A stretch of DNA of 64,000 nt from Flectonema sp. DT1601 (lineage: Eukaryota; Euglenozoa; Diplonemea; Diplonemida; Diplonemidae). The DNA is taken from the NCBI GenBank assembly GCA_964019425.1, contig OZ025812.1:759027-823026 (forward strand), in the 5' to 3' direction. Position numbers and translations under genes: made by a program. Below the pieces are notes generated by a model. That model saw only the letters and a program-made list of their open reading frames with translations, made no database searches and was not told the origin of the DNA. Below, piece after piece: positions 1 to 64,000 of this stretch (its first letter is position 1; every line of letters starts with the position of its first letter).

Positions 1-2
1 GT

Positions 3-3000
3 AACTGTAAGTTTAGTAAGGAATTTAAGGACTATAAGTCACGTTTTCCCCCATCTACCCACTCCCAAGTTAAAGATTGTTACCACTTACCTTGTCCAGA
101 ATGTGGTAAGCTTTTCAAAAGTATCGCTACGAGAGCGAAACACTGTGTTAACGGTACATGTAAAGGTACACCTCTGTCTCCCCTCACAGGGAATAATTCA
201 GACCTGGAACCTCCCTTTGTAGGAGAATCTGTAGATTTTAAAACTTCACAAACAGCTTTCGTTCCTTATAACTCTACAACACCCACTTTTACCCCGTTAC
301 ACCCGTCTCGTCTCAAATTCCGATCTTTTGGAACTGAATGGAAGGACATCGACGTTTCTGCTGCAGAAAAACTTCAAACTTTCACCGTCGAAACAGAAAA
401 CTCTTCAAAACCTGCCGACCAACTTGATAAACTACTCAAAACGGTTTATCAAATATGTAGCGGTTTCTTTGAAGAAACAAAGCGGAATTTACCCCGCAAA
501 CAGAAATCAAGGGAAGAGGTCATCCTCGACCAAGAAAAACTTGAATGTCGTCTGGAAATGAAACAGCTAAGACAGGAGCTCCGCAAATCCGGGCCTTCTA
601 TAGAGAACGCTGTCAAATGGAAAGAGGCAAGAACGAGAATGAAAAGGATTTTCCGAATGTATCGGAATTTAGAAAAGAAAAATTTATTCAAAAAATTACA
701 AGATAAATTTCGTCAAAATCCGTTTACTGCCATAAAAGAAGAACTCCAAAAAGAAGATCCTCAACCCCCCTCCCTTGATATTCCAGAGGAAAAAATAATT
801 GAACATTTTAAAAACAATTATTGTGACAATGAAAAAAAAAAAACTGATTTCACCCATCCCTCTTTTTTACCTAAGTCTGACTACAAGACAATGGATGATA
901 TCCAGTTCCCGAGCTTCGAACAGTTTGGTATTCTCTTATCAAAGAAAAAAAACAAATGTGCCCCTGGTCCCAATTGCATACCTTATGTTGTATGGAAAAA
1001 GGTCCCAACTTTTATGGAAGCACTTTACAAGGTATTAAAGAGAATTTTCGAACTCAAGGCCTATCCGGATAGTTGGGGCTTAGCATTTGTAACAATGCTC
1101 CCAAAGCCCAACTCCGATGGGAAAGACATCTCGAAAACGAGACCGATAGCTGTGGGCAACTGCGACGGGAAAATTTTTAATACGGTTATTCAGGAAGCCG
1201 TCGCAAACCACACTCTTTCTAAATTTAATTTTCAAAAAGGCTTTAGGAAAGGTGTCTCTGGGTGTATCGAACATGCCACGATCACCTCAGAGATTTTTAA
1301 AGAAGTGAAAGCTCTCCGGAAAAACCTAACAATTGTCTGGGTGGATTTGGCAGATGCTTTCGGCTCAGTCAAACATCAATTAATTTTCTTTGCTTTAAAA
1401 TATTTCGGAATTCACGAAAGAATAATCGGTTTCTATAAAAGGTATTATTCCTCCATGCGCGTCCAAATCAGAGTTGGAGAAGGCCTGACGCCCACTATCC
1501 CTTTTGAAGTTGGTGTCTTTCAAGGCTGCGTTTCCTCCCCAACCCTTTTTAATTTGGTATTCCAACTACTGCTCTTTTCCTTAGCAGTTCATCAACAGGA
1601 AGCCTACGAGTTTAACAATAAATCCCTCCAACTATTAGTTGCAGCTTTTGCTGATGATTTACAACTTACCACGTCATCAAAGGCGGGGGCAAAATTGCTA
1701 ATCAAGTCGCTCGAACAGTTTCTTTCCTGGTCTCGTGGTATGAAAGCGAAACCCCAGAAATGCATTGCCCACAGCTTTGTACAAGGGAAACCAGCTAACC
1801 CGGACCTGAAGATTAACAATGTTCCGATTACGAATCTCCAGGAAGCTGGAGAGTTCAAATACCTCGGGCGTTGGTTTGAGCCGAACGCCAAAGAACAGAA
1901 ATTACGAGAGCGCCTGACCACTTTTACCAGGAATTTTTTAAAAAAAGTCGACGCCATGCCACTATATGGGTCTCAGAAGGCTTGGTCTGTCCAACACTTG
2001 TTATTGTCAAGGTTAACATGGAGTTTAATGATCCATGACTTATCTCTCCCTTTTGCCAAAAAAATGGACAAAATTATTAAACCTTTTTTGAAGAAATGGT
2101 GGGGATTTGTCCGCTCTGCGAACACAGTCATCCTTTTTACCGGTTCAAAGAACACTGTTGGTCTCAGACACAAAAGAGTTGAGACGCTATATAAACAAGC
2201 GCAATCAATTAAACTAGACATCCTCAGATCCTCACAAGACTCTGACATGCACGGTGTCTACAATGTTATTATGGAGAAATCGTCCAACTGGTCGAAAAAG
2301 TTTTCAGCTTCTGCTGAGTGGGAGCGCCTTATTAAGTTTTTTTCTTACCGTTCTCTTGCGAAGCAATCAGCTGGTCTTGGTCACCGATTGCGCGATCTAC
2401 GTACTACTCGCCCCGATCTCCTTAAGCGTTTTGAAGTGGAAGCCACAGATGAACTACTGAACTCTTTGAATAAATTACAAGTCCAAGGTCAGTGGAAGGA
2501 GTGGTCTAAATGTATGATAAACGACTTCACCTGGAATAAGGTACTTAGGGAGGGAAATCCTGCCTATATCTCATTTCAACTGAAAGCGGTTACAAACACC
2601 CTCCCCTCACAAGATAATTTAAAGAGGTGGAACATCACCAATGTGGACCAAAATTGTGTTTTGTGTGGCAAAGTGAATCCTACCCTCAGGCATGTCTTAA
2701 CAGGCTGTCCTGTCTCTTTAACACAAGGGAGGTTCACGTGGCGTCACGACAGCGTTCTAAAACGCATTGTTATCTTCTTGGAAGAGTTGATAATAAAAGC
2801 CAACAAAAGAAAAGAAAACCTCCCGCCTCCCTCTCAAACTTTTTTAAAAACAGGGGAAAATAAACCCCTAGAAAGAATTTCTAAAGAGACAGGCGAACTA
2901 TCACTAGCGAATGATTGGGTCATCCTCGACGATGTCGGTGATAACCGCCTAATTGTTCCTCTTGAAGTGTGCCATGTCTCGTCCTCTCTAAGACCAGACA

Positions 3001-4222
3001 TTTTTATTTATTCTTTTTTTGCGAAAAGAGCACTGATTCTGGAGCTGACGTGTCCAAATGAAGATCGTTTCGAAACCTCTCATGTCTTAAAGGAAAAGAA
3101 ATACCTAAAGCTAAGAGACTCGATCATCGCTAATGGCTTCGACTGTAACATTTTTACTATTGAAGTTGGCGTACGAGGAAACATCTGCATGGACCAGCTG
3201 AACATCTGGACACGTCACATCGGTTCACCTTTAGCACCAACAAAAGCTTTATTTTGTGAATGCACCAGAATCGCCAGACAGTGCTCATATGTTCTGTTCC
3301 AGACGAGGAACCTCCCCACGTGGCATTCAAGACCACTAATGCGCAGCATTAAAGAAGAACCTGCCACTGCAAGTTTTATAAAAGATGGTAAAGAAATCTT
3401 CCCTGTGGAAGAAGTCAAAATCCACAAAGTAACAAAACTGAAAACGATCGAAAAGCTCACCATTGAAAGATCGTGGCTTGAGAAATGTTTTATCTGGCAA
3501 ACTTGTTACGCATCGGCTCTTTCTATTCTACTTATTGCCAATGGTTCTTCCTCCCCGGCCCCTTCTGTTTTGTTAGATGAGGATGAGCTCACTGGACTCT
3601 CCTTGTCATTCTCTTCTATTTCTTCCATCTCTTTCCAGACTCCCCCACCTGAACTCATGTCAACGGGATCGCAAACACTTCTTACTGATTTTGCTATGGT
3701 GATAAGAACTCAATCTGACATGGGTTCTCAAACCCCCTTGTACAAAAAAAAAGAAGGAAAATTAAGGCTGAAACTTTCCTTGAAATGCCAGATTTTAGAA
3801 AACGAATTAGAGCAAATGAAAGAACGAATTTTTTATGTTCTATTTTTATTTTACTTTAATGCGATGTCAGCCTCCCTCGAGAAAGACAAGCAGTTACTAA
3901 ATGGATTACCTGTTGAGATCAAAGCTACCAATCAGGATCCATCCTCACTTCCTCCTGCGCCCCCTGTTTTAATTATTGAAAAAGATAGAAAAGAATATGA
4001 ACTTCTGGAAGGAGTAATTCAACGGTTAACAGCAGAACGCGATGAATCGAAGACTTCTCTTTCTGCACTAGTTCGACAATATGACTTAGTGGAAGATTAC
4101 AGGAAACGTGAGCTCGCAAATCTGACTCAGAGAGCAGACCTATCGGAAATGGCGCTCTTTAATTACCATCAAAGGTTTGTTCTTCTGTCGAACGAATTGG
4201 AGACCAAATGTAATGAGGAAAG
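3..4222 (+). CDS. Non-LTR retrotransposon ORF, first part (zinc finger, RT, CCHC, endonuclease)
   Basis: This is the polyprotein of a LINE with a restriction-like endonuclease. The frame is already open at base 3, so the N-terminus lies outside the window. Bases 93-161 encode a CX2CX12HX5C finger of the kind R2-type elements use to bind target DNA. The reverse transcriptase follows, with its FADD catalytic motif at 1647-1658. A CX2CX8HX4C knuckle is at 2655-2708. The endonuclease has RPD at 2991-2999 and an ELTCPNE motif from 3042, followed by KYLKL. This RT-CCHC-endonuclease order is typical of R2/CRE/NeSL-like clades; I do not assign a clade. The frame is intact up to 4222, where a repeat insertion begins. 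Across the insertion the phase matches the second part at 7467. A coiled-coil-like stretch lies near the end. Confidence 0.9.
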
Positions 4223-7200
4223 GTCTGAGTTGAATTTACAGGTGAGATTTGGACTGTTAGCTTTTGGCTAAGGCCCTCCCTGAAGAGCAAGAACAAAAAA
4301 ACTACTCACACCTGAAGAAAACATACACAAAGAACACACTGTAAGCTGTGTGTGTATTTTGTGTTTGTCACAACAGGAGAGAAAAGAAAGAATGTCAAGG
4401 TTGGTCACCTTGCCTATCAACGCACAACATTGGTGGTCTCTACTAGACCCTGAGTGATCCCACTGGATCTCTCATCGTTCATAGTACCTATGTGAAGTTA
4501 TAAAATCAAAGGTAAACTATGAACTACAAATGACTTAGCCTGTTATTATAATGCCACAGGCAGGCCCTGCATTCAGCAACTATCCAGCAGTGCTTGGATG
4601 TCCTGATCTTCTTCTAAAAAAAAGAAAGAAAAACAAAACTGTAGCTGGGATCACTCAGGATCAACAGACTACCAATGCTACCTGTTGTACTTGCTCACTA
4701 TGGGGGGTGATGCCAAACACCCAGAAGTACTCAACTACTTTCCTTCTTGCTGCCCAGGAGTTTCTGACCAGAACTAATAGAAAATAAATAGTAGATGGGA
4801 AACAATAAAAAGTAAAATGGATATAACTGAAGTTATACAAGACAAATGAAGTAACAGACCAGAACAGAAAGAGGATTGTAATAGAAGATTACAAATAAAA
4901 AAATGCAAGTATCAACACATAATCAAGATACACCAGCAGCTAACAAACAACATAAAATTGAAGATCAGTTGCCAGAGTATTTCAACCATGGTAGAATACT
5001 CGCCCCTCTGGCAGGGATTATCCCAGACTTGTCCTTTAATCTAGTTGGACACCATGGCTTACAACCCTTCCAGAGGGAAGCACCATTATGACTTCTATTT
5101 TTTTTCTTCAAGAAAATCATAAGGTGGGAACAAAGAAAAATGCTAAGAGGAACCCCCTATTAACACCTAAGACATCTAAACTGCAGCCCAGCCTATGCCC
5201 AATGCACTAACAGGTCATTCCCTCACACTCAGATCAAAAAATCAAAGTTCAGAGTGCATCTTAACATGAATGAGAGAATTTCCTCCCGCTTATTTTGAAC
5301 AAAAGGGATAGGAGAAGGGATAGAAAACGAACATAAAAATAAAATTCTAAGTGAGAAACACTTAGCAGAAACACTTAGCAGCTTTTAAGGAGCTGAAAAG
5401 CAAAAAAAAAAAATCTAAGTGAGAAACACTTAGTAGTAACAATTTGTAGCTAATTAAGCTGAAAATAAAAAAATAAAAAATTTCTAAGTGAGAAATACTT
5501 AGCAACTTTTAGAACAAATATTTCAGTAAATAACCTGTAATGATTAAACCATTACAAGTTTGATGCCAAAACTGACAAGGACTGAGTTGAATTTACAGGT
5601 GAGATTTGGACTGTTAGCTTTTGGCTAAGGCCCTCCCTGAAGAGCAAGAACAAAAAAACTACTCACACCTGAAGAAAACATACACAAAGAACACACTGTA
5701 AGCTGTGTGTGTATTTTGTGTTTGTCACAACAGGAGAGAAAAGAAAGAATGTCAAGGTTGGTCACCTTGCCTATCAACGCACAACATTGGTGGTCTCTAC
5801 TAGACCCTGAGTGATCCCACTGGATCTCTCATCGTTCATAGTACCTATGTGAAGTTATAAAATCAAAGGTAAACTATGAACTACAAATGACTTAGCCTGT
5901 TATTATAATGCCACAGGCAGGCCCTGCATTCAGCAACTATCCAGCAGTGCTTGGATGTCCTGATCTTCTTCTAAAAAAAAGAAAGAAAAACAAAACTGTA
6001 GCTGGGATCACTCAGGATCAACAGACTACCAATGCTACCTGTTGTACTTGCTCACTATGGGGGGTGATGCCAAACACCCAGAAGTACTCAACTACTTTCC
6101 TTCTTGCTGCCCAGGAGTTTCTGACCAGAACTAATAGAAAATAAATAGTAGATGGGAAACAATAAAAAGTAAAATGGATATAACTGAAGTTATACAAGAC
6201 AAATGAAGTAACAGACCAGAACAGAAAGAGGATTGTAATAGAAGATTACAAATAAAAAAATGCAAGTATCAACACATAATCAAGATACACCAGCAGCTAA
6301 CAAACAACATAAAATTGAAGATCAGTTGCCAGAGTATTTCAACCATGGTAGAATACTCGCCCCTCTGGCAGGGATTATCCCAGACTTGTCCTTTAATCTA
6401 GTTGGACACCATGGCTTACAACCCTTCCAGAGGGAAGCACCATTATGACTTCTATTTTTTTTCTTCAAGAAAATCATAAGGTGGGAACAAAGAAAAATGC
6501 TAAGAGGAACCCCCTATTAACACCTAAGACATCTAAACTGCAGCCCAGCCTATGCCCAATGCACTAACAGGTCATTCCCTCACACTCAGATCAAAAAATC
6601 AAAGTTCAGAGTGCATCTTAACATGAATGAGAGAATTTCCTCCCGCTTATTTTGAACAAAAGGGATAGGAGAAGGGATAGAAAACGAACATAAAAATAAA
6701 ATTCTAAGTGAGAAACACTTAGCAGAAACACTTAGCAGCTTTTAAGGAGCTGAAAAGCAAAAAAAAAAAATCTAAGTGAGAAACACTTAGTAGTAACAAT
6801 TTGTAGCTAATTAAGCTGAAAATAAAAAAATAAAAAATTTCTAAGTGAGAAATACTTAGCAACTTTTAGAACAAATATTTCAGTAAATAACCTGTAATGA
6901 TTAAACCATTACAAGTTTGATGCCAAAACTGACAAGGACTGAGTTGAATTTACAGGTGAGATTTGGACTGTTAGCTTTTGGCTAAGGCCCTCCCTGAAGA
7001 GCAAGAACAAAAAAACTACTCACACCTGAAGAAAACATACACAAAGAACACACTGTAAGCTGTGTGTGTATTTTGTGTTTGTCACAACAGGAGAGAAAAG
7101 AAAGAATGTCAAGGTTGGTCACCTTGCCTATCAACGCACAACATTGGTGGTCTCTACTAGACCCTGAGTGATCCCACTGGATCTCTCATCGTTCATAGTA

Positions 7201-7383
7201 CCTATGTGAAGTTATAAAATCAAAGGTAAACTATGAACTACAAATGACTTAGCCTGTTATTATAATGCCACAGGCAGGCCCTGCATTCAGCAACTATCCA
7301 GCAGTGCTTGGATGTCCTGATCTTCTTCTAAAAAAAAGAAAGAAAAACAAAACTGTAGCTGGGATCACTCAGGATCAACAGAC
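4223..7383 (+). repeat. Tandem 1,357-bp repeat (2.3 copies) inserted in the LINE ORF
   Basis: Three stretches starting at 4224, 5581 and 6938 repeat with a period of exactly 1,357 bases; the third stops after about 446 bases. The copies look identical apart from the first base or two. The insertion is flanked by a direct duplication of LINE sequence (4140-4222 and 7384-7466), extended by a shared CAGAC at the right edge. Each full unit ends with several hairpins of the form CTAAGTG-loop-CACTTAG. The 78- and 62-codon open frames in each unit have no recognisable product. Part of the unit (for example 4770-4860) resembles, in inverse orientation, the block at 9,290-9,390. No terminal inverted repeats were seen. 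Confidence 0.9.
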
Positions 7384-8262
7384 CTATCGGAAATGGCGCT
7401 CTTTAATTACCATCAAAGGTTTGTTCTTCTGTCGAACGAATTGGAGACCAAATGTAATGAGGAAAGAGAAAGTAAAATAAGACTTTTCTATACTCAACAG
7501 GAGGTCGAGAGTTTGCGTGCCGCGCGTCCCCGTATGACCCACTTTAGTCAACAAGTTTCCCCCCGAACCCCCGTTCTGTATGAATCTGTTGCTATGATGA
7601 AGATAGCAAAGAACTACCTCTCGCTCTTTACAACTACGAGTAGTCTTTTTACTCCTCTTATTAAACCCCTTATCCCTACCCTTAATTATATCACCCCTCT
7701 TTGTCCTCTAGCCTCAATTCCTCCGACAATGCCGCAGAGTGAAGCTCTCGACCGCACGCCGACCAAGATTTTACGACAAGAGAGTCACGTTATCTCCGTT
7801 AAAGAGAATACACCTATTGCGAGACAATGGTCCGAGGGTAGGATTGACTTACTCGAGAATTACTGTCGAGCAGTAGATGACTCTCTCGAAACAAACGAGA
7901 AAGCGGCAGAGCTCTCAGAACAACTTCTGGATGCCCAACTTCGCCTCTCGGAGCTGAATCACCAACGGTGTACAACTCACGCAGAGCAGCTTGAGCAATC
8001 CATGATGTTAACGGGACTGGCGAGCGATTTAAATGCTCAACTCGCCTTGGCACGGTCTCAAATTGCGGCCCTGAAGTTCCAATTAGCTTCATGGGCAGAA
8101 GGTTTGAGTCCGCCAGACACAGAAGAACATGAGGAAAATGAAACTCCGCCGAGAAAGTCTGAGCGTTCAACTCTGAAAAAACGGACCCCTCCATCAAGAT
8201 ATCGTTACAATCGAAGGAGATGTTCTGCTGATGACGTTCACGGTGACTCCACCCCCTTGTAA
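7384..8262 (+). CDS. Non-LTR retrotransposon ORF, C-terminal part
   Basis: This is the C-terminal part of the LINE protein after the repeat insertion. The first 83 bases repeat 4140-4222. Unique sequence then continues in the phase that the first part would need, so the insertion alone interrupts an otherwise open frame of at least about 1,670 codons. The region holds no known catalytic motif. It is rich in Leu, Glu and Gln with heptad-like spacing (roughly 7850-8100), suggesting a coiled coil, and ends in a basic Arg-rich tail. The same C-terminus is present at 22237-22569 on the minus strand and, diverged, at 35.8-36.7 kb. Confidence 0.85.
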   Translation, partial: LSEMALFNYHQRFVLLSNELETKCNEERESKIRLFYTQQEVESLRAARPRMTHFSQQVSPRTPVLYESVAMMKIAKNYLSLFTTTSSLFTPLIKPLIPTLNYITPLCPLASIPPTMPQSEALDRTPTKILRQESHVISVKENTPIARQWSEGRIDLLENYCRAVDDSLETNEKAAELSEQLLDAQLRLSELNHQRCTTHAEQLEQSMMLTGLASDLNAQLALARSQIAALKFQLASWAEGLSPPDTEEHEENETPPRKSERSTLKKRTPPSRYRYNRRRCSADDVHGDSTPL

Positions 8263-8690
8263 TTCTCTTTTTCCTTACTTTCACATCATTTTGTTTATTT
8301 AGTTTTTTTAGCTTATTTATTATTTATTGTTCGTTTTTGTTTGTATTATTTTATCGATATGTTTATGTCCGTCAGATCATAACGTTAATCAGGTTAATTG
8401 TTAATTGTTAATTATAAATGGTCTAAACCCCAATCCAAGTTCCCAAGGCTTGGCATAGATTTGAGTGACGCCTTACTGGCCTCCTCATCCTCTATGAGTG
8501 GTGAGGGGGCCAGCAATGGTTTTTTTTTTTTTTTTTTTCTCTTATTTCTTTTTTTCTTTTTCTTTTACTCTAATATGAAATATTTTTGAACAAAATGTGA
8601 TTATTAATTTAAAAAAAAAAAAAAAAAATAAATAATGTAAATGAATAATAAAAAAAAAAAAAAAAAAAAATATGCCTTGGGAATACAACC
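8263..8690 (+). other. LINE 3' untranslated region
   Basis: Non-coding sequence after the LINE stop. It contains a conserved segment at about 8418-8518 that includes the run GGTGAGGGGGCCAGCAATGG, then T- and A-homopolymers. A closely similar copy follows the LINE C-terminus on the minus strand at 21840-22236. That supports its being part of the element and not host flank. Confidence 0.75.
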
Positions 8691-9236
8691 AAAGCCCCAA
8701 TTAATCGGTCCTTTCTTTTTCCTTCTTGTCAAGTGATCGCTCCACTCATCGATCACCAAAACCGATTGTATTTATATCTGTTCTTTTCTCAACGATCGGC
8801 TATACCGATCATTTTTTTAAAATAATTGTTTTCTTCTTCTCGACGATCAGATCAAATTGATCGACCTTTTTTTTTTTTTTTTTTTTCCTTTATTCCTTCC
8901 ATCCCTCCCGCTCCCCTAATTTTAAATAAAAACAAGATCAGCTCAGCTTGATCGTTAATCTTTTTTTCTTTTTTAATTTAAACTGATTGTATTTATATCT
9001 GTTTATTTTTCTCAACGATCGGCTATACCGATCAACCTTTAAAATAATTTCTTCTTCTCGACGATCAGATCCAATTGATCAACCTTTTCTTTTTTTTTCC
9101 TCTATTCCTTCCATCCCTCCCGCTCCCCTATTTGTAATAAAAACAAGATCAGCTCAGCTTGATCGTTAATTTTTTTTCTTTCTTTTTTGTTGGTCCTAGT
9201 CAGGACCTTAAACTGACTAACCGGTCTTAATTTAAA
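8691..9236 (+). repeat. GATC-hairpin block (two units of about 220 bp)
   Basis: Two tandem units, each with three short inverted repeats built on GATC: GATCGG-CTATA-CCGATC, GATCAA-n-TTGATC and GATCA-n-TGATC. Pyrimidine-rich stretches separate them. The same block occurs inverted at 21325-21839. No coding potential. Confidence 0.8.
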
Positions 9237-9834
9237 TAAGTGTTAACCTAGTTTCTCTTTTCCTTTTCATTTTCCTTTTAATACTCTCTATCTGGTCTGT
9301 TATGTCATATTTCTCAATTAATTTTATCATCCATTTTACTTTTCACTGTTTCCCATCTACATTTTATTTTCAAATAGTTACGGTCTGTAAAAAAAAAAAA
9401 AGTTTAAATAAGTTAAATTGAACATGTTAACTCAATTCCTCAATTCTTCCGTCATGGTCATGACATTCTTTTTCGTTTTTCTAATGCACAAGAGATACCA
9501 TCACTCATGAGATACCAACGCACATACGAGATACCAGCACTCCAGAGATACCGACACGCTAGAGATACCAAGTCACTTGAGATACCTCCTTGTAAATTAA
9601 TTCCCGGTATTTCAAATTTGAATTGATAGTGTCAACTCTGCTTGCTGCTCTTGTTCATGTGTTGTCTCCTGAAAGTGATCTTAACTCCTATAAAAAGAAA
9701 AAAAAAAAAAAGAAATCTAAAAAGAAGAATTTTCAAACGAAGTTATAACAACCCCTACCACCCATTATGATCAATTCCGCTTGTTTTTTTTTTTTTTAAA
9801 AACAAATAAAACAAATAAAAAAAAAAAAATTATA
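9237..9834 (+). repeat. GAGATACC-repeat block
   Basis: A non-coding block containing six GAGATACC motifs at 9490-9588, spaced about 16-20 bases apart with differing spacers. Sequence at 9290-9390 is a diverged relative of part of the 1,357-bp repeat inserted in the LINE. The block recurs inverted at 20827-21324, also with about six motifs. Confidence 0.75.
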
Positions 9835-11526
9835 AAAGATCAAACAATGTTATCATTGTTTTTTTTTATCGATCGACTCTGTCGACTAATTTCTATTTTC
9901 CGTTTTTTTTCTTTAAAAAATAAATAAAAAGAATTTAAAAAAAAAAAAAAAAAAAGATTAAACAATGTTATCATTGTTTTTTTATCGATCGACTATGTCG
10001 ATTACTTTCTATTTTCCGTCCTGGTCAAGACGCTAAACTGATTGTTTTTTTCAAAATTAATAAAAAAGAATATAAAAAAAAAAAATAAAAAAAAAAAAAG
10101 AATAAACAATGTTATCATTATTTTTTCTATCGTTCGACTTTGTCGACTAATTTCTATTTTCCGTTTTTTTTCTTTAAAAATAAATAAAAAGAATTTAAAA
10201 AACAAAAAAAGAATAAACAATGTTATCATTTTTTTTTTTTTTTTTTTTTTATCGATCGACTATGTCGATCACTTTCTATTTTCCGTCCTGGTCAAGACGC
10301 TAAACTGATTGTTTTTTTTTTCAAAATTAAAAAAGAATATAAAAAAAAAAAAAATAAAAAAAAAAAAAGAATAAACAATGTTATCATTGTTTTTTTTATC
10401 GATCGACTCTGTCGACTAATTTCTATTTTCTTTTTTTTCTTTAAAAAATAAATAAAAAGAATTTAAAAAAAAAAAAAAAAAAGAATAGACAATGTTATCA
10501 TTGTTTTTTTATCGATCGACTATGTTGATTACTTTCTATTTTCCGTCCTGGTCAAGACGCTAAACTGATTGTTTTTTTCAAAATTAATAAAAAAGAATAT
10601 AAAAAAAAAATAAAAAAAAAAGATTAAACAATGTTATCATTGTTTTTTTTATCGTTCGACCTTGTCGACTAATTTCTATTTTCCGTTTTTTTCTTTAAAA
10701 ATAAATAAAAAAGAATTTAAAAAAAAAAAAAAAAAAAGAATAAACAATGTTATCATTGTTTTTTTATCGATCGACTATGTCGATTACTTTCTATTTTCCG
10801 TCCTGGTCAAGACGCTAAACTGATTGTTTTTTTTTCAAAATTAATAAAAAAGAATATAAAAAAAAAAATAAAAAAAAAATAAAAAAAAAAAGATTAAACA
10901 ATGTTATCATTGTTTTTTTTTATCGTTCGACCTTGTCGACTAATTTCTATTTTTTTTTTCTTTAAAAATAAATAAAAAAGAATTTAAAAAAAAAAAAAAA
11001 AAAAAAGAATAAACAATGTTATCATTGTTTTTTTTATCGATCGACTCTGTCGACTAATTTCTATTTTCTTTTTTTTCTTTAAAAAATAAATAAAAAGAAT
11101 TTAAAAAAAAAAAAAAAAAAGAATAAACAATGTTATCATTGTTTTTTTATCGATCGACTATGTCGATTACTTTCTATTTTCCGTCCTGGTCAAGACGCTA
11201 AACTGATTGTTTTTTTCAAAATTAATAAAAAAGAATATAAAAAAAAAAATAAAAAAAAAATAAAAAAAAAATAAAAAAAAAATAAAAAAAAAAAGATTAA
11301 ACTATGTTATCATTGTTTTTTTTTATCGTTCGACCTTGTCGACTAATTTCTATTTTTTTTTTCTTTAAAAATAAATAAAAAAGAATAAAAAAAAAAAAAA
11401 AAAAAGAATAAACAATGTTATCATTGTTTTTTTATCGATCGACTATGTCGATTACTTTCTATTTTCCGTCCTGGTCAAGACGCTAAATTGATTGTTTCTT
11501 CTTTAAAAATAAATTAAAAAAAAAAA

Positions 11527-11561
<35 letters not shown>

Positions 11562-11931
11562 AATAAACAATGTTATCATTGTTTTTATCGATCGGCTTTG
11601 TCGACTAATTTCTATTTTCCGTCCTGGTCAAGACGCTAAACTGATTGTTTTTCTAAAAATAAATAAAAAGAATAAAAAAAAAAAAAAAAAAAAAAAGAAT
11701 AAACAATGTTATCATTGTTTTTTTATCGATCGACTCTGTCGACTAATTTCTATTTTCCGTTTTCTTTTCTTTAAAAAATAAATAAAAAGAATATAAAAAA
11801 AAAAAATAAAAAAAAAAGAATAAACAATGTTATCATTGTTTCTTATCGATCGACTTTGTCGACTAATTTCTATTTTCCGTCCTGGTCAAGACGCTAAACT
11901 GATTGTTTTTTCTTTAAAAATAAATAAAAGA

Positions 11932-11970
<39 letters not shown>

Positions 11971-12207
11971 AATAAACAATGTTATCATTGTTTTTTTTTT
12001 ATCGATCGACTTTGTCGACTAATTTCTATTTTCCGTTTTCTTTTCTTTAAAAAATAAATAAAAAGAATATAAAAAAAAAAAATAAAAAAAAAAGAATAAA
12101 CAATGTTATCATTGTTTCTTATCGATCGACTTTGTCGACTAATTTCTATTTTCCGTCCTGGTCAAGACGCTAAACTGATTGTTTTTTCTTTAAAAATAAA
12201 TAAAAGA

Positions 12208-12246
<39 letters not shown>

Positions 12247-13257
12247 AATAAACAATGTTATCATTGTTTTTTTTTTATCGATCGACTTTGTCGACTAATT
12301 TCTATTTTCCTTCCTGGTCAAGACGCTAAACTGATTATTTTTTTCTTTAAAAAATAAATAAAAAGAATAAAAAAAAAAAAAAAAAAAAAAATGAATAAAC
12401 AATGTTATCATTGTTTCTTATCGATCGACTTTGTCGACTAATTTCTATTTTCCGTACTGGTCAAGACGCTAAACTGATTGTTTATTCTTTTAAAAAATAA
12501 ATAAAAGATATAAAAAAAAAAAAAAAAAAAAAGAAATAAACAATGTTATCATTGTTTTTTTTATCGATCGACTTTGTCGATTACTGTCTACTTTCCGTCC
12601 TGGTCAAGACGCTAAACTGATTTTTTTTTTTTTTTTAAGAATTAATAAAAAGAATATAAAAAAAAAAAAAAAAAAATGAATAAACAATGTTATCATTGTT
12701 TCTTATCGATCGACTTTGTCGACTAATTTCTATTTTCCGTCCTGGTCAGGACGCTAAACTGATTGTTTTTTCTTTAAAAAATAAATAAAAAGATAAATAA
12801 AAAAAAAAAAAAAAAAGGAATAAACAATGTTATCATTGTTTTTTTTATCGATCGACTATGTCGATTACTTTCTATTTTCCGTCCTGGTCAGGACGCTAAA
12901 CTGATTGTTTTTTCTTTAAGAAATAAATAAAAAGTTAAAAAAAAAAAAAAAAAAAAAAAAAGGAATAAACAATGTTATCATTGTTTTTTTTTTATCGATC
13001 GACTATGTCGATTACTTTCTATTTTCTGTCCTGGTCAAGACGCTAAACGGAAGTTTTTTCTTTAAAATAATTAAAAGGATTTAAAAAAAAAAAAAAAAAA
13101 AAAAAAAGAATAAACAATGTTATCATTGTTTTTTTTTCTATTGATCGACTATGTCGATTAATTTCTATTTTCCGTCCTGATCGAGACACTAAACTGATTG
13201 TTTCCTTTTTTTTTAAATAATAAATAAAAAAAAAAAAAATAAAAAAAAAAAAAAAAA
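9835..13257 (+). repeat. Hairpin-unit tandem array, about 25 units
   Basis: Units of about 110-155 bases. Each has AACAATG-TTAT-CATTGTT, then TCGAC-TNT-GTCGA, and often CGTC-n8-GACG followed by CTAAACTGATTG. A- and T-runs of variable length separate them. In 9.8-11.5 kb, units with the CCGTCCTGGTCAAGACG tail mostly alternate with units that lack it, a dimer-like higher order. From 12.4 kb on nearly all units carry the tail. Open frames here are only poly-Lys/poly-Phe products of the homopolymers. I see no gene. Confidence 0.9.
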
Positions 13258-13566
13258 AGAGCATCTCCCTGCTATCCCTCATATCCCCACAATAATATTA
13301 TACCTTTTCATTTTCTCTTTCCTTTTCTGGTCTTTATTTTTTTTTTTCCTTTTTCATACAACGTTTTTTTATTTATATATTTTTTTTTTTTTTTTTTTTC
13401 ATGTTTGATTATTTCCTCTTCATATTTTTTTTCTTTTTTCTTTTCTTTCTTTTTTTTCTTTTTTTTCTCTGCCTCTCTCTTAATTCTGTTCGTTTCTTTG
13501 AAACGAAAATTCATTTGAATATTATTCCTTGGTCAGCAACCATCATTGTCGCCCTTTGGGCCTGTT
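13258..13566 (+). repeat. TR block, copy 1
   Basis: A roughly 310-base block starting GAGCATCTCCCTGC and ending GGGCCTGTT. It occurs in whole or part at least seven times in the window, always between hairpin array and IE when intact. It holds T-rich tracts, a TATATA site near 13377, and a GTTTCTTTGAAACGAAAATTC inverted-repeat-like segment near 13490-13512. Non-coding. Confidence 0.8.
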
Positions 13567-13656
13567 AAAAAAAATAAAAAATAAAAAGAAAGTTTACATC
13601 GGGAATAGGGCAGGAGCCAAAAGCTCCCAGTCCGTTACTTCCCACTTTATCGAAAT
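13567..13656 (-). repeat. IE block, copy 1
   Basis: A block of about 90 bases. Read on the minus strand, it begins ATTTCGATAAAGTGGGAAG, has a GGAGC-TTTTG-GCTCC hairpin, then GTAAACTTTC, a T-rich tract and AACAG. The last part looks like a tiny GT-AG intron or a 3' splice acceptor. The start point is constant while the sequence before it differs between copies, here a LINE fragment. Confidence 0.75.
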
Positions 13657-15981
13657 CCAAAGAGGGGTGATATAATTAAGGGTAGGGATAAGGGGTTTAA
13701 TAAGAGGAGTAAAAAGACTACTCGTAGTTGTAAAGAGCGAGAGGTAGTTCTTTGCTATCTTCATCATAGCAACAGATTCATACAGAACGGGGGTTCGGGG
13801 GGAAACTTGTTGACTAAAGTGGGTCATACGGGGACGCGCGGCACGCAAACTCTCGACCTCCTGTTGAGTATAGAAAAGTCTTATTTTACTTTCTCTTTCC
13901 TCATTACATTTGGTCTCCAATTCGTTCGACAGAAGAACAAACCTTTGATGGTAATTAAAGAGCGCCATTTCCGATAGGTCTGCTCTCTGAGTCAGATTTG
14001 CGAGCTCACGTTTCCTGTAATCTTCCACTAAGTCATATTGTCGAACTAGTGCAGAAAGAGAAGTCTTCGATTCATCGCGTTCTGCTGTTAACCGTTGAAT
14101 TACTCCTTCTAGAAGTTCATATTCTTTTCTATCTTTTTCAATAATTAAAACAGGAGGCGCAGGAGGAAGTGAGGATGGATCCTGGTTGGTAGCTTTGATC
14201 TCAACAGTTAATCCATTTAGTAACTGCTTGTCTTTCTCGAGGGAGGCTGACATCGCATTAAAGTAAAATAAAAATAGAACATAAAAAATTCGTTCTTTCA
14301 TTTGCTCTAATTCGTTTTCTAAAATCTGGCATTTCAAGGAAAGTTTCAGCCTTAATTTTCCTTCTTTTTTTTTGTACAAGGGGGTTTGAGAACCCATGTC
14401 AGATTGAGTTCTTATCACTATAGCGAAATCAGCAGGAAGTGTTTGCGATCCCGTTGACATGAGTTCAGGTGGGGGAGTCTGGAAAGAGATGGAAGAAATA
14501 GAAGAGAATGACAAGGAGAGTCCAGTGAGCTCATCCTCATCTAACAAAACAGAAGGGGCCGGGGAGGAAGAACCATTGGCAATAAGTAGAATAGAAAGAG
14601 CCGATGCGTAACAAGTTTGCCAGATAAAACATTTCTCAAGCCACGATCTTTCAATGGTGAGCTTTTCGATCGTTTTCAGTTTTGTTACTTTGTGGATTTT
14701 GACTTCTTCCACAGGGAAGATTTCTTTACCATCTTTTATAAAACTTGCAGTGGCAGGTTCTTCTTTAATGCTGCGCATTAGTGGTCTTGAATGCCACGTG
14801 GGGAGGTTCCTCGTCTGGAACAGAACATATGAGCACTGTCTGGCGATTCTGGTGCATTCACAAAATAAAGCTTTTGTTGGTGCTAAAGGTGAACCGATGT
14901 GACGTGTCCAGATGTTCAGCTGGTCCATGCAGATGTTTCCTCGTACGCCAACTTCAATAGTAAAAATGTTACAGTCGAAGCCATTAGCGATGATCGAGTC
15001 TCTTAGCTTTAGGTATTTCTTTTCCTTTAAGACATGAGAGGTTTCGAAACGGTCTTCATTTGGACACGTCAGCTCCAGAATCAGTGCTCTTTTCGCAAAA
15101 AAAGAATAAATAAAAATGTCTGGTCTTAGAGAGGACGAGACATGGCACACTTCAAGAGGAACAATTAGGCGGTTATCACCGACATCGTCGAGGATGACCC
15201 AATCATTCGCTAGTGAGAGTTCGCCTGTCTCTTTAGAAATTCTTTCTAGGGGTTTATTTTCCCCTGTTTTTAAAAAAGTTTGAGAGGGAGGCGGGAGGTT
15301 TTCTTTTCTTTTGTTGGCTTTTATTATCAACTCTTCCAAGAAGATAACAATGCGTTTTAGAACGCTGTCGTGACGCCACGTGAACCTCCCTTGTGTTAAA
15401 GAGACAGGACAGCCTGTTAAGACATGCCTGAGGGTAGGATTCACTTTGCCACACAAAACACAATTTTGGTCCACATTGGTGACGTTCCACCTCTTTAAAT
15501 TATCTTGTGAGGGGAGGGTGTTTGTAACCGCTTTCAGTTGAAATGAGATATAGGCAGGATTTCCCTCCCTAAGTACCTTATTCCAGGTGAAGTCGTTTAT
15601 CATACATTTAGACCACTCCTTCCACTGACCTTGGACTTGTAATTTATTCAAAGAGTTCAGTAGTTCATCTGTGGCTTCCACTTCAAAACGCTTAAGGAGA
15701 TCGGGGCGAGTAGTACGTAGATCGCGCAATCGGTGACCAAGACCAGCTGATTGCTTCGCAAGAGAACGGTAAGAAAAAAACTTAATAAGGCGCTCCCACT
15801 CAGCAGAAGCTGAAAACTTTTTCGACCAGTTGGACGATTTCTCCATAATAACATTGTAGACACCGTGCATGTCAGAGTCCTGTGAGGATCTGAGGATGTC
15901 TAGTTTAATTGATTGCGCTTGTTTATATAGCGTCTCAACTCTTTTGTGTCTGAGACCAACAGTGTTCTTTGAACCGGTAAA
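13657..15981 (-). pseudogene. Truncated LINE copy (knuckle, endonuclease and part of C-terminus)
   Basis: A minus-strand copy of the LINE at 3-8262, nearly identical where they overlap. It starts inside the region just after the RT (near a GSKNT motif), holds the CCHC knuckle and the RPD/ELTCP endonuclease, and stops before the last part of the C-terminal region. There it runs directly into IE, so the frame reads a further 22 foreign codons to a stop at 13594. It lacks the 1,357-bp repeat, which shows the uninterrupted sequence at that site. It has no RT domain and cannot be autonomous. Confidence 0.88.
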
Positions 15982-16145
15982 ATAAATAAAAAACGTTGTA
16001 TGAAAAAGGAAAAAAAAGAAAAAAAAAAAGACCAGAAAAGGAAAGAGAAAATGAAAAGGTATAATATTATTGTGGGGATATGAGGGATAGCAGGGAGATG
16101 CTCTTTTTTTTTTTTTTTTTATTTTTTTTTTTTTTATTTATTATT
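15982..16145 (-). repeat. TR block, outer half only
   Basis: The outer half of TR in minus orientation, starting at the TATATA-side sequence and ending in GATGCTC plus a T-run. It joins the LINE fragment on its left and module B copy 1 on its right. The left joint is near the same TATATA position where MITEs interrupt other TR copies. Confidence 0.75.
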
Positions 16146-17545
16146 TAAATTGGTGTTTAATGCGTTCCGTGGCATACAGTCCGCAGTAGGGTCCAAACTC
16201 CACGTGAGTGATGGCTCCTTCTGTGGACTCAGGGGTCTTCCCGGGACCGACTCCGGTTCCTGCTGTCCTCCGGCGAAAGATATAGTTGGGCCAGGAGGGT
16301 GTAGGGCGGCAGAGTCTGGCCTAGACAGGGAGGCTTCCTTCCACGGTGTCTCTCCAACGTATGTTGCGATCGGGCCAGTGTGCAGGTTAGATTCTAGGTC
16401 TTTTTTCCCCCGCGGTTTGTTATGGTCTAATAGGCGGTTTCGGAAACTTTTGTGTCTGGATTAGAGGTTTTCCCTTTAATTTATTTCAAACAGGGCAACA
16501 GGGGGAAAGTTTGGTTTGTATCCCCTGGGTGTTTAGCGTCACCTGTTGAGGTGTAACGTATTCTGTTTACTTCTATCCCTTTGTTTTTTTTTTTATTTCA
16601 AACAGGACAGCAGGGGGAAAGTTTGTTTCGTACCCCCCGGGTGCTTAGCGTCACCCTCCATGCGATGCTTGCGCAGGGAGAGCCAAGGGTCGAGAACCCT
16701 TGAGATTACCTTTGTTTCTTTTTGTTACTGGATTGCAGTGGCGCAACCCATCACCCCACCTGTTGGTATCTTTTTATTTTTTTTATTTAAAGAAAAAAGC
16801 AGGCTAAGTCGCCTGAGCTGGCATCGCCAGAATATTTAACTTCACATGGCAATGTCAGCTCGTGAAGGGATCCAGTTGGATCAAAGGTTTTCTCCCCCCC
16901 ACTCTATTTGTCGTCATTGGTGCGCACCTTCGAACAGGAAGGCCAACACTGACGGAATTTTTTACTTCTCTTCCCAGGGTTGAACCTTGGGAAAAAAACA
17001 AACAATAAACACAGTGTAGACAAACACCCGCCGGACATCTGCAGAGCAGCGATCGATGTCGATGTCTTCGTTGTCGAACTTCCTGGCGTTTATGTTTTTG
17101 TTTTTAACAACAACACAACACCAACTAACAGGTTTGTCTCATTGCCCGTTCTTTCTTGTTTCCCTTTGCCGCCGGAAGAACGAAGGTCGACGGAGGTCCG
17201 AAGCATTGCTTGCGATGATGTTCCGGTATGTGTTGCGTCTCTGTTATTTGTTTGTTTCAACTCAATTGGTTCATCTCAGGTTTTAGAAGTCTTCGTCCTG
17301 TCCGATGGGAAGGGCCTGAACCAAAAGTTCACCGCCCCTATTCCTCTCCCAAATCTCTTATCCGGCTCCGCTACCTCTGGTCTTCCGGTGGATGTTGCGG
17401 TTGGGGCTCCGACCGGATCAGCTGGCAAGAATGGAATTGTGGCGGCTAGTGCGGGTCCTCCCGGCGCACCAATACCAAACCCGATGAAGTCACCCTTCCA
17501 GAATCCTTCATAGACGCATCGAGCCGCCTCTACACCCTGACTGGA
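16146..17545 (+). other. Module B copy 1, upstream region
   Basis: GC-richer sequence before the module B reading frame. Bases 16150-16435 match the region at 26010-26290 in inverse orientation, where a minus-to-plus open stretch can be seen. About 925 bases (16436-17360) are present here and absent from the inverted copy. This extra segment contains a direct repeat of about 65 bases (16487-16553 and 16594-16660), each copy starting TTTCAAACAG. Just before 17546 the sequence encodes the start of a USP-type C-terminal box. No confident separate gene. Confidence 0.5.
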
Positions 17546-18742
17546 ATGATCCAACACGTCAGATTTAACGAGGTCTCGGGACACTATGTGTCGTATACGA
17601 CAAATGGAAGGGGGGGATGGCTGAAACAAGACGATTCTGCCGAGGGAATCTACACGTCGAAGGTCACACAAGTAAAGCCTTGCGTCGCCCTGTACCTGAG
17701 ACGAGAGCAGCTACCCTCCTCCACCCAGGATCCAAGACGGATTTTAGCACCCTCCAACAGGAAGCCATCTTTCTTCTACGGAGTCGCCGAAGGCAGATCC
17801 CCGGGAGTCTATACCACGTGGGAGGAAACGAAGAGGGAGGTGCACAAATACAGAGGCGCCGTCCACCAAAGATTCGTCCTCCGCGAGTCGGCCCAGCGAT
17901 TTGTCGAGAGGTACAACCCACCATCAGGGGATACCAAAGTCGCTCCACCGCCGGGCAGCAAATGGTACGCAGTAGTCAGGGGCCGAAAGTCCGGTCTGTA
18001 CGACTGCTGGCGCGAAGCGAGCTCGATGGTAAACGAGTTCACCAGAAGCCGGTACAAGGCCTTCAACTCGCGATTGGAAGCCTCTCTATACTGGTGGGAC
18101 CACATGGCAGGGGGACCTCAACAGGACTCGCCTCGCATGTGCCTATTCTTTGCCAGTCATAGGAACTTGAACACTGGGAGGACGGGGGCGGCCGCCTGCC
18201 TGTTGGACACGCAACTGCACAAGTTGACGGCCAGCTGGGGTGCGACGCTCGACACTGCAGACCTCGGGCTAGCCTCCTACTATGCTGCCCTCAAGGGGAT
18301 ACAGAAGATGAGTCAACAGGATAGAAATGCCACCTGGAGTTGCAGAGGAAATATGAACACGTGGAGTGCGACAACACGGACGGGACTGGCGGGGGCTGTG
18401 CCGGACACATGGAGCTTCCTCAACACACCAAACGTCGCCAACAACTGTGCGCAGTTCAAGGCGGAAGAGGTGTCCTCTCGAGATTACTGCTCGCTGATGG
18501 ACGTGTTGAGACGTACCTCAGAACTGGAAGGGGAGCTGGGATTACGGTTAACCAAGAAACCGAGATCCCCAGATTCCGATTCGCAGGGAGAGTCTGCCTC
18601 GGTCAAAAAACCAAAGGCTGAGGCAGACCATCCACCGCCCGCCATAGCCGACCCCGATAGAAGCCCAACGCGAAGGCAGTCCCCTGCCGTCAGCCAGTCT
18701 AAGGACGATAGTTGCAACCATAGACCCGCCGGAGAAAGGTGA
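17546..18742 (+). CDS. Module B copy 1: USP His-box, two hybrid-binding domains, RNase H-like fold
   Basis: An open frame of 398 codons inside the repeat complex; the ATG is internal, as similarity begins upstream. Residues 12-17 are GHYVSY, followed by GGWLKQDD, the His-box pattern of ubiquitin-specific proteases (peptidase C19). Residues about 77-122 and 140-183 are two hybrid-binding (RNase H1 N-terminal, 'viroplasmin') domains with the F/WYxVxxGRxxGxYxxW signature. Residues about 198-305 resemble an RNase H-like fold. A Lys/Ser/Pro-rich tail with KKPK-type basic clusters follows. The fold call is by pattern only. No capsid, integrase or reverse transcriptase is attached. It may serve the neighbouring LINE or be an unrelated element; I cannot tell which. 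Confidence 0.7.
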   Translation: MIQHVRFNEVSGHYVSYTTNGRGGWLKQDDSAEGIYTSKVTQVKPCVALYLRREQLPSSTQDPRRILAPSNRKPSFFYGVAEGRSPGVYTTWEETKREVHKYRGAVHQRFVLRESAQRFVERYNPPSGDTKVAPPPGSKWYAVVRGRKSGLYDCWREASSMVNEFTRSRYKAFNSRLEASLYWWDHMAGGPQQDSPRMCLFFASHRNLNTGRTGAAACLLDTQLHKLTASWGATLDTADLGLASYYAALKGIQKMSQQDRNATWSCRGNMNTWSATTRTGLAGAVPDTWSFLNTPNVANNCAQFKAEEVSSRDYCSLMDVLRRTSELEGELGLRLTKKPRSPDSDSQGESASVKKPKAEADHPPPAIADPDRSPTRRQSPAVSQSKDDSCNHRPAGER

Positions 18743-19158
18743 ACACGATGCCTCCGAAGATACAGTAAACACCCTCAAGGAAGAAGTATATGATGCCCCT
18801 GGAGAACAGACAGACACCCTCACCGGGGAAGTACGCGATGCCTCCGAAGAACCAGCGGATATTCTTACCGAAGTAGAACATGATGCCGCCGGAGAACTAG
18901 CAGACACCCTCGCCGAAGAAGTGCGCGATACCGCCGAACAACCAGCAGACATCCTCACCGAAATAGAACAGGATGCCTCCGGAGAACTAGCGGACGCCCT
19001 CGACAATGAAGTGTGTGACACCTCTGAAGAACCAGTAGACATCCTCACCAAGGAGGAACGTGACTTGTCCAGCCCGTCATCGCAGTTACAAGCATACGAC
19101 AAGGAGACCCACACTCCCCCTGTGGCCAGAACGCTAGACCTCGACAGCCATAACAGCT
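18743..19158 (+). repeat. Acidic-repeat tail of module B copy 1
   Basis: A degenerate minisatellite of about 60 bases encoding acidic units of the type DxxEEPADxLTEE. It lies directly after the module B frame and ends abruptly where a hairpin-array unit begins (19159). The same tail occurs at 24060-24320 (minus) and 28860-29050 (plus). Confidence 0.7.
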
Positions 19159-19217
19159 CTACACTTTCTATTTTCCGTCCTGGTCAAGACGCTAAACTGA
19201 TTTAAAATAATTAAAAG

Positions 19218-19252
<35 letters not shown>

Positions 19253-19365
19253 TAAACAATGTTATCATTGTTTTTTTTTCTATCGATCGACTATGTCGAT
19301 TAATTTCTATTTTCCGTCCCGATCGAGACGCTAAACTGATTGTTTCCTTTTTTTAAATAATAAAT

Positions 19366-19389
<24 letters not shown>
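19159..19389 (+). repeat. Hairpin-array remnant
   Basis: Two hairpin-array units joined at 19159 directly to module B coding sequence without IE or TR between. This is the left outer edge of an inverted duplication centred near 19765. Confidence 0.8.
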
Positions 19390-19396
<7 letters not shown>

Positions 19397-19716
19397 ATCT
19401 CCCTGCTATCCTCATATCCCCACAATAATATTATACCTTTTCATTTTCTCTTTCCTTTTCTGGTCTTTTTTTTTTTTTTTTTTCTTTTTTTTCCTTTTTC
19501 ATACAACGTTTTTTATTTATATTTTTTTTTTTTTTTTTATTTTTTTCATGTTTGATTATTTCCTCTTCATATTTTTTTTTTCTTTTCTTTCTTTTTATTT
19601 TTTTTTTTTCTCTGCCTCTCTCTTAATTCTGTTCGTTTCTTTGAAACGAAAATTCATTTGAATATTATTCCTTGGTCAGCAACAGTCATTGTCGCCCTCT
19701 GGGCCTGTTAAAAAAA
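19390..19716 (+). repeat. TR block, copy 3 (left arm of palindrome)
   Basis: A full TR in plus orientation, GAGCATCTCCCTGC to GGGCCTGTT. With 19813-20140 it forms a perfect or near-perfect inverted pair separated only by one IE. Confidence 0.8.
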
Positions 19717-19724
19717 AAAGGCTG

Positions 19725-19812
19725 AATTCGATAGAGTGGGAAGTAACGGACTGGGAGCTTTTGGCTCCTGCCCTATTCCCGATGTAAACTTTCTTTTTAT
19801 TTTTTTTTTTTT
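19725..19812 (+). repeat. IE block, copy 2 (centre of palindrome)
   Basis: The IE variant starting AATTCGATAGAGTGGG, the same variant as at 22571-22652. It is preceded by an A-run and GGCTG. It keeps the GGAGC/GCTCC hairpin and the GTAAAC...AACAG intron-like end. Confidence 0.75.
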
Positions 19813-20140
19813 TAACAGGCCCAGAGGGCGACAATGACTGTTGCTGACCAAGGAATAATATTCAAATGAATTTTCGTTTCAAAGAAACGAACAGAATTAA
19901 GAGAGAGGCAGAGAAAGAAAAAAAAAAAAAAAAGAAAGAAAAGAAAAAAAAAAAAAAAAATATGAAGAGGAAATAATCAAACATGAAAAAAATAAAAAAA
20001 AAAATAAAATATAAATAAAAAACGTTGTATGAAAAAGGAAAAAAAAGAAGAAAAAAAAAAAAGACCAGAAAAGGAAAGAGAAAATGAAAAGGTATAATAT
20101 TATTGTGGGGATATGAGGATAGCAGGGAGATGCTCTTTTT
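19813..20140 (-). repeat. TR block, copy 4 (right arm of palindrome)
   Basis: A full TR in minus orientation, mirror of 19390-19716, followed by array DNA. Confidence 0.8.
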
Positions 20141-20268
20141 TTTTTTTTTTTTATTTATTATTTAAAAAAAAGGAAACAATCAGTTTAGCGTCTCGATCGG
20201 GACGGAAAATAGAAATTAATCGACATAGTCGATCGATAGAAAAAAAAACAATGATAACATTGTTTATT

Positions 20269-20302
<34 letters not shown>

Positions 20303-20826
20303 CTTTTAATTATTTTAAAGAAAAAACAATCAGTTTAGCGTCTTGACCAGGACGGAAAATAGAAAGTGATCGACATAGTCAATCGATAAAAAAACAATGA
20401 TAACATTGTTTATTCTTTTTTTTTTTTTTTTAAATTCTTATTATTTATTTTTTAAAGAAAAAAAAACGGAAAATAAAAATTAGTCGACAAAGTCGAACGA
20501 TAAAAAAAAAACAATGATAACATTGTTTATTCTTTTTTTTTTTGTTTTTTTTTTATATTCTTTTTTATTAATTTTGAAAAAAAAAACAATCAGTTTAGCG
20601 TCTTGACCAGGACGGAAAATAGAAAGTAATCGACATAGTCGATCGATAAGAAAACAATGATAACATTGTTTATTCTTTTTTTTTATTTTAAATTCTTTTT
20701 ATTTATTTTTTAAAGAAAAAAACTGAAATAGAAATTAGTCGACAAAGTCGAACGATAAAAAAAGCAATGATAACATTGTTTATTCTTTTTTTTTTTTTAT
20801 TTTAAATTCTTTTTATTTATTTTTTA
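20141..20826 (-). repeat. Hairpin array, inverted, 5 units
   Basis: Five units read on the minus strand, with the same three inverted repeats as 9.8-13.3 kb. Tailed and untailed units alternate. It is much shorter than the left array. Confidence 0.85.
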
Positions 20827-21324
20827 ACAGGAGTTAAGATCACTTACATGAGTTAACACAACACAGATACGAGAGTCGCAAACTGAGGTAACACTACCAA
20901 TTCAACAAAAAATAATCAGGATCGGACACAAGGAGGAGAGTTCATTCTACCTCTCATTGTCCTTGCTGGTATCTTAAGTGTCTTGGTATCTCTTGTGTGT
21001 CGGTATCTCGGAAGTGCTGGTATCTCGTATGTGCGTTGGTATCTCTTGCGTGTTGGTATCTCTTGCACATAAAAAAAAAATTGAGTTAACATGATCAGTT
21101 TTATTTAACATTAAAGACAGACCGGAACTATTTGAAAATAAAATGTAGATGGGAAACAGTGAAAATTAAAATGAATGATAAAATTAAATGAGATTTATGA
21201 CATAACAGACCAGATAGAGAGTAATAAAGGGAAAAGGAAAACGGGAAGGGTTCATTCACTTAGTTAAAGTTAAGACCGATTAGTCAGTTTAAGGTCTTGA
21301 CTAGGACCAACAAAAAAAAAAAAA
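20827..21324 (-). repeat. GAGATACC-repeat block, inverted copy
   Basis: Inverse of 9237-9834. About six GGTATCTC motifs (reverse complement of GAGATACC) are seen at 20970-21065. Their spacers differ from those in the left copy. Confidence 0.75.
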
Positions 21325-21839
21325 AAAAATAACGATCAAGCTTAGCTGATCTTGTTTTTATTAAAATAAGGGGAGCGGGAGGGATGGGAGGAATAAAGGA
21401 AAAAAAAGAAAAGGTCGATCAATTGGATCTGATCGTCGAGAAGAAGAAGACAATTATTTTAAAGGTCGATCGGCATAGCCGATCGTTGAGAAAAAATAAC
21501 CAGATATAAATACAATCAGTTTAAATTTAAAAAAAAAAAAAAAAAAGATTAACGATCAAGCTGAGCTGATCTTGTTTTTATTAAAATAAGGGGAGCGGGA
21601 GGGATGGAAAGAATAAAGGAAAAAAAAAAAAAAAAAAAAAAGGTCGATCAATTGGATCTGATCGTCGAGAAGAAGAAAACAATTATTTTAAAAAAAAATG
21701 ATCGGTATAGCCGATCGTTGAGAAAAGAACAGATATAAATACAATCGGTTTTGGTGATCGACGAGTGGAGCGATCACTTGACAAGAAGGAAAAAAGAAAG
21801 GACCGATTAATTGGGGCTTTGGTTGTATTCCCAAGGCAT
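21325..21839 (-). repeat. GATC-hairpin block, inverted copy
   Basis: Inverse of 8691-9236 with the same two units and the same GATC-based inverted repeats. It lies between the GAGATACC block and the LINE 3' region, preserving the order of the left arm. Confidence 0.78.
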
Positions 21840-22236
21840 GTTTTTTTTTTTTTTTTTTTATTATTCATTTACATTATTTTTTTTTTTTTTTTTTTAAATT
21901 AATAATCACATTTTGTTCAAAAATATTTCATATTAGAGTAAAAGAAAAAGAAAAAAAAGAGATAAGAGAAAAAAAAAAAAAAACCATTGCTGGCCCCCTC
22001 ACCACTCATAGAGGATGAGGAGGCCAGTAAGGCGTCACTCAAATCTATGCCAAGCCTTGGGAACTTGGATTGGGGTTTAGACCATTTACAATTAACAATT
22101 AACAATTAATCTGATTAACGTTATGATCTGACGGACATAAACATATCGACAAAATATTACAAACAAAACGAACAATAAATAATAAATAAGCTAATAAACT
22201 AAATAAACAAAGTGATGTGAAAGTAAGGAAAAAGAA
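21840..22236 (-). other. LINE 3' untranslated region, inverted copy
   Basis: Minus-strand copy of 8263-8690, including the segment with CATTGCTGGCCCCCTCACC, next to the LINE C-terminus at 22237. Confidence 0.75.
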
Positions 22237-22569
22237 TTACAAGGGGGTGGAGTCACCGTGAACGTCATCAGCAGAACATCTCCTTCGATTATAACGATAT
22301 CTTGATGGAGGGGTCCGTTTTTTCAGAGTTGAACGCTCAGACTTTCTCGGCGGAGTTTCAATTTCCTCATGTTCTTCTGTGTCTGGCGGACTCAAACCTT
22401 CTGCCCATGAAGCTAATTGGAACTTCAGGGCCGCAATTTGAGACCGTGCCAAGGCGAGTTGAGCATTTAAATCGCTCGCCAGTCCCGTTAACATCATGGA
22501 TTGCTCAAGCTGCTCTGCGTGAGTTGTACACCGTTGGTGATTCAGCTCCGAGAGGCGAAGTTGGGCATC
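22237..22569 (-). pseudogene. LINE C-terminal fragment
   Basis: Minus-strand fragment encoding only the last about 110 residues of the LINE protein, from the DAQLRLSEL segment to the basic C-terminus. Its upstream edge joins an IE block, so the open frame begins with IE-derived residues. The part of the LINE just before it (about 85 codons) is missing both here and at 13657. Confidence 0.85.
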
Positions 22570-22570
22570 C

Positions 22571-22652
22571 AAAAAAATAAAAAGAAAGTTTACATCGGGA
22601 ATAGGGCAGGAGCCAAAAGCTCCCAGTCCGTTACTTCCCACTCTATCGAATT
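22571..22652 (-). repeat. IE block, copy 3
   Basis: IE lying between a LINE C-terminal fragment and a hairpin-array remnant, with no TR beside it. This is the only IE seen without an adjoining TR. It is the AATTCGATAGAGTGGG variant, matching 19725. Confidence 0.75.
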
Positions 22653-22872
22653 CAAGATTCTATTTTCCGTCCTGATCGAGACGCTAAACTGATTGTTTCC
22701 TTTTTTTAAATAATAAATAAGAAAAAAAAAAAAAAAAAAAAAAAAAAGAGCATCTCCCTGCTATCCCTCATATCCCCACAATAATATTATACCTTTTCAT
22801 TTTCTCTTTCCTTTTCTGGTCTTTTTTTTTTTCTTTTTTTTCCTTTTTCATACAACGTTTTTTATTTATATA
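22653..22872 (+). repeat. Array remnant and outer half of TR
   Basis: Part of one array unit (CCGTCCTGATCGAGACG), then TR from GAGCATCTCC (22748) to the TATATA site where a MITE is inserted. Confidence 0.8.
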
Positions 22873-23651
22873 TCAGTCATTCCTTTTTTTTGCGAACAAA
22901 AAACACCATTTTCTCACCGCCTGAGCAAGGTTACACGATATGTTACTTTTGCTCGATTTTTTATTTTTTGGAATCGGGGAGGGTGCGATCTGTAAAATTA
23001 GGCATAGGGATATACTTTTAAACATGGTAAGTGCTGCTAAAAAGAGATAAACGTCTCTTTGCAAGATTTCCTTGGTACTACTCAATGATAAATATTAATC
23101 CCAGACCTGGAATGGAAAGATCGAGAAAATCTGAGTAAAAAACACCCCTAATTTTTTTTTTTTACTATTTTTTTTCCCTTCTCCCGAACTCAGGAGATAT
23201 GCACCTTTTTGCTAACTAATCAACCCTAGTAGCAATTATGTAAGGAAAATGTTGCATCTATATAAAGAAAATGTTTTCATTAAGTATCAAAGTAGGTCCA
23301 AAAAGACAGGTAGTAAAAATCTGCCTCACCGGCACATGCTGAGTACTCTTTAATATATTTTTGCTCGATTATTTTTTCTCTGAATCCCGCTGGGTCAGCA
23401 GTGTAAAATTAGACCCTTCGATTAATTTTTAGTTTTGGTACTTGTCCACGGCTGAGCTGATTTAGTAAACCACAAAATCTCTTTTCTCAATTCGGGAGAC
23501 AAGTATGTGATGCCAACCTCCCGATTTCGGACGGAAATGAACCCAACGATGCAGCGCATTAAAATGCCGCTTCGATCGAAATTTTTACAATTTTTTTTTG
23601 AAAATTTTTTTCAGTGTCCAGAATTTGTTCGCAAAAAAAAGGAATGACTGA
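22873..23651 (+). mobile_element. MITE with TCAGTCATTCC inverted ends, copy 1
   Basis: A 779-base element with long, almost perfect terminal inverted repeats. They start TCAGTCATTCC, continue with a T-run, GCGAAC and AAA, and read back at 23623-23651. It sits in TATATA with a TA (or TATA) target duplication. Ends beginning (T)CAGT with a TA duplication are typical of Tc1/mariner/pogo-type MITEs. The longest internal frame, 70 codons on the minus strand, resembles no transposase. Confidence 0.85.
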
Positions 23652-23714
23652 TATATATTTTTTTTTTTTTTTTTTTTTTCATGTTTGATTATTTCCTCTT
23701 CATTTTTTTTTTTC

Positions 23715-23745
<31 letters not shown>

Positions 23746-23845
23746 CCTCTGCCTCTCTCTTAATTCTGTTCGTTTCTTTGAAACGAAAATTCATTTGAAT
23801 ATTATTCCTTGGTCAGCAACCATCATTGTCGCCCTTTGGGCCTGT
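23652..23845 (+). repeat. TR block, inner half
   Basis: Continuation of TR after the MITE, from the TATATA side to GGGCCTGTT. Confidence 0.8.
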
Positions 23846-23936
23846 TAAAAAAAATAAAAATAAAAAGAAAGTTTACATCGGGAATAGGGCAGGAGCCAAA
23901 AGCTCCCAGTCCGTTACTTCCCACTTTATCGAAATT
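23846..23936 (-). repeat. IE block, copy 4
   Basis: IE joined to the 3' side of module B copy 2. On the minus strand it starts AATTTCGATAAAGTGGG. Confidence 0.75.
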
Positions 23937-24325
23937 CAACCGACACCGAAGACCAGAAGAGCAAGGAGCAGCCCACCCCGGACGGGGACAAGTAGCTCCG
24001 ATGTCTCCACAAACGATACCGAAGATACCCGACCGACATGTGACCACGCACCGCCGTTGCAAAAGGGACCAAGGGTCAAATGCTGGTTGTTCGGCGGTAT
24101 CGCGCACTTCTTCGGCGAGGGTGTCTGCTAGTTCTCCGGCGGCATCATGTTCTACTTCGGTAAGAATATCCGCTGGTTCTTCGGAGGCATCGCGTACTTC
24201 CCCGGTGAGGGTGTCTGTCTGTTCTCCAGGGGCATCATATACTTCTTCCTTGAGGGTGTTTACTGTATCTTCGGAGGCATCGTGTTCACCTTTCTCCGGC
24301 GGGTCTATGGTTGCAACTATCGTCC
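23937..24325 (-). repeat. Acidic-repeat tail of module B copy 2
   Basis: Minus-strand acidic minisatellite like 18743-19158, then about 130 bases (23940-24070) of unrelated GC-rich sequence up to IE. The open frame runs on through IE to 23823. Confidence 0.65.
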
Positions 24326-25822
24326 TTAGACTGGCTGACGGCAGGGGACTGCCTTCGGTGGGCAAATCTGTCGGTTTAGTGACTGGTGTGGCGCTGGCCG
24401 TGGCATCTTCCAATTCCTGACTTGCATTCGGCGGTGGGATGTCGGTTTCCTTTGGCTCCGGCTTACTCTGGCCGACATTGCAGTTTCAACAGGTGAGGCG
24501 GTCGGCGCTACATTTTCTATCTCCGTCGTGACCGTCGGGTTCCGTTGGTTATCTACTACTGGGGGGCCTTCTGAAGTCACTGAGTCTTCTCGGGCCACTT
24601 CAGGTGCGGACGTCTTCGGCTTCTTCACTGATACAGGCTCGTCTTGCGAATCTGAACCAGGGGACCACTGCTTCTTGCTCCTCGGACTGGCCGATGGCGT
24701 TGGGCTTCTATCGGGGTCGGCTATGGCGGGCGGTGGATGGTCTGCCTCAGCCTTTGGTTTTTTGACCGAGGCAGACTCTCCCTGCGAATCGGAATCTGGG
24801 GATCTCGGTTTCTTGGTTAACCGTAATCCCAGCTTCCCTTCCAGTTCTGAGGTACGTCTCAACACGTCCATCAGCGAGCAGTAATCTCGAGAGGACACCT
24901 CTTCCGCCTTGAACTGCGCACAGTTGTTGGCGACGTTTGGTGTGTTGAGGAAGCTCCATGTGTCCGGCACAGCCCCCGCCAGTCCCGTCCGTGTTGTCGC
25001 ACTCCACGTGTTCATATTTCCTCTGCAACTCCAGGTGGCATTTCTATCCTGTTGACTCATCTTCTGTATCCCCTTGAGGGCAGCATAGTAGGAGGCTAGC
25101 CCGAGGTCTGCAGTGTCGAGCGTCGCACCCCAGCTGGCCGTCAACTTGTGCAGTTGCGTGTCCAACAGGCAGGCGGCCGCCCCCGTCCTCCCAGTGTTCA
25201 AGTTCCTATGACTGGCAAAGAATAGGCACATGCGAGGCGAGTCCTGTTGAGGTCCCCCTGCCATGTGGTCCCACCAGTATAGAGAGGCTTCCAATCGCGA
25301 GTTGAAGGCCTTGTACCGGCTTCTGGTGAACTCGTTTACCATCGAGCTCGCTTCGCGCCAGCAGTCGTACAGACCGGACTTTCGGCCCCTGACTACTGCG
25401 TACCATTTGCTGCCCGGCGGTGGAGCGACTTTGGTATCCCCTGATGGTGGGTTGTACCTCTCGACAAATCGCTGGGCCGACTCGCGGAGGACGAATCTTT
25501 GGTGGACGGCGCCTCTGTATTTGTGCACCTCCCTCTTCGTTTCCTCCCACGTGGTATAGACTCCCGGGGATCTGCCTTCGGCGACTCCGTAGAAGAAAGA
25601 TGGCTTCCTGTTGGAGGGTGCTAAAATCCGTCTTGGATCCTGGGTGGAGGAGGGTAGCTGCTCTCGTCTCAGGTACAGGGCGACGCAAGGCTTTACTTGT
25701 GTGACCTTCGACGTGTAGATTCCCTCAGCAGAATCGTCTTGTTTCAGCCATCCCCCCCTTCCATTTGTCGTATACGACACATAGTGTCCCGAGACCTCGT
25801 TAAATCTGACGTGTTGGATCAT
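24326..25822 (-). CDS. Module B copy 2: USP His-box, two hybrid-binding domains, RNase H-like fold
   Basis: An inverted, nearly identical copy of 17546-18742 with a longer open frame (498 codons). Residues 12-17 are GHYVSY. Hybrid-binding domains lie at about 77-122 and 140-183, and the RNase H-like region at about 198-305. A long Lys/Pro/Ser-rich tail follows, carrying two SPGSDSQ-type units and KKPK clusters suggestive of nuclear import. The segment is bounded on both sides by inverted IE-TR blocks (23652-23936 and 26611-26903), as if these were its terminal repeats. Function is inferred from domain patterns only. Confidence 0.7.
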   Translation of the reverse strand: MIQHVRFNEVSGHYVSYTTNGRGGWLKQDDSAEGIYTSKVTQVKPCVALYLRREQLPSSTQDPRRILAPSNRKPSFFYGVAEGRSPGVYTTWEETKREVHKYRGAVHQRFVLRESAQRFVERYNPPSGDTKVAPPPGSKWYAVVRGRKSGLYDCWREASSMVNEFTRSRYKAFNSRLEASLYWWDHMAGGPQQDSPRMCLFFASHRNLNTGRTGAAACLLDTQLHKLTASWGATLDTADLGLASYYAALKGIQKMSQQDRNATWSCRGNMNTWSATTRTGLAGAVPDTWSFLNTPNVANNCAQFKAEEVSSRDYCSLMDVLRRTSELEGKLGLRLTKKPRSPDSDSQGESASVKKPKAEADHPPPAIADPDRSPTPSASPRSKKQWSPGSDSQDEPVSVKKPKTSAPEVAREDSVTSEGPPVVDNQRNPTVTTEIENVAPTASPVETAMSARVSRSQRKPTSHRRMQVRNWKMPRPAPHQSLNRQICPPKAVPCRQPV

Positions 25823-26610
25823 TCCAGTCAGGGTGTAGAGGCGGCTCGATGCGTCTATGAAGGATTCTGGAAGGGTGACTTCATCGGGTTTGGTATTGGT
25901 GCGCCGGGAGGACCCGCACTAGCCGCCACAATTCCATTCTTGCCAGCTGATCCGGTCGGAGCCCCAACCGCAACATCCACCGGAAGACCAGAGGTAGCGG
26001 AGCCACTATTAGACCATAACAAACCGCGGGGGAAAAAAGACCTAGAATCTAACCTGCACACTGGCCCGATCGCAACATACGTTGGAGAGACACCGTGGAA
26101 GGAAGCCTCCCTGTCTAGGCCAGACTCTGCCGCCCTACACCCTCCTGGCCCAACTATATCTTTCGCCGGAGGACAGCAGGAACCGGAGTCGGTCCCGGGA
26201 AGACCCCTGAGTCCACAGAAGGAGCCATCACTCACGTGGAGTTTGGACCCTACTGCGGACTGTATGCCACGGAACGCATTAAACACCACGCTGGAAACGC
26301 CAAGGGAACTGTTATACCCCGAGATGGACGCGGACCCGACCGAAATAGTGATGGAATCTTTGATGCACGCAGACGAGGTCCCGATCCACGTAGGCCTAAG
26401 ACACCTCGTAATGCCGATCACCGACCAACAGTACATGAACCCCGGGAGTTCAGCACCAGCGCGGGTATCCATACTACCCGAGGCTCTCTTCCTGTTGCAA
26501 TGATCCAGGAGGTGCCCCGGAGAACGCGCAGTCTTCGAACCCCGAGTGTCGAGAACTAGAACGGGACGCCGGACAGGACGAGACATCGGTTACGGCAGCA
26601 GCGAAAGCTG
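25823..26610. other. Module B copy 2, upstream region with an opposite open stretch
   Basis: GC-rich sequence between the module B start and the right-hand IE. A plus-strand open stretch (to 26503) and a minus-strand one (to 26586) overlap. The plus-strand reading ends with an acidic segment and a DQQYMNPGSS stretch that looks coding, but I do not recognise it. Compared with copy 1, about 925 bases are absent here. A divergent second gene reading towards 26611 is possible. Confidence 0.4.
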
Positions 26611-26700
26611 AATTTCGATAAAGTGGGAAGTAACGGACTGGGAGCTTTTGGCTCCTGCCCTATTCCCGATGTAAACTTTCTTTTTATTTTTTATTTTTTT
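26611..26700 (+). repeat. IE block, copy 5
   Basis: IE in plus orientation, starting AATTTCGATAAAGTGGG after module B copy 2 upstream sequence, and continuing into TR. Confidence 0.75.
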
Positions 26701-26903
26701 TAACAGGCCCAAAGGGCGACAATGATGGTTGCTGACCAAGGAATAATATTCAAATGAATTTTCGTTTCAAAGAAACGAACAGAATTAAGAGAGAGGCAGA
26801 GAAAAAAAAAAAAAAAAAAAAAGAAGAAAGAAAAGAAAGAAAGAAAAAAAAAATATGAAGAGGAAATAATCAAACATGAAAAAAAAAAAAAAAAAAAATA
26901 TAC
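26701..26903 (+). repeat. TR block, inner half
   Basis: TR from AACAGGCCC to the TATA site, where it is replaced by the USP-like coding sequence of module B copy 3. The breakpoint is the same TR position that carries MITEs in other copies. Confidence 0.75.
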
Positions 26904-27560
26904 ATAAATACAGGTGGGGTCCCAGAGTACCTACATCCTCCCTTCGTACCATTTGAAGCAGGTCTGGAGGGATTCAGAATCTCGGGAACTCCTGCTATAT
27001 TCTGAACGCAGCGCTCCAGTGCCTATGCAAGGGCATGCCTCTACCAGATTGCAGCAAATCGTCTGAACACCTGGCAGCCTGTGTCTTATGCAATCTGCGG
27101 GAACTGAAGCGTTCAGGGTCTGGTTCCGCTGCGAAGAAACTATGGGAGTGGGTGAAACCACGCTGCGGACCAGGACAATCAGAAGCTGAACACGCACTGT
27201 CACAGCTGCTCGAAGCGATCGAGGAGATGGGAGCACCACCAGTCGACTGTAACGCAGCCCCGCACGTGTCGAGTCTGTGAAGACACACACACGAAACGGA
27301 ATAGAACACCCATCCTCCGACTGAACCCTGGCCAAACGCAAGCCGCAGCCTGTGCTACAACGTCGACCAGCCCGGCGGACTTTGTCTGCCCGATTTGCAA
27401 GTCGAGCTCAGCGACGGTCACTACATCGGTAGACGAGTTAGCCCGATCACTGTTCTTTGGATTCAACGAGGGACATTTCGGAGATCCCGAAGCCAAAGAA
27501 AAGGTCAGCATACCGGCATCCTTCGTAGACACTTCGAGCCGCCTGTACACCCTGACTGGA
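26904..27560 (+). other. Module B copy 3: USP Cys-box and zinc-ribbon region
   Basis: Two open stretches with hallmarks of a ubiquitin-specific protease (C19). One (about 26960-27280) contains NLGNSCY then LNAALQCL, matching the Cys-box (GNTCYxNxxLQxL) with the catalytic Cys at 26993-26995. The next (27243-27560) has CRVC and, about 130 bases on, CPIC, matching the finger zinc ribbon, then SRLYTLTGVIQH leading into the His-box frame at 27561. Copies 1 and 2 lack the Cys-box part. I treat the module as a decayed element and do not claim one continuous product. Confidence 0.7.
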
Positions 27561-29057
27561 GTGATCCAACACACCAGACACAGCGAGTCTTCGGGTCATT
27601 ATGTATCGTACACGAGAAACGGAAGGGGGGGATGGCTGATTCAGGATGACTCGACCGAAAGAATTTACACATCGGAAGTCACCCAACTGAGTCCCTGTGT
27701 CGCCCTGTACTTGAGACGAGAACAACCTTCCTCCGGCGCACCGAAATCAAGATGGAAACCAGCACCCTTTGACAGGAAACCAACCTTCTACTACGGAGTC
27801 GCGGAAGGCAGATCCCCAGGAGTGTACACCACATGGGAGGAAACGAAGAGGGAGGTGTCCAACTATAGGGGCGCCGTCCACAAAAGATTCGTCCTGCGGG
27901 AGTCAGCCCAGCGATTCGTGGAGAGATACAACCCTCCGAAAGGGGGACCTGTAGTCACACCACCGCCAGGTGACAAATGGTACGCAGTGGTCAGGGGCCG
28001 AAAGACGGGTCTGTACGACTGCTGGCGGGAAGCGAGCTCGATGGTGAACGGGTACAGCAAAAACCAGTACAAGGCCTTCGACTCGCGGGAAGAAGCCTCT
28101 CTGTATTGGTGGGACCACATGGCAGGAGGACCCCAGCAGGACTCTCCTCGCATGTGCCTTTTCTTCGCCAGTCACAAGAACTCGGCCACCGGGAAGACGG
28201 GAGCGGCTGCCTGCCTGTTAGACACGCTCCTACACAAACTGACGGCTAGCTGGGTCGCGACACTCGACACCGCAGACCTCGGATCGGCCTCTTACTACGC
28301 CGCCCTCAAGGGAATCCAGGAGGTGAGTCAGCGGAATAGGAACACCACCTGGAGCTGCAGAGGAGACATGAGCGCATGGAGCGTGACGTCACGGACGAGA
28401 CTTGTTGGAGCTGTACCGGCCACATGGAGCTTTCTTGACCAGCCGAATGTCAACAACAACTGTGCGCAGTTTAAGGCTGAGGAGGCGTCCTCCCAAGAAT
28501 GTTACTCACTGACGGATGTGCAGAGACGAGTCACGGACCTGGAAAGAGAGTTGGGAGTGAGCCTGACCCCGGAGCGGGTGACGGGTCCAGAAGAAACGCC
28601 GGCGAAGCCAGTCCAGCAGAGCAAGAAGCCGAGATCACCTGACTCTGATCCGCAGGCAGAATCCACCTCTGCCAAAAAACCGAAAGCTGAGGCAGACCGT
28701 CCATCGCTTACCGCAGCCGACCCTGATGGAAGCCCGAGGTCAACGGCCAGCCCGAAGAATAAGAAGCAATGGTCCCCTGGCTCAGACTCACAAGACGAGC
28801 CCGTACCATTGAAGAAGCCGAAGACATCTGTTTCGGAGGTGGCCCAGGAAGCTACAGACCCTCCGGAGAAAGTAGGACTCGATTCCTCCGAAGAACCAGC
28901 TAACACCCACATGGAAGGGGAGCATGCCTCCGGAGAACTAGCAGACACCTTCACCAAGGAAGTGCGTGATACCTCCGATGAACCAGCAGACAGCCTCACC
29001 AACGAAGAACATGATGCCGCCGTAGAACCAGCAGGCACCCTCACGGAAGGAGAAGAG
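27561..29057 (+). CDS. Module B copy 3: USP His-box, two hybrid-binding domains, RNase H-like fold, acidic tail
   Basis: This frame is open from 27243 and reads through IE to a stop at 29171. GHYVSY with GGWLIQDD is at residues 12-33 from the ATG at 27561. Hybrid-binding domains are at about 77-122 and 140-183, and the RNase H-like region at about 198-305. A basic tail follows, then acidic DxxEEPAD-type repeats (28860-29050) in the same frame, showing that the acidic tail belongs to this protein. It differs from copies 1 and 2 at many positions throughout, so it is an older paralogue. USP domains remove ubiquitin; hybrid-binding domains bind RNA/DNA hybrids. How the two would cooperate is unknown. 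Confidence 0.72.
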
Positions 29058-29145
29058 AATTTCGATAAAGTGGGAAGTAACGGACTGGGAGCTTTTGGCT
29101 CCTGCCCTATTCCCGATGTAAACTTTCTTTTTATTTTTATTTTTT
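29058..29145 (+). repeat. IE block, copy 6
   Basis: IE starting AATTTCGATAAAGTGGG directly after the acidic tail of module B copy 3. Confidence 0.75.
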
Positions 29146-29336
29146 TTAACAGGCCCAAAGGGCGACAATGATGGTTGCTGACCAAGGAATAATATTCAAT
29201 TGAATTTTCGTTTCAAAGAAACGAACAGAATTAAGAGAGAGGCAGAGAAAAAAAAAAAATAAAAAGAAAGAAAAGAAAAGAAAAAAAAAAAAATGAAGAG
29301 GAAATAATCAAACATGAAAAAAAAAAAAAATATATA
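29146..29336 (+). repeat. TR block, inner half
   Basis: TR from AACAGGCCC to the TATATA site, interrupted by the second MITE. Confidence 0.8.
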
Positions 29337-30114
29337 TCAGTCATTCCTTTTTTTTGCGAACAAAAAACACCATTTTCTCACCGCCTGAGCAAGGTTACAC
29401 GATATGTTACTTTTGCTCGATTTTTTATTTTTTGGAATCGGGGAGGGTGCGATCTGTAAAATTAGGCATAGGGATATACTTTTAAACATGGTAAGTGCTG
29501 CTAAAAAGAGATAAACGTCTCTTTGCAAAATTTCCTTGGTACTACTCAATGATAAATATTAATCCCAGACCTGGAATGGAAAGATCGAGAAAATCTGAGT
29601 AAAAAACACCCCTAATTTTTTTTTTTCACTATTTTTTCCCCCTTCTCCCGCACTCAAGAGATATGCACCTTTTTACTAACAAATCAACCCTAGTAGCAAT
29701 TATGTAAGGAAAATGTTGCATCTGTGGTGGTGATAATGATCATTAAGTATCAAAGTAGGTCCAAAAAGACAGGTAGTAACAATCTGCCTCACCGGCACAT
29801 GCTTAGTACTCTTTAATATATTTTTGCTCGATTATTTTTTCTCTGGATCCCGCTGGACCAGCAGTGTAAAATTAGAACCTTCGATTAATTTTTAGTTTTG
29901 GTACTTGTCCACGGCTGAGCTGATTTAGTAAACCACAAAATCTCTTTTCTCAATTCGGGTGACAAGTATGTGATGCCAACCTCCCGATTTCGGACGGAAA
30001 TGAACCCAATGATGCAGCGCATTAAAATGCCGCTTCGATCGAAAATTTTACAATTTTTTTTTGAAAATCTTTTTCAATGTCCAAAATTTGTTCGCAAAAA
30101 AAAGGAATGACTGA
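29337..30114 (+). mobile_element. MITE with TCAGTCATTCC inverted ends, copy 2
   Basis: A 778-base element closely similar to 22873-23651, with the same terminal inverted repeats and the same TATATA target position in TR. Relative to TR it lies in the opposite orientation to copy 1. The main difference between copies is a short patch near 29723-29742. Confidence 0.85.
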
Positions 30115-30236
30115 TATATATAAATAAAAAACGTTGTATGAAAAAGGAAAAAAAAAGAAAAAAAAAGACCAGAAAAGGAAAGAGAAAATGAAAAGGTATA
30201 ATATTATTGTGGGGATATGAGGGATAGCAGGGAGAT

Positions 30237-30240
<4 letters not shown>
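30115..30240 (-). repeat. TR block, outer half
   Basis: Outer half of TR after the MITE, ending GATGCTC and a T-run, followed by the array. Confidence 0.8.
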
Positions 30241-30275
<35 letters not shown>

Positions 30276-31867
30276 TTATTATTTAAAAAAAGGAAACAAT
30301 CAGTTTAGCGTCTCAATCAGGACGGAAAATAGAAATTAATCGACATAGTTGATCGATAAAAAAAACAATGATAACATTGTTTATTCCTTTTTTTTATTTT
30401 AAATTCTTTTTATTTATTTTTTAAAGAAAAAAAACGGAAAATAGAAATTAGTCAACAAAGTCGAACAATAAAAAAAAACAATGATAACATTGTTTATTCT
30501 TTTTTTTTTTATTTTTTTTATATTCTTTTTTATTAATTTTGAAAAAAAAAACAATCAGTTTAGCGTCTTGACCAGGACGGAAAATAGAAAGTAATCGACA
30601 TAGTCGATCGATAAAAAAAACAATGATAACATTGTTTATTCTTTTTTTTTATTTTAAATTCTTTTTATTTATTTTTTAAAGAAAAAAAACGGAAAATAGA
30701 AATTAGTCAACAAAGTCGAACAATAAAAAAAAACAATGATAACATTGTTTATTCTTTTTTTTTTTATTTTTTTTATATTCTTTTTTATTAATTTTGAAAA
30801 AAAAAACAATCAGTTTAGCGTCTTGACCAGGACGGAAAATAGAAAGTGATCGACATAGTCGATCGATAAAAAAACAATGATAACATTGTTTATTCTTTTT
30901 TTTTATTTTAAATTCTTTTTATTTATTTTTTAAAGAAAAAAAACGGAAAATAGAAATTAGTCAACAAAGTCGAACAATAAAAAAAAACAATGATAACATT
31001 GTTTATTCTTTTTTTTTTTATTTTTTTTATATTCTTTTTTATTAATTTTGAAAAAAAAAACAATCAGTTTAGCGTCTTGACCAGGACGGAAAATAGAAAG
31101 TGATCGACATAGTCGATCGATAAAAAAACAATGATAACATTGTTTATTCTTTTTTTTTATTTTAAATTCTTTTTATTTATTTTTTAAAGAAAAAAAACGG
31201 AAAATAGAAATTAGTCAACAAAGTCGAACAATAAAAAAAAACAATGATAACATTGTTTATTCTTTTTTTTTTTTTTTTTTTTTTTTAATATTCTTTTTTA
31301 TTAATTTTGAAAAAAAAAACAATCAGTTTAGCGTCTTCTTGACCAGGACGGAAAATAGAAAGTGATCGACATAGTCGATCGATAAAAAAAAACAATGCTA
31401 ACATTGTTTATTCTTTTTTTTTTTTTTTTAAATTCTTTTTATTTATTTAGAAAAAACAATCAGTTTAGCGTCTTGACCAGGACGGAAAATAGAAATTAGT
31501 CGACAAAGTCGATCGATAAAAAAACAATGATAACATTGTTTATTCTTTTTTTTTTTTTTTTAAAATTCTTTTTATTTATTTAGAAAAAACAATCAGTTTA
31601 GCGTCTTGACCAGGACGGAAAATAGAAAGTGATTGACATAGTCGATCGATAAAAAAACAATGATAACATTGTTTATTCTTTTTTTTTTTTTTTTTTTTTT
31701 TTAAATCCTTTTTATTATTTTATAAAGAAAAAACAATCAGTTTAGCGTCTTGACCAGGACGGAAAATAGAAAGTGATCGACATAGTCGATCGATAAAAAA
31801 AAACAATGCTAACATTGTTTATTCTTTTTTTTTTTTTTTTTTTTTTTAATATTCTTTTTTATTTATT
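30241..31867 (-). repeat. Hairpin array, inverted, about 12 units
   Basis: Twelve units read on the minus strand. Up to about 31.3 kb tailed (GTCTTGACCAGGACGG) and untailed units alternate very regularly, so the repeating unit is a dimer of about 250 bases. Several dimers look identical, suggesting recent expansion. A piggyBac copy interrupts it at 31868. Confidence 0.88.
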
Positions 31868-31871
31868 TTAA

Positions 31872-33599
31872 CCCTTTAAGCCCTGAAGGCCACTATAGTG
31901 GCCTTTCGCGTTTTTTTTTTTTTGACAAAGGGGAAAAATGTACCTTGTGAGTACAAGGGTGGAGCCAGAGCTGCCCAAAAACGACAAATTTTATGTGGGA
32001 TCGTGCTGCAAAAATCACCAGCTTTTTCTGAGAAAAAGTTCATTTTTTTTTTTCTGCACTGGGAACAGTCTTAGCCAGGTTGCCCATGACTATCCCATGT
32101 TTTCAGCCAAAAATTAAAATCCCTAAAACTATTTCCATCGAAAATGATTCAGTAGGGTCACCTATCCCAGATTCGGGTGCTCCTGAGTCTTCTTCGAGCG
32201 ATGAAAAGAGTACAATAGAGCCAAGCATTTCCCCTCTGAAATGGAGCAAGAAAATCACCAAGGTAAGACGACACACGTTTCGGCGGTCCTTGCAGGACAT
32301 GTCAGACCTGAAATTGATGAAGGAACTGCAGAAATTTGAACTTGTGTTCACCCCAAAGGTGATGAGATGATTTCGCACTGCAGCAACAACTAGGCACTCA
32401 ATCTTAACGTAGCTGAACTCAAACTCTCTTTAGGACTCAATATCCTCGTGGGTCTCTGTGATAAGCCAAATATCTCAGATTACCCTAAGATTACAGGAAC
32501 GGTACATCAGACCCAGCGTACACACCCCACTTCGCTTCCTGAGATCGGTTCCTCTAAATTCGAACCAATCTAAAGTTTTACACTGTCACCAACCCCGTAC
32601 CTACTGACAAGCTCTACAAAATCCGCAGCTTTTGGGAAACAATAGTTCCCAAATAGTCCGAGATCAATAAGGCGGAGGCGCAGGGACGGGTGGAGAAGTT
32701 CTCTGCCTCGTACTTTCAGTCCTAGCACAATGTGCATCACATAAATTCAGGGACAATCCAAAAGAAGTACATGTCTTCAGCACATTGCCTCTCGAGGAGA
32801 ATTATGAGACAGCCACGTGATGGACTAAAATAAGGATATCTATCAAAAAGTGACTATCGACTTACCGGTACAGATCCATCAGTACAACAAACTGATGGGT
32901 GGTGTTAACCTCGTAGACGGTATCAGGGGGAAGGCAAGAAGAACTCTGATGACAAAACGCTGGACCCTGAAAGTCTTTCACTACTTGTTAGAGATTTCTA
33001 TCTTCAATGTTTTCACCCTCCAAAAGAAGTCTGAAAAAGACGTCGGGACATATGCTCAGTTCAAAAAGAGGCTATGTTCTCAACTTATTGATCACGGAAC
33101 ACACCAAACTCACACAAAATGTCACTACCTACGAAAATTCGGTATTTTTGGGGACTGCAGTTCACGGATTTGTTCTCAAAAAAAGTAAGGTCATCGATTT
33201 CTTGTTCAAAAAGCGAGGTTTTCTTATGCATGGATCCCTGCTTCAAACAATATCACGAAAATATTGACAAGTATTCAGCCCCTGTTTGCAACAACCATAC
33301 CTTTGCTACGCACAATCATATCCCACCGAAAAACATGAAACGGAAGCACTCTACTCCTACAACATTGCCAAAATCAAAGCGAACCCAGGGGTCCTAAGTA
33401 ACTGTGTTTTTTTAGGCTGTTGTTGCATTTTCTCAAGTTATTTTGGCCCCCTTGCGGGCTGACCTCAGTTTTTTTTCAATGCGCGGGGGGGTGTCTTTCA
33501 CCCTGTAATTTTTTTGTATTTTTCCCCACACCCCTTTTCCCCTTTGTCAAATTTTTCGATTTTTCTCAAAAACAGGGTTTTTGGCCTCTTATTAGAGGG
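31872..33599 (+). mobile_element. Decayed piggyBac transposon inserted at TTAA
   Basis: Flanked by TTAA on both sides (31868-31871 and 33600-33603), with ends CCCT and AGGG. A perfect 20-base palindrome, AAGGCCACTATAGTGGCCTT, lies just inside the left end. A subterminal inverted pair (GACAAAGGGGAAAA near 31923, its complement near 33537) supports a true element. Transposase similarity is spread over several frames in 32.0-33.4 kb, so it is defective. Confidence 0.85.
32850..33188 (+). pseudogene. piggyBac transposase fragment
   Basis: An open stretch of 112 codons with the YNKLMGGVNLVDG motif, characteristic of the C-terminal part of the piggyBac transposase catalytic domain. It is followed by the R...KRWTLKVFHYLLEIS helix and NVF. 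Neighbouring frames carry the C-terminal and N-terminal remnants (for example 32080-32370). No intact transposase frame remains. Confidence 0.8.
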
Positions 33600-33603
33600 T
33601 TAA

Positions 33604-33755
33604 AAAAAAAAAAAACAATCAGTTTAGCGTCTTGACCAAGACGGAAAATAGAAAGTGATCAACATGGTCGATCGATAAAAAAACACAATGAAAACATTGT
33701 TTATTCTTTTTTTTTTATTTTTTTTTATTCTTTTTATTTATTTTAAAAAAAAACA
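33604..33755 (-). repeat. Hairpin-array unit beyond the piggyBac insertion
   Basis: One slightly diverged array unit (AATGAAAACATTG instead of AATGATAACATTG), continuing the array across the transposon. It is followed at once by GC-rich module B-like sequence. Confidence 0.8.
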
Positions 33756-34962
33756 AGATGTTCGACCCGCTACAAGACAGGCGGCAGGGGGAGGTAGTAG
33801 GAACCCTGACGTCCATAGTAGACGCCCTAGTAGAAGCCAAGTGTCGACAGAGGAGATCCACGGTACGAGACCAGTAGTAGTGGTCTACTCGAGGGTAGAG
33901 GGATCGACCCAAGGACGTCGGGGTGCCGGTGAGATGAATTCCGGTGGCGAACAAGGACCGGATGGAGGTACGCGAGGCACCGCCGTCGGAGGACACCGCG
34001 GGGTACACGTCCAGGGAAGAGGCGGAGTGTGTCCTCCGGACGCGAGTAGTAGGGGGGCAGGCACAGCGCAAGCTGCTCCTACTGGTATCGAGCGTCTGGA
34101 ACGCGGAGATGGAGAAGCTGGGGGCGGCGGCATGCCTGATACACATGGGAACGCTCGACAGGAGGTTCACGTGGTCGGGCTGCCTACCGACATGGGACGA
34201 AGCGACGGCGGAGTACGTGGCAGCACTGCTAGGGCTCAACGCGATCAGGGCAACTGCTGGGGGGTGAGACGCAGATCGAGGTGGTCACACCGCAGCAGGG
34301 GTGGGGAGTCGAGCAGCAGGAGGCGCTGAAGTTGGTAGCGCTCCCGTCGGTGATAGAACACCAGGTGACGGAAAGCCCCTGAGGGGTGGAGAACCTGGCC
34401 CTCTGGGAAGCGGAGTCGGCGGCGTGGGACGAGCCGGTGGAGCTCTCGGAGGACAGGCTCGACTACCTGGTGATCGAGCTGGAGATGAATCTGGGGCTGT
34501 CCCATTTGAGGGGAAAGACAGCGGAACCGGTGGAATCCCAGTCGCTCCCGGGGAGGGTCGACGGTGTCAGGCGAAGACAGACCACGAGCCGAAGCGCCAG
34601 CCCAGGAGGAAGCGCGGACGACGGACGCACAAGGAGCGGAAGCAGTAGGGCTGAGACGAGGAAAAAGAGCACCCATCCCCCGACCCCCCGTCGAAGGAGG
34701 AGAAGCTGTACGCGGTGGCGGTGGGATGGAAACCGGGAGTGTATGCATCGTGGGAGGCGAAGGCACAGACGGAAGGGTGCCCGAATGCGACACACCAGAG
34801 TTTCTCCTCCAGGAAGGAGGCGGACAGGTTCGTAGAGAGGTGGCAGCCGGAGACCAGGGAACCGACCCGGGCCACGGAGGGAGTCAGTCCACGCAAGTGG
34901 TACGCAGTGGCGAGGGGCAGGGCGGTAGGCCTGTTCCAATGCTGGAACGAGGCGAACTCGGG
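33756..34962 (+). pseudogene. Module B copy 4, diverged (RNase H-like region, basic tail, two hybrid-binding domains)
   Basis: Very GC-rich sequence with overlapping long frames. An open stretch at 33944-34267 ends one hybrid-binding domain (YTSREEAECVL) and continues with an RNase H-like region, including GAAACLI and AEYVAALLGLNAI. A linker with LELEMNLGL-like and basic segments follows. The stretch at 34715-34999 then carries two hybrid-binding domains (GWKPGVYASW and KWYAVARGRAVGLFQCW). The order implies tandem module B units. It is clearly older than copies 1-3. I treat it as decayed. Confidence 0.6.
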
Positions 34963-35059
34963 TGATTTAGTTGTCAAAGAGACATGTATGGCAAACTGAA
35001 CAGGTTTGACATTGCACAGCACCAACGGTACCATCTGGATATCACTCACTTTTTTCACT

Positions 35060-35170
35060 AGAATTCACACATTTTCACACATTTTCACACATTTTCACAC
35101 ATTTTCACACATTTTCACACATTTTCACACATTTTCACACATTTTCACACATTTTCACACATTTTCACGG
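35060..35170 (+). repeat. Decanucleotide tandem repeat (CACATTTTCA)n
   Basis: About ten and a half perfect copies of a 10-base unit. Confidence 0.95.
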
Positions 35171-35194
35171 GATTTCACTACCAGAAAGCAGCAA

Positions 35195-35278
35195 AAAATT
35201 AAGTGAAAAATCGTGAAAAATCGTGAAAAATCGTGAAAAATCGTGAATTTTCGTGTAGCAAAGTGAAAAATCGTGAAC
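35195..35278 (+). repeat. Decanucleotide tandem repeat (GTGAAAAATC)n
   Basis: Four to five copies of a 10-base unit with one interruption, 25 bases after the CACATTTTCA array. The unit is roughly the reverse complement of the first (TTTTCAC against GTGAAAA), so the two could pair. Confidence 0.9.
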
Positions 35279-35577
35279 ACCTCCACCCTGCCGATCGCCT
35301 CATGCGCTAGCATCGCAAGGGGGGTAACGCTAAACACCCGGGAGATGCAAACCTGGAATACAATACCTAACAATCAGTGCGTTCACTGGCCTTAGGGCTG
35401 TTCGGACTTATGCTTTGGACTGTTCCCTTGCAGAAAAAAAAAGTAAAATAAACCAACTTTGGGACATTAGAAAAGCATAAAATAAAAGTTGACAACCAAA
35501 AGACAACTGCAAAAAAAAAGGTTTTTGTAGGGAGCTACAATGTAGCAATAATGTCACACAGTCATGTGGCAAGCTGA

Positions 35578-35730
35578 AGTGAGTTGAATTACCAGGTGAG
35601 ATTTGGACTGTTAGCTTTTGGCTAAGGCCCTCCCTGAAGAGCAAGAACAAAAAAACTACTCACACCTGAAGAAAACATACACAAAGAACACACTGTAAGC
35701 TGTGTGTGTATTTTGTGTTTGTCACAACAG
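35578..35730 (+). repeat. Single 153-bp copy of the head of the 1,357-bp repeat
   Basis: Nearly identical to the first about 150 bases of the repeat inserted in the LINE (GAGTTGAATT through TTTGTCACAACAG). It ends exactly at CAG and then switches to LINE 3' sequence. The segment is bounded by GTGAG and CAG, like an intron. Confidence 0.85.
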
Positions 35731-36705
35731 ACATAAACATATCGACAAAATAATACAAATAAATAAATACTAATAGAAACTAGAACTTAGCAATCGTCAT
35801 CTAAAAGATTATTCTGCGATCATGAAAGTTCGTTGAGGGTGGAGTTCGCTTTTTTTGTGATAAGCGCTCCTTTGGACGCGTTGGGGTCTCATTCTCTTCT
35901 TGCGCTTCTTCTTTCGGCGGGTTAAAACCATTTGCCCAAGTTTGTAACTGAAACTTGAGAGCTTTGTTTTGGTCTTTTGCCAAATAGAGTTGCTCAGCGA
36001 GCTCACTGGCCATCTCCGTCAACAACATGGATTAATCCAGCTGTTCTTTATGAACAGTCTTCTGTTGATAGCTCAACTCGGAGTATCGACGTTGTTCTTC
36101 CAACAGTTTTTCCGAGAGCAGCGCCACTTTCTCATTTGTCTGGAGAGAGTCACTTACCGCTTGACAATAGTTGTCCAGTAAATCGAGTCTACCTTCCGAC
36201 CATTGCCTCGCAATAGGTGATTCTTCCGTCGATGAGGTCGCCGCACTGTCTTTTTTCTTGTTCCGTTTGAGCAGAAGAGGAAACCGGTAGTCTACTCTGA
36301 GACAGCTCAGAAGGGAGCGTGACCAATGGCGAATGAGGGATAAAAAAAAAGGAAAGACGGGGTTTGGGAGTCCGGGAGCAATGAGTTGTTGCGATGAGAG
36401 GGAGTCGGCAATTCTTTACCGTGGACGTTGATTCAAATAAAAAAGGGGGTGTTGGGGAAAATTGTTGGGAAAAATGGAACCTTTGAGGGCCAGCACGCAA
36501 AGTTGCAACCTCTTTTTGAGACAAATAGAGTTGAATTTTTGTTTCAGTTTCATCCCTACACTTAGATTTTAGTTCATTGTTTAAAAGAATGAACCTTTGT
36601 TGCAAGTTGTAAAAAAACATTTCAGCATGGTCCGCTCTTTGTGTTTGGCGCGACAGCTCGCTCGTCCTATTTTCCTCCAGAATTTGTTTTATTTCAAGAT
36701 ATTTA
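35731..36705 (-). pseudogene. Diverged LINE 3' fragment
   Basis: A minus-strand relative of the LINE C-terminus and proximal 3' region. Open stretches at 36189-36620 and 35801-36028 match the LINE segments around TQRADxxEM, FILLNNELKSK and ALKFQLxxWAxGxxPP. The two stretches are in different frames, so this copy is broken. Divergence from the 3-8262 copy is high (roughly half the residues), so this is a separate LINE subfamily. Confidence 0.8.
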
Positions 36706-37114
36706 ATTTATCTTGTTATTTGATAGTGTTTTCAGAAAAGAAGATGTGTGTTCGCTCCCACTCTTGACAACCCCGTTTGGTATTCCCCGCCCACCCTTCT
36801 CCTGCCAGTATTTGGTCGAATCGAAACGGACCAGCTCACGGACCTGGCACCCCAGCGCGGTGAACCTATCTAAGATTAGTATCTGTTCTGCCAGTTGTGC
36901 GTATTACTTTATATTCTTTATTCAGGTGCTGTACAGACATGGAAAGCAAATTACTTAAATAGCTGCCATTCTAGAATGAAGTTACGTCATCTGCCTAACT
37001 TTCTCAGTTTCTTTATTACAAATTGTCGTCTAAGGTGTGAGGGCTATGGACTACTGCTCTGTTTGTTGTGTGTATAAAATTCCTTTTTTCTGATAGGAAT
37101 ACGTTGTCCACAGT
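36706..37114. other. Boundary region between repeats and cellular genes
   Basis: No gene recognised. A pyrimidine-rich tract and AG (37095-37096) precede the next ATG by 18 bases. Confidence 0.5.
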
Positions 37115-40100
37115 ATGAAAAGACCGTGGATTAGTATTTCACTGATATGCATGGTTGGAGGGGTAACCGTGAGCTCGGATTGTACTTCGGGTAACATACA
37201 ATTTCCCTCAACTGATGACGGCACACTGACGTGTACAGGAAATGCTTGTGATTCTTGCACTATTGATTGTGATAACACATTTAATTGTGAAGTAATATGT
37301 AATGCTAACTCAGCATGCAAGGGAGTTACTTTAAACTGTGGTGACACAGGCAAGTGTTCTTTAAAATGCGCGAAACCAGATAGCTGTCGTGATGCCACTG
37401 TTAGACAACCAAAGAGCGGTGACCTGGCAGTGGCGTGTGAATTCGAGGGATGTCGAGGAAATAATTTTAGAATTCTGCAGAGTAACAATCCTCCGTCGAC
37501 TGGAAACTTAGAACTGACCTGTAAGAAAAAGGGATGCGAAGGCATTGATGTTACCTGTCCGGGTACACCTGGGAAATGTGATATAAATTGCGTTGCAGTG
37601 GATGCTTGCAAAAGCAGTACGGTTACCGGAAGTAGTGGTGCTTTGGATTTAACTTGCGGTGATACAAAAAGTTGTGAAGGGATCACTTTGAATTGCCCGA
37701 CTTCTGCTAATTGTAAAGTTGACTGCAGTTCAGATAGTTGCAAAGATGGAAATGTACGTTGTCCAACAACAAATAACGCTTTGTGTGAAATAAGTTGCAG
37801 CGGATATAACTCCTGTTACGGAATCGACATTGAACGCACTGGTGGGGTAAGTCCTGGTGCGATTTCGTTTAATTGCGATGGCTCTCAAGCTTGTTACCAG
37901 TCAACTTTGAAATGTGGCGGTGTTGATACTTGCTCTATAACATGTACACAATCCACATCTTGTTTTCAAGCCACCGTCGACTGCTCTAAAGTTACGAGCA
38001 CTTGTTCTACAACTTGCAACGGAGTTAATTCATGCTTTCAATTAATTGCTCCCTCACCAAATTGCCCTGCGTCAATATCTTGCCCGATCTCATGCACGGG
38101 AAGCGACGCTTGTAGAAACGTACAAACAGGTAACCTCAATCCAATTTGGTGCAGCGCAGCAAATGCCTGCCAACCATTTCTTTGGCCGGGCTCGATACAA
38201 GGGCATGCTGCTACTGCTGCGCCTGCTGTTGCAACAGCAATTCCTACCGCAGTTCCAACGGCAATTCCAACAGCAGCCCCAACAGCAGCTCCAACGGCAG
38301 CTCCAACGGCAGCTCCAACAGCAATTCCTACCGCAGTTCCAACGGCAATTCCAACAGCAGCTCCAACAGCAGCTCCAACAGCAATTCCAACAGCAGCCCC
38401 AACAGCAGCCCCAACAGCAGCTCCAACAGCAGCTCCAACAGCAGCTCCAACAGCAGCTCCAACAGCAGCTCCAACAGCAGCTCCAACAGCAGCTCCAACA
38501 GCAGCTCCAACAGCAGCTCCAACAGCAGCTCCAACAGCAATTCCTACCGCAGTTCCAACGGCAAATCCAACAGCAGCTCCCACAGCAAATCCGATGGCAA
38601 TTCCGACAGCAATTCCAACGGCAGTTCCCACAGCTATCCCCACTGCGATTCCCACGTCGATTCCCACAGCTGTTCCGACAGCCGCGATTCCAACGATTGT
38701 ACCAACAGCTATCCCCACTGCTGTTCCGACAGCTATTCCGACAGCCACCCCAACTGCGCTTCTAACCTTTCCTACACTGGTTCCAACAGCTGTCCCAGTG
38801 GCAAATCCGACCTTAATACCTTCGGTAGCTCCATTGTCACAGTCAACGGCAATTCCGGATGCGGGGTTGAAAATTGCGAAAACCGACGGGTTACATAAGG
38901 ACGATAAGGAGCGGGTTATGACTGCAAACAGGGTTGCGGGTGTGGGTTCTGCGCTTGCAGTGTCTGCTGGTGGTATTGGATCAGTGGCTAGGATTCACAT
39001 AGCTGTCTCCTTTGGTTGTAACGTTGATGACGTTGATTTGGCTGAAGCTGAAGAATTGGATTGGGAATTCCACCCAACTAGAATTGGTTTCGACTTCGGA
39101 GGAAAAAAACGCAAATATATGGTGGCAGCTCTTATAATGAACCCATTGTTAATCATAATTCTGTCCTTGTTACTGTTATCCTTCACGGGGATTTGGTATG
39201 CATCGACAAGAAAAGTTGAAAAGTCATTCGGAAATGCAAGAACACCAGGGCTTTTATACATTCCCTATTTGTACCTACTTCAAGGAACAAGTCTCGTCGC
39301 TTCTAGGGTTGTTTTTGTACCATCGCAGTCTAACACTGGTACTGTTGTTTTAGGGTGGGTGGTCCTGGTTGTCTGTGTCTTCTCACCATTGTGTATTTAC
39401 TTGAAAGTCCTTCGACAAATCGGAAATGAGGCATACCAGATGATGGACCCAAGATTGTTTCCAGCCGAACTAAAAGAAGGAGATAAAAGTGTAAAACCCT
39501 ACACCGGCGCCAAAGGAAAAATGTACTCATTCGTCTTTGGTGAAACAATCTGGGTATCCAGGGAGAAGGAAAGCTACTTTGCTGAGCAATACGGTGCGGT
39601 GTTTGAGGCTTACAAGTCAACGATGACTCATTTTTGTCTTATCGAGTTGGGTGTTATTATTTCGTTGAGCTTGTTTTCTGGGTGGCAACCTGGGGGAGAT
39701 GAAAAATTGTGTAATCTGAGAAACACTCTCGTTTGCCTGTTGTTTTTTTTATTCTTTCTCTCTTTGGTGTTGTTACGACCGTATAATTCTCCGATGGATA
39801 ACTTTTTATCTTCGATGTTGGCTGGGATTATGTTTGTTTCTGTTTTGTTGATGACCATCGGTCTTTGGATTCACCAATCAACTGAAGGTGTTTGTTATAC
39901 TGTAGCAGCTTGGTTGTTGTTGATATCGGCAATATTAGTTGTGCTCAAATGTATTTGGGATTTTGGAACATACATCGTCGACATGAAGATTGGCAGACGA
40001 GTTTATGTTCGAAAGATGCTCCGATCAAACAATGATCGCTGTCCTCTACCTGAAGGGGATAAGTCGATAGTTTCTGAATTTGCATCCCCTCTCTTGCCTG

Positions 40101-40300
40101 GTATGTTGCCTGATCACAGTCAGCTACCTGATGATACCAACAGTGAAATCAGTACAACATCAGAAGTGTTAAATAGAACTAAAAGTAGTAATGTTAATTA
40201 CACAACCTCTGAGCCATCAGTCACCCAAACTTCTTCTCAAAATCGAATAATTATCAGGTGTTCAACAAAAGATCCTTCTCTGGAATCTTTCTTTTTGTAG
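37115..40300 (+). CDS. Cys-rich, PTAAP-repeat, seven-TM surface protein
   Basis: A 1,061-residue membrane protein of unknown function. A hydrophobic N-terminal segment (about residues 5-19) looks like a signal peptide. Residues about 22-350 are a Cys-rich ectodomain of repeated units of the type CxxxCxxxxLxCGDxxxC. Residues about 355-570 are a low-complexity linker of (PTAA/PTAI/PTAV)n. Seven hydrophobic segments follow from about residue 668 to 950 (for example LLIIILSLLLLSFTGI and LVCLLFFLFFLSLVLL). A hydrophilic Ser/Thr-rich cytoplasmic tail ends the protein. Such an array of Cys-rich repeats on a rigid Pro-Thr stalk suggests a glycosylated cell-surface adhesin or receptor; that is inference. 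The linker coding is a near-perfect CCAACAGCAGCT-type minisatellite, so allele length probably varies. Confidence 0.85.
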   Translation: MKRPWISISLICMVGGVTVSSDCTSGNIQFPSTDDGTLTCTGNACDSCTIDCDNTFNCEVICNANSACKGVTLNCGDTGKCSLKCAKPDSCRDATVRQPKSGDLAVACEFEGCRGNNFRILQSNNPPSTGNLELTCKKKGCEGIDVTCPGTPGKCDINCVAVDACKSSTVTGSSGALDLTCGDTKSCEGITLNCPTSANCKVDCSSDSCKDGNVRCPTTNNALCEISCSGYNSCYGIDIERTGGVSPGAISFNCDGSQACYQSTLKCGGVDTCSITCTQSTSCFQATVDCSKVTSTCSTTCNGVNSCFQLIAPSPNCPASISCPISCTGSDACRNVQTGNLNPIWCSAANACQPFLWPGSIQGHAATAAPAVATAIPTAVPTAIPTAAPTAAPTAAPTAAPTAIPTAVPTAIPTAAPTAAPTAIPTAAPTAAPTAAPTAAPTAAPTAAPTAAPTAAPTAAPTAAPTAAPTAAPTAIPTAVPTANPTAAPTANPMAIPTAIPTAVPTAIPTAIPTSIPTAVPTAAIPTIVPTAIPTAVPTAIPTATPTALLTFPTLVPTAVPVANPTLIPSVAPLSQSTAIPDAGLKIAKTDGLHKDDKERVMTANRVAGVGSALAVSAGGIGSVARIHIAVSFGCNVDDVDLAEAEELDWEFHPTRIGFDFGGKKRKYMVAALIMNPLLIIILSLLLLSFTGIWYASTRKVEKSFGNARTPGLLYIPYLYLLQGTSLVASRVVFVPSQSNTGTVVLGWVVLVVCVFSPLCIYLKVLRQIGNEAYQMMDPRLFPAELKEGDKSVKPYTGAKGKMYSFVFGETIWVSREKESYFAEQYGAVFEAYKSTMTHFCLIELGVIISLSLFSGWQPGGDEKLCNLRNTLVCLLFFLFFLSLVLLRPYNSPMDNFLSSMLAGIMFVSVLLMTIGLWIHQSTEGVCYTVAAWLLLISAILVVLKCIWDFGTYIVDMKIGRRVYVRKMLRSNNDRCPLPEGDKSIVSEFASPLLPGMLPDHSQLPDDTNSEISTTSEVLNRTKSSNVNYTTSEPSVTQTSSQNRIIIRCSTKDPSLESFFL
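38206..38800 (+). repeat. In-frame 12-bp minisatellite (PTAA linker)
   Basis: Tandem 12-base units of the form CCAACAGCAGCT with variants encoding PTAI, PTAV and PTAN. Because 12 is a multiple of three, all six frames stay open, which explains the long Gln-rich, Ser/Asn-rich and antisense Leu-, Gly/Ala/Val-rich frames here. Confidence 0.95.
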
Positions 40301-42083
40301 GCTTAGGTTGGAACCGAATTCAAAACGCTTGTTGTATGCATCGCGTCAAGAATCACATTAATGCTTTGAAATTCACTCTAACATTGTGTGTTTTGTTTGA
40401 GCGAGAAAAAGCTTCATCACATTCTCAAAGAATTCATTTCCCTTGTTGTCACTTTCGAACTTGTCTGACTTTGAAGAAAAATATTAATCACGTCACTCAG
40501 GTCCGTTTTTCGTTTATAAGGTAAAAGAGCATTTTTTTTTTTTCACACTGCAGATAAAAACCTTTTAATAAGGAAAATAGGAAATCCCTCCGACCTTTCT
40601 ATTGATGTTGAACTTATTTCGTATTCTTTCCATTTTTCTGATTGCAAGGGGCTTAAACATTTCTTGTCTTTAGCACGTTTTGTCTGCGAGACATTGTCTT
40701 GTGTGACCAGTGTACATGTTCCACTGAGATATTGTGTGTGTGTTGTGTGGACTCTGGCTATATCAGTATTTAGCCACCTGGTGATGATCTTTTTTTTCTT
40801 TCTTTTTTTTTTTTCTCTCTTCAGCAGTGTACGTAAAGTATGTTTCTTTCCTCTATTGTTAAGTCTTTCACTGAGGCTCAATGATTCTACACGGTGTGGT
40901 GGTCTACTTGTTGGATGCTATCTTTCGATCAATTTGTTATATTAACGTCTTTTTTAAGTAGTCAACTCTTGTTGAGTTGGCAAAACGTATCAACAATTTT
41001 TGTTTTTGTTTTTTGTTTTTTTTTGTTATATTAAGTTTATCGTCAAAGCACAGACACTGCGGTGGAAAAAAAAAAAAAAAAAAAGCTTGTTTAGGGTTAT
41101 TATTTTGATTTTTATGAATTAAATTTATATATCTCTTCAGCTACAGAAACGGCCACACAGCTCTGTTGCTGTGTAGTAGTGGCTTGTTATTCCCCGTAAC
41201 TGGGTAAAGTGCTAAATACCTTTTGGCGATGCCATCGTCCCGTCTTGTCAGTGAGATTTCTTTTTCTCTCGGTAGTACGGTATTGACTCCAGGTATTGGC
41301 TAATAGTCTTCGGGCTCTTCAAGTGAATGTCATTGTGCGTCTCTCTTCACAGTTATGGTTTTATAGTTTTTTTTTTTTTTTTTTTTTTCTTGCGGAAATC
41401 AAACCCAGTAATTGGTATTATATATTTGTGTTATTTTACATAAGAGTCATAATAGACCAAATTGTTGAGGAGAATTATTTCAAAAAAAAAAAAGAATGTC
41501 TCACAGCCGCAATGGTATTAAAATTTGTTTTTTTGCGATCGAGTCATTGCAGAAAATAAATTTCTTTTTTGCTGTACTGTACCGTTATGTCTTTTTTTTT
41601 TCCCCCCTTTATTTTTGTTTCTTCTTCGTTTTTTGTTTTTTTTTTTTTCTTTTGTTGTAGTTATTACTTCGGTTCTAAGACTTTAAAAAAAAAAAAAGAG
41701 ACAGAGAGAAAACTAATATCAATGTATCTCGCTCTTTATTTTTATTTAAAAAAAAAAAAAAAAAAAAAAGAGGAATATTATTTTATTGCCTTGAAATAAC
41801 TTTACGAGCGTATCGTTGGCGATTTTTTTTTTTTTTTTTGCCAGTGAGAATCTTACTGCGTCATGATCGTCAATATCGTATTAAACACTTTGCTGTTTTT
41901 TTTTTTATAGAAATTAAATTCTATATCTTTAACTGCACTTACTTTTTTTGACGGGAAAAAAAAAAAAATGCAAAAAAAAAAAAAAAACCAATAATTCCCG
42001 ACCACTGTCTGTTTTTCATCAAAATTATTATGTTTTTTTTCTACCTCCCCTAAAAAAAAAAAAAACTAGTATGACAGTTGAAG
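40301..42083. other. Intergenic, no gene seen
   Basis: About 1.8 kb with many A/T homopolymers. I see no conserved coding sequence, tRNA or rRNA. Short open frames are poly-Phe/poly-Lys. Confidence 0.6.
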
Positions 42084-43361
42084 ATGTCAGCCAAACGTCT
42101 GGCTATGATTATACTGCCAGCGTTGTTGCTGGCAGTCTGGAGTATGGTGTATCAGATGGAAGGCAGGATCGCGGGTAATCGAATAAAAATGCAAACACTA
42201 AAAGAAGAGAATCGCAGACTTAACAATCAACAACGACTAAGTTCTTCTGGGAAATCTATAACCGATGAATTCACCCCTTTTGAGATAAGAAAGGATGTTC
42301 CATTGCACAAAAGACGTGTTTTTATAAGCGTGGCTGCATTTCGAGACAACGAATGTCAGGAAACCCTTCGATCACTATTCACAAAAGCGAAGTACCCACA
42401 TCGGTTATTCGCTGGTGTTGTGTGTCAACGAGAACCTTATGTCCCTGACGAGCTATGCATACCACCTGAGTGGCATAGGCCAAACTGCACTGAATGCTTT
42501 CTCAATAATATATATCTCCACGACATTGAAGCAAAGGAAGCGAAAGGTCCAACATACGCGAGGTACTTAGCGTCATTGCTTTATAAGGATCAAGATTATT
42601 TTATGATGATTGACTCACATAATTTATTTGTACAAGATTGGGATGTCAAACTGTTAGATTCCCACGATCGATGTGACAGTGATAAATGTGTGTTGTCGGT
42701 ATACCCAATGGGACTAACCGCAAACGACAATACTCCTTTGGAAGGACGATCTCACGTTGCTTTTTTATGCGCCAACTCAAATTGGCAAGCTGGAGGATAT
42801 CCAGGTCCTTATGCAGGTTCTGTATACGCTGTATCATCAGAGAATAGACCACAGCCGTATGTTGGTGCGGGGTTGGTGTTTGGATCGAGTAGTATTTTAA
42901 AAGAAGTTCCGTTTGATCCGCATTTGCCGTTTATGTTTCATGGAGAAGAAGTGTTGATAACAATTAGATTGTGGACTCATGGCTATGATTTCTTCTCACC
43001 TGGTGATAACATTCTCTATCACCATTATTACAGACAAGGTAAGCCTCGGATGGAATCTGTTTCTAGAGATTGGTGGAGAATTCAGGGAGATTCTTCAAAA
43101 CGAATCCAATTCATACTTCAGCTAAAAGATGAACACAATAAACAAATTACTACTTACAACAACACAAGGCAAAGCATTCTTACAGAAGCAGACAAATATG
43201 GTCTTGGAACCTCTCGCACTGTTGACCATTATTGGAAATACAGCAGACTAGATCCAATAAAAAGAGATAGTAAGGCAGCCAACACTTACTGGTGTCACAC
43301 ATACAAAGGTCATCCTCCATACAACAGAGAGTGGAGGAAAGCAGCTGGGTACACTGACTAG
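42084..43361 (+). CDS. GlcNAc-transferase-like type II membrane protein
   Basis: A 425-residue protein starting at the ATG at 42084; an in-frame TTG at 42078 is rejected as start. Residues about 6-24 form a single N-terminal membrane anchor, followed by a short coiled stem (KEENRRLNNQQ), as in Golgi type II glycosyltransferases. The catalytic region begins VFISVAAFRDNECQETL and contains YFMMIDSHNLFVQDWD, the DxH-type motif and WD of the GlcNAc-transferase family (PF11397, which includes Skp1 hydroxyproline GlcNAc-transferase). It likely adds GlcNAc to a protein or glycan in the Golgi. Unlike the cytosolic Skp1 enzyme, this one is membrane-anchored, so its substrate is probably secretory. No intron is evident. 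Confidence 0.8.
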   Translation: MSAKRLAMIILPALLLAVWSMVYQMEGRIAGNRIKMQTLKEENRRLNNQQRLSSSGKSITDEFTPFEIRKDVPLHKRRVFISVAAFRDNECQETLRSLFTKAKYPHRLFAGVVCQREPYVPDELCIPPEWHRPNCTECFLNNIYLHDIEAKEAKGPTYARYLASLLYKDQDYFMMIDSHNLFVQDWDVKLLDSHDRCDSDKCVLSVYPMGLTANDNTPLEGRSHVAFLCANSNWQAGGYPGPYAGSVYAVSSENRPQPYVGAGLVFGSSSILKEVPFDPHLPFMFHGEEVLITIRLWTHGYDFFSPGDNILYHHYYRQGKPRMESVSRDWWRIQGDSSKRIQFILQLKDEHNKQITTYNNTRQSILTEADKYGLGTSRTVDHYWKYSRLDPIKRDSKAANTYWCHTYKGHPPYNREWRKAAGYTD

Positions 43362-43847
43362 TAACAAATGACGATTACTTTAAGTATTGTTCTGATGAGA
43401 TGGGGTAGTGGAATTAATTCACCCTTCTACATATGCTCTCTGAGATTTCTGTTTTGCCTTCCGTGTTGTTTATGGGGAGTAGTTTTTGGGCTCAGCAACT
43501 TGTTGCATTTATTGGTCGTTTTGCCCCTTTCTGGTCCTTTCTGAAGAGTGATCGGTCTTTAATTATATTCCTCAACAGAGATAAACACTTAACCTTAATA
43601 TCAGGGAGACTACGTCGGACATCTTAGTCACCAATATACCATTCTACTAAAATATGAACTGGGTAATGATGAGGAGGGAGGGGGAATTTTTTTTTTTAAA
43701 ATAAGAATCTTTTGGGTGAAAAAAATTGCTTACCTTTTTTTTGGGTGTTTCGTTGATTGCGGGGAGCACTTTCATCTGCGCTACTACAGAAAGTAATAGC
43801 GGCAAGCATTCCCACCCGATTAGTATCAATGAACAAATAAATAAAAT

Positions 43848-44867
43848 ATGACTGCCATTTGGAGCATAGCTCTTCACATAGGTGTTGGAAGTTATCCGAC
43901 TGGGAATGAAAACAATTTAAAGAAGATGATGGAGACTGCTATTCGCGAGGGAATTGATGAGCTATCAAGAATATCGAGTAAGACACTCGTACTAGAATCA
44001 GATCTAATATCTGTAGCTGAACAAGTTGTTGAGATTATTGAGGATTCTGGTATGACGAATAGTGGTTGTGGTGGTCACTCAAACATCGATGGTATTCAAG
44101 TAAACGATGCGACACTAATCACGAGTAACGGAACACTTGGAGCTGTCACTGATACGAGAAGTTTAAACCCGATAAAGTCAGCTGCTGCTTTAGCGAGAAA
44201 CAAACTACTCAGCAGTGAAAATGACACTCCGTCACCAGTCTTTATAACTGGCAGTGGTCTTGATCAGAAACAAAAGAAAGTTTTGAAAGAGAATACTTCT
44301 GGTGTTGTTTCTTCAGAATCCAATCCTCTGATGGACTCACCAGACACGGTCGGTGTTGTAATCTACTGGAACGACAATTGTGATGATGAGGAATGTAAAA
44401 AAATATTCATTTCTGCTTCAAGCAGTGGTGGATTTAAAGGAAAACCGCGTGGAAGAGTTGGAGCTGCTGGGACTCCAGGTGCTGGTAGCTGGGCATCGAA
44501 AAATTGCGCTGTGTCTTTATCAGGCGCCGGTGAAATTATTATTTCGGAACTGTTAGCTGCCAAGTTATCGTGGTTTCCCAATGCCACTCGAGATGTTATT
44601 TTTGATTTTGCGAATAGTCACAAAGTTCCGATTGGCGGTATTGTTCTCTCACCATCTTCACTTTTAATTTTTTATAACACCCAGTCGCTTGGAATCTCAT
44701 ACGCTAGTAGTCAATTATCACAATGCCAACCACGTATTATTTTATTTAAAAGAAATGGATTGAAAGGAAACGAATGGTGTTCAAAACCAGAAATAATTGA
44801 AAAAGAATTTTCTCCCGAAATACCTTCCTCAGAACCTTTAATAAAAAGGTTCAAAGAATCATTTTAA
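43848..44867 (+). CDS. Taspase-1 / asparaginase-2-like Ntn hydrolase
   Basis: A 339-residue protein of the N-terminal-nucleophile asparaginase-2/taspase family. The start has a VGSY segment at the usual place of the HAGAG motif. A central GCGGHSNIDG ... DATLI ... LGAVTDTRSLNPIKSA block is typical of the family. DTVGVV at about residues 165-170 is the autocleavage site, with Thr as the new N-terminal nucleophile; a downstream SSSGG and GRVGAAGTPGAG give the oxyanion/active-site loops. The long insertion before DTVG is taspase-like and not plant-type asparaginase. Family members self-cleave into alpha and beta chains; taspase cuts after Asp in nuclear proteins, but the substrate here is unknown. 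Single exon. Confidence 0.8.
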   Translation: MTAIWSIALHIGVGSYPTGNENNLKKMMETAIREGIDELSRISSKTLVLESDLISVAEQVVEIIEDSGMTNSGCGGHSNIDGIQVNDATLITSNGTLGAVTDTRSLNPIKSAAALARNKLLSSENDTPSPVFITGSGLDQKQKKVLKENTSGVVSSESNPLMDSPDTVGVVIYWNDNCDDEECKKIFISASSSGGFKGKPRGRVGAAGTPGAGSWASKNCAVSLSGAGEIIISELLAAKLSWFPNATRDVIFDFANSHKVPIGGIVLSPSSLLIFYNTQSLGISYASSQLSQCQPRIILFKRNGLKGNEWCSKPEIIEKEFSPEIPSSEPLIKRFKESF

Positions 44868-44934
44868 TTTTTTTTTTTTTTTTGAATATATAAAAAAACT
44901 ATAAACTATATGAAAACAAAATTTAAACAAAAAA

Positions 44935-45075
44935 TTATCCAGCTATTAATAATTAATATGGTCAAAGAGTCTAGATTAGCTTCTATAAAGGGAAGTATTC
45001 TCGCGTATTTGGGGATTTTTTTTTCAAACTCGCGGGTTTTTCCCCACAAGAATATTTCCCTGCCACAGAGGATTT
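44935..45075 (+). repeat. Duplicate of the acceptor/start segment of the next gene
   Basis: Bases 44938-44978 repeat the start region at 45360-45402 (TATTAATAATTAAYATGRTC, then AAAGAGTCTAGATTA). Bases 45022-45062 repeat 45323-45362 (CTCGCGGG ... CCCCACAAGAATATTTCCCT). The upstream copy has an ATG but its frame does not reach the gene. Confidence 0.8.
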
Positions 45076-45376
45076 TTTGCGAAAGTCAGTTGATCAAGAA
45101 TCTAAAAAACCTTTGTACTTCCATGTGTCAGTTGGAACAAGGCATTATTTACTGAGTAAACACAATAAAAAACAACCATACTGCACAATAAAAATAATTT
45201 TTGCTGAAACTTTCCTTCATAACACATATATTTTCTTCACAAAAAAAAGAACAAAAAAAATGGCTGGATAAATGTATGCTGGCAAATATTCTCGCAGATT
45301 TAGAGAAAATAAAAAAAAAAAACTCGCGGGGTTTTCCCCCACAAGAATATTTCCCTTTACAGTATTAATAATTAAC

Positions 45377-48300
45377 ATGATCAAAGAGTCTAGATTACAG
45401 TCATTCGACGGAAGAATACAAACCATAGCATACAATAATATCGAAGACGGTGCGAATTTAACTCTAAATCAGTTAAAAAAATTAAAAGAATTTTTTGAAG
45501 GTGCAGACGTCGACGGGGAAGGCTCACTTAACGAAAATGAATTCACAAAAGCTTTTGCGAGAATAATGAATGGGTCTTCTGAGGATGAGTTAAAACAATG
45601 GTTTCGTAGAATCGACGCAAACGCCAACGGGTCAGTCGACTGGGATGAGTTTAGTTCGTACATTCTGCTGAACGGACAACATCAGACTGCAACCTACCAA
45701 AAAGCAAAATTTTGCAATAAAAAATCAAAATGGACTCCATCAATAAATGAAGTCCACAAACAATCAGTAACCACTGCGGTGTTACACTCAAGCAGGTCTG
45801 GGACCAGAGTCTTCACCGGGTCATCAGACGCGACTGTTAAAGTCTGGAACTACGCATCAAAATCTCTTGACGCAACACTACAAATGCCTGCTTGGGTTTT
45901 ATCTTCCAGAATGCTAAAAAACGGTCGTCGAATTTTATCGAGTCACAGCGACGGAAGCATATCCGTTATTGACACTGAAAAATTCGATATTATCTCGCTG
46001 TTTATACCAAAGAAATCAGCTTCGACATATCGATGGCAGGGTTTAGGTAAAATATCAGCACCGGAAACACACCATGGAGTGTCTGACTACACGTCAATTA
46101 CTAGCAATAAGAATATTGAGGCGTTGAAAGAAAAACTTGAACAAGATAGAGAAAAAATGGTTTTATCGAAAACAAAGACGAGACCTAACGTTATTAAAAC
46201 AACAGGTCTGACTGATATTCCATCTTGTATTGAGTTGGTTACCATTGGGTTCGGATCAGCATTGGCTGGATATGTTTCAGATGAAAAAACATTATTATTG
46301 GCAGGTCTTAAAAACGGTGATATAGTTTTTTATCCTGTTGTGAATGACCATTTAACGTCAAGACATGATTTTGAGAATTTGACTATGTCGCATTCGCATT
46401 ATTGGAGTGGTGTTCACTCCTCGAGTGTTTCAGGAATACGATGGAGTAAATCAATTGATAATTTAATATCCATTTCATGGGATGGTTACATCAAATTTTT
46501 AAATGTCGAATGCTGCAAAGTCTCTCGAACTCTACAACCTGATCGAAGAACTCAACTCACAAGATCTCTTTTCCGCTTAGAATGGAATGACGATCGCAAA
46601 CTACTAGCAACGCATGGTAAAGATCCCATCGTTCAATTATGGAATCCGTACATGTCTGAACCCGTAGCACTTCTTCAACACCCAACCACTGTCAGTGACA
46701 TGGCTTTTAACTCTGAAGATTGTCAGCTAATCACTTTAACGGAGGAAAATTTAATTAAAGTTTGGGACATTAGAACTTTTAAATGCGTTCAAACTCTTAA
46801 AGACAATAATCACATTCGTCATCTATCAAAACTTTGTTATAACAGAAGTGTTTCTACTGATCTTATATTGTGTAGCACATATCCAACATCGTGGTCATCG
46901 TTAAAAACATCATCTCCGTGCGAATCTGATATAGGGGGTGGATTGCTCCATCAACAGCCTGTATCAGTTCTTCTTAAAAACTTACAACTTGCTAATCAAA
47001 TTATAGCTATTGATTCTGACGCAGTTGTTACTTGGGATCCTTCCAGTGGTAAGCGGTCGTTTAAATATGACATACAACAGTCTATACGTACGGCTTGTGA
47101 TAGTGGTTTACTCCCTGCAAATCATGAAGATTGTGTCATCACTTCAGTCAACCTCGACGGCAATGGAAGAAGACTAATGCTCGGTACACATTACGGAACT
47201 ATTCTACTTTGGAATTACATTTCTGGTCAGCTTTTAAAAATTTGCAATCCTCCTGTTTCACCAGGGCATGTTACTACCTCAGAAATAACATGTGTCTGGC
47301 ATTGCACGTATGACGCTTTGAATTTTAAATACATATATGGCACGTCGAAAAATACTTTGAATATTTGGCAGGATACAGAGGCGACTGTCTCGTGTGTGGA
47401 ATATACGTTTACGTTGCCAACTTCGGATTCTAATGAGCATTTTACGAATCTGGCTCATGTTCCACCATGGACGTTGTTGTTGGGAACTAGTACAGGAAGG
47501 ATTATTTGTTATGAGTTGAGGAATAAAACGTTGACGGGTGCTCTTCAGCGAGTTCCTATCATCCCGATGTCGTTGGGTAGATTATCAACGGATTCGAAGC
47601 AAGTGAGTCGTGCGAGTCCAGAGATGTCGCCTCCGTCTTCGAGCATCTCAATTGCGAATATTGAGTTGCTTCCTGTTGATGATAAAGTTCGAAAAGGATT
47701 TCCTCCAATTCTAATCGCATCCTGTTCTGATAGTCGAATTCAAGTTTGGGATATTCAACAGCGGAGATTATTGTACCATTGGCTTCCTGGATCTAAGTCA
47801 AGTTCTTCATGTAACAGCAGCCTTGCTAATAATCGAGTATTTACTGGTGATGAGACAGGTATGGTTAGATCATGGTTGTTAGATTTTATAGAGCAACCAT
47901 CTCCAACTACAACAACATTCTCATGCAGAGGTTTACATTATTCTGTTAGTGTGGTTCGTGAACTCAAATTTCAGGTCAGTAAAACAAGTAGAATCACTTC
48001 AATATGCGCGCATGCTGACCAAGTTGTAGTAGGCTGTAGTAACAGTAAGCTGTATGCCTATTCTCAGGAAGGATGTTTTATTGGGGAATTTGGAGTAACG
48101 CAGCCCACGGAATGGGGATCAGGTCAAGACGGAAACACTCCTCGTATCAGAAAACCACTTTTTCCAAAAATTGAAAGTCGTCAACATGACGGAAGTATTT
48201 ATGAATCGACTATCGATCCTCAGACGCCGTTCGTATCGTCACCACAACAGATCGCGTTGTCGTCGAGGTTTCGTAAAAAAACAGCAAATATTCAAAAATA

Positions 48301-49333
48301 TGCATCAAAAAAAGGAGGTGAAACTCAAAAAAGCTTTTTCGACTCTTGCATTCCATCACAACCTTGTCACATTGAACCAGACGATGTATCAATAAAAGTT
48401 ATGCCTGGGCTTCATGAACAGATGGATTGCATTCCTCAGGGGATTTGTCTGTCTGCACAAAAATTAATAAATAAATTACAATCAGAAATGACACCTTCAG
48501 GTCCAGTTGCTGGATGTGAAGCTTCGTGTGAATTAGAACACAATAGTGACGGTGATCATGAGGCTGACAGACAAGTACCGTCACTTCCTGTTCTGTGTTC
48601 AGATTCTAGTTCTGTGTGTAGACGTGTTTCAGTAAAGAATAAGATGTCAGTATCATTGATTAGTTCTGATAATATTAAAACATTGAGAGCAGTGATTCAA
48701 AGTAATCAAACTTTAGACGAAAATCACACAACTGATATGACGGATTCAGTTCCTTCAAACTCTGACAAGAAGACACGACAAGCGGGTGATCACCTAATCC
48801 AGACTACGACTACTACTACGCAGATGACAAATCCAAGTAGTAGAAAACCACCTGAAAACTGTTCATTAAAAATACCAAAACCAACCGACACTACGGCCTT
48901 AGTAGTTGGAAATGTATTGAGAAAGAGATCACGTCGACCTGCTGGGGTTGTAATGAAAAAGATAAACTGTTCTTCACCGACTACCAGTTCCACTGACCTT
49001 CGTCGGGAAGATAAAATGTGCATATCGACACCCTGTACTCTCAGTGTCTCAACAACAGCTAAGAAACAACTCGGATGGTCAGCACATCATCGCAGGCAGG
49101 TCTTCGAGATGTTGAGTTTGCAAAAGAACAAAATTAAATTTTCTGAAGAAATTGGAGAAAATTCATCAAAAGTTGCAAACAAACAAGTTGAGGATTGGAT
49201 GTCTGTGGGGAAATCAATTCGGAGGAGAGTAATTAGAAATAGACCAAAACAAAATATAAATTCGAACCCTCATCATAGACGAGATTGTTCACCCTCTCTC
49301 GTGATGACTCCACAACCTCCCAGTAAGTTATAG
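45377..49333 (+). CDS. EF-hand and WD40 protein (WDR49/EFCAB8/WDR64-like)
   Basis: A 1,318-residue protein. I take the ATG at 45377, 15 bases after a TTTACAG acceptor, because the further upstream ATG (45272) lies before this acceptor in AT-rich leader sequence. Two EF-hand loops are at residues 44-55 (DVDGEGSLNENE) and 80-91 (DANANGSVDWDE); both keep the acidic ligands. From about residue 120 to 900 there are WD40 repeats (TGSSDATVKVWN, SWDGYIKFLN, LWNPY, KVWDIRT, ILLWNY, IQVWDIQ), enough for two beta-propellers. A Ser/Thr-rich, probably disordered tail of about 400 residues ends in basic segments. EF-hand plus double-propeller proteins of this type occur in ciliated eukaryotes. A calcium-sensitive axonemal or scaffold role is inference. 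One exon. Confidence 0.85.
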   Translation: MIKESRLQSFDGRIQTIAYNNIEDGANLTLNQLKKLKEFFEGADVDGEGSLNENEFTKAFARIMNGSSEDELKQWFRRIDANANGSVDWDEFSSYILLNGQHQTATYQKAKFCNKKSKWTPSINEVHKQSVTTAVLHSSRSGTRVFTGSSDATVKVWNYASKSLDATLQMPAWVLSSRMLKNGRRILSSHSDGSISVIDTEKFDIISLFIPKKSASTYRWQGLGKISAPETHHGVSDYTSITSNKNIEALKEKLEQDREKMVLSKTKTRPNVIKTTGLTDIPSCIELVTIGFGSALAGYVSDEKTLLLAGLKNGDIVFYPVVNDHLTSRHDFENLTMSHSHYWSGVHSSSVSGIRWSKSIDNLISISWDGYIKFLNVECCKVSRTLQPDRRTQLTRSLFRLEWNDDRKLLATHGKDPIVQLWNPYMSEPVALLQHPTTVSDMAFNSEDCQLITLTEENLIKVWDIRTFKCVQTLKDNNHIRHLSKLCYNRSVSTDLILCSTYPTSWSSLKTSSPCESDIGGGLLHQQPVSVLLKNLQLANQIIAIDSDAVVTWDPSSGKRSFKYDIQQSIRTACDSGLLPANHEDCVITSVNLDGNGRRLMLGTHYGTILLWNYISGQLLKICNPPVSPGHVTTSEITCVWHCTYDALNFKYIYGTSKNTLNIWQDTEATVSCVEYTFTLPTSDSNEHFTNLAHVPPWTLLLGTSTGRIICYELRNKTLTGALQRVPIIPMSLGRLSTDSKQVSRASPEMSPPSSSISIANIELLPVDDKVRKGFPPILIASCSDSRIQVWDIQQRRLLYHWLPGSKSSSSCNSSLANNRVFTGDETGMVRSWLLDFIEQPSPTTTTFSCRGLHYSVSVVRELKFQVSKTSRITSICAHADQVVVGCSNSKLYAYSQEGCFIGEFGVTQPTEWGSGQDGNTPRIRKPLFPKIESRQHDGSIYESTIDPQTPFVSSPQQIALSSRFRKKTANIQKYASKKGGETQKSFFDSCIPSQPCHIEPDDVSIKVMPGLHEQMDCIPQGICLSAQKLINKLQSEMTPSGPVAGCEASCELEHNSDGDHEADRQVPSLPVLCSDSSSVCRRVSVKNKMSVSLISSDNIKTLRAVIQSNQTLDENHTTDMTDSVPSNSDKKTRQAGDHLIQTTTTTTQMTNPSSRKPPENCSLKIPKPTDTTALVVGNVLRKRSRRPAGVVMKKINCSSPTTSSTDLRREDKMCISTPCTLSVSTTAKKQLGWSAHHRRQVFEMLSLQKNKIKFSEEIGENSSKVANKQVEDWMSVGKSIRRRVIRNRPKQNINSNPHHRRDCSPSLVMTPQPPSKL

Positions 49334-49591
49334 TTAGATACGTTTGTTATGTTTCATTTACACTAGAGTGAGTGTTTTACAGCACTTTATTCCCTTATTT
49401 TGATTTTGATTTTGATTTTTTTTGTGTTGCTTACTCTCATAATCTTGTTTTATTTCATACGCAGCACACACACATATTAATCAATTGTCAAAAAAAAGAG
49501 AGAGGGTGGGTAAGACGATTAAAAAAAAACAACTATTTTAATTTAAAAAAAAAATAACAGTGGGTCAAATATAAAATAAAATAAAAAAAAC

Positions 49592-51142
49592 ATGGATCCC
49601 AAACCTATTGAAATCAGTGAAGGTCAGGAGTTAAAATTTGAATCAGCTCAGGATGGTGTTACCCGTGTGATGGTTAAACTGAATTCAGGACATTGCGAAT
49701 GCTTCGGTACTATTCTCGAAGAAAAAAGGGTTTATAAATTTCCATTAGGAACAAAAGCAGCGCTGAGTTGTCCTCCAGGCACTGGTGGCTGTCAAGTTGA
49801 ACTAATGTGCGCAGAGAAAGTTCAAACCAGACCATGGACTGGTGATGTATACACTGGAATGTTAGCCACTCTCACCGCAAAACGAAATGCCGCGAGGACC
49901 AACAAAAATGCTGGACCAAGAATAATAGTAATCGGTGATACAGACACTGGGAAGAGTACACTTTGTAAATATATCATTAACTCAGCTGTCAAGAGTGGAC
50001 ATGCATTGACTTTCGTCGATGGTGACCTTGGACAGAATAGTATCACTGTACCGGGTTCTCTCTCATCAGTTTTTATTGAAGGTATGTTAACAAAAATAAA
50101 AAAATTCAAAAATTCAATTTTTTTTTCTTTTTTCTAAACGTAAACCCTTTTCTTTGAATAACAACTACAAATGTTTTCCTTTCAGTCAATCCCTTGCTCA
50201 TTAATCTGCTTTCCTTATTTTCTACATAGAATGGCTTTAGTTAAAAAAAAAATCCAAAAAAAAAAAAAAAAAAATCAGGTGAACAAGTCGACGTTGAAGA
50301 GAGTTTTACTCTCCTTCCACCATTAGCTTTCTTCTTTGGAGATTTTTCATTGACTCCAGCTAATGTGAGAAAATACCAGCATTTGATGGCCCAAACTGGA
50401 GCTTGTCTAAAGGGAAATGCTCAGCAAAGACCTCAATTTTTATACGGAGGAATAGTGGTAAACACAATGGGATGGGTTAAAGACTTAGGACTGACTGCGA
50501 TAAAAATGATTATTGACGCCTTAGAGATAGATACAATTATTAGTATCGGTGACTCTGAAACATCAGCAAGTTTGAGAAATTCGTTACAACCTGGAGGAGA
50601 AATATTTGATATTCCGAGATCGACTTCTACCATCACCAGAACTAGCGCATATCGAAAGTGTGCGAGAGGTGAGAGGGTTGGAGACTATTTCAGAGGAGTA
50701 AAAACTCTGTTGCATCCGGTCAAAGCTGTTGTTTCTTTCAGTGATATCGAACTCGTTCAGGTTGGTTCTGGTTTCTCATCCGGACAGACCACAGAACTAC
50801 CTGACTTTTTAAAAATTAAAACTGTCAACCCAGACACCTCTCAAATCCTTTGCATCGCGGCAGTTTCACATGCAGCTTTCCCAGAAGAAGTACCTCATGC
50901 TAACATTGCTGGATTTGTTGTGATTCTTAACGTTGATATGGACCGTCGTAATATGACACTACTCATGCCTTCAGGAAGTCAGCCACCTCGGTATGTATAA
51001 TTATGTGTTTATCAGTCAGTTTGTTTAGTAAAATACAACAAAAATACAAAATAACAAAATAACAAAAAAAAAAAAAAAAAAAAACAGACGATTCCTTATT
51101 GTGTCAAGAATCACTGTATCTTATCAAGATATCTCAGGGTAA
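49592..51142 (+). CDS. CLP1: CLP1, polynucleotide kinase of pre-mRNA 3'-end processing (3 exons)
   Basis: Exons are 49592-50081, 50279-50990 and 51088-51142, giving 418 residues, the usual CLP1 length. Both introns have GTATGT donors and A-run-CAG acceptors. The obvious frame would stop at 51000, but that stop is inside the second intron. Splicing adds a short C-terminus, RFLIVSRITVSYQDISG, matching the position of the family's terminal beta strand. Residues about 115-123 are the Walker A loop GDTDTGKST, with DGDLGQNSITVPG just after. CLP1 is part of cleavage factor II in mRNA 3'-end formation and of the tRNA-splicing endonuclease complex in animals; yeast Clp1 lacks kinase activity. The intact Walker A here permits ATP binding. 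An AG acceptor is at 49559-49560. Confidence 0.88.
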
Positions 51143-51524
51143 TGACTTGGTAGTTTTCAATCTTCTTGTTGTCTTACAAGGCAAGCAGTGTTTCTTAGTG
51201 TGTGTTGCTACTGTAGCAACGTTCCCATTCCCTTTTTTGAACGAATTCCAGTGCAAGTAGTTTTAAAAAAAAAAAAAAAAAAATTATTATTTAAAAAAAA
51301 AAGTTTTTAAAAAAAAAAAAAAAAAAAAAAAGGAAAACAAATTACTTGTTAATAATAATGGAAGAGCACGGAACGAGCAAAACCTCATCACCAGTGGACG
51401 GTCTACATACTGTGTAGTGTTTTTGTTGCTCTTTTTTTGTGTTTAAAAAAGATTATTTTAAAACAGCGAATGCCCAGTCGAAGTTAAGTCTCTTTTCTCT
51501 CTTTGTGTTTTTTTATTTTACTAA

Positions 51525-52013
<489 letters not shown>

Positions 52014-52425
52014 AATCACTACGCGTCCTTAAAAAAAAAAAAAGACAAAAAAAAAGTAGAGAGAATGATGTCTTTCTTTGTATCACCTAACACAATGAGC
52101 TGTTAGCAAAAAAAAAAAAAAAAAAAACAACAAAAAAAAGCCAATATCAGCTTTGAATCGTTCTGTCCATTCTGAATAACAGTTGTTTTGGTAATAAAGT
52201 ACGACTTCCTATTACAACTTCAGTTTGGTATCGGTCAGTGGTCCTTTTGTTTCTTAGTGAAGACCTTATTATAGGCTCATGTTAGAAAGGGAAGGAAACA
52301 TTTATGGTTTTTCGGTTACTCTCAAAACTCATGAAATTTTGTTTTACAGAACTCACAGATAGATGTTGCAAGGCGTTTTCAGGGGGTTTCTGGCGCCGTT
52401 ACTTACTGCAGACTGGATGTAATAG

Positions 52426-52944
<519 letters not shown>

Positions 52945-53507
52945 AATCACTTTCGGAGTTAATATTCTTACAGTGAGATCTTGTATCAATTTGTTCTTTG
53001 TGAACGTTATTATCAGGCAACGTTGTGGTTGAGATTGTTCTCAGCAGCGTAGTCTTCGTTGATCAAACTGAATTCGTGAAGTACAAAAAAAAAAAAAAAA
53101 ACTGAAAAAAAAAAAAAAAAAGTAAAAAAATCAAAGTACGAGTAGGTGTCGTAGTATTTTGTAAACAAAAAAAAAATTCAAATTGAGCATTTTCTTTTTT
53201 TTAAAATATAATTTTTCATTGGTACAGCACGGAAAAAGAGATGTGTATGCAGCTGAGTTAGAAACATTTATTATAATGTAAAGTATTTACGTCAATCGCA
53301 GAGTGTATACCTACACTTAACATTACCTTAGTCAACATGTATCTCAGAAGTAATGTTAAAAATTTATCGTCATGTTGTTTTATGATACAATACATTTGTA
53401 TTTTATCTGCGTTGTTGAATCGTTCAAAAAAAAAAAAAAAAAAAAAAAACAGAATTCCGATATAATTTTTAAATTAGTTTCTTTCAGGTTCCGAATACAA
53501 CAACAAC

Positions 53508-53837
53508 ATGAGTGAACAAGACGTAAGAGTTTGTTGGGTAACATGTCAAAAGGATACAACTGAAAAAATAGCATCGGTGCTACTTGAATCTGAGGCAGTA
53601 GCATGTGTTAACGTAATACCTCAGGTGACAAGTTATTATAAATGGGAAGGAAAGATGAATTGTGATAAAGAAGATTTATTAATGATAAAAACAATAAAAT
53701 CGAATATCCCGATAGTAATTAATATTGTTAAAGAAAATCATCCTTATGACTGTCCGGAAGTTTTATCGATGAAAATAGATGACGGAAACCCCTCGTATCT
53801 TGACTGGGTGAGAACTCAGTGTAGATCTTCAAAGTGA
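53508..53837 (+). CDS. CUTA: CutA family protein
   Basis: A 109-residue protein of the CutA1 (divalent ion tolerance) family. Signatures are CVNVIPQVTSYYKWEGKM, LLMIKT, and HPYDCPEVLSMKIDDGNPSYLDWV, in the expected order and over the full family length. CutA1 forms very stable trimers with a ferredoxin-like fold; the cellular role in eukaryotes is unsettled. A TTTCTTTCAG acceptor (53486-53487) lies 20 bases before the ATG. No targeting peptide is seen, so it is probably cytosolic. Confidence 0.95.
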   Translation: MSEQDVRVCWVTCQKDTTEKIASVLLESEAVACVNVIPQVTSYYKWEGKMNCDKEDLLMIKTIKSNIPIVINIVKENHPYDCPEVLSMKIDDGNPSYLDWVRTQCRSSK

Positions 53838-53976
53838 CCATTGAGATTAATTATAAGAAAGTAATTATAATAATAAAGAAAAAAAGAATGATATTTTTTT
53901 TCTCAATGTTTTTTATTTGTTGAACTTAAATCTACCAAAATCATTTTTTTCTTTACACAGATTACCCATCAGCTAC

Positions 53977-54636
53977 ATGGGAGGTTTCGGGAAAGGAAAG
54001 GGAGGAAAAGGAGGAAAGGGAGGAGGTAAAGGAGGAGGTAAGGGTGGTAAATTCGGAGAACCAGATCCACCAGAATGGGTTGAGATTGCCGGAACCTTCC
54101 TCCACTCCGCCGAAAACCAGATGGTTGCCAAGAGTGTAAACACTGAGAGAGTATGTTTTCTATCAATTTCTTTTTGTTAATAACAAACACAACGAAACTC
54201 TCCCAAACTACGAAAACAACACAAAAACAGGTTCCGATGTTCAACACCTTCGTCTACACTGAAGACAAGACCAAACTAGGAAAGATCGATGAGATCCTCG
54301 GACCTATCAGAGATGTTCATATGTCAATCACTCCTGAGCGTGGTGTTGACGCGAGCAGCTTCAACGCCGTATGTATTCACCTTTCAAGGTTGACAGTTCT
54401 TGTGTAGAACACTATTGTTAAAAACAAACAAACAAACAAACAAACAGGGCGACAACTTCTACATCAGCACCCAAAAGTTCACCCCACTCAACAGATTCAC
54501 CGACCCACCAAGAAAGGGAGGAAAGAAGGGAGGTGGAAAAGGAAAGGGCGGTGGTAAAGGAAAGGGTGGTGGAAAGAAGGGAGGTGGAAAGGGATTCAAG
54601 GGTGGAAAGGGAAAGGGAAAAGGAAAGGGTTGGTAG
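53977..54636 (+). CDS. GAR1: GAR1, H/ACA snoRNP protein (3 exons)
   Basis: Exons are 53977-54150, 54231-54368 and 54448-54636, all phase 0, with GTATGT donors. The 166-residue product has an N-terminal Gly/Lys-rich segment and a core (EWVEIAGTFLHSAENQMV, VPMFNTFVYTEDKTKLGKIDEILGPI, GDNFYISTQKFTPLNRF) matching the Gar1 domain, then a Gly/Lys-rich tail. GAR1 binds the pseudouridine synthase Cbf5/dyskerin in H/ACA RNPs that modify rRNA. Usual GAR1 tails are GAR (Gly-Arg) boxes; here they are Gly-Lys, so methyl-arginine regulation would be absent. An acceptor CTTTACACAG ends at 53960, 16 bases before the ATG. Confidence 0.93.
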
Positions 54637-55518
54637 AGCATTTCCCTTATTAAAAAAAGTAGTCGCAAAGTTATAAGCAGGTTGCTTTTTTGCTAGGTGC
54701 TACTACTACCCCTATCGGAGGCACCTTTTTTAAAACTTTAGCAGCAAACACAATCAGAAATGTTGTAATATACCGATTCAGTGTCATCAGCGAAAGGAAA
54801 TAAAAAAAAAAATTAAAAAAAAAAAAAATGAAATCCATTCACAGCTCCCCATTTGTCTTTCGTAATTTATCACGTAATCAATATTGATTTTTTTTTTTTT
54901 TTTTTTTTTTTTGTTGTTGTTGTGTTTCACTGGCTTCTCAGTTTAAATCATAATACCAAAAATAACACACACACACACATGTATACTTCTATAATGCCAG
55001 GGTATATGTTGGACTTTTTTTAAGCTTAAACGCATGTAGGTCTATTCCCGCTCCAATGTCCTTTTTTTCTTTGCATATTTTTTTTTTATCTTTTGTTGTC
55101 GTTTAGTGTTTTCATCTCCGAAGAAAAAAAAAGGAGGAAAAAAAAAAAAAAAAAGTTGGGAAAAACTTGAAGGGGGTTAAAGATCAGTAAGATAGTTGGA
55201 AAAAAAAAAAAAAAAAAAACATTCGGAGGAAGCACGTCGTGCCCTTTAACGTTTTCTGCTTCTGTAAGATAGCGAACTTAATAGGTTACGCAAATGCGTT
55301 ACAAGTTTGTGACTCTTTTCTTGTTTTTCCTCAGTCAGCCACCCCAAAAAAAAAAAAAAAAAAACGGTGGAAATAAAAGGGATCAAAAAAAAAAAAGAGA
55401 TTCTTTGTTTTTTCTTTTTTTTCTTTTGCCTTTTGTTTCCAACTTCGATTCCACATGAACTCTGTTTAAATCTAAACTAACGTTTCTATTACCCCCCATT
55501 CAGTACAGGCTACTGGCA
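54637..55518. other. Intergenic, no gene seen
   Basis: About 0.9 kb with homopolymer runs and a (CA) repeat near 54964. No coding sequence or RNA gene recognised. Confidence 0.6.
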
Positions 55519-56062
55519 ATGGTCGCTCAACCAAAAGTACGTAGTCCCATATTCGACGGCACATAGCAACCAGATTTGGTCAAAATTTTTTAATTTAGTT
55601 TTACTTTATAAGTTGCTTTATATCAAGTTATCCTTAGTACCATAAAGTTCTTGAGTTCACTGTCTTTATCTTTAACAGAAAAAAAAAGTTAGAAAAAAAA
55701 ATAAAATGATTCGCAGAAGTAGAATACTCAAGGATTCATTGAAAGAGAGGTTGTTAGAATCTGAAGTTCTGATGACGGGTGGAACTCCTAGGGTTAATAA
55801 CAGTCCTCAAGGAATAATTTACAGCAGAAAGAAAAGAGATTATGTTCAATCGGACTCTTTAATCCTCCGAAGACAGAGGATGGCGTTGGGGAATCCATGG
55901 AGGACGCTACCAATATTATATCAGGTTGTGGAGAATGGTGATAATATATTTAATTGTCATCTACCACACGAATCAGAAGTTCAATTAGCGGGTGACAGAG
56001 TTAGAGCGAGGAGGTTAATGAAGGCAATTAGAAATAACAATAGCAGCGCAATCACTGAATGA
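55519..56062 (+). CDS. Small basic protein, unrecognised (2 exons)
   Basis: I propose a mini first exon, 55519-55536, encoding MVAQPK. The GTACGT donor is followed by an intron to an acceptor at 55677-55678, and exon 2 runs to 56062. Exon 2 is in frame from its first base, so the ATG at 55706 becomes internal. The 133-residue product begins with a strongly basic PKKKKVRKKNK, close to an SV40-type nuclear localisation signal. The rest is basic, with LKERLLES, a GTPRVNNSPQG turn, and SLILRRQRMALGNPWRTLP. No family recognised. An acceptor CATTCAG/TACAG lies 11-15 bases before the ATG. Without the mini exon the product would be 118 residues. Confidence 0.65.
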
Positions 56063-56458
56063 TGAGGTTTTCTTTTTTATATTCATCGTCATCAATATGG
56101 ATAGACAGAACGATATCTTTTCGTCTGTTTAACAGGTCAAAAAATTCACAATTTTAGGATTTTTTTTTTTAAACATTTTTTTTTGTGAGCAAATCGTTAA
56201 AAAAAACAACAACAATAACAACAAAAAAGCAAAAAAAAAAAAAAAAAAACGTGACGGTGATTCAAGTTATGTTGCGTCACAAGTTTTTTTTTTTTTTTTT
56301 TTTGCAGCTTCCGATTGAAGAAAAAAAAAAAAAAAAAAAAATAATAATAAGAATTTTTGTGATTTATGATTATAACTAGGAAATGTATTTCTGAAGTGTT
56401 GTTCTTTTTTTCTAAGTTGAATGTTGATTGTGTCCATGTTGATCTACCTCATCTCTCT

Positions 56459-56500
56459 AATTTACTACCCACCTTAGGTGACAGGGGCAATATGTTAATT
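56459..56500 (+). repeat. Duplicate of the acceptor/start segment of the next gene
   Basis: Forty bases (AATTTACTACCCACCTTAGG, then TGACAGGGGCAATATGTTAA) repeat exactly at 56624-56663, 165 bases downstream, where they form the start of the next gene. Confidence 0.85.
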
Positions 56501-56656
56501 TAAAATAGACCAACTGGTATTAATAAATTGAAAATGAAGTTCCTCAAAACAAACTAATGAAGGCCTAAGAGGGACGAGTAGTAAAAGATTAAGGCTGCGT
56601 ATACCACAATGTGTTTTTATACTAATTTACTACCCACCTTAGGTGACAGGGGCAAT

Positions 56657-57517
56657 ATGTTAACCTCAACAAGAGGTGTAGTCTGTCAGAGAAGATGTTA
56701 TTGGTTTGATAGGTTCGTAAGAACAGGTACTCATAACGACTCCTTAGCTGCGGTGAATGAAAACGGCAGACCAGTAAATAAATATGGGACTGGAGGAAGA
56801 GACAGAGATACATATTTTGGTTATATCCCAAACCACTACGAGTTAGAAGAGAGAGCAATGTTTGATAGAAAGACCATTGAACCAGAGAAGATTAGAGATC
56901 CTTGTGATGAAATACCGGACGTAATGACCTTTTTAGAGCGATCTGATCCAGACGCTTTTCAACTTGAAGAACATGAGAGCAAATTCTCTGACTGGAATGA
57001 TTTAATGACTTGTAGTTACATGGAATTAGTTTATAGAAAGAGCATACCCGCAGCTGAAGCAAAAATGATTTGGATCGCCCGAGAGCGATACAACTCTGGA
57101 GAGACTCTCCACAGACGTCCTCAACATGATTGGAAACAATGGGGTAAAAAACGACAGGAAAATCCTCCATTTCCAGAAAACTACTATCCACATATGAGGT
57201 ATGGATTTTTTTTTTTTTTTTTTTGCACCGACGAATTCGGAGAAGAAACTATTCAGATTAAAGAGCCGTTTTATTAATTATGTCAAAAATGTTTTCTATT
57301 TTCCCTAATACTGTCTGCAAATCAACAAAATATATATAAGGCTGTATCTGAATGGGTTTTCCCCTTCAAAAAAAGAATTTCTAGAAAAAAAAAAAAAAAA
57401 AAAAAAAAAAACAGAATCGCGAAGTACAGATCAATTGTTCAAGAGGCTCAGACTACTGGACACACCGTGAAGAGTTGGGCGCGTATGGAATATGCTCAGG
57501 CTGAGTTAGGAAAATAG
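56657..57517 (+). CDS. Unrecognised protein (2 exons)
   Basis: Exons are 56657-57198 and 57414-57517. The donor GTATGG and acceptor A-run-ACAG give an in-frame joint (HMR-IAKYRS). I prefer the ATG at 56657, 15 bases after a CACCTTAG acceptor, over the upstream ATG at 56609, which precedes it. The product of about 214 residues is rich in aromatic, Arg and acidic residues (RRCYWFDRF, GRDRDTYFGYIPNHYELEERAMF, PQHDWKQWGKKR) with no membrane segment. Composition resembles small accessory subunits of mitochondrial complexes, but I recognise no family. Reading through the intron would add a poly-Phe segment, a typical artefact. Confidence 0.75.
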
Positions 57518-57699
57518 AACTCAACAACTGGTGTAAGGAAGTAACACATCACGCTAGAAGATGTCCTTCCAGGACAACTTATCCAGACAAGTTTCTGAAA
57601 GTGGACATTGTTTTTTTGATTGATGACTTTAATCTAAAAAAAAAAAAAAAATAATTATAACCTGTTGGGAGTGTATTCCAAAAAAACCATTTTTTTGAA

Positions 57700-58350
57700 T
57701 CAGCACATCGTAGTGAGGCATCTCACTATTGTATATGGTTTGATTTTTTCTTAATTTAGTTGTTCTTTTTTTTTACCCCTCGACAGGAGTCCAACCCATA
57801 TCTCAACAGATCAGGAGTCCAACCCATATCCCAACAGATGCTTAGGTCCGGCGCAGTTATGACCTTAAACTGACTGTCATCTTACCTGATCCTTTTGGTT
57901 TTCATTTCTTGCTGAGTGATATGGCTATGTGCTGCCCAAATCTTTTGTGGTACATTTCTAAAGCTTTTCGGTAAGCCCACAGTACACTTATAATGCTTTG
58001 GACAACTGGGGGTGAACGATCCTCGGTACTGTTCCGGGGGTTTCTATTTTCTTTCGTGGAGTGTGGGCATATGGCACATGTGGTCGTATTATAAAGAAAG
58101 ATGTATATGAAAGAAAGAAGATTTTTTATTTTTTTCACCTTCCCCCCACTCCCAGATCATTTCTCTTTTATTTTCTTTAGTTGTTTACAACCTGTTAGCC
58201 TCTGGGCAAGGTGGAAGCTGGAAGTCGATCACTTCCAGCCAATACTATGAAACTACAATCTTCGCGATTGGGTCCTTACTGATGCGGGCTACCCAGACCC
58301 CTCGTAGTCATCAGTTCTGTATTTTGATAACTAACTAACTAACTATATCT
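57700..58350 (+). repeat. Probable retroelement 3' end remnant
   Basis: A non-coding segment with a short direct repeat (GGAGTCCAACCCATAT twice, 57786 and 57812) and a GC-richer stretch at 58190-58320. It ends in (TAAC)n at about 58330-58345. A terminal tetranucleotide run after a GC-rich 3' region is what many LINE tails look like. No coding similarity, so family unknown. Confidence 0.4.
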
Positions 58351-58543
58351 GTGTTTGTGTCCTCTACACCTTCATTATTCACAAAGACAAATAACAAAAA
58401 AAAACAATTATGGATTACTTTTTTTTTTGTTCATTCGTTTTACTACTGCTACCGCTGACAAGTCAAGAAATTGTTAATCCTTTGAGCCTTTAAAAATTGC
58501 AATATCAAAATTTACCCCATTTTTTTTTTTTCATAAGAAAACC

Positions 58544-59767
58544 ATGACCCAACCACCTGATAAAAAAGTAGGCTACTGGGGTGATACAAAAAAAGGAAAA
58601 CAACAAGGCAAGGGTACTCAAATATACCCCAACGGTGATGTATATCAAGGCGATTGGATGGAAGGTAAGATTCAAGGTAAAGGGATATACGCTTACTCAA
58701 ACGGATCGAAGTACGTCGGTGATTTCGATGACCAACTTCGACATGGTCAAGGATCTTTTCAATACCTAAATGGTGATATATATAACGGACAGTGGTACAT
58801 GGGTAAGAGAACTGGCAACGGCATCATGTACTACGGAGGTACAGATGCAAGTGAAACCTACACAGGTGAATTCCGCGAAAACAAACGAACAGGCGTTGGA
58901 GTCTACCTCTACCCAAACGGCGACGTATACTCAGGAGCATGGCACAACGATCAAAAACACGGTAAAGGTAAATTAAAGTACGCTACTGACCAGTCGTCCT
59001 TTGATGGGAACTGGGAATACGACAGCCCTCATGGAAAAGGTTCGTACACAGCTTCTGATGGACGTGAATTCTCTGGTTTGCTATGTAATGGTAAGTTCGT
59101 TAACGTTGATATTGCTTTAGAATTGAGATCACATTTATCATTTTTAGAACAAACTAGACCTCCGGAATTCTACGCAGCTCCTTCGAAACCTCGGTCACGG
59201 AGTTGTTCTGCTGTAGTTCCACACTTTGGAAGTGATTCTCATAAAACTACATCACCGGTAGATAACGAACAATTAAATCCTGTGCTATCAGATCCAACGA
59301 TTAAGTGCGTCATGGCTGCAAGACAATTCTTAAAGACTTGTAAGTGTAGTTTTGGTGTTGCAATTGCTGATTTTGAAAAACTCGGAAGACCATATCTCCG
59401 CGTTATTCAAGTCAAACCTGAAAGCCCTGCTTCATTATTTGGATTACGACGGGGTGACACCATCTTAGCTTTGTGTTCTACTCCAGTCTCAACTAAATCT
59501 GAATTCTTATCCATTTCTGATTCTATATCTCCAGGTACCTACTCAAAGCTAACTGTTGACAAAGAAGGCCATGGTCGTATCGAGAGAGACATATACAGCG
59601 CTACTACAATCCCAAAATCTGATTTTCAATTTCTTAAAAATGTCTCAAGGGGATTATGGACTGGTGGAGAAGAAGAAATCAGTAAGGTTTACAGTAAACT
59701 AGTTCACCAACCGACTATTCCTGAATGTTGGGTCTGTGGTTTAAGTGATCGAAGAAAGTCTTTATGA
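58544..59767 (+). CDS. MORN-repeat protein with a PDZ-like domain
   Basis: A 407-residue single-exon protein. Residues about 10-185 are seven to eight MORN repeats (GxGxxxYxNGDxYxGxW), for example YPNGDVYQGDW and YLNGDIYNGQW. MORN repeats form elongated beta-sheets that serve as membrane- or cytoskeleton-associated scaffolds. Residues about 265-340 resemble a PDZ domain: FGVAIADF, then RVIQVKPESPASLFGLRRGDTIL, the usual carboxylate-loop and GLxxGDxIL positions. A CWVCGLSDRRK segment near the C-terminus is odd. MORN plus PDZ suggests a scaffold at a flagellar or cortical structure; this is inference. An AG lies at 58536-58537, six bases before the ATG. Confidence 0.82.
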   Translation: MTQPPDKKVGYWGDTKKGKQQGKGTQIYPNGDVYQGDWMEGKIQGKGIYAYSNGSKYVGDFDDQLRHGQGSFQYLNGDIYNGQWYMGKRTGNGIMYYGGTDASETYTGEFRENKRTGVGVYLYPNGDVYSGAWHNDQKHGKGKLKYATDQSSFDGNWEYDSPHGKGSYTASDGREFSGLLCNGKFVNVDIALELRSHLSFLEQTRPPEFYAAPSKPRSRSCSAVVPHFGSDSHKTTSPVDNEQLNPVLSDPTIKCVMAARQFLKTCKCSFGVAIADFEKLGRPYLRVIQVKPESPASLFGLRRGDTILALCSTPVSTKSEFLSISDSISPGTYSKLTVDKEGHGRIERDIYSATTIPKSDFQFLKNVSRGLWTGGEEEISKVYSKLVHQPTIPECWVCGLSDRRKSL

Positions 59768-59954
59768 AAGAAAACAGATCGTTGTTTTATTTTTTTGTTT
59801 TTTTAAAAAAAAAACTATTTACACACTTATGAGTAATCATCGTTGACTGTCGCTTTCTAGCATTCAAGGGTTAGTTCTTGGCAACTGTTTTTGTTATTAT
59901 TATTATTATTAATTTTCTTTTTTAAAAAAAAATTACACAAAAGGTATCTGAATA

Positions 59955-62036
59955 ATGCCGAAATTAAAAACCAGCACGTTGAAGAAAAAAAAACTTCCGG
60001 ATGTGACGACCACCGTTGACGCACCTCAGAAACTACTACCGTCTGTTAAGAAGTTGAAAGAGGAGAGATGGTTTACGAGAAGTGTAGGCTGTCGGGATAT
60101 AGCTTCATTGGCCTTGGAGGAAAATGCTGTACAGCCATTGCTTCAATGTGGAACAGGAGAATTGCTACTTCCACTGTTATTTGATGAAAGCTACACCGTC
60201 AGACTCAACGCCATCAGAGCTATGCAAAACCTTTTGTTGGGAGCAGACTCAAATATATATTCAGGGAACGTTGCGGCATTCCAACAACTTAGAAGTTGTT
60301 TTGGTAATTCATTGACGAAATTGAAGACTGCGATAAGCGAGAATCGAGTCGATCCAAAAAATGAAAAACCATCAAAAAAAAAAGGAATGGAAATGGAAGT
60401 AGACGATGAAACAATTCCTCAGGATGACGTCCCGGAAACTATTAATCGATGTGGTGAACTACTAACAGAGTACTTACAACTGTTGGCTGGGTTTTGTTAT
60501 TACGAGGATTCATTTGTACAGTCATTCAGTACTGACGTCGAAGTTCTCACAGCCGTAATTGAATGCACAGCAATGCATCACATATCATCTAGCCGTTCTA
60601 CTGTCGCTGTTGCTGCTGCTGAGTTTCTCCTCCTCCTCTGTGACGATAATCAAACAGCGTTGCAAACCCTTCAGCATTCGATTTCTGCTGAATCACAGGC
60701 TATTCTCACCAATCTATTCACCTCTCCAGCGACAACTCCTACTCACATTCTTGCTAGAGTCATCATTTCAGGGGTCATGTGGCAATATCAAGGTCAGGCA
60801 TTGCGTAATGTATGTAGTCGGTTTTTTAAATCACAACTGATTTTTCCTACTATTTTTTTTTAAATAATACGACAACAGGTGCTTCAGCTTCTGATGGACA
60901 CAATGGCTTCTCTTCATCCGCATGCTGAGTGTCAGGAAGCATTGGCGCAACAAGGTGAGGCAAAGGTATGATTCTGTGTTATTACATTAATATGTCATAA
61001 TGTTAGACATTGGTAGTTAATATAACTCAAAAAAAAAAAAAAAAAAAAAACTTAGGGAACTGCTCTTCAACATCTCCACGACAATCTCCTCGTTCTGCAA
61101 AATGTTTTAGAAATTGGTACCAACATAATCTGCTCAACAGAAGCAACTGGTGAAGAAGATGATGAAAATATGTTTCGTCGAACAGAAGTAGGAAAAGTTG
61201 TTTTGGAACAGGGATTTGCATCGGCTGTTGGACAAAAGGCAGCAGAGATACTCGCCAACTCAAATAATATTGCTGTGGATGATGCTCTTAGAAATCCTCT
61301 TTCAGCTGGATCAGAAGAAGGTGAGGATGGTGAAGCCCTTCAGGAAGTCTACGACGAAGTAGAGACTGCAATGATCGTACTCGTTCTTAACACAATTATG
61401 GTTGTTCCGATTAAGAATGTAGGACCTCCAAATATGTTGTGGAACGGTCTTCAGATGGTTTTTAAAAGAGATGCGCTGCTCATCCCTCGTCTGCACGATT
61501 CTCCGAACACAGAACGTCGAATTCTCAGTCGTCTTGAAAATCTTTGTGCGTGTTTATGGACAGTTTTGAGAAAAGGTGATCCTGGATGTGTTCCAGACGG
61601 TGGGTTTATATCTAGTCTTGTTGGATTTACTGCTGAACGTAAAATGTGTAAAAAAGCAATCCAAAGTGAGGAATATTACGTTAACGTTCTTCGATTTATT
61701 GGTTCTGCTGTCCCTCATCTGAATGAAGCATCAGAAGTTAATATTCAAGCGGCAACTAGTTCATGTCAGCTCTGTATGGATTTTCTTAAGGAGGCATCTC
61801 TGATTCAAAATATCGAAGCAGCTAACGCCATTATAGATTCGTTCTCTGAAGATAATTGGAATCAGCATCTTTCAAGATTACGTCTTCTCAATCATTTGCA
61901 AACATTCGCATCGGCGTTGCCGTCTCGATTGGAAATTCTTTCAAATACAATTTCTGAAGAAATAGCACCTAGGATTGATATTGTTGTTAATAATTTACAG
62001 CCGTTTATTGATTACAAAAGAGGTGTTGGAATGTAG
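59955..62036 (+). CDS. ARM/HEAT-repeat protein, SYO1/HEATR3-like (3 exons)
   Basis: Exons are 59955-60809, 60879-60965 and 61056-62036, all phase 0, donors GTATGT and GTATGA. The 640-residue product starts with a Lys-rich segment (PKLKTSTLKKKKLP), then helical repeats (for example LLPLLFDESYTVRLNAIRAMQNLL) with an acidic, Lys-rich insert at about 135-155, and further repeats to the end. Length, basic N-terminus, the internal acidic insert and repeat layout fit the SYO1/HEATR3 family, which chaperones ribosomal proteins uL18 and uL5 during nuclear import. Similarity is by architecture, so another ARM protein is possible. GTGAGG a few bases before the exon 2 donor could be an alternative donor. 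Confidence 0.65.
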
Positions 62037-62489
62037 AGAAGTTGAGGGCTGTTTTTTATCTATTTTTTTTTTGTTCTTTTTTTTTTTTTTTTTATCTAGC
62101 CAAAAAAAAAAAAAAAAAAAAAATCTGTAAAAACCTCAACATGAAAAAATTGAAAATTATTTTTTTTCATGTTTGTTTGGGAAGTACACAACCAGGAGGA
62201 CCAAAGAAAAAAAAAAAAAAAGTTTGTTCATTTCGTTTATACTCATCACATTATTATCACATACGGACGTCGTTTTCCAGACGTGAGCATTACTGTAAGA
62301 TTAACACTAACTAATAATTCTTTTTTCTTTCTTTTTTCAAAACAGCAAAAAAAAAAAGATTTTGATGTTTTTTTTATTGTTTTGATCATTCATTTCGGAA
62401 TATATAATTTTTTTTTACTCTCCTTCCAATTGAAGTAGAAAACCATAACAAAAAACGGAGACGAAAAGTCAACAACGGAATAACTTAAA
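62037..62489. other. Intergenic, no gene seen
   Basis: AT-rich spacer with homopolymers; nothing recognised. Confidence 0.6.
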
Positions 62490-64000
62490 ATGCATATCGA
62501 CGTTCATACTGAGCCTCCCATAACTGAGGGGAATGATAATCATGTTTGGCAAGTAACCGATGGAGCTCAGTTGGAAGTGTCAGTACCCGAATTGATAAAA
62601 ACATTAGAAAAGAAGAATTTCGAAGAAGGAATGACACCCGAGGAATTCATGACTACATACGTCTTATTGATTGCTGTGAAAGTAACGACAGAGTCTCTCG
62701 ATTATGTTGAGAAAGGAAAACCAATTTCATGGTCAACAGTTGACTTAGACCCATCGACTCATCTTTTTCTAAGAAAGAAAAGACCAGAAGATGACGAACC
62801 AGAAGTAGCACCACTTCCTGATGAGCCTCCTCCTGGATTCGCTCCTACGGAACCTGAAACAGGAATGGCAACGGACACTAACGACTTACCAAAACATAAT
62901 GAGGTTCAAGTTAGTGGAACTCTTCCTTTGCAACATTTAAAAATATCAGCCCTGTCGTGGAAGAGTAACGCTGTAGGACCAGCGACTGGTATCAAAAATC
63001 GACCCATCTCAACTGCAACGATGTGTCCTTCTTGTGGTCGTCCTTTTGCTATGAATATCCCAGACGATCTTAGGAAAGGGAAAATGCTCAGCAACGAAAT
63101 GGAACGTGAGCTGGCTGATACTTTAGAAGCTCAGCGAGCAGTCTTGGAAGGTGAAAAGAGAATGTTGGAAGCTGAAGCGAATGATTTAAAAACAGCAATC
63201 AGCAAACTAAACGGAGGACTGACTCAGGCGAAGGAAGACGCTGCTGAGCTCTCACAGCTGTCGGACAGACAGCAGTCGTACACGTCATGGCTGGAGTCTG
63301 AAATTCGACAAACGAAATCAGAAATTGGTGAAGTTGGATTAGATTTTGATGCGTGTGTCAAGAGTAATAAACAACTAACAGGTCTCGTTGAGCAAGCAAT
63401 CACTAAACGTGCTGAATCAAAGTACTGGAACTCGAACGTTAACCAGCGTGCAGTCGGTCGAGATCACTTGGCTGGTCTTGCACCTGACATCTCAACTGCA
63501 CCTGAAGTATACACTTCACAATATCAATCAAAGCCTTCGACGTCAAAGAAAGATCGTTTGAGACAGTTGGTAAACCAGTATGTTAACTTAATATAATCCA
63601 CTACACGAGTTCTATAACAAACAAAAACACACATCAAACAGATACTACCAACGACACAATCCATCAAAACTTGGTATGGTCGACACTCTCGTAGACGAGT
63701 ATCGTGGTAAGGAAAGAGAACTATTAAGTCTGATGGCTCAGAAGTATGGTGATGCTACAGTACTCGCATATGATCCTATTTTAGACGATCACGGTATTGA
63801 TAATAATGGTATGGTAATATTGTTTTTTCTACTTGTTGTTTTAACACTACTGATTACATCAACAACAGCACCATCCGTACCCATAAGTGATCCAGACAGC
63901 TTCGGAGTACCTGACTATGGAGTGGTGAGACAACCGAGGGCGAGAAGTCCTCCACATCCACATCCTCATTCACAGCCTGTGGCGTCAACAAAAGCTGATC
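62490..64000 (+). CDS. Coiled-coil protein, unrecognised, 3' end outside the window
   Basis: Exons are 62490-63577, 63642-63808 and 63869 to beyond 64000; donors GTATGT and GTATGG, acceptors ending CAAACAG and CAACAG. The frame that ends at 63596 reads into the first intron. At least 462 residues are visible. It starts with an alpha/beta segment (WQVTDGAQLEVSVPELIKTLEKK), then a Pro/Glu-rich linker, a lone CPSCGRPF motif, a coiled coil (about residues 205-300), YYQRHNPSKLGMVDTLVDEY just after the first intron, and a Pro/His/Ser-rich region. The YNPSK-V-LL-Y type segment after a coiled coil is seen in several cytoskeletal proteins; I assign no family. Confidence 0.75.

Follow-up and report, generated by a model that had tools for sequence, protein, structure and literature searches.

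The stretch at 26904-29057 derives from the C-terminal part of a LINE that is R2-like and encodes an RLE; where the element is intact, its product is a single giant polyprotein. Overall, the observations are probably best explained by a dead fragment of this polyprotein LINE together with the function that we propose for the intact product, that of a deubiquitinase tethered to nucleic-acid hybrids. The stretch lies in a window of 64,000 nt (the whole stretch of DNA that was analysed; Flectonema sp. DT1601, GCA_964019425.1, OZ025812.1, 759,027-823,026, forward strand), itself part of an 89.5-Mb assembly of 92 contigs whose gene content (two ubiquitin ORFs, many USP genes) is eukaryotic. We translated positions 26904-29057, tabulated the stop-to-stop frames and scanned them piecewise with Pfam. 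The fragment, called copy 3, and its parts are as follows.

26908..29054, + strand: copy 3, fragment of a family-1 LINE (blastn, gapped alignment)
26957..27277, + strand: Cys-box half of the USP in its own frame, with NLGNSCY at 26978-26998 (UCH profile, motif position)
27267..27653, + strand: zinc ribbon, His-box and Asp of the USP, in a second frame (UCH profile, alignment columns)
27267-27278 and 27387-27398, + strand: zinc-ribbon motifs CRVC and CPIC (motif positions)
27591-27614 and 27642-27653, + strand: His-box SGHYVSYT, and QDDS containing the Asp (motif positions)
27786..27929, + strand: hybrid-binding domain (HBD) 1 (PF01693; 1qhk)
27975..28112, + strand: HBD 2 (PF01693)
28149..28484, + strand: RNase H fold lacking its catalytic acids (model of the homologous stretch from an intact copy, fold search, alignment)
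28623..29057, + strand: charged tail ending in 45-base tandem repeats (translation, repeat listing)

A truncated copy among other element pieces

Copy 3 is 98.2% identical to an intact family-1 copy on contig C45 over 26908-29054 (blastn), lacks both ends relative to that copy and differs from it by indels of -1, +3 and -11 bases in a gapped alignment. As it is truncated at both ends and its Cys-box and His-box sit in separate reading frames, copy 3 is a dead element fragment. The USP Cys-box, zinc ribbon and His-box that an earlier note had read here are nevertheless real: all of these motifs were located, and the UCH profile (PF00443) matched both the Cys-box frame (26957-27277; 4.2e-5) and the second frame (27156-29168, 671 aa; 5.9e-6). 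In the peptidase C19 and HBD profile searches which that note had proposed, the His half exceeded the curated Pfam cut-off and the Cys half fell slightly below it; PF01693 also matched, in two stretches of the second frame (9.3e-30), bearing out the two HBDs, and HBD1 matched the N-terminal domain of RNase HI (1qhk) at 3.4e-7 in a PDB sequence comparison. The RNase H-like fold claimed alongside them is supported by fold search and by a model of the corresponding stretch in an intact copy, whereas Pfam gave no match to this part. A phmmer match to USP14 (0.006) was dropped as support for the USP, since chance matches to viral gp41 chains ranked alongside it (0.005).

Further pieces of the same elements are scattered through the window:

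17472..19163, + strand: copy 1, C-terminal fragment of subfamily 1b with the USP His half, HBDs, RNase H fold and tail (blastn, Pfam)
24081..25896, - strand: copy 2, C-terminal fragment of subfamily 1b, 98.9% identical (blastn, Pfam)
25897..26607, + strand: family-1 linker piece, head to head with copy 2, 98.5% identical (blastn)
33834..34960, + strand: fragment of a family-2 element with RNase H fold and HBDs (blastn, Pfam)

Copy 1 carries an internal deletion, and its pieces are 99.6% and 99.4% identical to 1b (blastn). In both copies 1 and 2 the identical 1b position is fused head to head to an inverted family-1 linker, and the two share this inversion junction (window 17471/17472 and 25896/25897). 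The family-2 fragment is 93.0% identical to the copy on contig C6, with PF01693 matched in 34655-34996.

Other sequence in the window is also repetitive. A-rich satellite arrays with a repeat of ~115-270 bp occupy 9783-13256, 20137-20827 and 30242-31869, and the same satellite borders the full-length copy on C63 and, on both sides, the one on C45. A second LINE type is present at 3-4268 (+), with RT and zf-RVT, and at 13597-15900 (-), with zf-RVT (Pfam), and a 1357-base tandem unit at 4544-7382 has matches at 4544, 5901 and 7258 and identical repeat rows at 5335 and 6692. Between 42000 and 64000 the longest ORFs are on the + strand, including two ubiquitin ORFs (51525, 52426), resembling the layout of genomes that are transcribed polycistronically. 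Neither an Rfam nor a tRNA scan gave a match in the 64-kb window.

Intact elements encode two predicted deubiquitinases in one ORF

A 360-residue piece of copy 3 had 106 matches in the assembly, many of them in open frames of 2000-4500 aa, the longest of which contain RT and OTU domains, as expected of the mobile element that the earlier note had suspected. We fetched from the assembly and translated the regions of five elements belonging to four families.

Family 1: contig C45, 3734 aa
Subfamily 1b: contig C17, 3210 aa, with 73% identity to the query piece
Family 2: contig C6, 2885 aa
Family 3: contig C63, 3992 aa
Family 4: contig C17, 4006 aa

All four families encode the same order of modules in one ORF: C2H2 finger, OTU, C2H2 finger, RT, CCHC knuckle with RLE, linker, USP, two HBDs, RNase H fold and charged tail. 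Pfam reported the OTU, RT, USP and both HBDs in all five elements (the family-3 OTU with a marginal score), whereas the C2H2 fingers and RLE were identified by eye, except for a weak Pfam C2H2 match in family 3. Family 2 has an additional RNase H-like stretch before the HBDs and family 4 one after them. The linker between RLE and USP is long in families 1, 3 and 4 and ~60 residues in family 2; other linkers vary freely, while the USP adjoins the HBDs in every element (5/5). Genome-wide, Pfam matched PF00443 at least 134 times and PF02338 at least 67 times. When the OTU matches listed were joined to the 114 of 134 USP matches listed, 29 of 67 were followed on their strand by a USP match lying within the span of one stop-free frame shared with the OTU (2257-5423 aa). 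By eye, the C6 copy of family 2 is inserted within a family-4 element. A separate 2798-aa frame on C12 (L039:2-2560, +), with an OTU close to the C-terminus and a helicase match that is very weak, is possibly of Helitron type.

The RT-RLE profile of the elements matched, as best among solved structures, the R2 protein 9nl3 (1.1e-14), with LINE-1 ORF2p at 7.7e-5; the R2 match over the RLE part by itself was weak (i-Evalue 1.7), and Pfam scans of the elements gave no RLE match. After the RT, the CCHC (C, C, H, C) and P.D ... D columns, the motif expected of an RLE, are invariant in the four aligned sequences. All seven 3' ends read (C45, C46, 1b on C17, C63, C25, C6 and C23) have a poly(A) run, beyond which the flanks differ among copies except for C45 and C63, both in A-rich satellite. 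A single fixed target site was rejected, as only these two of seven copies share a satellite flank; with the other copies elsewhere, there is at most an insertion preference for A-rich DNA.

A protein search, its candidates being proteins of ~420-1330 aa with longer relatives outside its reach, scored 7992 proteins and placed 598 relatives at E <= 1e-10; no OTU, USP or HBD appeared among the precomputed domains of the 120 listed of these 598. In a tree of the five RTs and 45 of 117 full-length relatives, a moderately supported branch (85/63; 86% of 200 bootstrap trees) set the five RTs apart on one side; those of families 3 and 4 have an unusual composition. Adjoining them is P0045, on a long branch; an OTU-like stretch spotted by eye at its C-terminus scored an hhalign probability of 4%. 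The tree agrees with a single origin of the module arrangement, which it would not by itself prove.

In the intact copies the USP is one domain, above the curated cut-off in all five elements (PF00443, 8.5e-10 to 8e-17). Its Cys-His-Asp triad is invariant in all seven aligned domains from the five elements, as are three of the four zinc-binding Cys (n=7), the fourth being Gly in two divergent domains, and a profile of the seven matched human USP36 over the whole domain (1.7e-28). In families 3 and 4 the RLE is followed by this second, divergent USP-like domain (L030:1911-2747, -, and L037:6733-7560, +); in family 4 it matched UCH_1 (6.1e-4) and UCH (0.017), both below the Pfam cut-off, and in family 3 it had no Pfam match, yet Cys, His and Asp are all aligned in place in both. 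An AlphaFold model of the joined USP-HBD-RNase H module (pLDDT 60, pTM 0.35; residues 1-91, with the Cys-box, <50) retrieved USP structures as top Foldseek matches (1.9e-12), and is too poor for domain contacts or detail. The OTU (PF02338) is above cut-off in families 1, 1b, 2 and 4; in family 3 it scored 21.4 bits against a cut-off of 23.3 in the element scan and 27.7 in the genome-wide scan. OTU Cys and His are present in 4/4, and the residue three before the Cys is Asp in three and Asn in family 3. With complete active-site residues, USP and OTU are both predicted deubiquitinases. Ulp1 (PF02902) was not reported by Pfam in the elements at E <= 0.1 or 1, where OTU and UCH appeared instead.

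PF01693 occurs twice in each of the five elements, as in copy 3. The HBD Trp is kept in 10/10 (both HBDs), and the Lys column, which we take to be the hybrid-contacting residue, is Lys in 5/5 for HBD2 and only 2/5 for HBD1. In the RNase H folds (n=7, positions by eye) the expected strand-1 catalytic acid is absent from all seven in the alignment, and the helix acid is kept only in the first fold of family 2; an active RNase H was rejected, the DEDD catalytic acids being missing. As its fold lacks these acids, the HBD-HBD-RNase H segment looks like a captured, inactivated RNase H1, and the dead fold could bind protein instead of hybrid.

We estimated constraint by dN/dS (Nei-Gojobori) from a single sequence pair, family 1 against 1b, with dS of 0.40-1.02. 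Values were 0.06 for RT+RLE, 0.11 for the RNase H fold, 0.18 for OTU with finger, 0.21 for the HBDs, 0.30 for the USP and 0.33 for the charged tail. By these values the RNase H fold is more constrained than the USP, which is the enzyme module with the weakest constraint and barely more constrained than the tail. Family 2 and a near copy on C23 have too few changes for a dN/dS judgement. The 3' UTRs of families 1 and 1b (L022, L025) are 98.9% identical over 698 bases despite a coding dS of ~0.5, as if ends had been swapped; subfamilies thus exchange parts.

Competing accounts of the protease and hybrid-binding modules

We propose that the element moves by target-primed reverse transcription (TPRT) and that the pseudo-RNase H1, two HBDs and a dead RNase H fold, would grip the RNA/cDNA hybrid at the target. 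The gripped hybrid would be shielded from host RNase H and the two deubiquitinases kept beside it, where they could deubiquitinate the protein that the element itself encodes, or else chromatin and repair proteins, and the intermediate would thereby last until second-strand synthesis. The earlier note's suggested role, shielding the intermediate or the element's protein from turnover, would fit the modules present. We regard the whole chain, from TPRT through hybrid holding and local deubiquitination to survival of the intermediate, as somewhat doubtful. The specific proposal that the captured dead RNase H1 anchors OTU and USP on the hybrid during TPRT, erasing at the insertion site ubiquitin that would recruit repair, silencing or degradation, is more tentative still, and we put its chances as low.

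OTU and USP might instead serve mainly as proteases that process the 2900-5400 aa product, with ubiquitin removal secondary, as some viral papain-like proteases both process polyproteins and remove ubiquitin. The single very long ORF and the position of the proteases on both sides of the RT-RLE core speak for this, but the cleavage site of eukaryotic USPs and OTUs lies behind a ubiquitin-like fold, and Pfam found no ubiquitin domain in the scanned pieces. Repeated IAGG motifs in the family-1 linker would also favour processing; they are absent from families 2, 3 and 4, and we rejected them as a cleavage motif. We rate this account as unlikely, and much the same holds for one in which the deubiquitinases only spare the element's protein from the proteasome and the HBDs and RNase H fold serve packaging or reverse transcription, without tethering. 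That account draws on the same anatomy, and since RLE-USP linkers are long in families 1, 3 and 4 the modules may act independently; the constant adjacency of USP and HBDs amid otherwise variable linkers, and the short family-2 linker, argue against it.

That the modules are chance-captured passengers without a role is very improbable: LINEs tolerate added sequence and this genome holds other OTU-bearing elements (L039), but the triad is invariant across families with an RT identity of 33%, and dN/dS is well below 1. A host gene with a USP fused to RNase H1 domains would explain why no RT is in frame with USP-HBD inside the window. It was rejected, and has a negligible probability, because intact relatives carry RT and OTU in the same frame; the 106 genome matches and the cut, frame-broken state of the window copies also oppose it.

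The hybrid-tethered deubiquitinase remains our preferred reading, and the predicted domains suggest a mobile element equipped to counter the host ubiquitin system. Two unrelated predicted deubiquitinases with low dN/dS beside HBDs make it testable whether ubiquitin removal at the reverse-transcription intermediate aids LINE integration. If true, an RNase H1 would have been converted from a nuclease to a binding module, within LINE frames that are unusually long (up to 5423 aa stop to stop).

Relation to known elements

A profile running from the USP to the C-terminus matched 65 proteins at E <= 1e-5. In this search for other proteins with the same domain order, likewise proposed in the earlier note, HBDs accompanied the USP only in P0122, P0123 and P0124. 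These three and P0130 show 67-100% identity over the matched region and appear to come from the same genome or a close relative; the remaining matches are annotated as or resemble cellular USPs, except P0176. A whole family-2 query limited to the USP-HBD region returned one protein, 99% identical. No LINE with OTU, USP or HBD was found in the literature searched, most subscription journals lying outside it. Ulp1 or RNase H has been described in related LINEs, and we could not find the OTU/USP/HBD combination in a LINE, which appears undescribed, in line with the earlier note's impression that no described family has this architecture.

R2 proteins (9nl3, 9dou, 8gh6) are the best solved-structure match for the RT-RLE profile, and to our knowledge R2 has no OTU, USP, HBD or RNase H module; unlike R2, the elements here are not confined to one insertion site. 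With eukaryotic RNase H1 they share HBDs followed by an RNase H fold, and the yeast enzyme has two HBD-type domains, but here the catalytic acids are missing and the segment follows a USP within the polyprotein of a LINE. Another retroelement polyprotein bearing a USP (hhalign probability 99%) is P0176, which is of Ty3/gypsy type and 1659 aa long; it differs in its LTR-type domains (RT, integrase and others) and has no HBD, and its USP seems to have been captured independently.

Proteases of the Ulp1 and OTU types occur repeatedly in transposons. The part of the Ginger paper seen (PMC2836005) describes OTU or Ulp1 in DNA transposons, including Ginger1 and Helitron transposons with OTU, and a Trichomonas transposase with C19; it only proposes a role for the ubiquitin pathway in transposition. 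As here, a ubiquitin-type protease is part of a transposon protein, but on that text these are DNA transposons with one protease each and without RT, whereas the elements here have two and an RT. Similar in layout, as far as the text seen of PMC4640811 goes, are NeSL and Utopia, RLE LINEs which like the present elements have N-terminal zinc fingers and a single ORF. Their protease, present in some members, is Ulp1-like where ours are OTU and USP, and their RNase H keeps its acids and precedes the RT, whereas here the acids are missing and the fold is C-terminal; that text mentions neither HBD nor USP, and the elements described here carry both.
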